NCBI GenBank assembly: GCA_903951425.1
Contig: CAJBBX010000059.1
Span: 1 to 50,857, forward strand
Length of the DNA stretch: 50,857 nt
Source of the DNA: an uncultured Chthonomonas sp.
Lineage (GTDB): Bacteria; Armatimonadota; Chthonomonadetes; Chthonomonadales; CAJBBX01
Reading direction: 5' to 3'
The first letter of the stretch is position 1, and every line of letters begins with the position of its first letter. The notes beneath the pieces were generated by a model, which was not told the DNA's origin, searched no databases, and saw nothing but the letters and a program-made list of their open reading frames with translations. The position numbers were made by a program, and so were the translations under genes. Shown here piece by piece: positions 1 through 50,857 of the stretch.

Positions 1-2225
1 CAGCTCCCGTCGGCGTTGACCTTGAACTGGATTGTCTTGCCGCTCAGCGCGCTGCTGTCGGAGGTCTTTGTCAGCGTGCCTGTCAGCGTGATGGTATCCG
101 ACGCGTAGCAGGTGACCGCGTCGGCGGTGATGGTGGTGGGCTGTGTCGTCGCACCGAAGCTGATTTTGCTGACGTATGCGTCGAAGGTTCCGCCTCCGAA
201 CAGCGTCTGGTACGCACCGGTGGTGGTGGGAAAGCCGGTGCCGCCCGTGTAGCCGACGACGGTGGCGGCGCCGGCCGAGTCGAGGGCCACACCAAGCGCA
301 TACTCGGCGCGCGAGCCGCCCAGAAAGGAGCCGTAGAGCAGTGTCGCGCCGCTCGCATCGAGCCTCGCTATGTAGGCGTCGCCCCCGGAGCCGTACGTGG
401 CCTGGAGCGCATCTGCGGTGGTGGCAAAGCCGGGGCCGCCTACGTAGCCGCAGACAACGGGGGCGCCGTCCGCAGCGAGGGCGAGGCCGTAGCTGTACTT
501 CGCAGAGGAGCCGCCCAGGTAGGTGCTGTAGATAAGCGCCGTGCCCGCCGCGTTGAGCTTCGTGATGAAGCCGTCTTGGGTGGCAAACTTGGCGGTCTGA
601 TATGCGCCTGCTGTCGTCGGGAAGTTGCTGCTGCCGGTATAGCCGTGAACGACTGCGTTGCCGTCGGCGCCGATGGCGATGGCTCGGGCGTAATCTACGC
701 CCCCGCCGCCCAGGAAGGTGCTGTAGACCAGCTCCGTGCCGGTCGCGTTCAGCTTGGTGACGAAGGCGTCTGTGGTGCTGCCTCTGGTTGTCTGGTACGA
801 GGCGGTAACCGGGAATGTGGAGCTAGTAGTAGCCCCGCAGATGGTAGCGGCTCCGGCTGAGTCGATGGCGATGCCGTAGGCAGTGTCAGAGCCTGCGCCG
901 CCCAATAGGGTGCTGTAGACCAGCGCCGTCCCCGTCGCATTCAGCTTCGTTACGAAGACGTCATACGTGCCGCCGTGCGTAGTGTCGTACGCGCCGGTGG
1001 TTGTGGGGAACGCTCCGCCGGCCTGGCCGCAGATGGTGGCGGCTCCGAGCGTGTCAACGGCCACGGCGCAGGCAGTGTCATCGAACGCACCGCCCACGTA
1101 GGTGCTGTAGACCAACGCCGTGCCGTTCGAGTTCAGTCTGCTGACGAAGGCATCTGAGAAGCCGCCGTTGGCGGTCTGGAATGCGCCGGCGGTCGTGGGG
1201 AATGCGTCGCCGGCATAGCCGCAGATGGTGATGGCCCCGTCCGTATCGACCGCAAGGGCCAGGGCCTGATCGTCGTTGATGCTCCCCAGGTAGGTGGTGA
1301 AGTCCGCCGCCGTCCCGGCCGCATTGAGTTTGGTGACGAACGCATCGAGGCCGCCGCCGTGGGTGGGCTGATAGGCCCCGGTCGTGGCTGGGAAGAGCGC
1401 GCTTTGGCTTTTCCCACAGATGACCGCGGCGCCCGCGGCATCGAGCGCGACCCCGTTGGCCGCATCGCTCGCCTCTCCACCCAGCAAGGTGCTGTACTCC
1501 AGCGTCGGGTCCACTACCAGCGGCCGCGATGCATCGTAGCGAGCGACCTGGAAGGCGACCGTGTTCTGCTCCAGCGTGAAAGAGCAGGCCACCTGCTTGC
1601 GTACGCCGTTGATGGTCTGGTAGGCGTAAGGGCGGTTGAGGGTCACGTCGCCGCAGGACGTGGAAGCGACGAGCTTGCCGTCCACGCTTCGCAGCGACTT
1701 CGCGCCCGATACCGCCATGCGGATGCGCTTCGGGTCGGCGCCGGGCTCCACCACGAAGTCATACTCCAGCGCGCGCGACTTGCCCGCGCCGTAGGTGACC
1801 AGGTCGATGCCGGGGTAGACGCCCGCCAGCCTGGCGCGGGAGTAGGTTGGCACATTCGTGCGCCACTTCTTCGCGTCATTGCCGATGAAGTAGTTCACGA
1901 TGCCGGGCTGCTTCTCCAGCCCCGAGGCAACGGCCTTCGGATTGGAGCCTTGCAGCTTCAGGCGGAGCGCCGTGGCCTTGTCGCCCTTGCGCAGGGAGAC
2001 GACCATCTCGCGTTTCGTCAGGAAGAGCGCGCCCTGGCCCGAGCGGGCGACGAACTGCACCTCGCTGGGCCAGTGGCCCGTGTTCCTCTCGAACGTCAGC
2101 GGCAGGTTCGCCGTCTGCGGCGCTCGAAGGGCCTCGGGAGGGGCCGCGCCAGCCGATGCGGCCAGCGCGAGAAGGGCCGCCGGGTACGCGATCGCGCACC
2201 GGGGCAGGAGTGTCAGTCTTCGCAT
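1..2225 (-). CDS. SBBP beta-propeller-repeat secreted protein (partial, 3' end beyond window)
   Basis: At least 741 residues are visible and the gene runs off the left edge. I chose the ATG at 2225 because an AAAGGTGG ribosome-binding site precedes it and a signal peptide follows (MRRLTLLPRC, then an Ala/Leu core, residues 1-24). Residues about 28-240 form the N-terminal domain typical of SBBP proteins, with GHWPSEVQFVAR near its start and RPLVVDPTLEYS at its end. From residue 244 there are seven 64-65-residue repeats, each starting Y-S-T-x-L-G-G and containing IxxDxxGxxxxxG and F-P-T-T-x-G-A-Y-Q. Seven units match one seven-bladed propeller. From residue 694 an Ig-like domain begins (TGTLTKTSDS, SGKTIQFKVN). 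No catalytic motif is seen. A surface or extracellular binding protein is likely, with its C-terminal anchor or sorting signal off-window. Confidence 0.9.
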   Translation of the reverse strand, partial: MRRLTLLPRCAIAYPAALLALAASAGAAPPEALRAPQTANLPLTFERNTGHWPSEVQFVARSGQGALFLTKREMVVSLRKGDKATALRLKLQGSNPKAVASGLEKQPGIVNYFIGNDAKKWRTNVPTYSRARLAGVYPGIDLVTYGAGKSRALEYDFVVEPGADPKRIRMAVSGAKSLRSVDGKLVASTSCGDVTLNRPYAYQTINGVRKQVACSFTLEQNTVAFQVARYDASRPLVVDPTLEYSTLLGGEASDAANGVALDAAGAAVICGKSQSALFPATTGAYQPTHGGGLDAFVTKLNAAGTAADFTTYLGSINDDQALALAVDTDGAITICGYAGDAFPTTAGAFQTANGGFSDAFVSRLNSNGTALVYSTYVGGAFDDTACAVAVDTLGAATICGQAGGAFPTTTGAYDTTHGGTYDVFVTKLNATGTALVYSTLLGGAGSDTAYGIAIDSAGAATICGATTSSTFPVTASYQTTRGSTTDAFVTKLNATGTELVYSTFLGGGGVDYARAIAIGADGNAVVHGYTGSSNFPTTAGAYQTAKFATQDGFITKLNAAGTALIYSTYLGGSSAKYSYGLALAADGAPVVCGYVGGPGFATTADALQATYGSGGDAYIARLDASGATLLYGSFLGGSRAEYALGVALDSAGAATVVGYTGGTGFPTTTGAYQTLFGGGTFDAYVSKISFGATTQPTTITADAVTCYASDTITLTGTLTKTSDSSALSGKTIQFKVNADGS
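319..1500 (-). repeat. Seven tandem SBBP coding repeats, 192-195 bp each
   Basis: The codons for the Y-S-T-x-L-G-G motif recur at about 1480, 1285, 1093, 901, 709, 514 and 319. Spacings are 195, 192, 192, 192, 195 and 195 bp, so every unit stays in frame. Units are alike at the anchor motifs (GGTGCTGTA on the plus strand) but diverged between them, so this is an old protein repeat and not a recent DNA duplication. Confidence 0.85.
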
Positions 2226-2642
2226 GTGCCACCTTTCCCATCCAGCAGAAGCCAACGGCCTCCCCAATGTGGGGAGGCGTCCGCGTGGGGCGGCAAATCA
2301 TGTCTGAGCGGAACCGCAACGGCCCGCCGGTGAGGCGACGCACCCACGTTCGCAGGATATCACGTTTGGGGAAAGTACGCAAGCCCCTTGTCGATCAGGC
2401 ATGCAGGATCGGATGCGCCGTTTGTGGTTCGGGTGCGCGGTGGTCGTGGGCGCCGGATACGAACGGCGCAGGGTCGCCGTTGGGCGGTCCGACGGCGCGG
2501 CGAGTATGGCCTGTGGCGCTGAAGGGGCATGGGAAGGCGGCACGACCGTATGCGGCGCCGCGCCCGGTCGTGGCGGCTACCCGGTACCATAGGCCGACGA
2601 TGCGCCTTCTGTCTGCGCTCGCCACCGAGAGGAGCCGCGATC
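2226..2642. other. Divergent intergenic region, no gene seen
   Basis: These 417 bases separate the SBBP gene and the GH106 gene, which diverge, so promoters for both must lie here. Open frames crossing it lack homology I recognise and have no consistent start. Both flanking genes have ribosome-binding sites inside it (AAAGGTGG before 2225, GAGAGGAG before 2643). I could not pick out a convincing -35/-10 pair. Confidence 0.5.
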
Positions 2643-5600
2643 ATGACCCGACCCGTTCGCCTGGCCGCCCTGCTGTCGGCCCTGGCCGCCTGCGTTCCCG
2701 CCGCCCACGGCGCTCCGGCGCTGGACCTGGCCGCGGGCTTCGCCAAGCCGCCCATGGCGGCCAGACCGTGGGTCTTCTGGTGGTTCGAGGGGGGCTACGG
2801 CGGCAAGGAGGGCATGGCGCGGGACATCGCGGCCATGCGCGAGAAGGGGATCGGCGGCGTCATGCATATGCAGACGCTCAACTCGTCCGGCATGCCCCTG
2901 CCCGCGGAGCCGCCTATGCTCGGCCCGGCATGGGCCGACTGGTTCGGCGAGGCCGCACGGCTAGCCGGCAAGGCGGGCATGACCATGAGCGCCAGCATCG
3001 TGGACGGCTGGGCGTTCGGTGGCGCCTGGGTCGACAAGGAGGCCGCGGCAAAGATGCTGGTCTCGTCCGAGTTGCAGGTGGACGGTCCCGGCGACCTGCA
3101 GGCGCCGCTACCCATGCCCTTCACGCGGCTGGGCGTCTACCGCGATGTGGCCGTCGTGGCGTTCCCTGAGTCGCCGACGCGTCCGCCTGCGCCGGCGTTC
3201 GTGGCCGGGAGCCATACCGACAAGGGCTACTGCGAGGAGGAGAACTGGCCCGCGGCGCATGCCTTCGACGCCGATCCCGAGACCTACTGGCGGACCTCCG
3301 CCGCGCCCTCTTTTGCCGGCCCCGTCTGGATCCAGGCCACCTACGGCCGGCCGATCGCCGCTACGGCGGCCTACCTGCGGGCCATGCCGGACGGCGGACC
3401 GCGCGAGTGCGAACTGCAGGCTTCGGACGACGGCCATGCCTTCCGCACCGTTGCCCGGTTCACCATGGGCATGGGCGACGCACGTACCTGGTCGATCCCC
3501 AAGACGAGCGCCACCACTTTCCGCCTGCTGATCACCTCGGCCCACGCGACGGACGTTCGGCTGGCCGAGTTCCAGATGCTCCGACGGGGCGACCAGCCGG
3601 TCGTGCGGCGGGGCGTGAAGTGGTGGGACCTTAAGTCGGGCAACCGGGGCTGGCTGGTTGTGGGCTCGCTGGCCGAGGAGTACCCCGTCGATGCTGCCTC
3701 CGACCTCAAGAGCGGCCACGTCATCGACCTTACGCGCCGCCTTCAGCCCGACGGACGGCTCGACTGGAGCCCGCCCGCAGGCCGGTGGACCGTCATGCGC
3801 TTCGGCTGGACCACCATCGGGCAGCCCGCACGCATGTCGGGCGGCGGCGGCTACGAAGTGGACGTCCTCAGCGCCAAGGGCGCCGACCTGATGTTCGACA
3901 ACGCCGCTGTTGGGATGCTCGCGGCTGCGGAGGCGAGGGCGCCGGGCGTGATGAAGGTCTTCCACACGGACAGCTGGGAGATCGGCGCCGACGTGCAGGG
4001 GCAGCAGCCCACATGGACCGGCGACTTCCGGGAGCAGTTCCGACGCCGGCGCGGCTACGACCTGCTGCCCATGCTCCCGGCCATGGCGCGGCGGCTTGTT
4101 GACGACCGCGAGACGACGAGCCGGTTCCTGAACGACTACCGCGACACCATCGCCGACCTGGTTGCCGACTACTACGGTCGCCTGCAGCAGCGCGCCCACC
4201 GGCGGAAGACGCTGATGAACCCCGAGTCGGGCTACGGCAGCTACCCTTCGCCGCAGATCGACGGGCTGAAGGTCTTCGGCCGGGCCGACCTGCCCATGGC
4301 GGAGGTGGCGCACAGCAACGCCGAGGTGGTCTCCATGGCATCGCCCGTCTGCGACGCCCTGCGGACGGCGGCCTCGGGCGCGCGCATCTATGGCCGGCAG
4401 ATCGTGCAGGCCGAGACGCTGACGTACCACCCATGGCTGGGGCAGGTGACGGCGCCCACCGTGTACCGGCGCACACTCAACTACTGCTTCGCCAACGGCC
4501 TGAACCAGGCCGTTATACATAAATATGTCCACCAGCCCTTCGAGTACAAGCCGGGGCTGGAGGACTACGGCATCTTCAGCCGCCACTACACCTGGTGGCC
4601 CATGGCCGACGGGATCCTGGGCGCCATCGGGCGGTGCCAGTACATGCTGCAGCAGGGCCGGTTCGTAGCCGATGCGGCCTACTTCGTGGGCGAGGGCGCC
4701 ACGCGGTTCGTGCCCAGCCGATCCATGCTGCAGCCGCCCCTGCCGGCGGGATGCGACTTCGACGGGATCAATGCCGAAGTGCTGCTCACGCGGCTCTCCG
4801 TGAAGGGCGGTCGCCTCGTGCTGCCCGACGGCCTCAGCTACCGGTATCTGGTCCTGCTCGAGCCGAACTGCGCGACCATGAGCCCCGCCGTGCTGGCCAG
4901 GATACGGCAACTCGTGGCCGAGGGCGCCACAGTGATCGGCAATCCGCCCAGGCACGCCCAGGGCCTGGGCAACCGCACGGCCGCCGACATCCGCATCGGC
5001 GTGCTGGTCGGTGAGATGTGGGGCGCCCGACGTCCCGCCGCCGGAGTGCGCAGGCTCGGGAAGGGGAGGGTCATCTGGGGGCGCTCGCTGCAGGCCGTGA
5101 TGGCCTCCGACGGCGTGCCGCCGGACCTGGAGACGGCCCCCGACCCGCGCGCGGCGGCGGCTATGCCGGGCCACGCAGGGCTCCAGGGCGCACAGTGGAT
5201 CTGGCACGCGGCCGACGGCGGCAATCCTCTTCCGGGCGTCCGTAGCTTCCGCGCCACCCTGGCCGTGCCCGCAGGTAGCCGTGTCGTGCGGGCGCTTGCC
5301 ACCATGTCGGCCGACAACGAGTTCGTGCTCTCGGTGAACGGCAAGGAGTGCCTGAGAAGTGTGGACTTCACGCATGCGGTGGACGCCGACATCACGCGGC
5401 TCCTGCGCACGGGCGCAAACAGAATCCTGGTCCGGGCCACGAACAGCACTAACCAACCCAGCCCGGCAGGCCTCATCGGGCGGATCGTGGTAACGCTCAC
5501 CGGCGGGAAGCGGATCGAGCTCGCCACCGACGGCGACGCGTGGCAGTCCAGCGCCGATCAGGCCGCCTGGGCCGCGCCGCGCACGCTCGGGCCTCTGGGC

Positions 5601-6431
5601 GTCGGTCCCTGGGGCATGGTCGACGCGACTGCCGTGGCCGGCATGGACTGGATCCATCGCCGCACCGACCGCGCCGATATCTACTTCATCGCCAACCCCA
5701 CGAGCCGCGACGTGGCCCTGCAGGCGGCGCTCCGCGCGCGGGACGCGGCCCCGGAGCTGTTCGATCCGCTCACAGGCGAGACCCAGCCGTTGCCGGAGTA
5801 CGTCCGCCGCGGCGCCCGGACCCACCTGCCGCTACGGCTGGGCGCCTACCAGGGCTTCTTCGTGGTCTTCCGCAACAAGGTGACTCGACCGGCCACCACG
5901 GCGGCCAACTTCCCGGCGCGGCGGGCCGTGACGGAGGTACGCGGGCCGTGGAGCGTCCGGTTCGACCCGGCCTGGGTCTCACCCGCATTGGGCTCCGGCG
6001 CGAAGGGCGAGGTCGAGTTCGTCGACCTGACAGACTGGACCAAGCGGCCTGAGGAGGGCCTGCGCCACTACTCCGGCATCGCCACCTACCACACCACATT
6101 CGCCATGCCGTCCAAGCCGGCGCCGGGCAAACGGCGGCGCTGCTACCTGAGCCTGGGAGTGGTCCGCGACGTCGCCCGCGTGCGGCTGAACGGCAGGGAT
6201 CTGGGCACGGCTTGGTGCGAGCCCTGGCAGGTGGAACTCACCTCGGCGATCCGGCCCGGCGCCAATCGGCTGGAGATCGATGTGGCGAACCTCTGGGCCA
6301 ACCGGGTGATCGGCGATGCGTCGCGGCCCGCATCCGAGCGCCTCACCAAGGGCAACTTCCTTCTGCCGGCGAACACGCCGCTCTACCCGTCCGGCCTCAT
6401 GGGGCCCGTTCGCATCCTGGCATCCGAATAA
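2643..6431 (+). CDS. GH106-type alpha-L-rhamnosidase, secreted, multidomain
   Basis: This 1262-residue enzyme is predicted to release L-rhamnose from plant or microbial polysaccharide outside the cell. The ATG at 2643 follows GAGAGGAG and opens a signal peptide (MTRPVRLAALLSALAAC). The GH106 barrel starts at WVFWWFEGGYGGKEGM, continues through KGIGGVMHMQ, and has FHTDSWEIG near residue 442 followed by the FRRRRGYDLLPMLPAM segment typical of the family. A discoidin (F5/8 type C) module is inserted at about residues 200-315. Two lectin-like beta-sandwich domains follow, at about 850-955 (WIWHAADGG, NRILVRATN) and 1141-1262 (GH2-type sugar-binding fold ending in NLWANRVIGD). The rhaA and rhaM genes in the window fit a rhamnose substrate. 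The exact linkage cleaved cannot be told. Confidence 0.85.
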   Translation: MTRPVRLAALLSALAACVPAAHGAPALDLAAGFAKPPMAARPWVFWWFEGGYGGKEGMARDIAAMREKGIGGVMHMQTLNSSGMPLPAEPPMLGPAWADWFGEAARLAGKAGMTMSASIVDGWAFGGAWVDKEAAAKMLVSSELQVDGPGDLQAPLPMPFTRLGVYRDVAVVAFPESPTRPPAPAFVAGSHTDKGYCEEENWPAAHAFDADPETYWRTSAAPSFAGPVWIQATYGRPIAATAAYLRAMPDGGPRECELQASDDGHAFRTVARFTMGMGDARTWSIPKTSATTFRLLITSAHATDVRLAEFQMLRRGDQPVVRRGVKWWDLKSGNRGWLVVGSLAEEYPVDAASDLKSGHVIDLTRRLQPDGRLDWSPPAGRWTVMRFGWTTIGQPARMSGGGGYEVDVLSAKGADLMFDNAAVGMLAAAEARAPGVMKVFHTDSWEIGADVQGQQPTWTGDFREQFRRRRGYDLLPMLPAMARRLVDDRETTSRFLNDYRDTIADLVADYYGRLQQRAHRRKTLMNPESGYGSYPSPQIDGLKVFGRADLPMAEVAHSNAEVVSMASPVCDALRTAASGARIYGRQIVQAETLTYHPWLGQVTAPTVYRRTLNYCFANGLNQAVIHKYVHQPFEYKPGLEDYGIFSRHYTWWPMADGILGAIGRCQYMLQQGRFVADAAYFVGEGATRFVPSRSMLQPPLPAGCDFDGINAEVLLTRLSVKGGRLVLPDGLSYRYLVLLEPNCATMSPAVLARIRQLVAEGATVIGNPPRHAQGLGNRTAADIRIGVLVGEMWGARRPAAGVRRLGKGRVIWGRSLQAVMASDGVPPDLETAPDPRAAAAMPGHAGLQGAQWIWHAADGGNPLPGVRSFRATLAVPAGSRVVRALATMSADNEFVLSVNGKECLRSVDFTHAVDADITRLLRTGANRILVRATNSTNQPSPAGLIGRIVVTLTGGKRIELATDGDAWQSSADQAAWAAPRTLGPLGVGPWGMVDATAVAGMDWIHRRTDRADIYFIANPTSRDVALQAALRARDAAPELFDPLTGETQPLPEYVRRGARTHLPLRLGAYQGFFVVFRNKVTRPATTAANFPARRAVTEVRGPWSVRFDPAWVSPALGSGAKGEVEFVDLTDWTKRPEEGLRHYSGIATYHTTFAMPSKPAPGKRRRCYLSLGVVRDVARVRLNGRDLGTAWCEPWQVELTSAIRPGANRLEIDVANLWANRVIGDASRPASERLTKGNFLLPANTPLYPSGLMGPVRILASE

Positions 6432-6946
6432 TGGCCTCGATGGAGCATGCAGTGCGGCTGATCGGTCTGGCGGCGCTGCCGTCCGCGTGCCTCGGATCGG
6501 CGAACCCGCGGCGATCCGCCGCGCCACACCCGATGACGAGGCCTGCATGGCGGAGGACGTTTCGGCGCCGCACGATCTACGGTCGGATCGGACAGATCGA
6601 CTGCGTTCGTGATGCCCTCCAATCGCGCTCACTCTACATTATTGACCGCGGTTCTCAGGCCGGCTCGGACCTGAACCAGTACATGCCCGGCTTCTCCGCA
6701 GTCGAACCGGAGCCGGCGCCTCGAACGAAGCCGGTGTTGGGCCCCGACCGTTTCAGGAGCGATGGATTGGGAGTGGCTCTTGCGCTCGAGAGGCCCGCGG
6801 GCCATGTGGTGAACCCACACTACCCGTGGAGACGACCGGTTCGCCTCGCCCTGCGCCGGTGACACCGAGACCGCCCTTGCGGCTAGTGAACCCACTTCGG
6901 AGTACACTAGTACCGCCCTGACAACGTAGTGGGCAAGGAGCGCGGT
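6432..6946. other. Intergenic region between GH106 gene and uppP, no intact gene
   Basis: The 515 bases have no reading frame with codon use or homology like the neighbours. One plus frame around 6500-6545 reads RIGEPAAIRRATPDDEA, which resembles the first residues of a GNAT acetyltransferase, but nothing GNAT-like follows, so at most it is a decayed fragment. The last 30 bases hold the uppP ribosome-binding site. Confidence 0.4.
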
Positions 6947-7759
6947 TTGAGCGACCTGCAAGCGCTCGTCCTCGGGTTCGTGCAAGGCTTCACCGAATGG
7001 CTTCCTATCAGCAGCACCGGTCATCTGCGTGTCGTCCCTGAGATCCTGGGATGGAGCTTCGACCAACAGTTACTGACTGCATTTACTGCGATATCGCAGT
7101 TCGGCACACTTCTAGCGGCAATCATTTACTTCCGGCGTGATATCGTGGCCATCCTCACCGGCCGCGGCGATGAAGGTGAAGCCGGGCGCAAGCTTCTCGT
7201 CCCCGTCGTGATCGGCACCTTGCCGGTGGTTGTCCTGGGTCTGGCGCTCCACAAGGTGATTGAGCACCAGTTCCGCTCGCTGACCATCGTCGCGTCCAGC
7301 ATGATCGTGTTCGCGCTGGCTCTGGCGTGGTCCGAACGGCGCGCGAGCCGGCACCGCGGCATCGGTGACGTGACCTTGCTGGACGGTCTGGCCGTCGGCA
7401 TCGGACAGGCGTTTTCGCTCATCCCAGGCGCCTCCCGCTCCGGCACCACCATGACGGCTGCCATGGCCTGCGGCTTCGAGCGCGCCACGGCCGCGCGGTT
7501 TTCCTTCCTGCTCAGCCTGCCGGCCGTCTTCGCCGCGGGCGCCTACGAGATGGTGAAGGTGCGCCATTCGCTGGCCGGCGCCGGCATGGTGCGGCCCACC
7601 CTGATCGCTACCGTCGTGGCCTTCGTCGTCGGCTGGGCGACTATCGACTGGCTGCTGAAGTTCCTGAAGAGCCAGCCGACGACCGTGTTCGTCATCTACC
7701 GCATCGTTGTGGGCGCCGCGGTGCTGGCGTTGCTTGCGGCGGGCCGACTTACCCCGTGA
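6947..7759 (+). CDS. uppP: Undecaprenyl-diphosphatase UppP/BacA
   Basis: This membrane enzyme dephosphorylates undecaprenyl diphosphate, recycling the lipid carrier for peptidoglycan and surface glycans. It has 270 residues, normal for the family. Both signature loops are intact: EGFTEWLPISSTGH-type sequence at residues 15-26 (with Glu17) and PGASRSGTT at about 161-169. Hydrophobic segments account for most of the rest. I chose the TTG at 6947, seven bases after AAGGAG, over the in-frame GTG at 6929, which would place that Shine-Dalgarno inside the gene. It is followed closely by a glycosyltransferase, a GNAT and an aminotransferase, so it may serve this glycan locus as well as the cell wall. 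Confidence 0.93.
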   Translation: MSDLQALVLGFVQGFTEWLPISSTGHLRVVPEILGWSFDQQLLTAFTAISQFGTLLAAIIYFRRDIVAILTGRGDEGEAGRKLLVPVVIGTLPVVVLGLALHKVIEHQFRSLTIVASSMIVFALALAWSERRASRHRGIGDVTLLDGLAVGIGQAFSLIPGASRSGTTMTAAMACGFERATAARFSFLLSLPAVFAAGAYEMVKVRHSLAGAGMVRPTLIATVVAFVVGWATIDWLLKFLKSQPTTVFVIYRIVVGAAVLALLAAGRLTP

Positions 7760-7794
7760 GTTCTAGCGCCCTGCGCGGAGGCGACGGCCGCCCC

Positions 7795-9024
7795 ATGCGT
7801 ATCCTGTTCCTCTCGGCCTACTTCGTGCCTGAGATCGGATCGGGTCCGCACCTGGCCTATGAGTTCGCCCGGACACTGACCGAGTGGGGGCACCACGTGA
7901 CGGTCGTCACCGGCTTCCCGCGCTACAACCTGCCCGAGATGCCGGTGGAGTACCGGGGCGGCCTGACGCGCGAGGAGAGCATGGGCGGCGTGCGAGTGCT
8001 GCGCATTAAGGCTCCGAACAACTACGGCGGCTCCACCCTGAGCCGTGGCCTGGTGCAGATTCTGGCCCCACCGGTCTATGGCCTTCGAGGGCGCATGCTG
8101 CCGCCCTTCGATGTCGTCTACACGGTGACCCCGCCCGTGCTCATGGGCGGCGCGGCCCGCATGGCCGCCCGGTCGGGGCGCATTCCGTGGGTGGCGTCGG
8201 TGCAGGACCTCTTCCCGCAGAGCATGGTGGATCTGGGCGTCCTCACGCATCCTGGGCTGATCCGGCTCTTCGAGGACATGGAGCGCAAGCTGTACCGGCG
8301 CGCCGACCGCATCACGGTCATGTCGGAAGGCAACAGGTCGCACGTAGTGAGCCGCGGCGCCCGCGCCGAGCACGTCAGCGTGGTGCCGAACTGGGTAGAC
8401 ACCGAGGCCATTCGTCCTGCCCCGCGCGGCAATGCGTTCCGCGCCGAGCACGGGTTGGCCGATCGGTTCGTGGTCCTCTTTGCCGGTACCATGGGCAGTT
8501 CGCAAGGGATCTCGGTGGTGGTCGATGCCGCCCGGCTGCTTTCGGATGACCAGTCGGTGCGGTTCGTGCTCGTAGGCGACGGGGTGGACAAGCGCGTGCT
8601 TCAGGATCGCGCCGCAGGGCTGACCAATGTGCAGTTCATTCCCATGCTCCCGCAGGAGCGTTACGCCGAGGCCCTGCACGCCTGTGATGTGGGGCTGGTA
8701 ACGTTGAGGCCCGAGGTGCAGACACCGACGGTGCCCTCCAAGATTCCTACCATCATGGCGGCGGGCAGGCCTATTGCAGCGTCCATGCCGCTTGCCGGCG
8801 ACGCGCCCCAGCTCATCAGTGCCGCCGGCGCCGGTCTGGTTACGAATGCAGGCGATGCCGGAGGCCTGGCGCAGTCGGTCCGAGCCCTGGCCGCCGATCG
8901 CGCACGGGCAGCGGAGATGGGCATGAGCGGGAGAGCCTACGTGGAGGCGCACCTCTCACGGCAGGCCTGCGTGCGGCGGGCCGAGGCCGTGCTGCGTTCA
9001 GCCGTCGAAGGGGGTCGGCGATGA
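7795..9024 (+). CDS. GT4-family glycosyltransferase (WbuB-like)
   Basis: About 409 residues, a GT-B fold cytoplasmic glycosyltransferase adding a sugar to a lipid-linked or surface glycan. The N-terminal domain starts RILFLSAYFVPEIGSGP and contains GHHVTVVTGFPRYN. The pattern VTPPVLMGGAARMAAR, then DLFPQSMVDLGVL, is typical of WbuB/WcaI-type enzymes. The C-terminal nucleotide-sugar domain starts near VVLFAGTMGSSQG and has TVPSKIPTIMAAGRPI. The ATG at 7795 is preferred for protein homology, although GGAGG lies 12 bases upstream. A GTG at 7756 overlapping the uppP stop would add 13 residues. The stop overlaps the next gene by four bases (ATGA), so they are translationally coupled. Donor and acceptor are unknown. 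Confidence 0.85.
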   Translation: MRILFLSAYFVPEIGSGPHLAYEFARTLTEWGHHVTVVTGFPRYNLPEMPVEYRGGLTREESMGGVRVLRIKAPNNYGGSTLSRGLVQILAPPVYGLRGRMLPPFDVVYTVTPPVLMGGAARMAARSGRIPWVASVQDLFPQSMVDLGVLTHPGLIRLFEDMERKLYRRADRITVMSEGNRSHVVSRGARAEHVSVVPNWVDTEAIRPAPRGNAFRAEHGLADRFVVLFAGTMGSSQGISVVVDAARLLSDDQSVRFVLVGDGVDKRVLQDRAAGLTNVQFIPMLPQERYAEALHACDVGLVTLRPEVQTPTVPSKIPTIMAAGRPIAASMPLAGDAPQLISAAGAGLVTNAGDAGGLAQSVRALAADRARAAEMGMSGRAYVEAHLSRQACVRRAEAVLRSAVEGGRR

Positions 9025-9662
9025 GCGTATTAGCGGCCGGCCCACGAGTGCGACAGGCTACGGCCGACGACCTGAACCGTCTGGTTCGGGTGCATGTGGC
9101 CGCGTTCCCCGACTTCTTCATGACGCGGTTGGGGAGGCGCTTCCTGCGCGCCTACTATGGTATGGTGCTGGCGCACCCCAGGGGGATACTCCTTGTGGCT
9201 GATACCCCGGAAGGCGTCCAGGGCTTTGTGGCCGGTTTCACCGACCCGGGCAGGTTCTACACGTCTATGCGGATCCATGCCGCGCGCCTGGCCATTCGAG
9301 CGATTGTCGGTATCGTGCGGCGGCCCTGCCTCTGGCGTCGGCTGGTTCGCACTGCCCAGGGCGTTGTTCGGCCTCGCACGGTCTTCACGGCGTTGCCTGA
9401 CTCCTGCGAACTTGCGTCGCTGGGTGTCAGCCCTACCTACTCGGGCAAGGGCATGGGACGCGCCTTGGTGTCCGCATTTATGGCGGTCGCTTCAGAGCAG
9501 GGCGCGACGCATGTCTACCTGACCACCGCCGAGCGGGGCAACGAGCGAGTGAACCGCTTCTACATCCGTCTGGGCTTCGTGTCCACCGGGGCCTACGTGA
9601 GTTCGGGCGGCGAGAGCAAAGTGCGATACGAGGTTAAGCTACCGTGGAGCGCCCCCGTCTAG
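9021..9662 (+). CDS. GNAT-family N-acetyltransferase
   Basis: 213 residues with a single GNAT fold that transfers an acetyl (or acyl) group from CoA to an amine. It starts VRQATADDLNRLVRVHVAAFP, the usual beta1-alpha1 region. The CoA-binding loop is LGVSPTYSGKGMGRALVSAF at about residues 133-152, and the C-terminal part has NRFYIRLGF. The start overlaps the upstream glycosyltransferase stop by four bases, and an aminotransferase for nucleotide sugars lies downstream. The likely substrate is therefore an amino-sugar or a glycan component, but this is context only. The insert at about residues 85-120 (Arg/Trp-rich) is unlike minimal GNATs. Confidence 0.8.
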   Translation: MSVLAAGPRVRQATADDLNRLVRVHVAAFPDFFMTRLGRRFLRAYYGMVLAHPRGILLVADTPEGVQGFVAGFTDPGRFYTSMRIHAARLAIRAIVGIVRRPCLWRRLVRTAQGVVRPRTVFTALPDSCELASLGVSPTYSGKGMGRALVSAFMAVASEQGATHVYLTTAERGNERVNRFYIRLGFVSTGAYVSSGGESKVRYEVKLPWSAPV

Positions 9663-9821
9663 CCGTGTGCATCTATCCAGCCGACCGGCGCGGGTATCCT
9701 AGAACGTTGGTCGCATCAGGTGTGTTCCGCGACCCATTCCGCGGGCAGTGAGAGCGTCAGTCCTCAGCATGTGTTCGGTCGGAGAGCGGCAACGTGAAAC
9801 CCAATGAAGCGAAGGTGACCC

Positions 9822-10984
9822 ATGCGTGACTTCCTGCCCTATGCCGTGCCTGATGTGGGTGAGGAAGAGATCGCCGAGGTGGTCGAGTCCCTGCGATCGG
9901 GTTGGCTTACCACAGGTCCCAAGACCAAGCGTTTCGAGAATGACTTCGCGGAGTTTGTAGGCCACGGCGTCGAAGCTATCGCGGTTAACTCCGCCACGGC
10001 CGGTCTCCATCTGGCGCTTGAGGCGATCGGTGTCGGACCCGATACTGAGGTCATCACCACAACCTACACCTTTACGGCGACCGCCGAGGTGGTTCGGTAC
10101 CTCGGGGCCCATCCTGTCTTTGTGGACATTGATCCCGACACGCTTAACATGGATGTGGCTCAGTTGGAGGCGGCCATCACGCCGCGGACGCGAGCGATCG
10201 TCCCGGTCCATGTGGCCGGCCTGCCCTGCGACATGGATGCCATTCTGGCGATCGCCAAGCGGCACGGCCTCCGGGTTGTGGAGGACGCAGCGCATGCGCT
10301 TCCGGCCACCTGGCGCGGCAAGCTGATCGGCGCCCTCGATAGCGACGTCACCGTCTTCAGCTTCTATGCCACAAAGACCCTCGTGACCGGCGAGGGCGGC
10401 ATGGTAGTGACCCATGATCACAGGATCGCCAAGCGCTGCCGCATCATGCGGCTCCATGGCATCGACCGCGATGCGTTCGACCGGTACACCTCCACTCGAC
10501 CCTCCTGGTACTACGAGGTGGTGCCCCCGGTTTCAAGTACAACATGACGGATATTGCCGCAGCTCTGGGCATCCACCAGCTTAAGAAGGCCTACCAGATG
10601 CAGCAGGTACGGCAGGTTATGGCCGAGCGCTATGATGCCGCCTTCGCCGACCTGCCGGTCACGCTGCCGCCCCGTATCGTCGGCGACATGCACGCCTGGC
10701 ACCTTTATGTCTTGAGGATCGGCGTCGAGGCCGCCGTAAATCGCGACGCATTCATCCACGAGATGTCGCGCCGCGGGATCGGCACCAGCGTCCACTTCAT
10801 ACCGCTCCACTTGCATCCCTACTGGCGCGATACGTACCATCTGGAGCGAGACCGCTACCCCTTGGCCGTGGCGGCGTATGAAGCCGCGGTTAGTCTGCCC
10901 ATCTACCCGCGCATGCGTGACGACCAGGTGGAGCGTGTGGTGACTACGGCCCGCGATATCATCTTAAGCGGCGCGCGAAAGTAG
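9822..10984 (+). pseudogene. DegT/DnrJ/EryC1/StrS (ArnB-like) aminotransferase, split by a one-base deletion
   Basis: A PLP enzyme that aminates a keto-sugar nucleotide. The first frame (9822-10547) holds the N-terminal two thirds, with [10 protein letters not shown] and [13 protein letters not shown], where Lys185 is the Schiff-base lysine. The second frame (10544-10984) continues the same protein with [15 protein letters not shown] through SVHFIPLHLHP. The family normally reads through, as E-V-V-x-P-G-F-K-Y-N-M. Here the frame breaks at 10521-10530 (GTGCCCCCGG), and restoring one base there gives a single 387-residue protein of normal length. The break falls in a C run, so it may be an assembly error or a real mutation. 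The broken frame's stop happens to overlap a downstream ATG as ATGA, which could allow reinitiation, but neither half should work alone. AAGGTG precedes the ATG at 9822. Confidence 0.88.
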
Positions 10985-11012
10985 CGCACCGGCCCTTGAA
11001 AGGAGCACACCC

Positions 11013-12335
11013 ATGTCGGAGAACTTACAGCCCGCGCAACCCAAGAAGCGCCTCGGCATCCTGGTCGGCGGCGGGCCCGCGCCCGGCATTAACGGCGTCA
11101 TCGCCGGCGCTACCATCGAGGCGCTCAGGAACGGACTGGAGGTCGTGGGTATCCTGGAGGGCTTCAAGCACCTGTCCAAGGGCGACGGCACCAAGACCAT
11201 CAACATGACCGAGGAGCTGGCGCAGCAGGTTCGCCTGCGGGGCGGCTCGATCCTGCGCACCGCCCGCGACAACCCGACCAAGAAGGACAAGGTGACGGAG
11301 CAGGACAAGATGGACAAGGTAGCCTCCGCCCTCCGCCAGATGGGGCTGGACTACCTGGTGACCATCGGCGGCGACGACACGGCTTTCAGCGCCTACCGCA
11401 CCTCCGAGGTCCTGGCCGGCGAGATTCGCGTCGTCCATGTGCCCAAGACCATCGACAACGACCTGCCGCTCCCCGGCAACGCGCCCACCTTTGGCTACAA
11501 CACCGCCCGCTACTTCGGCTCCCTCCTGGTGAAGAACCTGGTCGAGGACGCCAAGACGGCAGGCCGCTGGTACATAGTCGTCGCCATGGGTCGCACCGCG
11601 GGCCATCTTGCGCAGGGCATGGGCGTTGTGGGCGGGGCCGACCTGACCATCATTCCCGAGGAGTTCCCCGGCGCCCGCGAAGGCAAGCCGGCCTGCAGCA
11701 TCGACACGCTCTGTAAGATCATCGAGGGGGCCGTCTTCAAGGCTCGGGCCAAGGGCCAGACCTCAGGGGTCGCCGTTGTCGCAGAGGGCGTGGGCGTCCT
11801 GATGGAGGACGAGCTCTCCAAGATGGCGCCCATCGTCGAGGTTGATTACGACGAGCACGGCCACTTCCGGCTGGGCGAGGTGCCGCTGGGCCTGATCCTG
11901 AAGCGCCGCCTGAAGGAGCGCTTCGCCGCCCGGGCCGACAAGCTGACGTTTACCGATGTGACCATAGGCTACGAGCTCCGTTGCGCCGAGCCGGTGCCCT
12001 TCGACGTGGACTACGTCCAGCAGCTCAGCTGGGGGGCCGTGCGCTACCTTCTCGCGCTGGGCGGAGCGACCTACGGCGGCGGCGCCATGATGTCGGTGCA
12101 GTCCGGCGAGGCCGTACCCATCCCGTTCACCGACATCCTGAACATGGAGACAGGCAAGACCTCCGTGCGCCGCGTGAACCTGAACCAGGACACCTACCGC
12201 GCGGCCCGATCGGTGATGACGCGCCTCGAGGCCGAGGACATGCAGAACGAGGCGCTCGTCGCCTCCATGGCCGCGGCTGCGCTGATGACGGCTGAGGCCT
12301 TCCGCGACGAGTATGCGTCGGTCGCGGGCCTGTAA
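11013..12335 (+). CDS. Phosphofructokinase, diphosphate-dependent type
   Basis: This 440-residue enzyme phosphorylates fructose 6-phosphate in glycolysis, and the active site points to diphosphate (PPi) as donor. In GGDDT (residues 119-123) Asp122 replaces the Gly of ATP-using enzymes. In PKTIDND (144-150) Lys145 replaces the usual Gly. Both changes are the established markers of PPi specificity. The GGGPAPGIN loop at residues 19-27 is the N-terminal phosphate loop, and MGRTAGHLA is the substrate-binding stretch. The ATG at 11013 follows AAAGGAG. It stands alone between a glycan locus and a convergent operon, with a strong hairpin after it. The PPi reaction is reversible, so it can also run in gluconeogenesis. 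Confidence 0.9.
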   Translation: MSENLQPAQPKKRLGILVGGGPAPGINGVIAGATIEALRNGLEVVGILEGFKHLSKGDGTKTINMTEELAQQVRLRGGSILRTARDNPTKKDKVTEQDKMDKVASALRQMGLDYLVTIGGDDTAFSAYRTSEVLAGEIRVVHVPKTIDNDLPLPGNAPTFGYNTARYFGSLLVKNLVEDAKTAGRWYIVVAMGRTAGHLAQGMGVVGGADLTIIPEEFPGAREGKPACSIDTLCKIIEGAVFKARAKGQTSGVAVVAEGVGVLMEDELSKMAPIVEVDYDEHGHFRLGEVPLGLILKRRLKERFAARADKLTFTDVTIGYELRCAEPVPFDVDYVQQLSWGAVRYLLALGGATYGGGAMMSVQSGEAVPIPFTDILNMETGKTSVRRVNLNQDTYRAARSVMTRLEAEDMQNEALVASMAAAALMTAEAFRDEYASVAGL

Positions 12336-12364
12336 GGCCTAACAGCGCCGCGCGCCCGGGAGAT

Positions 12365-12409
12365 GCGAAGGCCCGCCGATCACCTACACAGTGGTCGACG
12401 GGCCTTCGC
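12365..12409. terminator. Bidirectional hairpin between convergent genes
   Basis: Arms at 12365-12383 and 12391-12409 pair over 19 positions, with one C-A mismatch and one T-G wobble, around the 7-base loop CTACACA. It sits between the 3' ends of the phosphofructokinase gene and the CHAT gene, which converge. No T run follows on either strand, so termination would rely on the GC-rich stem or on another factor. Confidence 0.65.
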
Positions 12410-12429
12410 CTACAGATGGGCGCCGCCTG

Positions 12430-15228
12430 CTACCTGCCGCCGACGAGCGCGAACGCACCCCAGAAGAAGGGATGCGGCATGGTTGCACGAATGTCGCTCT
12501 GCGCCGCCTGCAGGGCTGCGGCCTTCGTCATGCCCGCCTTGAGGTGCGTGTAGAACCGCTCCATCAGGGCCGTCGTGCCGGCGTCATCGACTTGCCAGTA
12601 GCTGACGACCAGCGAGCGCACGCCCGCCGCGATGAACCCACGCACCATGCCCATGGCCTCGTCAAGCCCCGCCACAGCCGAAGTCCCGGTCAGGCACGCC
12701 GACAATGTCACCAGATCGCAGTTGAGGCGCATCTTGTAGAGGTCCACTACCATCAGGTCGTCATCCGGGAACTCAATGCTGGAAAGGAGCGCATTGCCTC
12801 GGTTGAATGTGCCGTGCGAGGCCATATGCACGATGCGCCGATTGGCAGCAAGCGCGGGGAAACGCGCACGCGTACACCCAAGGCCGATCACTACCTCTGC
12901 ATCGCCCAGAATACTGCCGATGGCCTTAACCTCCTCCTTCGGGTATGCGAGGTCCGGCGTGTGCGGCGCCAGGAGCAACGGAGGGTCCTTGTATGCCATG
13001 GCAGGCTTGCTGTGGTCGTTGGCGATGAGCCAAATCGCTGCAGCCGGGGCATACGCAACCTCCCAGCGCTCACCAGCAGCGGTTGACCCGTCAAGCATGG
13101 CGTGGAAGGGAAGCCCGTTCAGTTCGCGATGCGGAACGATGGTCAGCTTCTTGCCCGAGATCAGGTGCTCCAGGGCGCGGAGGAGGCCGTCATAGAGCTC
13201 CTGCAACACGTGCTCTTCTTGGGCCACGAACATCGCCTCAAGTCTGCTGTAGGTGGCATCTCGAGCTTGGCCGCGAATGAGCTCGAACCTGAGCCGCCGC
13301 GCCATCAAGGCGACATCCGCGACTGAGGCCAGCGGTCGGCTGGCCCGGATGCCTGTCCGGTCGATCACCAAGGCACGGTACTTGCCGTCGTAGCTGAAGA
13401 ACTCAACGAGCGTCTCGTCGTCCGCAACCGCCATCTGTATCTGCTCGGGCGTCGGCAGGTCGTTGGTTAATTCGTGACCAGCTGGGCCAAGCTCCTTCCC
13501 TAACTCGGCGTCATTGAGCAACTCGGTGTAGCGCGCCTCGAGTGCTCGCAGAGAGGCGCGAGGGTCGGCCACGTGGCCGATCGTAACGCCCCGTTCGCCG
13601 GTATCGGTGTCCGTGAGGCCATGGTTGACCTGCGCGATCCGTGCTCGCACCTCGCTCAGTTCCACGAGCCGAGGATTGGTGCGTTCCATCTCGGCGGGGA
13701 GGCTGGACAACTGGTTGGCGCGTACGCGCTCCAGCAGCAGGCGCGACTTGGACTTCTCGAGTACCTGCAGTGCATCTGCCAGATGCTTGGGCTTGTTCTG
13801 CCGAAGCAATGCCCCCACGAGTTTCTCGTAGGAGTCGATCCTGTCGCCCACAAAGGCCACGTTCATGTACTCGACGGGCATCAGGCTCCGAGCATGCTCC
13901 AGCACATCGACCGCCTGGCGGTACCGCCTCAGTGCCTGCGCTGACTCTCCTCGGCGCTCGTGGTACTCCCCGATGGCCAGTTGGGCTGCGCTACTCAGTG
14001 CGTGCTGGCCCATTCGTGCCGCATCCGTAGCAGCTTGGGCCATCTGCCGTATTGCGTTCCTGCCCCGACGTAGCTCCATGTCGGCGAGGATAAAACGAGC
14101 GTATGCGCGCCACGCACGCTGACCAAGGTCAGTGAGCAGACGTGCCGCATCCTGAGCATACCGGGTAGCGTTCTCGGTATCGTCCCTGGTCCACGCGACG
14201 TATGCGCGCACGAGTTGAACCATGCCCAGGAACTCGCCGGTGCCGTGCTCGGCGCATGCCGCTCCCGCGACCGCAAGTGCCCTCTCGGCATCATCCAGTC
14301 GTCCCATGTCCGCCAGTAGGCGTGCTCGGTTAACCTGCGCCCGTGTCCACAAGATGGGCAATCTGAGGGCCGCATAGCACGCGATTGCCGCATCGTAGGA
14401 AGCCCCGGAGTCCTCGCGGAGGTTTGCCTCGCGCTGCACATCAGCCAAGTCGGCATTACAGTGTGCCAGGACCTCTTCACTGTGGCCTTCCAGTCGGGTG
14501 CCCCTTAAGTCCTCCAGAAATCCGCGTGTCTTGCGCAGAAGGGCTATTGCGTCAGCATAGCCACCGCGAACGTAGTGGATATAGCCCTTATTAACCAGCA
14601 CCTTCATTGCGCTGATATCTTGACCAATGCTTCCGAAGGTGGAATAGGCGTCATCCAGAAGAACCATTGCTTCCTTCAGGCGTCCCAGTTGCGTGAGGGC
14701 GGTGGCCAGGTTGTTCTGAACGAAAGCCTGCGCGTAGGGCTCTCCCTCTCGCATGAGGCAGGGCAGAGCTCTGGCGAAAAGGTCATGAGCCTGTTCGCAA
14801 CGTCGCATCTCCAGAAGCCCGATGCCGCGGTTCACATCAAGCTTCGCGGCCTCGATGGCCATACCCAGACGGTTGTACTCGGCATCGAGGTGGTCCGCCA
14901 GAGCGTCTGCTTCCTTGGATCGCCCAAGCTTATTCAGGCAGTCCACAGCGCCAACCATGACCTCTGCGGCCAACTTGGAGTCGCCGGCGCGTTGCGCCAG
15001 CGACTGGGCGTTCTGGAAGTGGTGCAGCGCGGCCTCGTAGTCTGCCTTGGCTCGGCGCAACTCGCGCCCCGACTCGCGGGCTGCTATGCTGGCGGCGCGG
15101 AGTTCGGTGATCTGCTGCGGCGTGAGGTCCTCGGCGCCGGGTTGTGCTGACGTACAAAAACGGTCGGCGCCAAATCCGTCAACGCCGACCGTCTTCCCAT
15201 CACCGTTGTTGCTGGGTGTGGAGTGCAC
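12430..15228 (-). CDS. TPR-repeat protein with C-terminal CHAT (caspase-like) protease domain
   Basis: 932 residues. Residues about 40-560 are helical TPR-type repeats (AALHHFQNAQSLAQRAGD, ALTQLGRLKEAMVLLDDA and others), a platform for binding partners. Residues about 640-932 form a CHAT domain, a caspase/separase-clan cysteine peptidase. The catalytic pair is visible as His805 in HMASHGTF and Cys845 in LVTLSACLTG, and the domain ends with FFWGAFALVG, as is typical. No signal peptide or membrane segment is seen. The GTG at 15228 follows GAGGT closely. It is the last gene of a minus-strand operon, nine bases after a small protein and downstream of an ECF sigma factor. CHAT proteins in such settings act in conflict, cell death or regulated proteolysis. 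The target here is unknown. Confidence 0.88.
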   Translation of the reverse strand: MHSTPSNNGDGKTVGVDGFGADRFCTSAQPGAEDLTPQQITELRAASIAARESGRELRRAKADYEAALHHFQNAQSLAQRAGDSKLAAEVMVGAVDCLNKLGRSKEADALADHLDAEYNRLGMAIEAAKLDVNRGIGLLEMRRCEQAHDLFARALPCLMREGEPYAQAFVQNNLATALTQLGRLKEAMVLLDDAYSTFGSIGQDISAMKVLVNKGYIHYVRGGYADAIALLRKTRGFLEDLRGTRLEGHSEEVLAHCNADLADVQREANLREDSGASYDAAIACYAALRLPILWTRAQVNRARLLADMGRLDDAERALAVAGAACAEHGTGEFLGMVQLVRAYVAWTRDDTENATRYAQDAARLLTDLGQRAWRAYARFILADMELRRGRNAIRQMAQAATDAARMGQHALSSAAQLAIGEYHERRGESAQALRRYRQAVDVLEHARSLMPVEYMNVAFVGDRIDSYEKLVGALLRQNKPKHLADALQVLEKSKSRLLLERVRANQLSSLPAEMERTNPRLVELSEVRARIAQVNHGLTDTDTGERGVTIGHVADPRASLRALEARYTELLNDAELGKELGPAGHELTNDLPTPEQIQMAVADDETLVEFFSYDGKYRALVIDRTGIRASRPLASVADVALMARRLRFELIRGQARDATYSRLEAMFVAQEEHVLQELYDGLLRALEHLISGKKLTIVPHRELNGLPFHAMLDGSTAAGERWEVAYAPAAAIWLIANDHSKPAMAYKDPPLLLAPHTPDLAYPKEEVKAIGSILGDAEVVIGLGCTRARFPALAANRRIVHMASHGTFNRGNALLSSIEFPDDDLMVVDLYKMRLNCDLVTLSACLTGTSAVAGLDEAMGMVRGFIAAGVRSLVVSYWQVDDAGTTALMERFYTHLKAGMTKAAALQAAQSDIRATMPHPFFWGAFALVGGR

Positions 15229-15237
15229 GGACCTCGG

Positions 15238-15834
15238 TTAGTACCCTATCTGAACGGACTGAACCAGCACCTCCGCGTCTGGCAACCGTACCCTCATATC
15301 GTAGGTGCCGGCCGGCACAGACTGGATGGTGAACCCGGTGTGACCACAGTCGGCCGGCAGCGAGAGCCGACCACGGTGTGCCAGGCGGGCATCAACGGCA
15401 GGAACCACGTTTCCTAAGCCACTGGTGTCAAAGACCGCTCCAATGACGGCCCACATGCCCGGTACGTCCTCTTCCGAGAACAGGTCGACCATGTATGAGC
15501 CAGCTTCGAACCGCTGGAGGCGGCGCGGACAGACGCCGCGATCCCTTACTGGAAAGAGTACCGGATCGTTGGTGTCAAGCACCAGCTTCCCGGCCAGTCG
15601 GGCAACTGCCTTCCGAGCGTACTGCACCGTGAATGCCAGCTTGACCTTGGCGACCGACTTGCGAGACGCATGCTCCAGCGGCGGCAGGGCCATTGCTGCC
15701 TCCACTCGGGAGAGCATGGAGGCCGGCATAGCACCGGCCGCAGATGTTTCGGTACCTCTGTCCATCGCGTCCTCCGTTCGAGACCAAGCCGTACCGGCCT
15801 GTGCTTCGACGGCGCTCTCTCTCATCAGCTCCAT
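15238..15834 (-). CDS. Uncharacterised small protein between ECF sigma factor and CHAT genes
   Basis: 198 residues with no family I recognise. The N-terminal 50 residues are polar and probably disordered. The middle (SRKSVAKVKLAFTVQYARKAVARLAGKL) is basic and amphipathic. The C-terminal half looks like a beta-sandwich, with FEAGSYMVDLFSEE and, at the end, FTIQSVPAGTYDMRVRLP, which resembles the PEGA/CarboxypepD-like pattern 'F-x-x-x-x-V-P-x-G-x-Y'. There is no zinc-finger anti-sigma motif (HxxxCxxC), signal peptide or membrane helix. The ATG at 15834 follows AGAGGA. Its fixed place between the sigma factor and the protease suggests an adaptor, sensor or CHAT substrate. That is inference only. 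Confidence 0.75.
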   Translation of the reverse strand: MELMRESAVEAQAGTAWSRTEDAMDRGTETSAAGAMPASMLSRVEAAMALPPLEHASRKSVAKVKLAFTVQYARKAVARLAGKLVLDTNDPVLFPVRDRGVCPRRLQRFEAGSYMVDLFSEEDVPGMWAVIGAVFDTSGLGNVVPAVDARLAHRGRLSLPADCGHTGFTIQSVPAGTYDMRVRLPDAEVLVQSVQIGY

Positions 15835-15891
15835 GCGGGTCCTCTTACCAGGTCATGAGTAGCAGGTTGACTTATGTCTTGAAAAACGCGG

Positions 15892-15940
15892 CCGATCCAG
15901 ATGATCCGACCCAGTGGATCGGTTCGACTGACCGGATCGA
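15892..15940. promoter_or_regulatory. Clustered GATC inverted repeats upstream of the small-protein/CHAT genes
   Basis: In the 160-base gap after the sigma gene, CCGATCC at 15892-15898 and GGATCGG at 15916-15922 form a perfect 7-base inverted repeat. A second, imperfect hairpin overlaps it (GATCGGT at 15917-15923 with ACCGGATC at 15931-15938). The overlap would make the two structures mutually exclusive. This could be an operator or an attenuator for the downstream pair, but no protein or ligand can be named. Confidence 0.3.
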
Positions 15941-15994
15941 CCGCCAACTCGCTCTCTCACCAAGAAAGAGCCGACGGGCGTCCGGTCTGATACC

Positions 15995-16639
15995 CTAGAA
16001 GCCGATTTCGTTGAGCACCTTCGCGAGCCGATCAAGGCACCGCTTGCGCGTTGGCCCAATACTTCCTATCGGCATCTCTAGCGTAGCCGAGATGTCCTGG
16101 TAGCTGAGCGGCTCATTGGTGCTGAACAGCGTCTGTAGAAGGCGCTTGCAGTCAGGCGTCAGCCGCTGGAGGGCCTCGTCGACAAGCGCGCGGTCCTGCA
16201 TCTTGGACATCACGGCCTCGGGAGACAGGCTTTCGGCGGATTCGCCGCCGTCGCCGAGCATCTGCTCCCATGCCGAGGGCTCCAGGTCGCTCTGCATGAC
16301 ATGGGGCCGCCGGCGAATCTTGCGCCAGGCTTCGTGGCGAGTGGTAGTGGCGAGCCAGCCTCCAATGCGTGTGGTATCGCGTAGCGCGCAGAGGTTGTTC
16401 ATCAGGATGTAGAAGACATCCTGCATCACGTCCTCCGCTTCATCGGTCCGCAGGCCGGAGCGGCGCGCCATCGTGAAGACCAGCGCCTCGTAGCGGTTGA
16501 CGACCAGGGCCCAGGCCCGGTTGTCGCCGTTGAGGCAACGCTCAACTAACAGCCAGTCTGGCGGAGCCGCCGGGCGTGACGTGCCGTCGCCTGCGTTGGA
16601 CACCCCTAGGTCATCGGAGCGTTTGCTGGACGAGGACAT
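15995..16639 (-). CDS. ECF-type RNA polymerase sigma factor
   Basis: 214 residues, cytoplasmic. Region 2 covers about residues 30-110 and includes DEAEDVMQDVFYIL (core binding and -10 recognition) and GGWLATTTRHEAWRKIRR. Region 4 covers about 150-205 with L-S-Y-Q-D-I-S-A-T-L-E-M, then GSIGPTRKRCLDRL, the helix-turn-helix for the -35 element. There is no region 1.1 or 3, as expected for ECF factors, and no adjacent anti-sigma factor with a zinc finger. It heads an operon with the small protein and the CHAT protease, so it most likely controls that operon. The ATG at 16639 is used. A 164-base gap separates it from the upstream ParB-like gene. Confidence 0.9.
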   Translation of the reverse strand: MSSSSKRSDDLGVSNAGDGTSRPAAPPDWLLVERCLNGDNRAWALVVNRYEALVFTMARRSGLRTDEAEDVMQDVFYILMNNLCALRDTTRIGGWLATTTRHEAWRKIRRRPHVMQSDLEPSAWEQMLGDGGESAESLSPEAVMSKMQDRALVDEALQRLTPDCKRLLQTLFSTNEPLSYQDISATLEMPIGSIGPTRKRCLDRLAKVLNEIGF

Positions 16640-16803
16640 CTGTCAATCACCTGTTCATGTGTGGGCGCGCTATGCACGTTGGCCGAAACCAGACGCGCCG
16701 TCGCGCCCTCCGGTCAGTCAAAGGGCATGGATGCGCCGAAACTGGCTTGGTATAACAGTACCACGCCATGCGGCGTTCCCGTGTAGGGCGCGGGACGGAG
16801 CGA

Positions 16804-17736
16804 CTAGGGCTCTCCTAGCTCCAGCCGACACTCGCGGAGCAGGGCGTCGAGGGCCATGCGTAGCTCAGTCAGGGCATCCTGGAGCTGCCTGACAGATGGG
16901 CGCGGCAGGTCCATGGGGCGCACGGTGTCCAGTGTGGCAATGAAGTCCACGATATGCTGTGCGACTGAAAGCGGCGCTGACGGTGCGGCGGGCGCCACCG
17001 GGTCGGTATCGAACGGCGCGTCGTCCAGCGCGTTCGCATCCGGGCGGCGAGGCTTGGCGTAGCGGAGCAGGTCGCCGGGTTCGGCATCCATGATCTCGTC
17101 GCTCTGGTCGGGAGCGGCGCGCAGGGCCTTTACGAGCTTGCCCGTCTGTTCGCCGGTCAGGCGCCCGTCGCGGATCTTCTCGACCACCTTGCCCTGCAGG
17201 TCAGGGTCGTCGTTGAGCTGTCGAAGGAAGCGGGCATGCTTCTCGGTCAGCTGGCCGTCGGCCGGCTTGTTGGGCGACGCGATGATCTGCTCGCCGATCT
17301 GCTCGGGCAGTTCGAGAAGGTCGAGCAGATGGCTCACGGTGCGCTCACCCAGCCCCAGCCTCTCACCGATCTCGCGGTTGGTGGCGCTCAGGCGCTCCTT
17401 CACGGCCGTTAGGGCGCGGGCCTTCTCCAGCGGCTGCAGATCCTGCCGCTGCATGTTTTCCACCAACTGCTCCGTCAGGACATCCTCTTCATCGAGCTCC
17501 TTGACGATGCAGGGGACCACCTCCAGCCCGGCCAGGCCGGCGGCCCTCCAACGGCGCTCGCCGGTGATGATCCGGTACATGTTCACATTCGTGAGTGCCG
17601 TAACCGTGATCGGTTGCAGCACGCCATGCTGCCGCAGGCTGTCGGCCAGGCCCTGCAGCGATTCCTCGTCGATGTGCTTACGCGGCTGATCGGGGTCTTC
17701 GACGATCCTCCCGATCTCGATGCTCTGGATCTCCAT
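16804..17736 (-). CDS. ParB/Noc-family DNA-binding protein, stand-alone paralogue
   Basis: 310 residues. The N-terminal ParB/sulfiredoxin fold has DPDQPRKHID, GERRWRAA at 59-66 (the CTP/phosphate box) and ENMQRQDLQPLEKARAL. A helix-turn-helix follows (ATNREIGERLGLGERTVSHLLDLLELPEQI). The C-terminal part is a longer, Asp/Pro-rich linker and a terminal Leu-rich helix. No ParA is next to it, and the canonical parA-parB pair lies 30 kb away, so this is a second ParB. It could be a nucleoid-occlusion (Noc-like) factor or a plasmid- or phage-derived regulator. AAGGAG precedes the ATG at 17736. It lies directly upstream of the sigma/CHAT operon on the same strand. Confidence 0.85.
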   Translation of the reverse strand: MEIQSIEIGRIVEDPDQPRKHIDEESLQGLADSLRQHGVLQPITVTALTNVNMYRIITGERRWRAAGLAGLEVVPCIVKELDEEDVLTEQLVENMQRQDLQPLEKARALTAVKERLSATNREIGERLGLGERTVSHLLDLLELPEQIGEQIIASPNKPADGQLTEKHARFLRQLNDDPDLQGKVVEKIRDGRLTGEQTGKLVKALRAAPDQSDEIMDAEPGDLLRYAKPRRPDANALDDAPFDTDPVAPAAPSAPLSVAQHIVDFIATLDTVRPMDLPRPSVRQLQDALTELRMALDALLRECRLELGEP

Positions 17737-17886
17737 GGGGCTGCTCCTTGGGCCGGAAGGTCTCCGCTAAACGGCGGATGACGCGCATTATGGCGACGGC
17801 GGAGCCCGCTGGTCAAGCCCGGCCGGCCGGCCGGTCCGCGGCGGGGTAGAATGGGTTGCAGGGGTTAAGGAGCCTGAACCCAGTCC

Positions 17887-18669
17887 ATGTATGTCCGAAC
17901 TGCATTCCGGCGGACAGCGCGGCCGTCGCTGTACGCCTTAGCCGCCCTGGCGTGTTCGTTCGCGTTTCGCCTGCCGGCCGTTGCCCAGGCGCCCGAACTG
18001 GAGCGCATGGTCGTGACCGGCGTTGCCGATCTCCGCGCGCGGGTTGAGGTGACGCGGGTGGACAGCGCCGCCATGCGGTCGGTCAGCCCCGACCTGGCCA
18101 TGCTCTTCGGCCTCAAGGCGCTCGACATCGCCTACAAGGAACCTTCGAGGTTCCGGGCCGAGGCTCGCGTCGGCCTACTGGTGGTGGACGGCGCGACGCT
18201 CTACTACCGCGTCCCGCAACTGGGCATCAAGCGCCGTACCGATCTGGGCGCCGATCTGCACCGGAGGCATTCGCTTTTTGACCTCGGCCTGCTTACCCGC
18301 GCCAAGGTGGATCAGATGGACGGGCGGAGGGTACGGACCGAGGTAGTGCATGGCGTGGAGGCGCAGGTCCATGAACTCCGCTACCGGGCCGACCGCGACA
18401 CTCGGTACATCGCGTGGCTGGATCCGGTCCGCAAGGTCACGCTCCGGCGGCAGTGGTTCGACCGCTCGAACCGCCTGAAGGGGACATTCGATTACCTCGA
18501 CATAAGCGAGGCGGCCCCGGGCGTCTACGTGCCGCGGCGGATTGAGGTCCGCACGGCGACGGGCTCCCTTGCGGGCGTGGCCGTCTACAGCGACGTGATT
18601 GTGAACGGCGGCCTTGCGGACGCGCTGTTCGAGATACCGGCGGACGCACCCGCCCGGTCTGGAGGCTGA
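17887..18669 (+). CDS. Secreted LolA-like (outer-membrane lipoprotein-sorting fold) protein
   Basis: 260 residues with a signal peptide at about 1-34 (RRTARPSLYALAALACSFAFRLPAVAQA). The mature part has the alternating beta pattern of the LolA/LolB/RseB fold: MVVTGVADLRARVEVTRVD, YKEPSRFRAEARVGLLVVDGATLYYRV, LDPVRKVTLRRQWFD, NRLKGTFDYLDI, GVYVPRRIEVRTATG. It could carry a lipid or lipoprotein in the periplasm or sense envelope lipids. No ligand residue can be assigned. AAGGAG lies 14 bases before the ATG at 17887, which is longer than usual. It ends two bases before accB, so the two are probably co-transcribed. Confidence 0.65.
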   Translation: MYVRTAFRRTARPSLYALAALACSFAFRLPAVAQAPELERMVVTGVADLRARVEVTRVDSAAMRSVSPDLAMLFGLKALDIAYKEPSRFRAEARVGLLVVDGATLYYRVPQLGIKRRTDLGADLHRRHSLFDLGLLTRAKVDQMDGRRVRTEVVHGVEAQVHELRYRADRDTRYIAWLDPVRKVTLRRQWFDRSNRLKGTFDYLDISEAAPGVYVPRRIEVRTATGSLAGVAVYSDVIVNGGLADALFEIPADAPARSGG

Positions 18670-18671
18670 GC

Positions 18672-19127
18672 ATGCCGGAGACAGGCTTTGAGCTGGGCCA
18701 TGTGGAGCGTCTGATCGGACTGGTGGAGAGGTGCGGCCTCTCGGAGCTTCAGATCACGCAGGGCGATCGGAGCATCCGCATCAAGGGAGGGGCTGCCCCG
18801 GCCGGGCCGGTGCAGTCCCAGGCTGAAGTGGTTGCCTCGCCGGTTGCCGTGGACGGCGTACCTGTGGCATCGCCGATGGTTGGGGTCTTCTACCGCTCTC
18901 CCGGCCCGGAGCAGCCGCCGTTCGTCGAGGTGGGCGACCATGTGGAAGTCGGGCAGACCGTGGGCCTCATCGAGGCCATGAAGGTCTTCTCCGAGGTTCC
19001 CGCCGAGGTCGCCGGCACCATTGCGGCCATCCCCGCGGAGAACGGCCAACTCGTGAAGCCCGGCGACGCCCTGGTGGTTGTGGCGCCCGGCGGCCCGGCG
19101 ATCGAGACGCAGCCTGAGACGGCCTGA
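18672..19127 (+). CDS. accB: Acetyl-CoA carboxylase biotin carboxyl carrier protein
   Basis: 151 residues, normal for AccB. It carries biotin between the carboxylase and transferase subunits in the first step of fatty-acid synthesis. The biotin-accepting lysine is Lys104 in EAMKV (101-105). The preceding thumb region is present (SPMVGVFYRSPGPEQPPFVEVG), which distinguishes AccB from biotin domains of pyruvate carboxylase. An N-terminal helix (VERLIGLVERCGLSELQI) and a short Ala/Pro linker complete it. The biotin carboxylase gene accC, usually next door, is absent from the window. It lies between a LolA-like gene (2 bases before) and hom (13 bases after). Confidence 0.93.
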   Translation: MPETGFELGHVERLIGLVERCGLSELQITQGDRSIRIKGGAAPAGPVQSQAEVVASPVAVDGVPVASPMVGVFYRSPGPEQPPFVEVGDHVEVGQTVGLIEAMKVFSEVPAEVAGTIAAIPAENGQLVKPGDALVVVAPGGPAIETQPETA

Positions 19128-19140
19128 GGAGGGGCGTGGG

Positions 19141-20421
19141 TTGAAGATCATCAAGATCGGTCTGCTTGGCTTCGGCAATGTCGGCTCGGGCGCCTACGCG
19201 CTGCTGAACGCCAATCTGGAGGATATCCAGCGCAAGGTCGGCGCACAGGTCGAGGTGAAGCGCGTCGTCGTGCGCGACGCCTCCAAGGCGCGGCCGGTGG
19301 CCCACAACCCGGCCCTGCTGACCACGGATGTGGAGTCCGTGCTGGGTGATCCCGAGATTGATGTGGTCTGCGAGCTGATCGGCGGCGTCGACCCGGCCCA
19401 TGAGTACGTGCTGCGGGCGCTGCGCGCCGGCAAGCAGGTCGTCAGCGCCAACAAGGAGCTGATCGCCAAGGAGGGCGAGTCCATCCTTCGCGAGGCGCAG
19501 AGCCATGCGTGCGACTTCCTGTTCGAGGGCGCGGTGGCGGGCGGCATCCCGATCATCCTCCCCATGAAGAGCAGCCTCGCGGGCAACCGCGTGGACCAGG
19601 TCAAGGGCATCGTCAACGGGACGACGAACTACATCCTCTCGAAGATGACGCTCGAAGGCGCCGAATACTCCGACGTGCTTGCCGAGGCCCAGCGCCTCGG
19701 GTACGCCGAGGCCGATCCCACCAGCGACGTCGAGGGGTACGACGCCCAGTACAAGATCGCCATCCTCAGCTCCATCGCGTTCACCAGCCGGGTGAGCGTG
19801 GAGGACGTCTATGTGGAGGGCATCACGCGGGTGAGCCAGAGCGACATCCGCCATGCCCGCGACCTCGGGTACGTCATCAAGCTGCTGGCCGTGGGGACGC
19901 GCTCGGGGACCGAATGCGTGCAGGTGCGGGTTCATCCCGCGCTCATACCCCAGCGCCACCCGCTGGCCAGCGTGAACGACGCCTTCAATGCCATCTTCCT
20001 CCGCGGCGACGCTGTGGGCGACGTCATGTTCTACGGCCGCGGGGCAGGCATGATGCCCACGGGCAGCGCGGTAGTGGGCGACCTGATCGATACCTGCCGC
20101 AACCTGGTCCACGGCTGCACCGGCCGCATCGCCTGCACCTGCTACGAGAACCGCCGCGTGCTGCCCATCGACGACCTGGTCACCAAGTACTACCTTCGCA
20201 TCTCGGTGAGCGACTGTCCGGGCACGCTGGCGGCCATCGCCGGGGTTCTGGGGGCCAACGGTGTCTCCATCGAGTCCGTGCGCGCCGATGCCCACGACAA
20301 GGCTGAGGCCGTCTGGGTGACCCATGCCGTGCGCGAGGCCAACATGCGCACGGCCATCGAGCAGATGGAGGGGCTGCCGGAGGTCTACAGCGTGGAGAAC
20401 TGGATCCGAGTGGAGGAGTGA
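19141..20421 (+). CDS. hom: Homoserine dehydrogenase
   Basis: 426 residues. It reduces aspartate semialdehyde to homoserine, on the way to threonine and methionine. The Rossmann motif is at the very start (KIGLLGFGNVGSGAY). The family signature VNGTTNYILSKM is present, followed by AEADPTSDVEGYDAQYK with the catalytic Asp/Lys region. A C-terminal ACT domain (about 350-426, RISVSDCPGTLAAIAGVLG) suggests feedback control by an amino acid, usually threonine. I chose the TTG at 19141, after GGAGGGG. An in-frame upstream ATG at 19078 would start inside accB. The gene is probably in the same transcript as accB. It converges with the next gene, 12 bases away. Confidence 0.95.
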   Translation: MKIIKIGLLGFGNVGSGAYALLNANLEDIQRKVGAQVEVKRVVVRDASKARPVAHNPALLTTDVESVLGDPEIDVVCELIGGVDPAHEYVLRALRAGKQVVSANKELIAKEGESILREAQSHACDFLFEGAVAGGIPIILPMKSSLAGNRVDQVKGIVNGTTNYILSKMTLEGAEYSDVLAEAQRLGYAEADPTSDVEGYDAQYKIAILSSIAFTSRVSVEDVYVEGITRVSQSDIRHARDLGYVIKLLAVGTRSGTECVQVRVHPALIPQRHPLASVNDAFNAIFLRGDAVGDVMFYGRGAGMMPTGSAVVGDLIDTCRNLVHGCTGRIACTCYENRRVLPIDDLVTKYYLRISVSDCPGTLAAIAGVLGANGVSIESVRADAHDKAEAVWVTHAVREANMRTAIEQMEGLPEVYSVENWIRVEE

Positions 20422-20433
20422 TCGCCCCGGCGC

Positions 20434-20916
20434 TCAGGCGTCGCGGATTACCGCCACTTCGGTGCAGTCGCTGAACTTGGGGCAGAAGACGCATTCTGTC
20501 CAGACCTTGCGGGGGAGTAGCGCCTTATCAATGCGCGCGAAACCAGCCTTCTCGAAGAGCCCCGGCACGTAGGTCAGCGCGAAGACGCGCTCGAGGCCCA
20601 TGCGGCCGGCATCTCCCATGCAGGCCTCGATCAGCCGGCGGCCGTAGCCGCGCCCCTGGTGCATGTCGGCGACCGCCAGCGACTTCAGCTCGGCCAGGTC
20701 CTTCCAGCTCACGTGTAGGGCCACGCAACCCACCACGTCCTCGCCCTCGGTTACCACGAAGAAGTCGCGGATGTTCTCGTAGAGCTGGCTCAGGCTGCGG
20801 GGAAGCATCAGTTCGCGCTGGGCGAAGCCGTTGATGAGCTTCTGTATGGCCGGCACGTCCGCAGGAACGGCTCGGCGGAGGTCGGCGGTAGGTGGGGTGT
20901 ACGTGGTTGCTTGCAT
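20434..20916 (-). CDS. Short ArgA-like amino-acid N-acetyltransferase (GNAT)
   Basis: 160 residues with a single GNAT domain: LRRAVPADVPAIQKLINGFAQRELMLPRS, then ADMHQGRGYGRRLIEACMGDAGRMGLERVFALTYV split around the CoA loop (QGRGYG). The C-terminus has LPRKVWTECVFCPKF then C-T-E-V-A-V-I. The cysteine pattern and the LPRKVWxxC motif match stand-alone N-acetylglutamate synthases of arginine biosynthesis, which lack the kinase-like domain of classical ArgA. No arginine gene is adjacent to support the role. The ATG at 20916 is used although no strong Shine-Dalgarno precedes it. A terminator lies upstream, so it needs its own promoter. Confidence 0.75.
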   Translation of the reverse strand: MQATTYTPPTADLRRAVPADVPAIQKLINGFAQRELMLPRSLSQLYENIRDFFVVTEGEDVVGCVALHVSWKDLAELKSLAVADMHQGRGYGRRLIEACMGDAGRMGLERVFALTYVPGLFEKAGFARIDKALLPRKVWTECVFCPKFSDCTEVAVIRDA

Positions 20917-20996
20917 GGCGGGTAGTAGCCGCCGAGCGCACAGCCGGGCGGCGAAGCACGGATTATACCTGCACCCCGCCGCCGTTCGGCTGCCGC

Positions 20997-21036
20997 AAAA
21001 CGGAGGCGGGCCCCCGTTTCCGAGAGCCCGCGTCCG
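20997..21036 (-). terminator. Intrinsic terminator of the LTXXQ-like gene
   Basis: On the minus strand an 11-base arm (21036-21026) pairs with 21011-21001 with one mismatch and is followed directly by TTTT (21000-20997). It begins 26 bases after the stop codon at 21062. It is the only terminator in the window where I see a T run right after the stem. Confidence 0.6.
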
Positions 21037-21061
21037 TACAACCGATCCTGGGGGACCAGGC

Positions 21062-21943
21062 CTATTGGCCTCGTCCGCCTCCGGGGCCGCCCATGCCGGG
21101 TCCACCCATGCGGGGCCCGCCCGGACCGCCGGGGCCTCCGGGTCCGCCGGGGCCGCCCGGTCCGCCGAAGCCGCGGCGCGGATGGGCCTTCTCGTACTTG
21201 GCCACTGCCGCCCTCTGGGCCGGGTTCAGCACCGCCGAGACGGCCTTGCGCTGCTCGTCGCGCATGGCGCCGAACTTCTTCATCATCGCATCGCGGTCGC
21301 CGCCGGGGCCCATGCCCTGGAACGCCTTCATCTGCTTCTCACGAGAGGCGTCGCCCACGGACTTCAGCTTCTTAACCTGATCGGGGGTCAGGCTCAGGTC
21401 GCCGACCACGCCCAGGGGGATGCCTGCGCCCTGCGCCGCGTCCATGGCCGCCAGGAGCGCCGGAACCTTGGCGCGCTGGGCGGGTGTCAGCACGGCGTTC
21501 ATGTCCGCGCTGGCCTTCTTGGCCATGCCCTGGATCTTGTCCATGTTCTTCTGCATCTCAGCGCCGCCGGCTCCGGGTCCGCCGCCCATGCCGGGCCGTC
21601 CGCCGCCCATGCCGGGCCCGCCCGCGCCGGGCCGCCCACCGCCCATGCCCGGTCCGCCGCCCATGCCCTGGCGGAAGATGCCCATGGCCTGGTCGCGGAA
21701 CTTGGACTGGATCGTGTCGAGCTTCTTCACCTGGCCGTCGTTGAGCTTCAGCGGGCCTTTGAGGGCCTCCACGGGCGCACGGTTGAGCGCCATCGGCAAG
21801 CGCATTCGCGGCCGACCGCCCATGCCGCCTCCGGGCGGTCCGCCGGGTCCTCCCATCATGCCGCCGGGGCGGCCCTGCCCCAGAACGCACGAGCCGGAGA
21901 GAGCCAATGCGCCGGCAACGCCGGCCAGCCACATCCTGTTCAT
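21062..21943 (-). CDS. Secreted Gly/Met-rich LTXXQ-motif (Spy/CpxP-like) protein
   Basis: 293 residues. The ATG at 21943 follows GGAGGATAACTCG and opens a signal peptide (MNRMWLAGVAGALALSGSC; the Cys could also be a lipobox, SGSC). The helical parts carry three LTPxQ-type motifs: LTPAQRAKVPALL, LTPDQVKKLKSV and LNPAQRAAVAKY. These resemble the periplasmic chaperone/stress family of Spy and CpxP. They alternate with low-complexity blocks: GGMMGGPGGPPGGGMGG after the signal, GMGGGRPGAGG repeats at about residues 95-125, and GPGGPGG repeats at the C-terminus. The Met/Gly content may mean metal binding. Role unknown beyond the periplasmic location. Confidence 0.75.
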   Translation of the reverse strand: MNRMWLAGVAGALALSGSCVLGQGRPGGMMGGPGGPPGGGMGGRPRMRLPMALNRAPVEALKGPLKLNDGQVKKLDTIQSKFRDQAMGIFRQGMGGGPGMGGGRPGAGGPGMGGGRPGMGGGPGAGGAEMQKNMDKIQGMAKKASADMNAVLTPAQRAKVPALLAAMDAAQGAGIPLGVVGDLSLTPDQVKKLKSVGDASREKQMKAFQGMGPGGDRDAMMKKFGAMRDEQRKAVSAVLNPAQRAAVAKYEKAHPRRGFGGPGGPGGPGGPGGPGGPRMGGPGMGGPGGGRGQ

Positions 21944-22079
21944 CGAGTTATCCTCCATACTGAGGCGAGCGCCCCGCACGCGCAACCGCGCGAGGCCGAT
22001 TGGGTCTCGGGACCTGTAGAACCCGACGGTGATACGGCCCACCGGTAACAGCAACCGTGGGCCGGAAAGGGCTGACGAG

Positions 22080-24053
22080 ATGGCCAGAGCTCTGGTGTTG
22101 CTGGGCCTCGTGCTTACGATGTGCGGCGGCTCGCCTGCCCGATGTGAGATTACCCGCGTTGGGTTCATATGGCACTACCCATTCGTCGATGTGGGCACGC
22201 CGCGGATGCCCGAGGCCGGCGCCGGGTTGATCATCGCCCGCGCGCACTGGCCCGCCCTTGAGCCCGAGGAGGGCCGCTTCGATCCCGCGTCGCTCCGGGG
22301 CCAACTGGCTATCGCCCGCAGGCAGGGGGCGCACATCGCGCTCATCTTGGAGTGCAACCCGTACTGCACGCCGGCGTGGGTGCGGAAGGCGTGCGCGGCC
22401 GCCGGCGAGTCCGTGCAGGGCCAGGACGGCTCGTCGGACGGCGTACCGGCGTTCGACTCGCCGATCTATCAGCGCCTCGTCGAGGCGCACCTGGGTCGCC
22501 TGATGGCGTTCCTTGCCGCCGAGGATGCCGCTCGCACGGTCTCCCATACCTTTCCCGGCATCGAGTGGTGGCTCCCGCCATCGTGGCGCGGAGGCGAACG
22601 GCAGTTGGCCCGGTTCCGCCGCTGGCTCAGCGACCGGTACGGCCCGGTCGAGGGCCTCAACCGGGCCTGGGGCGCCTCGTTCCGATCTATGGACGAGGCC
22701 CGCGCTCCGGAGGTCGACTTCCCGGCGCTGTGGGACGCCCGCCGGTCAGGCTTGGCCCAGCCCGCGTGGACCGGGCGTATTGGGCTTCCGCCGGCCGCCG
22801 AGGAGCGCGCCGCGGCCGACTGGCGCCTGTTCTGGTGCGAGACCGCCGCCCGTGCCATCGACGGGCTGGCTGAGATCGTCAAGGGCCTCGACCCGGCTCG
22901 CCGCACGGTCTGCTTCATGAGCCACGCCTGGGGCTTCGCCGCCGAGTGGGACTACAGCCAATGGGCCGCCATCGCGCTGGACCTGGTCGCCCGCCTGACG
23001 CCCCATGTCGATGAGATCGGCCTGCAGCTGCCCATGGCCGGCGGCGACACTGTCCGAGCCGACGCCGTCATCGACCTGGTCCGCAAGTACAGGAAGCCCG
23101 TCTGGGCGCTGGACATGATGGACTTCCGGCTCGGCACGCTCTGCGGGCCCGAGAGCCTCAATCGAGGCTCGCTGGCCGCCGTCCAGCAGGGGGCGGTGGG
23201 GCTGGCCTACTGCTGCTGGAACGGCGCGAAGGATTTCAACATCCACCCGGATTGGCCGTTGGAGCAGACGCGCGCCATGGTGACGCAGTCGCGCCGGTGG
23301 ATCGGCCTGCTGCAGGGCATGGAGCGCGTGGCGGACGGCGCCCTCATCCTGCCGCACGTCGCCGCGTCGCCGTCCGCGCCGGGAGGTTGGTCCGACGGCC
23401 CCTCGGCCTTCATGGGCTGGTACCGGATCATACAGGCAGCGGGCCTCTCCGTCGACGTGGTGACGCCCGACGAGGTCGCCGCCGATCCGCGCCTCCTCAA
23501 GCGCTACCCGTGGATCCTGGTGCCGCCAGGAGCGAGGCTCACGCCGCCGGTGCGCGGAGCGCTCGACGCCTATGCCTCGGGCGGCGGCCGGCTGCTGCGG
23601 CCGACCTCCGTCGGGGACCCCGGCATGGCCGTGCAGGCTTCGTTGGACCGGATGCGCTCTGCGAGTGATACGCCGCCCATGATCAGCGGGCCCGTTCCCG
23701 GCCCTGCGCTTACGGCCGCACTGGCGCGCGGTGGCGCGAGGCTCCGCGGCTGGGCGGCCGCGCAGGGCCGCGTGCGCGTGCGGATCGTCGGCCGGCCAGG
23801 CGTCGTAGTGGCGCTGACGCGGCACGTTCGCGGCAAGTCGGCGGCCGTCTGCCTCGTGCCGCGGGGCGGTCCTTCCGGCCCCGTCACGCTGGAGTGGATC
23901 GGCCGCGCGCCGGGCGCCTTGCGCATGCTTGTAGACGGCAAGGCGGTCACCCCGAAGGCCGTGCGGCGCGGCGGGATTGAGCGCGTGGAGCTTCCCGCGT
24001 TCGGCGCTGGTTGCCTGCTGCTCTCCGGCTCGAGCGCCGGGGCCTTGAAGTAA
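22080..24053 (+). CDS. GH42-like glycoside hydrolase (beta-galactosidase type), secreted
   Basis: 657 residues with a signal peptide (MARALVLLGLVLTMCGG). The N-terminal TIM barrel shows features of the GH42 group: LIIARAHWPALEPEEGRFD, then GAHIALILECNPYCTPAWV, then FRRWLSDRYGPVEGLNRAWG with FPGIEWWLPPSW before it. A second domain (about 435-560, FMGWYRIIQAAGLSVDVVTPDEV then YPWILVPPGA) matches the flavodoxin-like trimerisation domain of GH42 enzymes. A small beta domain ends the protein. The fit to GH42 is partial, so substrate is open: a galactoside or another plant sugar. ATG at 22080 follows GGAAAGG. It lies immediately before rhaA, which suggests a role in the same sugar-uptake diet. Confidence 0.7.
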   Translation: MARALVLLGLVLTMCGGSPARCEITRVGFIWHYPFVDVGTPRMPEAGAGLIIARAHWPALEPEEGRFDPASLRGQLAIARRQGAHIALILECNPYCTPAWVRKACAAAGESVQGQDGSSDGVPAFDSPIYQRLVEAHLGRLMAFLAAEDAARTVSHTFPGIEWWLPPSWRGGERQLARFRRWLSDRYGPVEGLNRAWGASFRSMDEARAPEVDFPALWDARRSGLAQPAWTGRIGLPPAAEERAAADWRLFWCETAARAIDGLAEIVKGLDPARRTVCFMSHAWGFAAEWDYSQWAAIALDLVARLTPHVDEIGLQLPMAGGDTVRADAVIDLVRKYRKPVWALDMMDFRLGTLCGPESLNRGSLAAVQQGAVGLAYCCWNGAKDFNIHPDWPLEQTRAMVTQSRRWIGLLQGMERVADGALILPHVAASPSAPGGWSDGPSAFMGWYRIIQAAGLSVDVVTPDEVAADPRLLKRYPWILVPPGARLTPPVRGALDAYASGGGRLLRPTSVGDPGMAVQASLDRMRSASDTPPMISGPVPGPALTAALARGGARLRGWAAAQGRVRVRIVGRPGVVVALTRHVRGKSAAVCLVPRGGPSGPVTLEWIGRAPGALRMLVDGKAVTPKAVRRGGIERVELPAFGAGCLLLSGSSAGALK

Positions 24054-24125
24054 ACTAGAACGTCCGGCTGAACCAATCTGGGCATGGCGTTCGCGCGCCA
24101 GGTCCCGCAATCCAGGGAGACCCAC

Positions 24126-25391
24126 GTGTCAGATACCACGAAGATCGACAAGGCCTACGAGCTTGCGCGCGAGCGTTACGCCGAGATGGGCGTGGACACC
24201 GAGAAGGCCATGGCCGCCCTCGCGTCTATTCCGGTCTCGCTCCACTGCTGGCAGGGCGACGACGTCGGCGGCTTCGAGGGGGCAGGCGAGCTCACCGGCG
24301 GCATCCAGGCCACGGGCAACTATCCCGGCAAGGCCCGCACCGCCGATGAGCTCCGCGCCGACGCCGACAAGGCGCTGTCGCTCATCCCCGGCACCCATCG
24401 CTTCAACCTCCACGCCATGTACGCCGAGACGGGCGGCAAGAAGGTTGAGCGCGACGAGGTGGCCCCCGAGCACTTCGCCGGCTGGATCGACTGGGCGAAG
24501 TCCAAGGGCATGGGCCTCGACTTCAATCCCAGCTACTTCTCGCATCCGCTGGCCGACGACGGCTTCACGCTGAGCAGCCGCGACGAAGCCAAGCGCGCCT
24601 ACTGGGTGCGCCACGGCATCGCCTGCCGCAAGATCGGCGCTGCCATGGGCAAGGCTCTGGGCACGCCCACCGTCACCAACGTCTGGATCCCCGACGGCTT
24701 CAAGGACACCCCGGCGGACCGCGAGACGCCCCGCCGCCAGCTCATGAAGTCGCTCGACGAGATGTTCGCCGAGGAGATCGACGCGGCCCACAATCTCGAC
24801 GCCGTTGAGGGCAAGCTCTTCGGCATCGGCTCCGAGAGCTGTGTCATCGGCTCGCACGAGTTCTACCTGGGCTACGCCATCTCCCGGAACAAGCTCGTCT
24901 GCCTCGACGCCGGCCACTATCACCCGACGGAGTCCATCGTCGACAAGATTGGCGCCGCGCTCATGTTCGTGCCCGAGATCCTGCTCCACGTCAGCCGCGG
25001 CGTGCGTTGGGACAGCGATCATGTGGTGACCCTGACCGATGACCTCCGCGCCATCGCCGAGGAGGTCTCCCTGCCCGACCGCGTGAAGCGCGTCCACATC
25101 GGCCTCGACTTCTTCGATGCCAGCATCAACCGCGTGGCGGCCTGGACCATCGGCACCCGCTGCATGGTCAAGGCCCTGCTCGCGGCCCTGCTCCGCCCGC
25201 TGGAGACGCTGCACGAGGCCGAGGCGGCCGGCGATTTCACCACCCGCCTGGCCTTGCAGGAAGAGCTGAAGACCCTCCCCTTCGGTGCGGTCTGGGAGGC
25301 CTACTGCGTCCGCAAGGGCGTCCCCGCCGGAGCCGAGTGGCTTGACGAGGTCCGCGCGTACGAGGCTACCGTACTCAGCGCCAGGGCGTAG
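24126..25391 (+). CDS. rhaA: L-rhamnose isomerase
   Basis: 421 residues, nearly the same as Escherichia coli RhaA. It converts L-rhamnose to L-rhamnulose in the cytoplasm with a divalent metal. The barrel residues are clear: [12 protein letters not shown] near the N-terminus, [37 protein letters not shown] at about 259-269 (metal ligands) and [15 protein letters not shown] chose the GTG at 24126, which follows AGGGAGA, over the ATG at 24084, whose extra residues are not part of the family. No rhamnulokinase or aldolase gene is adjacent, so the later steps must be elsewhere. A hairpin follows the stop codon. Confidence 0.95.
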
Positions 25392-25416
25392 GATCGGCTC
25401 ACTGGTGAGTGCTCCT

Positions 25417-25448
25417 CAGACGGCCTGACCGTTGTGTCGGGCCGTCTG
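25417..25448 (+). terminator. Terminator-like hairpin after rhaA
   Basis: Arms at 25417-25429 and 25436-25448 pair over 13 bases, with one T-G wobble, around loop CGTTGT. It lies 26 bases after the rhaA stop and just ahead of the sulfotransferase ribosome-binding site. There is no T run, so it may be a weak terminator or a leader hairpin separating rhaA from the sulfotransferase genes. Confidence 0.5.
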
Positions 25449-25472
25449 CGGCGCTGAGGGAGGCGTTGCGCG

Positions 25473-26387
25473 TTGACCGAACTGGCCCCGCCCGACCGCA
25501 GGATCCACTTCCTGCACATACCGAAGACCGCGGGCACCAGCGTCGCATCGCTGGTCCGCAACGCCTATCCTGCTGATGAAAGCATCCCGGCCTACTTCTG
25601 GCACGAGTTGCCGGGCATGGATCGGACGCGACTGAACGGCTACAGGTGCTATGCCGGGCACTTCGGCACGATCCTCCAGGACATGCTGACAGGCCCGATC
25701 CCAACGGTGACGATGCTTCGCGATCCGCTTGAGCACTATGTATCGAGAGCCGCCCACAACCTCAGGTGGCTCGATCAGCAGGATGTTACCGTGGACCTGG
25801 TCCGGCAGCAGGTTCGGCTTGCCACGGGTGATAGCGACCTGTCGGATGCACAAGCCGACGCGATGCTGTCGGCCGCCCGCAGCGGCAACGTGGGACCGCT
25901 CCTGGGACACCCGCTGCTGGTCCGGTCCGGCGTCGATCTGCAGACCCGCACCCTGGGCGTGCACTTCGATCTGGACTGGCTGCGCGCCTGTGAGTCGTAC
26001 AAGGTCTATGAGGCACTCCTGACGGAGCAGGCGCCCGGAGCCGCCTCCGACGCGGTGTACCGAGCCGCCGTGGCGTCGCTGGAGGGCATGGAGGTGGTCG
26101 GTCTGGTGGAGAGAATGACTGATTCTATCACGTTGATCTGTCGTTACCTGGGTATTCCTGCGCCACCGGAGGTCCCTTTGAAGAACGCCAACCCGGCGCG
26201 GCCCCAGGGCCGGACGAGCTACCGCGAGTCCGGTATGCTGACGGCCGCCCACATGTCCATGGTAGCGAAGGTCACCGAGCGTGACCGCGAGCTCTACGAA
26301 CGCGGCCGCGCGATCCACGCGAAGCAGATGAAGCGGGCTCAGCGCCGGTGGTGGCGGATGCTCCCATGGCCGGTCAGGTCGGCATAG
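25473..26387 (+). CDS. Sulfotransferase (PAPS-dependent, Sulfotransfer_2-like), copy 1
   Basis: 304 residues. It is predicted to move a sulfuryl group from 3'-phosphoadenylyl sulfate (PAPS) to a hydroxyl or amine. The 5'-phosphosulfate loop is HIPKTAGTS at about residues 14-22, and the 3'-phosphate site is RDPLEHYVSRAAHN, both intact. The rest matches the other three sulfotransferases in this window (QTRTLGVHFD, EVVGLVERM), so they are paralogues. No signal peptide or membrane segment is seen, so it acts in the cytoplasm. I chose the TTG at 25473, nine bases after GGGAGG. It ends five bases before the sulfotransferase-methyltransferase gene. The acceptor is unknown; the nearby UbiA, cyclase and exporter genes suggest a prenyl or glycolipid. 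Confidence 0.85.
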   Translation: MTELAPPDRRIHFLHIPKTAGTSVASLVRNAYPADESIPAYFWHELPGMDRTRLNGYRCYAGHFGTILQDMLTGPIPTVTMLRDPLEHYVSRAAHNLRWLDQQDVTVDLVRQQVRLATGDSDLSDAQADAMLSAARSGNVGPLLGHPLLVRSGVDLQTRTLGVHFDLDWLRACESYKVYEALLTEQAPGAASDAVYRAAVASLEGMEVVGLVERMTDSITLICRYLGIPAPPEVPLKNANPARPQGRTSYRESGMLTAAHMSMVAKVTERDRELYERGRAIHAKQMKRAQRRWWRMLPWPVRSA

Positions 26388-26391
26388 GGGG

Positions 26392-28096
26392 ATGCCGACG
26401 CGCGAGATGGCCCCGCCAGACAGGCGGATCTACTTCCTGCACATCCCCAAGACAGCCGGCACATCGCTGGGCGGGCTCGTTCGCCGGGCGTTCCCGAAGG
26501 AGCACCGTGTACCGGGCCATCAGTGGTATGAACTGGTGGGCCTCTCCCGGGAGCAGCTTGACGGGTTCCGGTGCTATTCGGGCCACTTCGGCACGCTGTT
26601 GCCCGATATGCTGACCCGGAGCATCCCCACCGTCACCATGCTCCGCGATCCCCTGGAGCATGTGGTCTCGCTCGTGGGCCATGCGCTTCGGCGCCAGGAG
26701 TGTGAACTTGACGCGGCACACGCTGCGGGCACGACGGCGCCCGATGAGGAGACGGCACAGGCGGTGGCCCCGGGCCCGGCAGGGAGACCTCACGGAGCTG
26801 TTCCGCCGTCCCGGCCTGCTGGCGACCATAGCGAACCAGCAGACGCGAACCCTCGGCGTGCATCTGTCGGTACCGGACGTGCGCCGACGCACCGACAAGG
26901 CCAACTACGAGGTCTTGTTGAGGGATGCCGCACCGGGCCTTGTCACCGATGCCGTGTACGGAGCGGCCGTGGCGACACTCAATGCAATGGAGTTCGTGGG
27001 TCTGGTCGAGCAGATGGACCAGTCCGTCGCCCAGGTCTGCCGGGTCCTGGGCGTGGCCCCACCGCCTCGGGCTCCGCGCCGGAACGTGAACGCCATCTGG
27101 GACAAGAAGGGCGGAAGCTACCGGTCATCGGGGTTGCTAACAGATGCGCAGATTGCGACGATCGACACGATCACCGCACGGGATCGCGAGCTGTACGAGC
27201 ATGGCCGCACGCTCTCTAATCGGACCGTGCGTAGGGCCACGCGCCGATGGTGGCGCTTCCCGTGGCTGCGCGTCGCACGTGCTGCGGATGAACCGCCGCC
27301 CGCACCGCCGCCTGTAGCGCCCACACCAATCGGACCGCCGCCGACGACGGTGGAGGGCGTCGCACACCACTTCGACCAGCACTGCGCCCTGTACGAGCGG
27401 GTCTACGGCCCAATGCTTCAGGTGCTGCAGCCATCCAATGTGGATGAGTATATGTTCCACGCAATGGACGCGATGGAACTCCAGGATGGCATGTTGGTGT
27501 TGGACGCAGGCTGCGGCATCTGCGTCCCGACGGTATGGCTGGCGGAGCACCGTGACGTGCACATTACCGGCATGACCCTTGGTGCCTTCATGGCGCGGCG
27601 CGCCGTGGAGCGTGTGGCGGAGGCAGGGCTGGCCGATCGGATAAGCGTCGTGGAGGGCGACTTCCACCGCCTTCCGGAGTTCAATGCCCCTGGGTTCTTA
27701 GACCGCGTTATCTTTCTGGAGTCGTTTGGCTATGCGCAGTCGGTCGAGGCCGTCCTCGCCGGCGTTCGGCATGTCCTGAAGCCTGGAGGCTGCCTCTACC
27801 TGAAGGACCAGCGGCTCACCGCGGACACGGGTGATGCCGAGGCCTGGGCGCACTCGGAAGTGCTGCGTCTGAAGGTTCTACAGGAGTATGGGTTCAACGC
27901 CTGGCCGCAGGAGGAGACGGTCGGTGCGATCGAGCGGGCCGGCTTTCGTGTGATGTACGCACGGCCGCTGGACCTCGAGTTCCGATGGGACATAGTGCGG
28001 ATGTTTGACCTCTGTGTGGGCAACACATGGTCCGACCACGTCAAGGGCTTCCAGTGGGCGCAGCCCTTCGAGATTCTCGCACAGCGGGATGGGTAG
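26392..28096 (+). pseudogene. Sulfotransferase fused to SMT-like methyltransferase, interrupted by a one-base insertion
   Basis: The first frame opens as a sulfotransferase (HIPKTAGTSLGGLVRR, RDPLEHVVSLVGHALR). The second frame continues it (QGDLTELFRRPGLLATIANQ, QTRTLGVHLSV) and adds a Pro-rich linker and a SAM methyltransferase (LVLDAGCGICVPTVWLAEH, GLADRISVVEGDFHRLPEF, LKPGGCLYLKDQRL). The frames meet at 26768-26771, where CCCC should be CCC. Removing one C gives one 567-residue protein. The methyltransferase's motifs (GMTLGAF, FLESFGYAQSV) recall sterol and prenyl C-methyltransferases. Either the methyltransferase makes no product here or the extra base is an assembly error. The start is the ATG at 26392 or 26407. 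Fusing sulfation and methylation in one chain suggests both act on one substrate. Confidence 0.82.
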
Positions 28097-28100
28097 CCGT

Positions 28101-28126
28101 GCCCGATGGGTCCCGTCGCCTCGGGC
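28101..28126. terminator. Small hairpin between convergent genes
   Basis: GCCCGA (28101-28106) and TCGGGC (28121-28126) form a perfect 6-base inverted repeat, with a second nested pairing of GATGGG to CCCGTC. It sits in the 35-base gap between the ends of the methyltransferase fusion and the first minus-strand sulfotransferase. There is no T run. Confidence 0.35.
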
Positions 28127-28131
28127 GCCCC

Positions 28132-28980
28132 CTACAGGCCCAGGAGCCGCTTCAGCCTCCTGCGCCAGGTTGCTGTGCGAACCTGCGTCGGAGGTAGCGC
28201 GACGTCGGCCATCTTCTGTGCGAGCAGCGTCTCCGCGTATCCGACTAGGCCGTGGTCGTGGGTGTTCAGATTATCCAGCTCGGCGGCGATCCTCGGCCCG
28301 ATGCGCATGCGGTGCGTCATCCCGTCTGCCATGGGGCCTGCGTTGATGTGCGGCGTCCGCTCCGGCGGCGGCACGCCGAGCAGGGCGCAGATGGCCGCCA
28401 TCGTCTCATCCATCCTGTGGACCACGCCCACTACCGCCATCGACTCGAGGTGCGCGCGAGCGCGTACCAGAAGCTCGTCGTCGCCCAGTTCGCGCACCTG
28501 TGCGTGCAGGCGCCGGACCACCGATCTGTCGGCTCCGTCCGTAACGTAGGAGGCGTCGGCCCTGAGCCCGAGCCACCGGGTCTGCGTGTTCGAGATGGAG
28601 GCTCGAACTGCCGGCACCTGCAGAAGCTCCTCCAGCGGGAGGTCCACATGCTTGGCGACCGGATGCTCCAGGCAGTTGCCGGTCTGTGCGCGTATCTCCT
28701 GCCGCACATACTCGATGTGCGATATGGCTCGCTCGATCGGGTCGCGCAGGACGGTAATCGTGGTGAGCTGCCGGTCGGTCAGAACGTAGGGCAGGGGTCC
28801 GAGATGACCGATGATGCACCGGTAGCGGCTCATCGCGTCGCGCGGGAGTTGCGACAGCTGCTGCCAGTTGTACGCCGGAAGGACCTGCTCCGAGCCGTAC
28901 ACCCGGTGAAGCACTTCGGCGACGGATGTGCCTGCCGTCTTCGGGATGTGCAAGAAGTAGAGATACGGTAGTTCAGCCAC
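28132..28980 (-). CDS. Sulfotransferase (PAPS-dependent), copy 2
   Basis: 282 residues, last gene of the minus-strand run. It keeps both PAPS sites, HIPKTAGTSVAEVLHR at the N-terminus and RDPIERAISHIEYV, and is most like the copy at 30196-31089: shared VRQEIRAQTG/VRQQIRAKTG and GVVHRMDETMAAIC/GTVARMDETMSVIC. It lacks a signal peptide or membrane helix and ends in a basic tail (TWRRRLKRLLGL), which could bind a membrane surface. The GTG at 28980 follows AAAGGAG, eight bases away. It lies 36 bases after the cyclase-like gene, so it is cotranslated with it. Acceptor unknown. Confidence 0.85.
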   Translation of the reverse strand: MAELPYLYFLHIPKTAGTSVAEVLHRVYGSEQVLPAYNWQQLSQLPRDAMSRYRCIIGHLGPLPYVLTDRQLTTITVLRDPIERAISHIEYVRQEIRAQTGNCLEHPVAKHVDLPLEELLQVPAVRASISNTQTRWLGLRADASYVTDGADRSVVRRLHAQVRELGDDELLVRARAHLESMAVVGVVHRMDETMAAICALLGVPPPERTPHINAGPMADGMTHRMRIGPRIAAELDNLNTHDHGLVGYAETLLAQKMADVALPPTQVRTATWRRRLKRLLGL

Positions 28981-29016
28981 TGCGGGCGCTCCTTTAGTTG
29001 CTCGACCGCGATACAG

Positions 29017-30036
29017 CTACGGCACCCGGAACCTGCTCCCGACAAGGGCCAAAGCCTCCAGAGCCACACTCGTTGTAACGGCCGGAGAGCCCCAGTAGTA
29101 CATCGGTTGGATCGGGATACCTGGTACTGCGTCCGATAGCCGGGCGCCATACGCCGGCGCGGCGGGCCACGAGCCATCGGCGAGTTGGCTCTCGACCAGA
29201 CGGTCTGCCAGCAGCCGGACGAGACGATGGCCGCTTGCTCCCACGCGAACGAGCGTGCATAGGGCCTGCGCGGCGCTCAGGTCGGAGCATTGTGCCACGC
29301 TACCACCCAGTGACTCTACCACGCGATCTTCCAGGGCACGGTAAACGTGGCGCAGTCTCGGGGCGCTCTCATATGCAGCGCGAGAGACGAGATAGTTCAC
29401 ATGCATGGCGCCGGGATACCACATCTGGTGGTCCTGATCCGTCCGGCTTGTCACGATGTCAATGAGCCAGCCGATCACCGGAATCGTGCAGTCCGCCTCC
29501 CCGAGATACCAGACCACATTGGCGTTCGTCCCGACGCAGACGGAGTTGATGTACCCCATCTCCTCGATCCACGTCAGGAAGCGGCCCTGATCGTCGCGCC
29601 ACTTCAACAGGTGGCCTGCATTCCGGCGCAGCAGCAGCCGCAAACTGCGATGACGCAGCGCCATGGAGCCCAGCGAGGTTGTGTCGGCATCGAACGGCCA
29701 TGGGTAGGGCGCAATCTCGTGCGCGCTCCTGGTCGAGAAGCGCCAGAGCCCCGCCAGAGTCATCTCCTGAAGCGCCGCATGGGATGCCCTGCCTCGAGCA
29801 TCACGAAGCCCGTGGTGTCGTACATGCCGAAGAGCACAGAGCATGTAAAGGGTCGCGAAGCACTCGCCCGCCGGCACCCATTTCGTGAACCGGGGATCGA
29901 CGCTTCTGAGGGAGGGGAAGGCGCCGTCGGCCTCTTGGGCGGCCGCGAGGTATCGGACGCCTCGGTCGATGGCGCCGACGTAGCCGTCTGCGGCATCTCG
30001 ACCGCGTCGGCTTGGCTCGCTCCGTGGATTACCCAT
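29017..30036 (-). CDS. Short class II terpene-cyclase-like (alpha-alpha barrel) protein, altered acid motif
   Basis: 339 residues, a single alpha-alpha barrel in place of the usual two-domain class II cyclase. QW-like repeats are visible near both ends (AAAQEADGAF, ESQLADGSWPAAP), with YYWGSPAVTTSVALEAL at the C-terminus. The position of the proton-donating DxDD motif holds DADTTS at residues 116-121. The first and middle Asp remain, but the second of the adjacent pair is Thr. The neighbouring homologue at 31173-32186 keeps DIDDTA at exactly the same position. The change may abolish cyclisation or alter the reaction. The ATG at 30036 is used. Other alpha-alpha toroid functions, such as prenyl binding, remain possible. 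Confidence 0.65.
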   Translation of the reverse strand: MGNPRSEPSRRGRDAADGYVGAIDRGVRYLAAAQEADGAFPSLRSVDPRFTKWVPAGECFATLYMLCALRHVRHHGLRDARGRASHAALQEMTLAGLWRFSTRSAHEIAPYPWPFDADTTSLGSMALRHRSLRLLLRRNAGHLLKWRDDQGRFLTWIEEMGYINSVCVGTNANVVWYLGEADCTIPVIGWLIDIVTSRTDQDHQMWYPGAMHVNYLVSRAAYESAPRLRHVYRALEDRVVESLGGSVAQCSDLSAAQALCTLVRVGASGHRLVRLLADRLVESQLADGSWPAAPAYGARLSDAVPGIPIQPMYYWGSPAVTTSVALEALALVGSRFRVP

Positions 30037-30195
30037 AGGCGCCCCCTGGCGTTCGTCAGACCGTTCTTCACCTGATGCGATCGTCTCCGCCCTCGATCAT
30101 CCTGGAGGGAACGGAGAGTGTCTCACTCCATGTTGGCACAGAGGGCGAGGACTGTGGGACGGTACGCACAGACGTGTGCGGGGCCCGATGGGCTG

Positions 30196-31089
30196 CTAGG
30201 GACGGAGCCGTTGCAGCAAGACCTGCCACCAGAGGCCGAGGCGCCAGCTCCAGCCAGGCGCTGCATACTGCTGCATACGGGGCCTGGGTGGGCGCGGCTC
30301 ACCCGAGGCGATCTGGGCCAGGTGTTGAGTCAGCAGTCCGTCCGCGTAGGCGACCAGTTCGTGGTCGCGGACGTTCATCTTGTCCAGCTCGGCCGCAAGC
30401 TCCGGCCCGATGCGCTCGCGGTGCGTTCTGCCGTCCCGGTTTGGGCCTACCCGGGCGCGCGGGACCGTTTCCGGCGTTGGGACGCCAAGGACGTGGCAGA
30501 TGACCGACATGGTCTCGTCCATCCGTGCCACCGTGCCCACTGCCGCCATCGTGTCCAGATGCTGCTTGGCGCGGACCAGCAGAGCGTCGTCGCCGAGTCT
30601 CCGCGCCTGACCCCTCACGCACAGCATGGAGTAGGCGCCGACACCGAATCTGACCAGGGCGGGCTCAGGCCGGATCCCCAGCACTCGCGTTTGGTGCTCG
30701 GTAAGCGCTGTGCGGACCTCTGGGACCGTAAGGAGCTCCTCCAGCGGCTTCTCAATATGGGAGGCCACGGGATGCCTGACGAAATCACCGGTCTTGGCGC
30801 GAATTTGCTGCCTGACGTACTCGACCTCCGAGACGACCCGCTCCACAGGGTCTCGCAGGATTGTGATGACGGTCAGGGGCCGGAGCGTCAGCGCATAGGG
30901 GAGTGGGCCATGATGCCCCAGGATGCAGAGGTGCTTGTCCACGGAGTCTGCCGGCAGCCGCCCCAGGTCCAGTCGGTTATGAGCCGGAAGGACCTGCCCC
31001 CTGGGGTAGAAGCTCCGCAGCACACGGGCCACCGAGGTGCCGGCGGTCTTTGGTATATGCAGGAAATAGAGATGCGGTAGATCAGGCAC
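30196..31089 (-). CDS. Sulfotransferase (PAPS-dependent), copy 3
   Basis: 297 residues. HIPKTAGTSVARVLRS holds the 5'-phosphosulfate loop and RDPVERVVSEVEYV the 3'-phosphate site. The middle and C-terminal parts follow the copy at 28132-28980 closely, and both are preceded by a cyclase-like gene. It has a longer, Pro/Arg-rich and aromatic C-terminus (SWRLGLWWQVLLQRL), which might be a membrane anchor. The GTG at 31089 follows GGAGGG. Gaps are 83 bases to the upstream cyclase-like gene and 159 bases to the downstream one. Predicted cytoplasmic, acceptor unknown. Confidence 0.85.
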   Translation of the reverse strand: MPDLPHLYFLHIPKTAGTSVARVLRSFYPRGQVLPAHNRLDLGRLPADSVDKHLCILGHHGPLPYALTLRPLTVITILRDPVERVVSEVEYVRQQIRAKTGDFVRHPVASHIEKPLEELLTVPEVRTALTEHQTRVLGIRPEPALVRFGVGAYSMLCVRGQARRLGDDALLVRAKQHLDTMAAVGTVARMDETMSVICHVLGVPTPETVPRARVGPNRDGRTHRERIGPELAAELDKMNVRDHELVAYADGLLTQHLAQIASGEPRPPRPRMQQYAAPGWSWRLGLWWQVLLQRLRP

Positions 31090-31172
31090 TGCTCAGCGCC
31101 CTCCAGATGGACGGACCTCAGCGACGCCACCACGTCGGCACGCTTCCGACTAAGGTTCGCGAGTACCGTTCG

Positions 31173-32186
31173 TTAGTGGCGCATCGTGGGCATCATCGTC
31201 AGCGCCTCAACCGCAACCGCCGTGGTGATGGCCGCCGAGCCCCAGTATAGCAGCCGACCCGTCGGCATGCCCGGGATATGGCTGGGTAGGCTGTGCCCCC
31301 CCCACGCTGGTGCGATTGGCCACGATCCGTCGGCGCGTTGTCGCTGAAGGAGGCTCTCACCCAGTTGGGTGACCAGTCGGTTCGCACCTGCGCCGACGCG
31401 AACCAGCGTACAGACGGCCTGCGCGGCGTTGAGTGCGGAGAGCCGATCGATACCGACGCCGACCTCGTTCATCACGCGCTCCTCCAACACACGGTTGATT
31501 GCACGGAGTGTAGGCGCGCTCTCATGGGCTGCGCGCGACACGGCATGGTTGAAAAGCATGGGGCCCGGGTAGTACCGCTGGTGCGCCTGGTCAGTTCGAT
31601 CGGTCGCCAGTTCCATCAGCCAGCGAATGGCAGGCTTGGTGGCGGCGGTCTCTCCGATGTACCAGACAGCGTTCGCGTTGACGACGGCGCAGACCGGGTT
31701 CAGATAGCCCTCTTCCATCCACGTTCGGAAGCGGCCCTGCTCATCGCGCCACTTGAGCATAGTAGGGATGTTGAGTCTTAGCAGCAGCGACAGCCGGTAA
31801 CGGCGAAAGGCCATGGACGCCAGCGCTGTATCGTCGATATCCAACGGCGCCGAGAGCGTATCGGCTGCTTCCACTGAGGTCGGCCGGAACCGCCACAGGC
31901 CCGGCCGGACCATCTCGCGGAGTATCAAATCGGCCGCCTTCCGACGAACGCCCGGAAGGAGCGGGTGCCGGACCCCTCGGAGCGCGCAGATCACATACAT
32001 CGTGCCGAAGTGCTCCTCTCCGGGAGACCGCTTCGCAAAACCCGGCAAGGGGCCCCGGACGGTCTCAAAGGCGCCATCTGCTGTCTGAGTAGCGGCTAGG
32101 AACCGTACCGCCCGATCAATCGCCATGCTGCGCCTATCAGCCCAGGCTCGGCCGGAGCCGCTGCTTTGGTCAGGGATGTGAGACAT
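31173..32186 (-). CDS. Short class II terpene-cyclase-like protein with intact DIDDTA motif
   Basis: 337 residues, clearly paralogous to the protein at 29017-30036 along its whole length. It keeps a full DxDDTA-type motif, DIDDTALAS at residues 116-124, the acid that starts class II terpene cyclisation in squalene-hopene cyclase and plant copalyl diphosphate synthase. QW-like repeats are present (AATQTADGAF, QRQRADGSWPIAP), and GYLNPVCAVVNANAVWYIGE lies mid-protein. Known class II enzymes have two barrels and 500 or more residues, so half-length is odd: it may form a dimer, work on a short chain, or be a binding protein. AAGGAGG precedes the ATG at 32186. UbiA lies 125 bases upstream in the same direction. 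Confidence 0.68.
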   Translation of the reverse strand: MSHIPDQSSGSGRAWADRRSMAIDRAVRFLAATQTADGAFETVRGPLPGFAKRSPGEEHFGTMYVICALRGVRHPLLPGVRRKAADLILREMVRPGLWRFRPTSVEAADTLSAPLDIDDTALASMAFRRYRLSLLLRLNIPTMLKWRDEQGRFRTWMEEGYLNPVCAVVNANAVWYIGETAATKPAIRWLMELATDRTDQAHQRYYPGPMLFNHAVSRAAHESAPTLRAINRVLEERVMNEVGVGIDRLSALNAAQAVCTLVRVGAGANRLVTQLGESLLQRQRADGSWPIAPAWGGHSLPSHIPGMPTGRLLYWGSAAITTAVAVEALTMMPTMRH

Positions 32187-32311
32187 CCTGCCTCCTTCTC
32201 ACCGTGCAGTTTCCGATCGGCGCCGACGCCCGGTTGGCGTGCGCACGGGTATCCGGCTGCGTCTGCCGTGTGATCGTCGTGCTACCCGACCGGCAGAGCG
32301 CCTCGTGCCGT

Positions 32312-33421
32312 TCAAGGCTGGGCCGACGGCGGCAGGCGCTGCTGTCCGCAGGACATACGGCTATCCGCAGACGCGAAGGGCGCACCCATGAACAGCGGGT
32401 ATAGCCGCCACCGTGCGAAATGCCACAGGTGGCCACCGGCCCGTATGGCGTGGCCTGGGAAGAGCGCCAGGTGCGCGGCAGGCAGCCACCACGCGTCGGT
32501 GCGCCCCATGGCGAAGGCGCAGAGCGCTCCCACCGGAAGCCAGAGGTCGTAGATGTCCAGCAGCGCCATGGGGTCGGTCCCGCGCTCTGCCACGACGCCG
32601 ACACGGACGCCCAACTGGCGGGTGCGGATGTGATCCAGCAGCAGGCCCGCAGCGACGAACAGGAGGAGCGCGGCATGGCCCAGTACGGCGAGCAGCGCCA
32701 GCCCGGCCGCGACCTCCGCCGGGAAGAGGGCCCGCTCCACGGCGCGGCGCACCAGCCACGGGTCCTGGCCGGCCACGAAGGTGGCCACGGCGCCGCGCCG
32801 GTCGGCGTCGCGGTCGAGGATCTGGTGTACCAGGATACCGCGAAGGCCCGAGAGCAGGCTCACCGCGCATAGGCAGGCCGCGAGCGTCATCGAGGCGCGG
32901 ACGCCCGTCGCGTAGGCCACCCATGCAAGCGCATACAGCGTGAGGAGCAGGTGCGCGCCCAGGGCATCGGCGACCACGCCGGCGAGGCGGCGGCACTTCA
33001 GCCGGAACGGCCGCACCGAGTAGAGCGTGAAGACGAGCCAGATCGCGGCGTAGAGCGCCAACGGCAGGGACGCTCCGCGCATGGACCAGGCGCACGCCGC
33101 GCCGGCCGCAAGGGGGAGGCCCGCCGCCGCCGCTCGGAACCAGAGCGGCTTCCCGGCCATGCGGTTGGCCTTGCCGGCCCGGGCATCCTGCGCGATGTCG
33201 GTCCAGTCGTTCAGGAGGTTGGCATAGGCCGCCGCAGGCGTGAGCGACAGCACCAGCCATCCCGCGGCTTGCCAGACGGCATCCGTGGAGAGCCGCGCCT
33301 GCAGGGCCACCGCGTAGACGGCTAGCAGCACCGGAGGGCCCTTGAACGCCCACCACTGCTCGGCACGGACCAGGGCGGTCAGTCGAGCCGGGCCGGGCCG
33401 TTCGACGTGCGCGACCATCAC
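32312..33421 (-). CDS. UbiA-family prenyltransferase
   Basis: 369 residues with about eight or nine membrane helices. It attaches a polyprenyl diphosphate chain to an acceptor in the membrane. The two metal-binding Asp motifs are present: NDWTDIAQD at residues 71-79 and DRDAD at 203-207. YSVRPFRLK at 134-142 is the conserved loop between them. The acceptor could be an aromatic ring or a sugar phosphate; the sequence does not decide. The start is GTG at 33421 (four-base overlap with the ABC gene) or ATG at 33418. It lies between the exporter genes and the cyclase-like and sulfotransferase genes, which argues for prenyl-chain chemistry in this locus. Confidence 0.85.
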   Translation of the reverse strand: MMVAHVERPGPARLTALVRAEQWWAFKGPPVLLAVYAVALQARLSTDAVWQAAGWLVLSLTPAAAYANLLNDWTDIAQDARAGKANRMAGKPLWFRAAAAGLPLAAGAACAWSMRGASLPLALYAAIWLVFTLYSVRPFRLKCRRLAGVVADALGAHLLLTLYALAWVAYATGVRASMTLAACLCAVSLLSGLRGILVHQILDRDADRRGAVATFVAGQDPWLVRRAVERALFPAEVAAGLALLAVLGHAALLLFVAAGLLLDHIRTRQLGVRVGVVAERGTDPMALLDIYDLWLPVGALCAFAMGRTDAWWLPAAHLALFPGHAIRAGGHLWHFARWRLYPLFMGAPFASADSRMSCGQQRLPPSAQP

Positions 33422-34686
33422 GGCTCCTCGAAATCGAAGGCCAGGTAGAGCAGCCCCTGTCGGTGGCGAAGGATGTTCATCGTGGCGTCTTCGGTTGCGC
33501 CGACTGTAAAGCGATCGGGCTTGGTCTGGTAGCCGCGAGCGGCCAATGGAGCGCCGGATCGAGGGTCTATGATGGCGGTGTGCAGCTCGTAGGCGCCCGG
33601 CATGAGCGGAAGGCGCTCAATGCGGCACGTCAGCTCGTGTTCGCCGGCGGCCGGCTCATAGGGCATCTCGGGCGGGCTGACGGCCGATGCCAACGGGAAG
33701 TGCCCAAACCCGCCGATCTCCATGCCCCACTGCACCTTGCCGACGGCCGAGCCCGCCGAGTAGCGTAACCGGACGACGGCGGGTTCGCCGGGCAGCAGAT
33801 CGGCGCCACCCTCGCCGGAGATATCCACAGAGAGGATTGCGAGATCGCTGAGTGGCGCTCGATCGGCGGCCTGCCCGCCCTTCCGCCCTGCCCGTGGCCT
33901 GGCCGGTTCGGCGCCCTGGTCCGCGTCCCGGCTCTCCATCATCTCCTCGTATTGCTTGACGACGCGATCGGGAGGACCGATGTCGATCACCCGGCCTCCA
34001 TCCATCAGCACGCATTTGCGACACAGGGTCTGGACCAAGAACAGGTCATGGCTCGCCAGCAGGATGGAACCGCCACCGTCAACGTAGTCGCGCAGGAAGC
34101 GCTGGAACTTGCCCCGGAACCGCAGGTCGCCGCCGCCGATGGCTTCGTCCACCAGAAAGAGATCGGGCTTCAGGCGCGTGTAGATGGAGAAGGCCAGCCG
34201 CAGCCTCATGCCCTGGCTGTAGGTGCCGGTGGGCGCGTCGATGAACTCGCCCAGGCCGGAGTAGGCGATCAGCTCCGGGATGGCCTCGCGGATCTCGTGC
34301 GGCGGCACGCCGTGCATGGAGAGCTTGCTGATGATGTTCTCACGCCCCGTCTGCGACCCGCTGAGCCCGCCATGGGCGTCCATGGCGATGACGCGGTCCG
34401 TGAAGAACTCCAGCCGCCCGAGCGAGGGCCGCAGCACCCGTGCCGCGATGTTGATGAGCGTGCTCTTGCCCGCGCCGTTGTGCCCGATGACGCCCAGCAC
34501 CTCGCCGGCCTCCACCTCCAGGCTGACATCATGCAGCGACCAGAACTCGCCCGGCCGCAGGCTCCGCGCCGGCTCTCTTCCCATGGCCTCCGCAGCGATG
34601 TCCTGCAGGCCGTAGCGCAGGTTCAGCCGCGGTTTGCGACAGAAGCGCTTGGAGACGCCGTGCAGGGCCAGGAGCGGCTTGCCCAT
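33418..34686 (-). CDS. ABC transporter ATP-binding protein, Wzt type with C-terminal cargo domain
   Basis: 422 residues. The ATPase part (1-260) has Walker A GHNGAGKST at 68-76, YSQGMRLRLAF at 156-166 in place of LSGGQ (usual in Wzt/TagH exporters), and Walker B DLFLVDE at 175-181. After a basic, disordered linker (about 262-285), residues 290-420 form a Wzt_C-like beta-sandwich (GEPAVVRLRYSAG, GMEIGGF, PGAYELHTAIID). In O-antigen systems this domain binds a terminal modification of the polymer before export. The partner permease starts three bases away. With UbiA, cyclase-like and sulfotransferase genes downstream, the cargo is probably a modified lipid-linked glycan. Confidence 0.87.
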   Translation of the reverse strand: MGKPLLALHGVSKRFCRKPRLNLRYGLQDIAAEAMGREPARSLRPGEFWSLHDVSLEVEAGEVLGVIGHNGAGKSTLINIAARVLRPSLGRLEFFTDRVIAMDAHGGLSGSQTGRENIISKLSMHGVPPHEIREAIPELIAYSGLGEFIDAPTGTYSQGMRLRLAFSIYTRLKPDLFLVDEAIGGGDLRFRGKFQRFLRDYVDGGGSILLASHDLFLVQTLCRKCVLMDGGRVIDIGPPDRVVKQYEEMMESRDADQGAEPARPRAGRKGGQAADRAPLSDLAILSVDISGEGGADLLPGEPAVVRLRYSAGSAVGKVQWGMEIGGFGHFPLASAVSPPEMPYEPAAGEHELTCRIERLPLMPGAYELHTAIIDPRSGAPLAARGYQTKPDRFTVGATEDATMNILRHRQGLLYLAFDFEEP

Positions 34687-34688
34687 GG

Positions 34689-35552
34689 CTAGTCGTTGGC
34701 TCGCTCAAGGGCGTAGGGAAGGCAGAGGCGGGTCAGGAACCACGCCGCGACCAGCAGCAGGGCCAGCGCCGCGGCGGCGCCCAGCAGCAGGCTGAGGCTG
34801 CCCTCGCCGGTGCAGGCGTAGGCGCGGGCATTGTCCAGCAGCCATGCCAGCGGGTTCAGGGCAAAGACGCGGGCCAGGCCCGACCCGGTCCGCGGGCGGA
34901 TGAAGATGGGTGTCGTGGCAAAGAGGACCCAGGGCAGGAATATCATCACATGGTCCATGTCGCGGCTCATGGCGTTCCATGGGGCCATGGCCATACCGAG
35001 CGCGACACCCAGGACGGCCACCTGCCCGATCGCCACCAGGCCCAGCGGGAGCGTTAGGGCGGGTGGCGCGTTCAGCAGCAGGCAGACGAAGGCCACTGCC
35101 ACCAGCTTCATGGTCAGGCTGACCAGCATCTCGCCGGCGCCCGCAAGGAGCATTCCCTCCAGTGGAACGCGTTGCCGGGAGAGGAGTTGCCGGTTGCCGC
35201 TGATGGCCATCCGCTCGGCGTTCAGCGCCTCCATGAAGGACTGCATCATCACGATGCCATAGAGGCCGTAGACCTGCGGGGGGATGGGGCCTGTATCCAT
35301 CAGGGGAAACCGCGCCTTGCGGCCGATGGTCATCACCACTGAGACGAACGCCGCGGGCACGATGGCCCACAGGAAGCCAAGGGAGGACTGACGGTAGCGC
35401 TGGCGCAGCCTCTGGGCCAGGAGGCTCCGGGCTATGGGCAGCGAGGCCCGCAGGTCCGTGATCGCTTCGCGTATGAACCGGCGCGGGTGGCGCACACGGC
35501 TCTCCGCGCTGATGACGAGGATCGGTTCGGGCCGGGGCTCAGGTTGCGCCAT
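34689..35552 (-). CDS. ABC-2 permease, Wzm type
   Basis: 287 residues with six predicted helices. It forms the channel that flips a lipid-linked polysaccharide or glycolipid across the inner membrane. The N-terminal amphipathic region (ASLPIARSLLAQRLRQRYRQSSLGFLWAIVPA) is typical of the Wzm/TagG family. Later segments (LGVALGMAMAPWNAMSRDMDHVMIFLPW and FALNPLAWLLDNARAYACTG) match the family's central and C-terminal parts. The ATG at 35552 lies inside the upstream glycosyltransferase, which it overlaps by 14 bases. Its partner ATPase follows after two bases. Substrate unknown. Confidence 0.87.
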   Translation of the reverse strand: MAQPEPRPEPILVISAESRVRHPRRFIREAITDLRASLPIARSLLAQRLRQRYRQSSLGFLWAIVPAAFVSVVMTIGRKARFPLMDTGPIPPQVYGLYGIVMMQSFMEALNAERMAISGNRQLLSRQRVPLEGMLLAGAGEMLVSLTMKLVAVAFVCLLLNAPPALTLPLGLVAIGQVAVLGVALGMAMAPWNAMSRDMDHVMIFLPWVLFATTPIFIRPRTGSGLARVFALNPLAWLLDNARAYACTGEGSLSLLLGAAAALALLLVAAWFLTRLCLPYALERAND

Positions 35553-36741
35553 GGGTCTTGGCGACTGCGAGGATCTTGTCCGCGAACTCGCGGCATGGGT
35601 CGGCGGGCCAAATCCGGCGGATGCGGGCGCCCGCAGCCAAGCCGATCTCGCGCCACTCGGTGCGTCGCTCCCACGCCCGGTCCAGGGCCTCATCCATCGT
35701 GTTGAAGCAGACGCCGCGGGCCAGGAAACCGGTGACGTTGTCGTCGATCACCTCGCCGTTGCCGCCGGCGTTGCTGACGATGCCCAGGCGCCCGCACATC
35801 ATGGCCTCCACCAGCACCAGGGGCAGGCCCTCGGCCCGCGAGCATAGCACCAGTGCGTGGTGCTTACGCCAGACGTCGGTGATGTTGTCCGAGAACGATG
35901 CGAAGCGGACCATGGGCAGGTCCAGCAGCGAGGCCATTCCCTCATAGGCCTTGCGGTGGCATCCGTTGCCATAGAAGCTGACGGTGACGCTGCGCGAGAG
36001 CCACTTGGGTTGCGCCAGAACCCGCAGCAGGGTGTCTTGCCCCTTGTCCCGGGCGAAGAGGCGCCCCACGCAGGCGATGCGGAAGTGGCCGTCCGGTGCA
36101 TCCGGCCATGGGAGCGGCTCGGGCGCATCGACCATGAAGGGATTGTGCACCACCTCGGCGTTGGGTAGCCGGGCGCCGATCTGGCACTCCGTAAGGTCGC
36201 GGTTATGGTGCGAGACGAAGTAGCACCGCTCCGCCTGCTGGTAGCCGCGCCGCATGGCCGCCAGGGCCTGGTCCGGCGGCCAGTGCGGGTCCGACGCCTT
36301 CTGGCAGAGCAACGCATAGGGCGTCCCGGACTCGATGCACGGGTCGGTGTAGCGCATGCCGTCGAAGTTGTCGCCCTGGGAGATCACGACCAGGCTGGGC
36401 TTCTGCGCCCGCAGGAGTTGGACCAGCATGTTGTGGCGCCAGTCGTTGGGGCGGAACCGGCCCGGCATGAGCCTGGCGCCGGCACGTACGGGGAGCGGCG
36501 GAAGGAGTGAGTAGTAGTCTCGTGCGGCGATGCCCTGGCTACGGAGGCGGGCAATCTGCGGGTGGGACTGCACGACGAGTGTCTTGATGATCGACGCGGC
36601 GTGGCCCTGGACAGCTAAGATGCGTGCGGCGCCGGCGTAGAGTTCCTCGCTGCCTCCCCAGGGCTCGGGGCAGGAGCTCATGAATAGGAACCTGAACGGA
36701 TGACCGGGCTGCGCTACCAGACCTGTGGCGCGATGTGTCAC
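35539..36741 (-). CDS. GT4-family glycosyltransferase
   Basis: 400 residues, GT-B fold. The N-terminal domain has MSSCPEPWGGSEELYAGAARIL, a donor-loop start common in GT4. The C-terminal domain has RIACVGRLFARDKGQDTLLRVL and SRAEGLPLVLVEAMMCG, which contains the E-x7-E pair of retaining GT4 enzymes, then FLARGVCFNTMDEALDRAW. It should add a sugar to the exported molecule before transport. The GTG at 36741 follows AGGGAG. An internal start at the Met of MSSCPEPW is possible but would cut the first strand. It is the first gene of the minus-strand run and diverges from rhaM, so its promoter lies in 36742-36902. Confidence 0.87.
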   Translation of the reverse strand: MTHRATGLVAQPGHPFRFLFMSSCPEPWGGSEELYAGAARILAVQGHAASIIKTLVVQSHPQIARLRSQGIAARDYYSLLPPLPVRAGARLMPGRFRPNDWRHNMLVQLLRAQKPSLVVISQGDNFDGMRYTDPCIESGTPYALLCQKASDPHWPPDQALAAMRRGYQQAERCYFVSHHNRDLTECQIGARLPNAEVVHNPFMVDAPEPLPWPDAPDGHFRIACVGRLFARDKGQDTLLRVLAQPKWLSRSVTVSFYGNGCHRKAYEGMASLLDLPMVRFASFSDNITDVWRKHHALVLCSRAEGLPLVLVEAMMCGRLGIVSNAGGNGEVIDDNVTGFLARGVCFNTMDEALDRAWERRTEWREIGLAAGARIRRIWPADPCREFADKILAVAKTHGAT

Positions 36742-36902
36742 CTATACTCCCTCGTGGCGAGCGCCGGAGCGCAGATATCGTGGGTCACGCCATAAGGATA
36801 CCGCCTACGCCGACAGCCGGGCCGAACCGGCAGGAATCGGCGCCCACGCCGGGTAATACTCCTCGGCGCCGAGACGCGTTCGCGGGCGCTCTGGAGGATG
36901 AC

Positions 36903-37226
36903 ATGCAGCGTGTTGGACTGATGCTACAGGTGAAGCCGGAGAAGCTGGACGAGTATCTCAAAATCCACGAGAACGTCTGGCCCGACCTGCTCGCCGAACT
37001 CAAGAAGGCCGGGTTCCGCAACTACAGCCTTTGGCTGGGGCCGGGCGGCGTCGAGTTCGGCTACCTGGAGTGCGACGACTGGCAGGCGAGTTGCGACTAC
37101 TTGGCAACTTCCGAGGTCCACACCCGGTGGCAGACGTTCATGCAGGACTACCTGGACAGCCCCACGGCGTCCGACCAGGGCGGCCAGCCCGTGCTCATCC
37201 TGGCCCAGTCATTCCTGATGGAGTAG
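36903..37226 (+). CDS. rhaM: L-rhamnose mutarotase
   Basis: 107 residues, the family's normal size. It interconverts alpha- and beta-L-rhamnose so that rhamnose isomerase receives its preferred anomer. The ferredoxin-like fold carries the active-site His in IHENVWPDLL at about residue 20, Tyr in NYSLWLG and the motif MQDYLDSPT. A Shine-Dalgarno GGAGG lies six bases before the ATG at 36903, which rules out the longer upstream frame. It lies 39 bases ahead of a TIM-barrel isomerase gene. With the GH106 enzyme and rhaA elsewhere in the window, it supports use of rhamnose from glycans. Confidence 0.92.
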   Translation: MQRVGLMLQVKPEKLDEYLKIHENVWPDLLAELKKAGFRNYSLWLGPGGVEFGYLECDDWQASCDYLATSEVHTRWQTFMQDYLDSPTASDQGGQPVLILAQSFLME

Positions 37227-37265
37227 TTCCGTAACCAACAGACCCTAGTCACGAGGAGGCACCAC

Positions 37266-38048
37266 GTGTCCAAGATACCGATCGCCGTACAGCTCTATTC
37301 CGTCCGCGACGAGTGCGCCAGGGACCTGCCCGGCACCATCGCCAAGGTCGCCGCCATGGGTTACGACGGCGTTGACTTCGCAGGCTACTACAACTACAGC
37401 GCGGCCGAGCTGCGCAAGATGTGTGACGACGCCGGCCTGAAGGTCGCCGGGACGCACATCGGCATGGACACCTTGCTGGGCGACAACCTTGCCGCCACCA
37501 TCGAGTTCAACGCCGAGCTGGGCAACCGTTTCCTGATCGTGCCCTGGATCAACGAACCCGAGCGCGACAGCGCCATCTCCTGCTGGAAGACCGCCGAGGT
37601 CTTCAACGGCATCGCCGCCAGGCTCGCGCCCCACGGCATGATGACCGGCTACCACAACCACCACGCCGAGTTCACCGATCTGGGCGACGGTCTCACCGCG
37701 TGGGATGCCCTGTTCGACAAGACCGGCGCGGGCGTGGTCATGCAGCTCGACACCGGCAACGGCCTGGCAGGCGGCGCCAAGCTCGAGGAGATCCTCAAGC
37801 GGCACCCCGGCAAGGCGACCACGGTCCACCTGAAGCCCTACTCCACCGTGCAGGCCGCGGCGGCGGGCTTCGAGGCCGGATACAAGCCGCTGATCGGCGC
37901 CGACGATGTGCCGTGGCGCGCCGTCTTTGACCTCTGCGAGGCCACGGGCGGCACCGAGTGGTACATCGTGGAGTACGAGAGCGACGCGTACCCGGCGCTG
38001 GAATCGGTGGATCGCTGCATCAAGATCCTGCGCGACTGGGGCAAGTAG
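37266..38048 (+). CDS. TIM-barrel sugar isomerase/epimerase (AP-endonuclease-2 family)
   Basis: 260 residues of xylose-isomerase-like TIM barrel. It begins IAVQLYSVRDECARDLPGTIAKVAAMGYDGVDF, the family's first barrel units. Metal-site residues are visible: YHNHHAEF, MQLDTGNG and WYIVEYE. The family isomerises or epimerises free or phosphorylated sugars, or acts in inositol breakdown. The substrate is not determined here. The GTG at 37266 follows GGAGG. It follows rhaM and precedes an exported Gfo/Idh/MocA oxidoreductase, a pairing usual in sugar catabolism. Confidence 0.82.
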   Translation: MSKIPIAVQLYSVRDECARDLPGTIAKVAAMGYDGVDFAGYYNYSAAELRKMCDDAGLKVAGTHIGMDTLLGDNLAATIEFNAELGNRFLIVPWINEPERDSAISCWKTAEVFNGIAARLAPHGMMTGYHNHHAEFTDLGDGLTAWDALFDKTGAGVVMQLDTGNGLAGGAKLEEILKRHPGKATTVHLKPYSTVQAAAAGFEAGYKPLIGADDVPWRAVFDLCEATGGTEWYIVEYESDAYPALESVDRCIKILRDWGK

Positions 38049-38055
38049 CCTGAAC

Positions 38056-38096
38056 GCCCCGCGTCCGCCACGGCGTTCCGGCGGCGGGCGCGGGGC
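38056..38096 (+). terminator. GC-rich hairpin after the sugar isomerase gene
   Basis: Arms at 38056-38069 and 38083-38096 pair over 14 bases with one mismatch, around a 13-base loop. It starts seven bases after the stop codon at 38048 and precedes the oxidoreductase ribosome-binding site. No T run follows. Confidence 0.55.
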
Positions 38097-38118
38097 GACC
38101 CGATGAAGGAGGCCGGCC

Positions 38119-39324
38119 ATGTCCGCTGATCCACGCACCGAACCCACACGGCGCGAACTGCTGGGCGCCGGGCTGGCGGCCGGCATCGCTCCGGGCCTCG
38201 CGTCGGCGGAGCCCGCGGCCCGCATCAAGCTGGGCCTCATCGGTTGCGGCGGCCGCGGCGGCTGGCTGGCGGGCCTGTTCGCCCGTGACGGCGGCTACGA
38301 GCTCTCCGCGGTGGCCGACTACTTCCAGGACGCCGCCGACGCCTGCGGCGAAGCGCACGGCGTGCCCGCCTCGCGGCGCTTCACCGGCCTCGACGGCTAC
38401 AAGCGCCTACTGGACGCCGGCGTGGAGGCCGTGGCCCTTGAGGCGCCGCCCTGCTTCTACCCCGACCACGCCGAGGCCGCAGTGGCGGCGGGATGCCACG
38501 TCTACATGGCCAAGCCCGTGGCCACCGACGTGCCCGGCGTCAAGCGCATCGAGGCCGCCGCCGCCCGCGCGGCCGCCCGCAAGCAGGTCTACCTCGTCGA
38601 CTACCAGATCCCCACGGACCCCGGCAACCAGGAGGTCGTTCGCCGCATTCGCGCGGGCGCCATCGGCCGTGTGGCCATGCTCCACTCGCACTACCTCACC
38701 GCCTGTTTCCCGGATCCGCCGCGAGGCGCCAATCTGGAGGGCGTCCTGCGCGGGCTGAAGTGGGTCAACGACAATGCGCTGGGCGGCGGCTACCATGGCA
38801 ACGCCTGCATCCACTCGGTCGACGCCGCCATGTGGGTGGCCGGCGCGGCGCCCGTGGCCTGCTCGGGCGCCAGCGCCGCCTGCCGGCCCGATCGGCACGC
38901 CGACAGCCACGATGTCTTCTCGCTGACGTTCGAGTATCCCGATGGACTGATCCACCAGCACCACGGCAAGCATCTGCCCGACCAGAGCGGGGCAGGGGAC
39001 TTCTGCGGCTGTCTGGTGCACGGTACGGCAGGCTACGCCATCGTCAGCTATGCCGCCAAGGCCACCGCGCTCACGCCGCAGGACGCCTACCGCGAAGACG
39101 TGGTGAACCTCTACGAGGCCGGAGCCGTGCGGAACATCGCCGAGTTCCGCCGCTGCGTCACGGAGCGCGACACCTCCAATCCTACCGTGCGCCGCGCGGT
39201 CGATGGCTGCCTCGCCGTCCTGCTCGGGCGCGAGGCCGGCCGCCGCCGCCGCCGCCTCACGCTGCGTGAGCTACTCCGCGAGAACCGCTCGCTCCCCATC
39301 GACCTGCGCGGCTTGCGCCGCTAG
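38119..39324 (+). CDS. Gfo/Idh/MocA-family oxidoreductase with Tat signal
   Basis: 401 residues. The N-terminus has a twin-arginine signal (RRELLGAGLAAGIAPGLASA, after TEPT), so the folded NAD(P)-bound enzyme is exported. The Rossmann domain starts IKLGLIGCGGRGGWLAG. The second motif AKPVATDVPG contains the EKP-type Lys near residue 130. The C-terminal alpha/beta domain has GGGYHGNACIHSVDAAMW with the likely catalytic His. Such enzymes oxidise or reduce sugars and polyols. Substrate unknown. A typical GAAGGAGG ribosome-binding site precedes the ATG at 38119. The C-terminus is unusually Arg-rich (GRRRRRLTLREL). Confidence 0.85.
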   Translation: MSADPRTEPTRRELLGAGLAAGIAPGLASAEPAARIKLGLIGCGGRGGWLAGLFARDGGYELSAVADYFQDAADACGEAHGVPASRRFTGLDGYKRLLDAGVEAVALEAPPCFYPDHAEAAVAAGCHVYMAKPVATDVPGVKRIEAAAARAAARKQVYLVDYQIPTDPGNQEVVRRIRAGAIGRVAMLHSHYLTACFPDPPRGANLEGVLRGLKWVNDNALGGGYHGNACIHSVDAAMWVAGAAPVACSGASAACRPDRHADSHDVFSLTFEYPDGLIHQHHGKHLPDQSGAGDFCGCLVHGTAGYAIVSYAAKATALTPQDAYREDVVNLYEAGAVRNIAEFRRCVTERDTSNPTVRRAVDGCLAVLLGREAGRRRRRLTLRELLRENRSLPIDLRGLRR

Positions 39325-39332
39325 CGCCGACC

Positions 39333-39806
39333 ATGTCCGAGGAGTCGCTTGCCCACGCCATGACGGTCGCGTACCGGTACGCCTCCTACGCGCCGCGTAG
39401 CGAGGCAGAGGTGCGCCGTCGGTTGGCGCGCGCCGAGTGCGAAGAGGAGGACGTGGAGGCTGCGGTCGCGTCGCTCCATCGCGCCGCCCTGCTGGACGAC
39501 GCCCGGTTCGCCGCCGACTGGGTCGAGAGCCGCGCACGGTCCAAGGCCCTGGGTCCGATCCGCCTCGAGGCCGAGCTGAAGCGCAAGGCGATTGACGAGG
39601 AGGCCATTCAGGCTGCCCTGGCCGCTGCCGAACCCGGCGACGTGGAGGAGCGGGCGCTGGCCGAGGCGGCACGCTGGCTCAAGGGCGCCTCAGCGGCCGA
39701 TCCAGACCAGCGCAACCGGCTCGCCGGAAGATTGCAGCGGCTTGGTTACGATTGGGACACCATACGGCAGGTATTGGCGGCCCTTGCGGCGAACATGGTA
39801 GCCTGA
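39333..39806 (+). CDS. recX: RecX-family regulator of RecA
   Basis: 157 residues made of three-helix repeats. The conserved start YRYASYAPRSEAEVRRRLARA and LDDARFAADWVESRARSKALGPIRLEAELKRKAI are the RecX family hallmarks. The protein binds inside the RecA filament groove and limits strand exchange. recA is not adjacent, unlike in many genomes. The ATG at 39333 is eight bases after the oxidoreductase stop codon, so it may be read from the same transcript. It is followed by rny after 81 bases. Confidence 0.85.
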   Translation: MSEESLAHAMTVAYRYASYAPRSEAEVRRRLARAECEEEDVEAAVASLHRAALLDDARFAADWVESRARSKALGPIRLEAELKRKAIDEEAIQAALAAAEPGDVEERALAEAARWLKGASAADPDQRNRLAGRLQRLGYDWDTIRQVLAALAANMVA

Positions 39807-39887
39807 TCATCCAGGTCATTCTCGTGCCAGAGCGCCAACGCGCGATCGTTCGCTCGGACTCACTTCGATGTAGGAGGTGAGGACGGC

Positions 39888-41438
39888 GTGGCAGAGACAT
39901 ATTCGGTCGTACTGGGCTTTGTACTGATCGCGGCCATCGCGGTTGCGATGGTGCAGACATACAGAGCCCGCTCGAGAGTGTTGGAACTGACTCTAGGGGA
40001 TAGGATCTCGGAGGCAGAGAGGCTCAAGGAGGAGGCGCGGCGTGACGCCGAGGGCCTTCGCAAAGAGGCAGTCCTCGAAGCCAAGGATGAAGCATACAAG
40101 CTCAAGGCGGAAATAGACGCTGAGAACCGCGAGAGAAGAGCAGAACTACAGAGGTCCGAGCGACGACTGGCACAAAAAGAAGAGGCCCTGGACAGGCGCA
40201 TTGAGTCCGCTGAGAAGAGGGAACGCTCCCTTCAACAGCGAGAGGCCGAGATAGAGGGCGCGCGCGGCGAAGCGCAGGCGATGGTGGGCCGGCAGCGCGC
40301 GGAGTTGGAGCGGGTCGCGGGGCTTGCCCGCGACGATGCACGAAAAGAGCTGCTGCGGGAGATCGAGGAAGAGCACAAGCACGAAGCCGCAAAGCTGATC
40401 CGGGATATCGAAGAGGACGCGCGTCGCGACGGTGAGCGGCGGGCGCGTATCATCGTGACTCAGGCCATCCAGCGATGCGCCGTTGACCAGACGTCCGAGA
40501 CTACCGTGTCGGTCGTGCCCCTGCCCTCGGATGAGATGAAGGGGCGCATCATCGGCCGCGAGGGGCGCAACATCCGGACGTTCGAGACGCTCACGGGCGT
40601 CGACCTCGTCATCGATGACACGCCCGAGGCGGTGGTTCTATCGGGCTTCGACGCGGTCCGCCGCGAGGTCGCGCGTCTGGCCCTGACCACTCTCGTTACC
40701 GACGGGCGCATCCATCCCGGCCGTATTGAGGAGACCGTCAAGCGCGCACAGGTCGAGGTGGAGCGGCATATCCAGGAGGCCGGCGAGCGGGCGGTCCTGG
40801 AGACGGGCGTCACGGGGATCGCCCCGGAGATTCTGCGCCTGCTGGGAAAGATGAAGTACCGGACCAGCTACGGCCAGAACGTGCTGGACCACTCTATCGA
40901 GGTGAGCCACCTGGCCGCTATCCTGGCTGCCGAAGTTGGAGCCAACGTCGCCGTCTCGCGGCGGGCGGGGCTTTTCCACGATCTGGGCAAGGCGCTTGAT
41001 CACCAGGTGGAGGGTCCGCACGCCGTCATCGGCGCCGACGTCCTCCGGCAGCACCGCGAGCGGCCCGAAGTGATCCACGCCGTGGAGGCCCACCATAGCG
41101 AGATCGAGCCGGAGACCGTGGAGGCCACCCTCGTGATGTGCGCCGACGCGATCTCGGCCAGCCGGCCCGGCGGCCGGCGCGAGGCGCTGGAGAGCTACGT
41201 CAAGCGCGTCAAGCGGCTTGAGGAGATCGCCCAGAGCTTCCAGGGCGTCGAGAAGGGCTTTGCCGTGCAGGCCGGGCGCGAGGTGCGGCTCATCGTGCGG
41301 CCCGAGCAGGTGGATGACCTCGCCATCGCAAAGCTGGCCTCCAGTATCGCCAGGCGCATCGAGGAGGAGATGGAGTACCCGGGCCAGATCAAGGTGACCG
41401 TCATCCGCGAAGTGCGCTCCACCGAGTACGCCCGGTGA
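39888..41438 (+). CDS. rny: Ribonuclease Y
   Basis: 516 residues, the usual size. It is a membrane-anchored endoribonuclease that starts mRNA decay. An N-terminal membrane helix at about residues 7-24 is followed by a long coiled coil (about 30-190, rich in Glu/Arg/Lys). The KH RNA-binding domain lies near 214-280 ([15 protein letters not shown]) and the HD hydrolase domain near 333-430 ([10 protein letters not shown], with [11 protein letters not shown] before it). The GTG at 39888 follows AGGAGGTGA. The ymdB phosphodiesterase follows after 28 bases, a pairing conserved in many bacteria. Confidence 0.96.
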
Positions 41439-41466
41439 GCCGCAACCGCCGGTCGGGGGATGCCCC

Positions 41467-42246
41467 ATGCGCGTAATGGTGATCGGCGATATCGTCGGCC
41501 GCGCCGGCCGCGAGACCGCCTGCGCGCTCGTGCCCCGCCTTCGGCGTGAGCGATCGGTCGACTTCGTGGTGGCCAACGCGGAGAACGCGGCGGGCGTGGC
41601 TGGTCTCACCCCGGAGATCGCCCGCGACCTGCTGGACGACGCGGGCATCGACGTACTCACCCTGGGCAACCATGCGTGGGCCAAGCGGGAGATCTATCCG
41701 ATGGTCGGGTCGGAGCCGCGCCTGCTCCGGCCCGCGAACTTCTCGCCGGAGGCGCCTGGCCGCGGCGCGGGCATCTTCAGGTGCGCCGCGGGCCAGGTTG
41801 CCGTACTGAATGTGCAGGGGCGCATCTTCATGGACCCCGTGGCCGACCCCTTCGCGGCATGCGACAGCTTGGTCGCCTCATTGGGCCAGGAGACGAGCGT
41901 CATCATTGTGGACATCCACGCCGAGGCCACATCCGAGAAGCAGGCGCTGGCGTGGCATCTCGATGGGCGCGTCTCGGCGGTTGTGGGCACGCACACGCAT
42001 GTGCAGACCGCTGACGAGCGGGTGACGGCGAAGGGCACCGCGTGCATCACCGACCTGGGCATGACCGGCGCCGTCCGGTCGATCCTGGGCGTGACGCCGG
42101 AGCCCGTGCTGCGGCGTTTCATCACGGGTATGCCCGAGCGGTTTGAGGCCGCAGCAGGTCCGTCGGCGCTGTGCGGGGTACTATTGGACGTAGAGGCTGT
42201 AGGTGGCCGCGCTCAGAGCATCGAGCGACTGCAGATTCGCGCCTGA
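41467..42246 (+). CDS. ymdB: YmdB-like metallophosphoesterase (2',3'-cyclic nucleotide phosphodiesterase)
   Basis: 259 residues. Family motifs are intact: VIGDIVGRAGRE, NAENAAG, LGNHAWAKREI, VDIHAEATSEKQA and GTHTHVQTADE. These bind the two metal ions that hydrolyse 2',3'-cyclic nucleotides. In Bacillus subtilis YmdB steers the choice between motility and biofilm. The linkage with rny suggests clearing of cyclic nucleotides from RNA decay. The ATG at 41467 lies 28 bases after the rny stop, so they are probably one transcript. Confidence 0.92.
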   Translation: MRVMVIGDIVGRAGRETACALVPRLRRERSVDFVVANAENAAGVAGLTPEIARDLLDDAGIDVLTLGNHAWAKREIYPMVGSEPRLLRPANFSPEAPGRGAGIFRCAAGQVAVLNVQGRIFMDPVADPFAACDSLVASLGQETSVIIVDIHAEATSEKQALAWHLDGRVSAVVGTHTHVQTADERVTAKGTACITDLGMTGAVRSILGVTPEPVLRRFITGMPERFEAAAGPSALCGVLLDVEAVGGRAQSIERLQIRA

Positions 42247-42295
42247 CAGGGTGTGACGGGTCGCCGTTCGGCGCCCGAAACGGGCATAGCCCGAG

Positions 42296-42322
42296 GCCGG
42301 CGTCGCTATGCAAGGCGCCGGC
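42296..42322 (+). terminator. Weak hairpin ahead of the PKD-like gene
   Basis: GCCGGCG (42296-42302) and CGCCGGC (42316-42322) form a perfect 7-base inverted repeat with a 13-base loop, between ymdB and the next gene. It lies right before the AGAGGAG ribosome-binding site, so it might also affect translation of that gene. No T run. Confidence 0.3.
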
Positions 42323-42338
42323 GCGAGAGGAGCTAGGA

Positions 42339-43358
42339 ATGAGGTGGATCAGGGTACCTGTCGTCGGAATGGCCCTGAGCGTCGTCTACGCTCTGGCTGC
42401 GCCCGGACGCTCCGGCGCCGACGTGTCGGTCTACGAGGGGCAGCCGCTGCAGGGCTCGGGCGTCAGCGCCAAGACCTGGGGTAGCGGCACGGTCAAGGAG
42501 AGCGAGGAGGCCATCTACAAGGGCGTCCGCTCGCTCAAGGTCGCCACGCAGGGCGCCTATCAGGGCCTGCGCCTTGTGCTGGCCAAGCCGGTCGACCTCA
42601 GCGCCGACCTGCAGGACCGTGAGACCTATCTTGAGATCGTCGTGAAGCTGCAGGAGAGCGGTTCAGCCTCCGGCGGCTCCGCCGGTCCCGGCATGATGGG
42701 CATGGGCGGGATGCCGGGCATGCCCGGTGGCGCCAAGGGCGGCAGGACCGGCGGCCTCAAGGGCGGCACCGGCGGTCAGGGCGGCCCCGGAGCCATGGGC
42801 GGCATGAACCAAGGCTATGACGCAGGCGTCGTCACCGCCAAGCCGCTGGCGAACGTGCGCGCCGTCATCGTCACCTCGGACGGCAAGCAGTGCGAGGCCC
42901 GCATTCCGCTCAACACCGCTGGTCCCGCACGCGACGGCTGGATTTCGCTGGCGGTTCCCCTCAGCGCCATGAAGGGCCTGGGGAGCACGTCGGGCGAGCT
43001 CTCCGAGGTTCGCGTGTTCGGCGATACGACCACCACGTTCACGGTGGGGCGCGTCCGCACCGTGGCCGAGCAGACCCCGCTGCGCGTGCTGCCGCTGGAG
43101 GATCGCACCGCGGCAGTGAACGACCTCCTTACCTTCACGGCAGAGGCTGAGACCGGCGTGAGCCCCGTGCGCTACGAGTGGTCTGTAGTGCGGCCCGGCG
43201 ACCCGACATCCGGCGACCTGCCGGTCGATGCCGAGGGCCGGACTTTCAAGCACAAGTTCCGAAAGGGCGGCGACTACGAGATCGTCCTCACTGTGCGCGA
43301 CCCGTTCGGCATAAAGCAGCCCGTCAGCACCCGCGCCAAGATACACGTCACGCTCTAG
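42339..43358 (+). CDS. Secreted protein with Gly/Met-rich segment and PKD-like domain
   Basis: 339 residues. The ATG at 42339 follows AGAGGAG and opens a signal peptide (MRWIRVPVVGMALSVVYALAAPG). The first half looks like a jelly-roll carbohydrate-binding-type fold (VYEGQPLQGSGVSAKTWGSG, AIYKGVRSLKVATQGAYQGLRLVL). It is interrupted at about residues 112-155 by a Gly/Met-rich low-complexity insert (GMMGMGGMPGMPGG, GGTGGQGGPGAMGG). The C-terminal 85 residues form a PKD-like beta-sandwich (FTAEAETGVSPVRYEWSVV, GGDYEIVLTVRDPFG). Probably surface or periplasmic binding. The Gly/Met insert resembles that of the secreted protein at 21062-21943. Confidence 0.72.
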   Translation: MRWIRVPVVGMALSVVYALAAPGRSGADVSVYEGQPLQGSGVSAKTWGSGTVKESEEAIYKGVRSLKVATQGAYQGLRLVLAKPVDLSADLQDRETYLEIVVKLQESGSASGGSAGPGMMGMGGMPGMPGGAKGGRTGGLKGGTGGQGGPGAMGGMNQGYDAGVVTAKPLANVRAVIVTSDGKQCEARIPLNTAGPARDGWISLAVPLSAMKGLGSTSGELSEVRVFGDTTTTFTVGRVRTVAEQTPLRVLPLEDRTAAVNDLLTFTAEAETGVSPVRYEWSVVRPGDPTSGDLPVDAEGRTFKHKFRKGGDYEIVLTVRDPFGIKQPVSTRAKIHVTL

Positions 43359-43409
43359 GCCGGATACCAACCATGAGATGGCCGACAGGCACGGCTAGCT
43401 TTCAGGCCG

Positions 43410-43437
43410 ACGGGGGCGGGCGAACGCCCGCCCCCGT
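43410..43437 (+). terminator. Perfect 12-bp GC hairpin overlapping a candidate start codon
   Basis: Arms at 43410-43421 and 43426-43437 are perfectly complementary with the tetraloop GAAC. It lies 52 bases after the PKD-like stop codon and includes the GTG at 43436, a candidate start of the next gene. It can be read as the terminator of the upstream gene (no T run follows), as a translational control hairpin, or both. Confidence 0.6.
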
Positions 43438-44473
43438 GCGGCGCCAGTGGCGCCAGACCGTTAGGTCCGGCGCCATGTCGTTGCTTGCCGCCCTCCTGCT
43501 CGGTGCGCCTTTGCTGTCGGCTTGCCGGAGGGCTCCTTCAACCGATACCAAGGGCGTCGCTCGGCTGGCACGCATCACTACGCTCATTGAGGCCGACATC
43601 AGCTCCGTTGAGCAACTCACGTCGGAACTTGCTGAGGCCACTGTCGAGAGCTACGCCAAGGCCGCCACGACGCTGAAGGCCGTTCGCCCGGAGCACTACG
43701 CCTTCGCGCCCAACGGGGTCTACTACCGCAAGGTCCAGGACGGCGCCCCCACCGTGTTCGTCTCCGGCTACATGCCCATCGACGCCGAGTTGAAGCGCGT
43801 CACCTGGTTCACCGAAGCCATCAACCCTGCCCTCGTCAAGGTCACGCGCGCCAACCTGGCGGTAGTCCAGTCGTACTACAACGAGCGCCGATCACTGAAC
43901 CGCATCTACCCGCCGTTCGATACGTTGGCCCAGTACGAGCCGAAGATGAACATCCCAGAGTTCAATTTCTACTACCTTGCCGATGCGAAGCACAACCCCG
44001 CCCGCAAGGTGGTCTGGGTCAATGCACCCTATGTCGATCCCGCCGGTCGCGGCTGGATGGTCTCATGCATCGCGCCCGTCTACGTGAAGGATCGCCTGGA
44101 GGGCGTCGTCGGCCTCGATGTCACGGTGCAGCGGCTGACCGAAAGGCACATCCCGCCCGACGGCGCATCGCTCCTGGTGGGGCCGGGCGGCGTCATCGTA
44201 TCGGCCGGTGAGAAGGCGCTTCGGTTGCTCAATATGCCGCTCCTCTCGGAGCACAGGTACGCCGAGAGCGTGAAGAGCGACCAGTATCAGTCGGACGACT
44301 TCAACCTCCTGAAGGCGCGGACGGCCTCGGTCAGGTCAGCGGCGGAGGAGATACTGAAGAAGGGTTCCAGGCGCGCATCCTTCGTCGTGGGTGATACACA
44401 GGCGGTGATCCTCGCTCAGCCGCTGCCCGCCCTCGGATGGTCGGCCTGGTCTATCACTGCCGAGCAGCCCTGA
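43436..44473 (+). CDS. Cache-type sensor lipoprotein
   Basis: A lipoprotein with lipobox LSAC and a mature dCache/PDC-like sensing domain. Key parts are YAFAPNGVYYRKVQDG, FVSGYMPIDAELKRVTWFTEAINPALV, NIPEFNFYYLADA, WVNAPYVDPAGRGWMVSCIAPVYVKDRLEGVVGLDVTV. These match extracellular ligand-binding domains usually built into chemoreceptors or kinases. The start is uncertain. GTG at 43436 gives an ideal signal (MRRQWRQTVRSGA then a hydrophobic core), ATG at 43475 a shorter one, and ATG at 43373 a 50-residue pre-sequence. The next gene, a PAS-SpoIIE phosphatase, starts in the stop codon (TGATG). The pair probably forms a sensor and its output module. Confidence 0.78.
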   Translation: MRRQWRQTVRSGAMSLLAALLLGAPLLSACRRAPSTDTKGVARLARITTLIEADISSVEQLTSELAEATVESYAKAATTLKAVRPEHYAFAPNGVYYRKVQDGAPTVFVSGYMPIDAELKRVTWFTEAINPALVKVTRANLAVVQSYYNERRSLNRIYPPFDTLAQYEPKMNIPEFNFYYLADAKHNPARKVVWVNAPYVDPAGRGWMVSCIAPVYVKDRLEGVVGLDVTVQRLTERHIPPDGASLLVGPGGVIVSAGEKALRLLNMPLLSEHRYAESVKSDQYQSDDFNLLKARTASVRSAAEEILKKGSRRASFVVGDTQAVILAQPLPALGWSAWSITAEQP

Positions 44474-47397
44474 TGCCGTTGCGTGGCTTGTCGGTTCTTT
44501 CTCGCCTACCCCTGCGCCCGCGTGGCTCGGTCGCCGTCATGTTCACGGCTGCGCTCGCGTTGCTGGGCGTCATCCTCTATGTCGTCTTCGTGCTGGACCA
44601 GATCAAGGGCATCCACGAGGACGTGCTGGATCAGGCCCGCAGCAATGCCGTCGACCTGGGGCGCGCTGTCGATATGCTTGAGACGGACTTCCGCGGAGAG
44701 GTCAGCGGCGGCGGGTTCGACGCAGTGCTTGACCAGGATCCCGGTCTCGTCCTTACCGTTCCCGACCGCGCCCGTAGGTTCTACATTCGGCATCAGGGCG
44801 TCATTCGCTACATTACGATCGCCGCGCCGAACCGGGCGCCCGTCGTCGTCTCGCGTAGCGAGACGGGCCACTTCAGCACACTGCGACGGAAGCCCGGCGA
44901 AGGGCCCGGCGACCGTGACGCGGGGATCTGGCTCATTGAGGCCGTGGGCGGTCCGCACCGCATCCGGGCGACTGCGGCCATCGACGTCGGCGCCCTCATG
45001 GCCGACAGCGTGGCGCAGCCGGCAGCCGGCTCGCGGGCCCTATCGGTCCTCATCGATGCCGATGGGGTCACCACGGCCCTGGTCGAGGCACGCGGCGCTT
45101 CTGCCACCCACGACATCGATCTGGGGCTTGAGGCCGAGCGGCGCAACCTCGCGCAGCGTCTCGAGTTCACAACGACCAATAGAGTCAGCCTCGGGAATGT
45201 TCGCTGGCGTGCCATCACGGCTGCCTGCCCCACCTCGGTGCTGGGCCGCCCCGTCTCGGTGGTCTACAGCGTTGATCGCGCACGGGCGCTCCAGCAACTC
45301 TGGTCGGGTTCGTTGCTCCTCCTGGCGGTCTTCGTGGCCCTGGGCCTCTACGCCACCCTGATGATGCAGGGCCTGCTGGCCCGGCGTGACAAGGCAGAAC
45401 AGGAGCTCACCGCCAGCAGGCTGCAGCTGGAGATGGCTCTGCGCGGCGCCGATGTGGGGATATGGGATCTTGACCTGCGGACCGGCAACTTGGTTGTAGA
45501 TGAGCGCTGGTCGGAGATCCTGGGGTATGCGCCCGGCGAGATACCGTCCGAGCGCAAGGGCCTCGCGGAGCTCATGGAGCCCGAGGACCGACCCGATGTG
45601 GAGCGGGCCCTGAAGGAGCACATGGAGGGCAACAGCCCCGGCTTCGCGGTCGAGTTCCGGGCCCGGGCCAAGGACGGGAGCTTCCGGTGGATCCAGTGCC
45701 GCGGAGGCGTGGTCGAGCGGAATGATCGCGGCAAGGCGGTGCGCGTGGCCGGCACCAATCGCGACTACACCGTACAGCATGCAGACCGCGAGGCCCGACG
45801 GCGCTCCGAGGCGCGCAAGGCGGCGATCCTCGATGCAACGTTCAGCGCGGTCATCACCGTCCGGGACGACGGGCGGGTGGAGGATCTGAACGCGGCCGCC
45901 GAGACCATGTTTGGCTGCACGACGCAGTCCGCGCGGGAGCGCGGTATCTGGGGCCTCATCAGCCTGGCAGAGGGGGCCGACGGGCCAGTGCCGCCGACCC
46001 GGTTCCTTGAGCACACGGCTGGTGGACGCTTCGAGGGCTGGGCTCGAAGGCAGAGCGGCGGCTGCACTCCTGTAGAGGTGAGTGTGGCCCGCCTCAACGA
46101 CGAGGAGAACGGCGCCCTTGCCGTCTTCGTGCAGGATATCGCCCTGCGCCGCGCGGCCGAGAAGGCGCTACGGGAGACTGCAACGTCGCTCGAGGCGACG
46201 CGAGAGCGCGATATCAGCGTCGGCGCAGGCATCCAGCAAGCGTTCCTCGTCGGGGCGGCGCCCACCGATCTGGCCGGCTTCTCTCTGGCGGCTGCGGCCC
46301 TACCCTCGGAGGGCATCGGCGGCGACTATCTGGACTTCTTCGGGCACTCACCGACCATGGTGGATGTCATCGTCGGCGACGTGATGGGGAAGGGGCTGCC
46401 GGCCGCACTGCTGGCTGCGGCCGCCAAAGGGCACTTTGCCAGGGCCGCGGCCCGGCTCAGCCAGGATCTGCGCGGCTATGATCGGATGGCCGCCCCCGAG
46501 GAGGTCGTGGCCGCGACGCACCATGCCCTGACGCCGGAGCTGATCGAGCTTGGGTCGTTCATCACGCTCTGTTTCGCCCGTATCGACGTGACGGCCATGG
46601 CGGTGACCGTGGTGGACTGCGGGCACCCGGCCATGCTGCAGTACTGCGCCGCGTCGGGTGAGTGCCGTCGTCTGACAGGTGAAAACACGCCGCTGGGCTT
46701 CATCGAGCTGGAGGTATACCGGCAGCACACCCATCCCATCGGTCCGGGAGACATCCTGATAGCCGTGTCTGACGGTGTGATCGAGGCGCGAAGCCGGGCG
46801 GGCGACTTGTTCGGGATGGAGCGGCTGACGGACCTGCTCTCGGCCTGTTCGGGGCTCACTGCCGATGGGGTTGTGTCGTGTGTGCGCCAGGCCGTCAGGG
46901 AGTTCAGCGGTTCCGATGTCCTGCTTGATGACCTCACCTGCGTGGCCGCCGTGGTCGACCGGGACAGCACCCATACCCTCGTGGCTTTCGAATCCGTAGA
47001 GGTGAGCGCCGATGAGGAGGGGATCGGGCAGACGGATGGGTACGTCGACCAGTTTGTCTCGACGCACATGCCCGCCATGCCGCGCGCCGATGTTGAGGCC
47101 CTCTGCCTGGCTGCCTGTACGGTCGTGCGTGAGGTCGTGCGCCGCCCGGCGGGCGGCGTGGGCCAGGCCACGTCAGTCAGCGAGGCCGCGACCACGCTAG
47201 CCGTAGAGGTCTCGGTCTTCAGCGATAGGGTGCGCGTGAGGCTCACTGACCGCGGCGGGTCGATGGACCGGCGGGCGTTCGACCTGACCAATCCTACGAT
47301 CGGGCTCTCGGTGGACCGGAACGCGCGCGACTGCGACGAGCTGGGACGCAACCGCCTGACACTGGAGAAGTGGTTGCCGTCCCGAGGGCAGGGCTGA
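44473..47397 (+). CDS. Membrane PAS-PAS-SpoIIE phosphatase with ATPase-like tail
   Basis: 974 residues. Two membrane helices (about 18-42 and 290-312) flank a periplasmic sensor region. Two PAS domains follow at about 335-445 (VGIWDLDLRTGNLVVDERWSEIL, FRWIQCRGGV) and 455-570 (NAAAETMFGC). The PP2C-type SpoIIE phosphatase covers about 600-825, with metal-binding motifs SEGIGGDYLDFF, VGDVMGKGLPAAL, SDGVIEAR and DDLTCVAAV. The last 125 residues resemble the HATPase_c of RsbW-type anti-sigma kinases, but the N-box Asn is missing. The protein should dephosphorylate a STAS-type anti-sigma antagonist; no such gene is in the window. The ATG at 44473 overlaps the lipoprotein stop. Confidence 0.87.
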   Translation: MPLRGLSVLSRLPLRPRGSVAVMFTAALALLGVILYVVFVLDQIKGIHEDVLDQARSNAVDLGRAVDMLETDFRGEVSGGGFDAVLDQDPGLVLTVPDRARRFYIRHQGVIRYITIAAPNRAPVVVSRSETGHFSTLRRKPGEGPGDRDAGIWLIEAVGGPHRIRATAAIDVGALMADSVAQPAAGSRALSVLIDADGVTTALVEARGASATHDIDLGLEAERRNLAQRLEFTTTNRVSLGNVRWRAITAACPTSVLGRPVSVVYSVDRARALQQLWSGSLLLLAVFVALGLYATLMMQGLLARRDKAEQELTASRLQLEMALRGADVGIWDLDLRTGNLVVDERWSEILGYAPGEIPSERKGLAELMEPEDRPDVERALKEHMEGNSPGFAVEFRARAKDGSFRWIQCRGGVVERNDRGKAVRVAGTNRDYTVQHADREARRRSEARKAAILDATFSAVITVRDDGRVEDLNAAAETMFGCTTQSARERGIWGLISLAEGADGPVPPTRFLEHTAGGRFEGWARRQSGGCTPVEVSVARLNDEENGALAVFVQDIALRRAAEKALRETATSLEATRERDISVGAGIQQAFLVGAAPTDLAGFSLAAAALPSEGIGGDYLDFFGHSPTMVDVIVGDVMGKGLPAALLAAAAKGHFARAAARLSQDLRGYDRMAAPEEVVAATHHALTPELIELGSFITLCFARIDVTAMAVTVVDCGHPAMLQYCAASGECRRLTGENTPLGFIELEVYRQHTHPIGPGDILIAVSDGVIEARSRAGDLFGMERLTDLLSACSGLTADGVVSCVRQAVREFSGSDVLLDDLTCVAAVVDRDSTHTLVAFESVEVSADEEGIGQTDGYVDQFVSTHMPAMPRADVEALCLAACTVVREVVRRPAGGVGQATSVSEAATTLAVEVSVFSDRVRVRLTDRGGSMDRRAFDLTNPTIGLSVDRNARDCDELGRNRLTLEKWLPSRGQG

Positions 47398-47409
47398 GCG
47401 CAGCCGCCT

Positions 47410-48261
47410 TCAGTTCAGAATGCGGTCGACGATCCCCTCGAGTTCCTCGGGCGAGTAGTACTCGATCTCGATCTTCCCCGTGGCTCCGTCGGGCCGGATG
47501 CGGACGCGGGTGCCCAGCGCCGTCTCCAGCGCCTCCTCCAACGCCGCCGCGAAGGGGTCCTTCTCCTGTTGCGTCGTACTTCGCGCGGTCCGGGTGCGCG
47601 TGGGCTTCCCCGACGCCGCCCGGCGCACGAGGGCGTCGGTCTCCTTGACCGTCAGGCCGCGCTTGCGGACCTGCTCCCAGACCTCCAGGCGCATGGGCTC
47701 CGGCGCCTGCAGCAGGTACCGGGCATGGGCCTCCGTGATCTCGCCGCCGCGGATGCTCGCCACGATGGGCTCCTGCAAGGCGAGAAGCCGCAGTGTGTTC
47801 GCCACAGTGGGGCGCGCCTTGCCCACACGGCGGGCCACGTCCTCCTGCGTCATGCCGAACTCGGTCATCAGCCTGCGGTAGGCGTGCGCCGCTTCCACCG
47901 GGTTGATGTCCTCGCGCTGGACATTCTCAATGATCGCCAGCTCCAGCATCTCCGTGTCGGTACACTCTCGGACCAGCGCGGGCACGGTCGTGAGGCCCGC
48001 CTCCCTGGCGGCGCGGAACCGCCTTTCGCCGGCGATCAGCTCGAAGCGATCGGGGCCCAGCCGCCGCACAAGCAGCGGCTGCAGGACGCCATGCTCCTTC
48101 ACCGAGTCGACGAGCTCCGCCAGGCGCTGCGGGTCGAAGTCCTGCCGCGGCTGATAGGGGTTCGGGGTGATGGCCTCGATCTGCACTTCGCGGGACGCCT
48201 CAGCCTGTGCACCGTCGTCGATCAGGGCGCCTAGGCCCTTCCCGAGCCCCTTCTTAGACAT
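47410..48261 (-). CDS. parB: Chromosome-partitioning protein ParB
   Basis: 283 residues. The N-terminal tail (KKGLGKGLGALI) recruits ParA. PNPYQPRQDFD, GERRFRAA at 78-85 and ENVQREDINPVEAAHAYRRL form the CTP-binding fold. The helix-turn-helix (TQEDVARRVGKARPTVANTLRLL) binds parS, and the C-terminal dimerisation region ends in YYSPEELEGIVDRIL. It overlaps parA by eight bases, as usual. ParB spreads from parS and loads SMC. I found no canonical parS by eye in the window. A second ParB-like protein lies at 16804-17736. Confidence 0.95.
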   Translation of the reverse strand: MSKKGLGKGLGALIDDGAQAEASREVQIEAITPNPYQPRQDFDPQRLAELVDSVKEHGVLQPLLVRRLGPDRFELIAGERRFRAAREAGLTTVPALVRECTDTEMLELAIIENVQREDINPVEAAHAYRRLMTEFGMTQEDVARRVGKARPTVANTLRLLALQEPIVASIRGGEITEAHARYLLQAPEPMRLEVWEQVRKRGLTVKETDALVRRAASGKPTRTRTARSTTQQEKDPFAAALEEALETALGTRVRIRPDGATGKIEIEYYSPEELEGIVDRILN

Positions 48262-49033
48262 GGCGGATCACCTCCTGGGCGATGTGGCGGTAGGCCACCG
48301 CCCCGCGCGACCGGGGATCGTAGAGGGCGATGGGCCGGCCGTGGCTGGGCGCCTCGGATAGCCGGACGTTTCGCGGCACCAGCGTATCCGAGACCCGCTC
48401 GCCGAAGACGCGGCGCACCTCGTCGACCACCTGCTGCGAGAGCCGCACCCGGTTATCGTACATTGTCATGATGACGAGGCCCACGCGGAGGGCCGGGTTC
48501 AGCCGCCGCGAGACGAGGTCCACCGTGCGCATGAGCTGCGAGACGCCCTCCAGCGCGTAGTACTCGCACTGGATCGGCACGACGGCCTCGTCGGCCGCTA
48601 CGAGGGCATTGAGGGTGAGGAGGCCCAGCGACGGCGGCGTGTCGATCAGCATGAAGTCGTAGTCTGGCTTCAGCGGCGCCAGGCACTCCTTCAGGCAGTG
48701 CTCACGGGCCAGGCGGGTCATCAGCTCGACCTCGGCTCCGGCGAGGTCGAGGTTGGCAGGGGTCACGGCGAGGCCGGGCACCTCGGTCTGCTGGATCGCC
48801 GAGGCGATGGGCGCCTCATCCACCAGCACGTCGTAGATCGAGGGCGGCCCGCCGGACTGAGCGCCCACGGAGGACTTATCGATGCCCAGGCCGCTGGTAG
48901 CGTTGCCCTGCGGGTCCAGGTCGATCAGGAGAACCCTTTGACCGGCCAGCGCCAGGCATGCGCCCAGATTCACGGCGGTGGTGGTCTTTCCGACGCCGCC
49001 CTTCTGGTTAACCACGACGAGAGTACGGGCCAC
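48254..49033 (-). CDS. parA: Chromosome-partitioning ATPase ParA/Soj
   Basis: 259 residues. The deviant Walker A motif KGGVGKTTTAVNL (11-23) with the signature Lys identifies the family. DLDPQGN, IDTPPSLGLLTLNAL and the C-terminal LVPRNVRLSEAPSHG are also present. It uses ATP-dependent DNA binding to move ParB-parS complexes apart. The ATG at 49033 is used. The order parA-parB, without gid/rsmG near, and the convergence with the phosphatase gene say little about the origin region. Confidence 0.95.
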   Translation of the reverse strand: MARTLVVVNQKGGVGKTTTAVNLGACLALAGQRVLLIDLDPQGNATSGLGIDKSSVGAQSGGPPSIYDVLVDEAPIASAIQQTEVPGLAVTPANLDLAGAEVELMTRLAREHCLKECLAPLKPDYDFMLIDTPPSLGLLTLNALVAADEAVVPIQCEYYALEGVSQLMRTVDLVSRRLNPALRVGLVIMTMYDNRVRLSQQVVDEVRRVFGERVSDTLVPRNVRLSEAPSHGRPIALYDPRSRGAVAYRHIAQEVIRHV

Positions 49034-49075
49034 CTGCGTCTCCTTCGGCGCCCGCTCGCGCCTGCGGGCGCGAGC

Positions 49076-49534
49076 CTACTTGCGCTTCCGAATCCTGGTC
49101 TTGGGCTCGGCCTGTACCGGGCGCCCGTGCCGTTTGTCGTACATCATCAGGCGGAATGCGCCCACGAGCATACCGATGCCCGGCACCGCCAGCAGCAGTG
49201 TGAGCATGGCCGTGTTGGTGCTGACGCGGATGGTGTCACCCTTCGCCACGGTGGCTCCCAGGATGCCGACCACGACCGGCGCAAGCACCAGTAGCAGGCC
49301 GGTGAGGCCGAGCGGGCCGGGGTTGAGCACGGCCTTGTTGGGGAACCGGCTCTGCAGGGCAATGATGGCGATGCCGATCGCAAGCTCTACCGGGCCCAGG
49401 CACCAGGCCAGCGCCGTCTGGGGCGGCAGAGAGGTGCGCGTGGTGTAGAAAATCTCCGCCGTGCTCACGGCGCCCGTCCCGCCGAGCGCCCAGCCAATGA
49501 TGGCGGCCAACGACCTGGCCGTAAGCTGACCCAT
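49076..49534 (-). CDS. Small membrane protein, unknown function
   Basis: 152 residues with four predicted membrane helices, centred near residues 14, 50, 85 and 117, and a strongly basic tail (RHGRPVQAEPKTRIRKRK), which should face the cytoplasm. I recognise no family. The ATG at 49534 follows GGGGAGG. It lies 42 bases upstream of parA in the same direction and may be co-transcribed with the partition genes. Confidence 0.7.
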   Translation of the reverse strand: MGQLTARSLAAIIGWALGGTGAVSTAEIFYTTRTSLPPQTALAWCLGPVELAIGIAIIALQSRFPNKAVLNPGPLGLTGLLLVLAPVVVGILGATVAKGDTIRVSTNTAMLTLLLAVPGIGMLVGAFRLMMYDKRHGRPVQAEPKTRIRKRK

Positions 49535-49681
49535 CGAGCCTCCCCGGGCGAGCCGGCATCAGTTGCGCGTCCCGATCGCCCGACATGTAGTTTCGCCGCA
49601 ATGGCTGCGAATCCCTGCCGCAGGTGGCGCGACGGTTCTCCGGCTGAGGCCGACGGGCACTCAGGGCGGAGCACTGAGGCA

Positions 49682-49718
49682 GTCCGTGACGGTCCGTGTG
49701 CGTCCGTGGAAGTCCGTG
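49682..49718. repeat. Four GTCCGTG repeats at exactly 10-bp spacing
   Basis: GTCCGTG starts at 49682, 49692, 49702 and 49712, one per helical turn, in the intergenic gap between two minus-strand genes. The inverted form CACACGGACC lies at 49754-49763, complementary to the second copy's extended sequence GGTCCGTGTG. Phasing on one face of the helix suggests a protein-binding array, but this could also be a simple intergenic repeat common in the genome. Confidence 0.6.
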
Positions 49719-49779
49719 TTCTGGCGGGCAGGGCGCACGAACGGGCACGGCCGCACACGGACCGAGCCCCAACCAAGGC

Positions 49780-50802
49780 CTACTCGCCGCCGCTCTTCAC
49801 CCACTTTGCCGTCCGCGCCTCGAACCTCCCGTAGGCCGGGCGGGGCTTGCCGTCGGCCTCTTTGAGGCCCAACGTGGCCAGGTAGGCGCGGAACCCGGGG
49901 TCAGGCAGGCGGTAGTAGGAGAGCAGTTCGTCGGTCAGCTTGTCGCCGAAGTCGTGCAGGATGAAGAAGCAAAACCCGACGATGGCCGAGGCGTGTTTTT
50001 CGACGGCGTCAAAGACGGCATCGACGAAGGCCGCCTGCCTGGCGCCTGAACTGCCGAGAAGCTCGGCGGCGGGGTGACCGACCTCCTGCAACAGCAGCGG
50101 CTTTCCGGCGGCGCCGCGCACCATGCGGGCCATGTCGGCGGGCACGTCGCCCACGGGCCGCACGCCAAAGCCGGGCCCGAGCGGGTAGTAGGTGAGCGTG
50201 CAGACGTCCATCTCCCGGTTCATCCGGGCGACGGCGGCGGGGCGGTCGCGGAGGCCGTCATGGGTGCACGCGACGCCCACGAGGATGTCCGGGCGTGCGG
50301 CCCGAAGCGTGCGCCGCCCCTGCTCCATCAGCGTGCAGAACGGTTCCAGTTCGCTGGGATGCGCGGCCAGGTAGACGTCGGCCTCGTTGGCGAGCATCAC
50401 CCAGGGGCAGCTCTTTCCGAGCTTCGCCGTGATCTGACTCACCAGGGCGTCGAAGCGGCTCCGCACCTCGGGCGCATCGAGCGGCTTCTCCATCAGGTCG
50501 GGCGGTAGCGTCCGGTTGTTGGTGTCCAGCGTCTGGATCGTCAGCGCCACCGTGAACCCGAAGAGCGGTAGCCCGCGCAGGGCGTCCTCCAGTGGCTTCA
50601 GCACGAACTCGCCGGGCCTCGGCTCGAGGTCCGACCACTTGTGCGAGGAGGTCGTCATGCGGCAGCCCATGCGCTGGGCGTCCCGGATGCCCACGAGGAA
50701 CTGCGCGCCGGTGGAGCCCGCGGGCGGGTTGGCCGCCACACCCACCAGGGGTCGACCGGGCGCGAACGCGAGCGTGAAGGTCAGCAGGCAGGGCACGAGC
50801 AT
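49780..50802 (-). CDS. Secreted TIM-barrel glycoside hydrolase, clan-A-like (start may be off the contig)
   Basis: At least 340 residues. The barrel runs from FLVGIRDAQRMGCRMTTSS through WSDLEPRPGEF. Glu140 in LANEAD fits the acid/base position and Glu240 in LLQEVGHP fits the nucleophile of clan-A hydrolases (GH5/GH39/GH53 type). The family itself is not decided. A hydrophobic start (MLVPCLLTFTLAFA) looks like a signal peptide without a positive n-region. The true genomic sequence ends at about 50809, seven bases above this ATG, so the real start may be further upstream and lost. Plant or algal polysaccharide is the likely target given the other hydrolases here. Confidence 0.68.
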   Translation of the reverse strand: MLVPCLLTFTLAFAPGRPLVGVAANPPAGSTGAQFLVGIRDAQRMGCRMTTSSHKWSDLEPRPGEFVLKPLEDALRGLPLFGFTVALTIQTLDTNNRTLPPDLMEKPLDAPEVRSRFDALVSQITAKLGKSCPWVMLANEADVYLAAHPSELEPFCTLMEQGRRTLRAARPDILVGVACTHDGLRDRPAAVARMNREMDVCTLTYYPLGPGFGVRPVGDVPADMARMVRGAAGKPLLLQEVGHPAAELLGSSGARQAAFVDAVFDAVEKHASAIVGFCFFILHDFGDKLTDELLSYYRLPDPGFRAYLATLGLKEADGKPRPAYGRFEARTAKWVKSGGE

Positions 50803-50809
50803 TGCGGGG

Positions 50810-50857
50810 AGATCGGAAGAGCGTCGTGTAGGGAAAGAGTGTGTCAGTACGTGGTGG
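50810..50857. other. Illumina adapter sequence at contig end (artefact)
   Basis: From 50810 the sequence matches the reverse complement of the Illumina TruSeq universal adapter for 33 bases (AGATCGGAAGAGCGTCGTGT and on, through 50842). The next eight bases GTCAGTAC are the reverse complement of a standard TruSeq i5 index (D508 as I recall). The final bases GTGGTGG look like a corrupted continuation. These are not genomic. Confidence 0.95.

Follow-up and report, generated by a model that had tools for sequence, protein, structure and literature searches.

The locus studied here lies in the genome of an uncultured Chthonomonas sp. (6.08 Mb over 188 contigs) and combines genes for glycosyl transfer, ABC export, prenyl transfer, cyclization and sulfation, which raises the question of whether these genes form a unit and, if so, what kind of product they would make. 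The window, i.e. the whole stretch of DNA that was analyzed (contig C59, 50,857 nucleotides), had been interpreted from its letters alone (hereafter, the sequence-only reading) as carrying a joint pathway for an exported sulfated terpenoid or prenyl glycolipid.

Open reading frames and family scans confirmed the minus-strand gene run of that reading, with all named families present and in the order GT4–Wzm–Wzt–UbiA–CYC1–STd–CYC2–STc (intergenic gaps of -23 to +159 nt); STa followed by STb-MT face this run on the plus strand, and the converging stop codons of the two units are 35 nt apart. The locus is flanked by genes for L-rhamnose isomerase (RhaI, 24084-25391) on one side and L-rhamnose mutarotase (RhaM) on the other. 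The features are as follows:

25473-26387, plus strand: STa, sulfotransferase (conserved PAPS motifs; 76% identity in G001)
26392-28096, plus strand: STb-MT, sulfotransferase-methyltransferase fusion, broken (Methyltransf_25, E=6e-13)
28132-28980, minus strand: STc, sulfotransferase, 56% identity to STd (Sulfotransfer_2 over cut-off; fold Z 16)
29017-30036, minus strand: CYC2, paralogue of CYC1 (51% identity; motif DADTTS)
30196-31089, minus strand: STd, HS6ST/HS2ST-like sulfotransferase (Sulfotransfer_2 over cut-off; PAPS motifs)
31173-32186, minus strand: CYC1, predicted single-domain class II terpene cyclase (motif DIDDTA; profile, structure, residues)
32312-33421, minus strand: UbiA-superfamily prenyltransferase (UbiA, E=2e-5; both Asp motifs)
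33418-34686, minus strand: Wzt-type ABC ATPase with C-terminal extension (TagH/Wzt models, E=1e-42 to 2e-37)
34689-35561, minus strand: Wzm-type ABC-2 permease (NCBIfam galactan_ABC_perm, E=1e-5)
35539-36741, minus strand: GT4 glycosyltransferase, opening the minus-strand run (Pfam Glyco_trans_1_4, E=5e-20)

The Wzm reading frame was annotated from position 35693; its homologues begin at 35561, which is probably the true start as judged from the sequence. No gene for an aromatic acceptor or for a prenyl-diphosphate synthase was found within the locus.

The proposed sulfotransferase-methyltransferase fusion holds as a gene, for an intact 566-aa fusion is encoded in G001 of the same genus, but not as one open frame in the window: roughly the first 125 codons read in frame 1 and the rest in frame 2, owing to one extra C at about position 26768 (CCCC, versus CCC in G001, by DNA comparison), for which a real mutation and an assembly error are indistinguishable. 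The methyltransferase part had been termed SMT-like; family scans support no more than a generic SAM methyltransferase that resembles CMAS.

The CYC1 and CYC2 proteins

CYC1 (337 aa) and CYC2 (339 aa) each comprise one alpha6-alpha6 barrel without a gamma or alpha domain and are thereby of uncommonly small size for terpene cyclases. Two-domain squalene-hopene cyclases consist of beta plus gamma domains (about 630 aa), and neither protein, as a single barrel, has this architecture. The AlphaFold model of CYC1 (pLDDT 92, pTM 0.92) aligned over residues 5-333 with the TCbeta domain of the drimenol synthase AsDMS (Z 35.5), and also with MstE (Z 29.5). A profile of 20 CYC sequences matched the drimenol synthase TCβ domain with E=4e-34, followed by AstC (3e-21), squalene-hopene cyclase (2e-20) and MstE (3e-8). 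The DxD(D/T) motif is present as DIDDT in CYC1 and DADTT in CYC2, and its DxD pair is kept in 19 of the 19 sequences that cover this region. In AstC, an Asn and a Tyr position the catalytic acid (PMC13244436); by profile alignment, D118, N172 and Y206 of CYC1 are the counterparts of the Asp acid and of the positioning Asn and Tyr, and N172 and Y206 are kept in CYC1, CYC2 and most homologues.

On the strength of profile, structure and catalytic residues, the proteins first described as cyclase-like are very probably class II terpene cyclases, as an assignment of family and of predicted activity, and this strengthens the terpenoid reading of the locus. It is highly improbable that the barrels are instead sugar epimerases, lyases or glycosidases sharing the toroid fold: the CYC1 model does match sugar epimerases and other toroids (Z about 20), but the Z values for AsDMS and MstE and the profile scores for drimenol synthase, AstC and squalene-hopene cyclase argue against such an identity, as do the nearly invariant DxD pair and the acid-activating Asn and Tyr. 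C5-epimerase and glycosidase identities were rejected on these Z and profile scores, and a protein-prenyltransferase beta-subunit identity, considered from size alone, was rejected since the solved-structure matches are terpene cyclases.

The best structural and sequence match of the CYC proteins is to the HAD-TCbeta drimenol/drimenyl synthases AsDMS and AstC (PMC12365925, PMC13244436), with which they share the barrel, the DxD(T/D) motif and the Asn/Tyr-positioned Asp; CYC1 and CYC2 differ from these in that they have no HAD phosphatase domain, and identity is 17-19%. The diphosphate-binding basic residues of AsDMS (R378, R380, R425 and R513) were also compared by profile alignment: CYC1 has Arg at the R425 position, where CYC2 has Met and the G002 homologue Thr, and R378 and R380 have no clear counterpart in CYC1 or CYC2. 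It has been proposed that drimenol synthases arose by fusion from a stand-alone enzyme of this kind (PMC12365925), and the CYC proteins add stand-alone members close to the drimenol-synthase TCbeta domain.

Prenyltransferase, exporter and sulfotransferases

The UbiA assignment is below the Pfam cut-off (24.6 versus 34.2 bits), yet it is supported by relatives and by invariant motifs: the homologues in G292, G025, G973 and G1018 score over the cut-off, and the motifs NDxxDxxxD (residues 71-79) and DxxxD (203-207) are present, with N71, D72, D75, D79, D203 and D207 invariant across 7 homologues. Matches to solved relatives were weak (chlorophyll synthase and DGGGP synthase, E 0.002-0.008).

The exporter is composed of an ABC-2 permease (identity of 42% to the Wzm of G087 and 30% to that of L018) and a Wzt/TagH-type ATPase, i.e. 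of the families found in Wzm/Wzt O-antigen and TagGH teichoic acid loci. Unlike such loci, the interval between RhaI and RhaM contains, by family scans, no initiating transferase and no polymer glycosyltransferases, with GT4 as its single glycosyltransferase, and it has UbiA, cyclases and sulfotransferases. Of the suggested Wzt ATPase with cargo domain, the ATPase family (TagH/Wzt) stands, and the cargo domain is a weak match: the carbohydrate-binding domain Wzt_C scored 12.5 bits against a cut-off of 30.4 (23.5 bits for the Chloroflexota homologue). The cargo of Wzm/Wzt could alternatively be another glycan.

The count of four sulfotransferases is upheld. STc and STd are over the Pfam cut-off (Sulfotransfer_2), and the two under it are backed by relatives and by the PAPS motifs (5'-PSB and 3'-PB; PKTAGT and RDP..E...S), which are invariant in 8 sequences. 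No Sulfotransfer_3 was found in the window's own genome, so the locus sulfotransferases belong to another branch. The fold of STc aligned with HS6ST and HS2ST at Z 16, whereas small-molecule SULTs gave about 8.5. This resemblance to heparan sulfate 6-O/2-O sulfotransferases (Sulfotransfer_2), which also have the PAPS motifs in common with the locus enzymes and, for HS6ST, a C-terminal motif, suggests sugar hydroxyls as acceptors; identity to the heparan sulfate enzymes is about 19%. An APS kinase for the supply of PAPS is encoded in the same genome.

Conservation and distribution of the gene set

The position and the order of the locus are the same in 3/3 genomes of the genus (G000, G001, G002). 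Identity to G001 and G002 is 90-92% for GT4, the most conserved locus gene, 70-87% for Wzm, Wzt and UbiA, and 95-99% for the flanking genes; the CYC and ST genes are the most divergent locus genes, and dN/dS values of 0.1-0.3 for all locus genes reflect purifying selection. Two CYC-ST pairs are present in the window and one in G002, the CYC of which is 51% identical to both CYC1 and CYC2 (dS above 1.4); the CYC of G001 is a frameshifted deletion remnant, with the start of CYC1 joined to the end of CYC2. Across the genus, the core thus varies little, and the cyclase-sulfotransferase pair has been replaced, duplicated or lost. In G002, an in-frame fusion joins UbiA to a sulfotransferase-like NKWYS domain, which links prenylation and sulfation. 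The combination of an unchanging core with CYC and ST genes that are exchanged, duplicated, fused or lost indicates how the chemistry may vary among close relatives. An island inserted between RhaI and RhaM was also considered and rejected, since no empty site is demonstrable: RhaI does not adjoin RhaM in G003, G004, G005 or G008.

Co-distribution was screened in 101 relatives, with thresholds of E<1e-10 for CYC and E<1e-50 for GT4. CYC was found in five genomes (G000, G001, G002, G022, G025), the UbiA subfamily in these five and in G087, and GT4 relatives in these six and in G068. All five CYC genomes are therefore among the six UbiA genomes; this was the outcome of the refuting test set by the sequence-only reading, for which the genes would have to occur apart and without common distribution. 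No P value is claimed for this co-distribution, since only two or three lineages, and so few independent events, underlie it. The single-contig genome of G087, of another family, encodes GT4-GT2-Wzm-Wzt-UbiA-ST on one strand and in this order, without CYC, so that the conserved gene order asked for by the sequence-only reading recurs outside the genus as GT4-(GT2)-Wzm-Wzt-UbiA-ST. In G022, GT4 and CYC occur together with ST/P450-like fusions, and UbiA lies on that contig at a distance of about 16 kb. GT4 homologues adjoin CYC or UbiA in G022, G087 and the Acidobacteriota genome G973 (about 45-50% identity: 45% for G022, 50% for G087 and 47% for G973).

In a survey with partial sampling (1761 genome searches from four phyla), related gene sets were found in Chloroflexota (L018, GT2-Wzm-Wzt-ST-P450-UbiA-CYC-P450), Acidobacteriota (G973, GT4-UbiA-CYC; G1018, with P450, MT, Wzt, CYC, UbiA and Wzm) and Actinomycetota (G1360, Wzm-Wzt-P450-CYC-MT-GT2). 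Besides the window, four other lineages have UbiA next to CYC, in three phyla overall; the two genes are no more than 8 kb apart in 5/18 CYC lineages, against an expectation of about 1% per locus that follows from the 3-5 UbiA genes carried per genome (binomial P about 1e-6 to 5e-6). Other CYC homologues are located beside a polyprenyl synthetase (L017, L062) or beside a class I terpene synthase (Terpene_syn_C_2; L021), and CYC is further found in other pathways (RiPP-type, isoprenoid synthase pairs) that have neither UbiA nor the exporter, so that the full set is a modular cassette and not one fixed pathway. In the CYC tree, the sequences linked to exporter, GT or ST genes cluster without forming one clade; hence, no single origin is claimed.

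Predicted product and rival pathways

The locus is best explained as serving the biosynthesis and export of a sulfated, glycosylated prenyl compound, with the CYC–ST pairs as optional tailoring modules (probability roughly 0.55). Of the joint pathway proposed earlier, the gene set as a unit is retained, because of its same place and order in the genus, its co-distribution and its recurrence in G087, and so is the terpenoid character; what is revised is the role of the cyclase, which is accessory and not essential, since G087 has no CYC and G001 has only the remnant. The UbiA protein would attach (or rearrange) a polyprenyl chain from cellular isoprenoid diphosphates at the membrane, GT4 would add a sugar, the HS6ST-like sulfotransferases would transfer sulfate from PAPS, probably onto sugar hydroxyls, and Wzm/Wzt would move the product across the inner membrane. 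As accessory steps, CYC1 and CYC2 may protonate the terminal prenyl double bond through the DxD(D/T) aspartate and then fold the prenyl chain into a drimane- or merosterol-like ring system, and the paired sulfotransferase, as well as the methyltransferase, may tailor the cyclized result. The substrates, the acceptor, the product and its glycolipid nature, the order of steps and the exporter cargo are all predicted in this scheme.

A rather unlikely explanation is that UbiA acts in the manner of decaprenyl-phosphoribose synthase and yields a polyprenyl-sugar donor, and that a sulfated surface glycan is assembled and exported by GT4, Wzm/Wzt and the sulfotransferases, with the cyclases unrelated or secondary. 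The glycan branch of the sulfotransferases, the Wzt/TagH-like ATPase and the G087 core, which has GT2 besides GT4 and no CYC, are consistent with such a role, but the recurrent proximity of CYC and UbiA and the UbiA-ST fusion, which together tie the terpenoid and sulfation steps, argue against it; moreover, a polymer is unlikely from the locus genes alone, with one glycosyltransferase and no initiating sugar transferase.

It is unlikely, too, that a sugar-free sulfated (mero)terpenoid is secreted, in which case Wzm/Wzt would act as a drug-type exporter and GT4 would have some other role. Pairing UbiA with a stand-alone class II cyclase follows the logic of merosterol biosynthesis (PMC5618424; for MstE, as cited in PMC12365925), and P450s and methyltransferases are added across L018, G1018 and G1360. 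The conservation of GT4 within the genus, its adjacency to CYC or UbiA in three further genomes, the presence of GT2 or other glycosyltransferases in L018 and G1360, and the resemblance of the sulfotransferases to glycan enzymes speak for a sugar and hence against this alternative.

Among the described systems closest to the preferred pathway is the assembly of merosterols, and by analogy the locus may follow a merosterol-type route to which glycosylation, sulfation and ABC export have been added. The cyanobacterial merosterol cyclase MstE is also stand-alone (about 340-365 aa; Moosmann 2020, as cited in PMC12365925 and PMC9814783) and is located beside a UbiA-type prenyltransferase (PMC5618424), as is CYC1; it differs in its identity of 15% to the window protein, and the window adds GT4, sulfotransferases and Wzm/Wzt. 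The merosterol (mst) cluster has P450s and aromatic-acid supply genes, none of which is in the window locus; the P450s are present in L018, G1018 and G1360. No described pathway that joins UbiA, a class II cyclase, a sulfotransferase, GT4 and Wzm/Wzt export was found in the open-access literature, in agreement with the initial impression that the combination matches no known pathway. We tentatively suggest, as a possibility of somewhat less than even odds, an undescribed bacterial lipid or natural-product class, i.e. exported sulfated prenyl glycosides, with a GT4-Wzm-Wzt-UbiA-ST core in several phyla and TCbeta relatives as optional ring-forming modules.

Sulfated sponge merotriterpenoids, e.g. 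adociasulfates (PMC5618424), share the predicted logic of UbiA-like prenylation, proton-initiated cyclization and PAPS sulfation, and differ in their aromatic sulfate and in having no sugar (PMC5618424); the genes for sulfated meroterpenoids of sponges had not been found as of a 2017 review (PMC5618424). With this locus, a genetic route by which bacteria may make sulfated and probably glycosylated (mero)terpenoids, which are known from sponges (PMC5618424), can be put to the test; in this member of the little-studied phylum Armatimonadota, the conserved gene set probably builds and exports such a molecule.

Surroundings of cyclase homologues

Homologues of CYC, the single-domain class II terpene cyclase family of the locus, are found in other genomes in the following settings:

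L061:9409-10761 (minus), CYC homologue with nitrile-hydratase-like leader segment, single ORF
L066:9457-10764 (minus), the same arrangement
L013:7282-12065, three related genes, read as putative radical SAM/SPASM enzymes

In L061 and L066, the leader segment is N-terminal to the CYC homologue, and the shared ORF is adjoined by ABC exporters and, in L061, also by a YcaO gene; this arrangement is a RiPP-type cluster containing a terpene cyclase. The L013 trio (44-51% mutual identity) adjoins UbiA, CYC, an asparagine-synthetase-like gene and a double glycosyltransferase. In G112, a genome of the window's phylum, CYC is adjoined by acyltransferase, P450, signal-peptidase-like and nucleotidyltransferase-like genes (L035:5974-13495); this is a different cluster type.

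Sulfotransferase fusions and a cyclase remnant

L014:11623-13263 and 15597-17279, two copies of a fusion between a sulfotransferase and a P450-like domain
L008:12839-14845 (G002, window's genus), in-frame fusion of UbiA and an NKWYS-type sulfotransferase-like domain
L010:13067-13406 (G001, window's genus), frameshifted CYC remnant

In the first of the two L014 copies, the Cys region that normally provides the heme ligand is missing (LMVHQHASRGISGQ). In the G001 remnant, the beginning of CYC1 is fused to the last part of CYC2 (the window's two paralogues), and the cyclase and sulfotransferase sequence between them has been lost.

Window genes around the locus

2529-6431, 22029-24053, 24084-25391 and 36735-38048, rhamnose and glycan catabolism genes flanking the locus (GH106 alpha-L-rhamnosidase, GH42, RhaA, RhaM, xylose-isomerase-like)
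12430-15228, minus, TPR-CHAT protein (932 aa)
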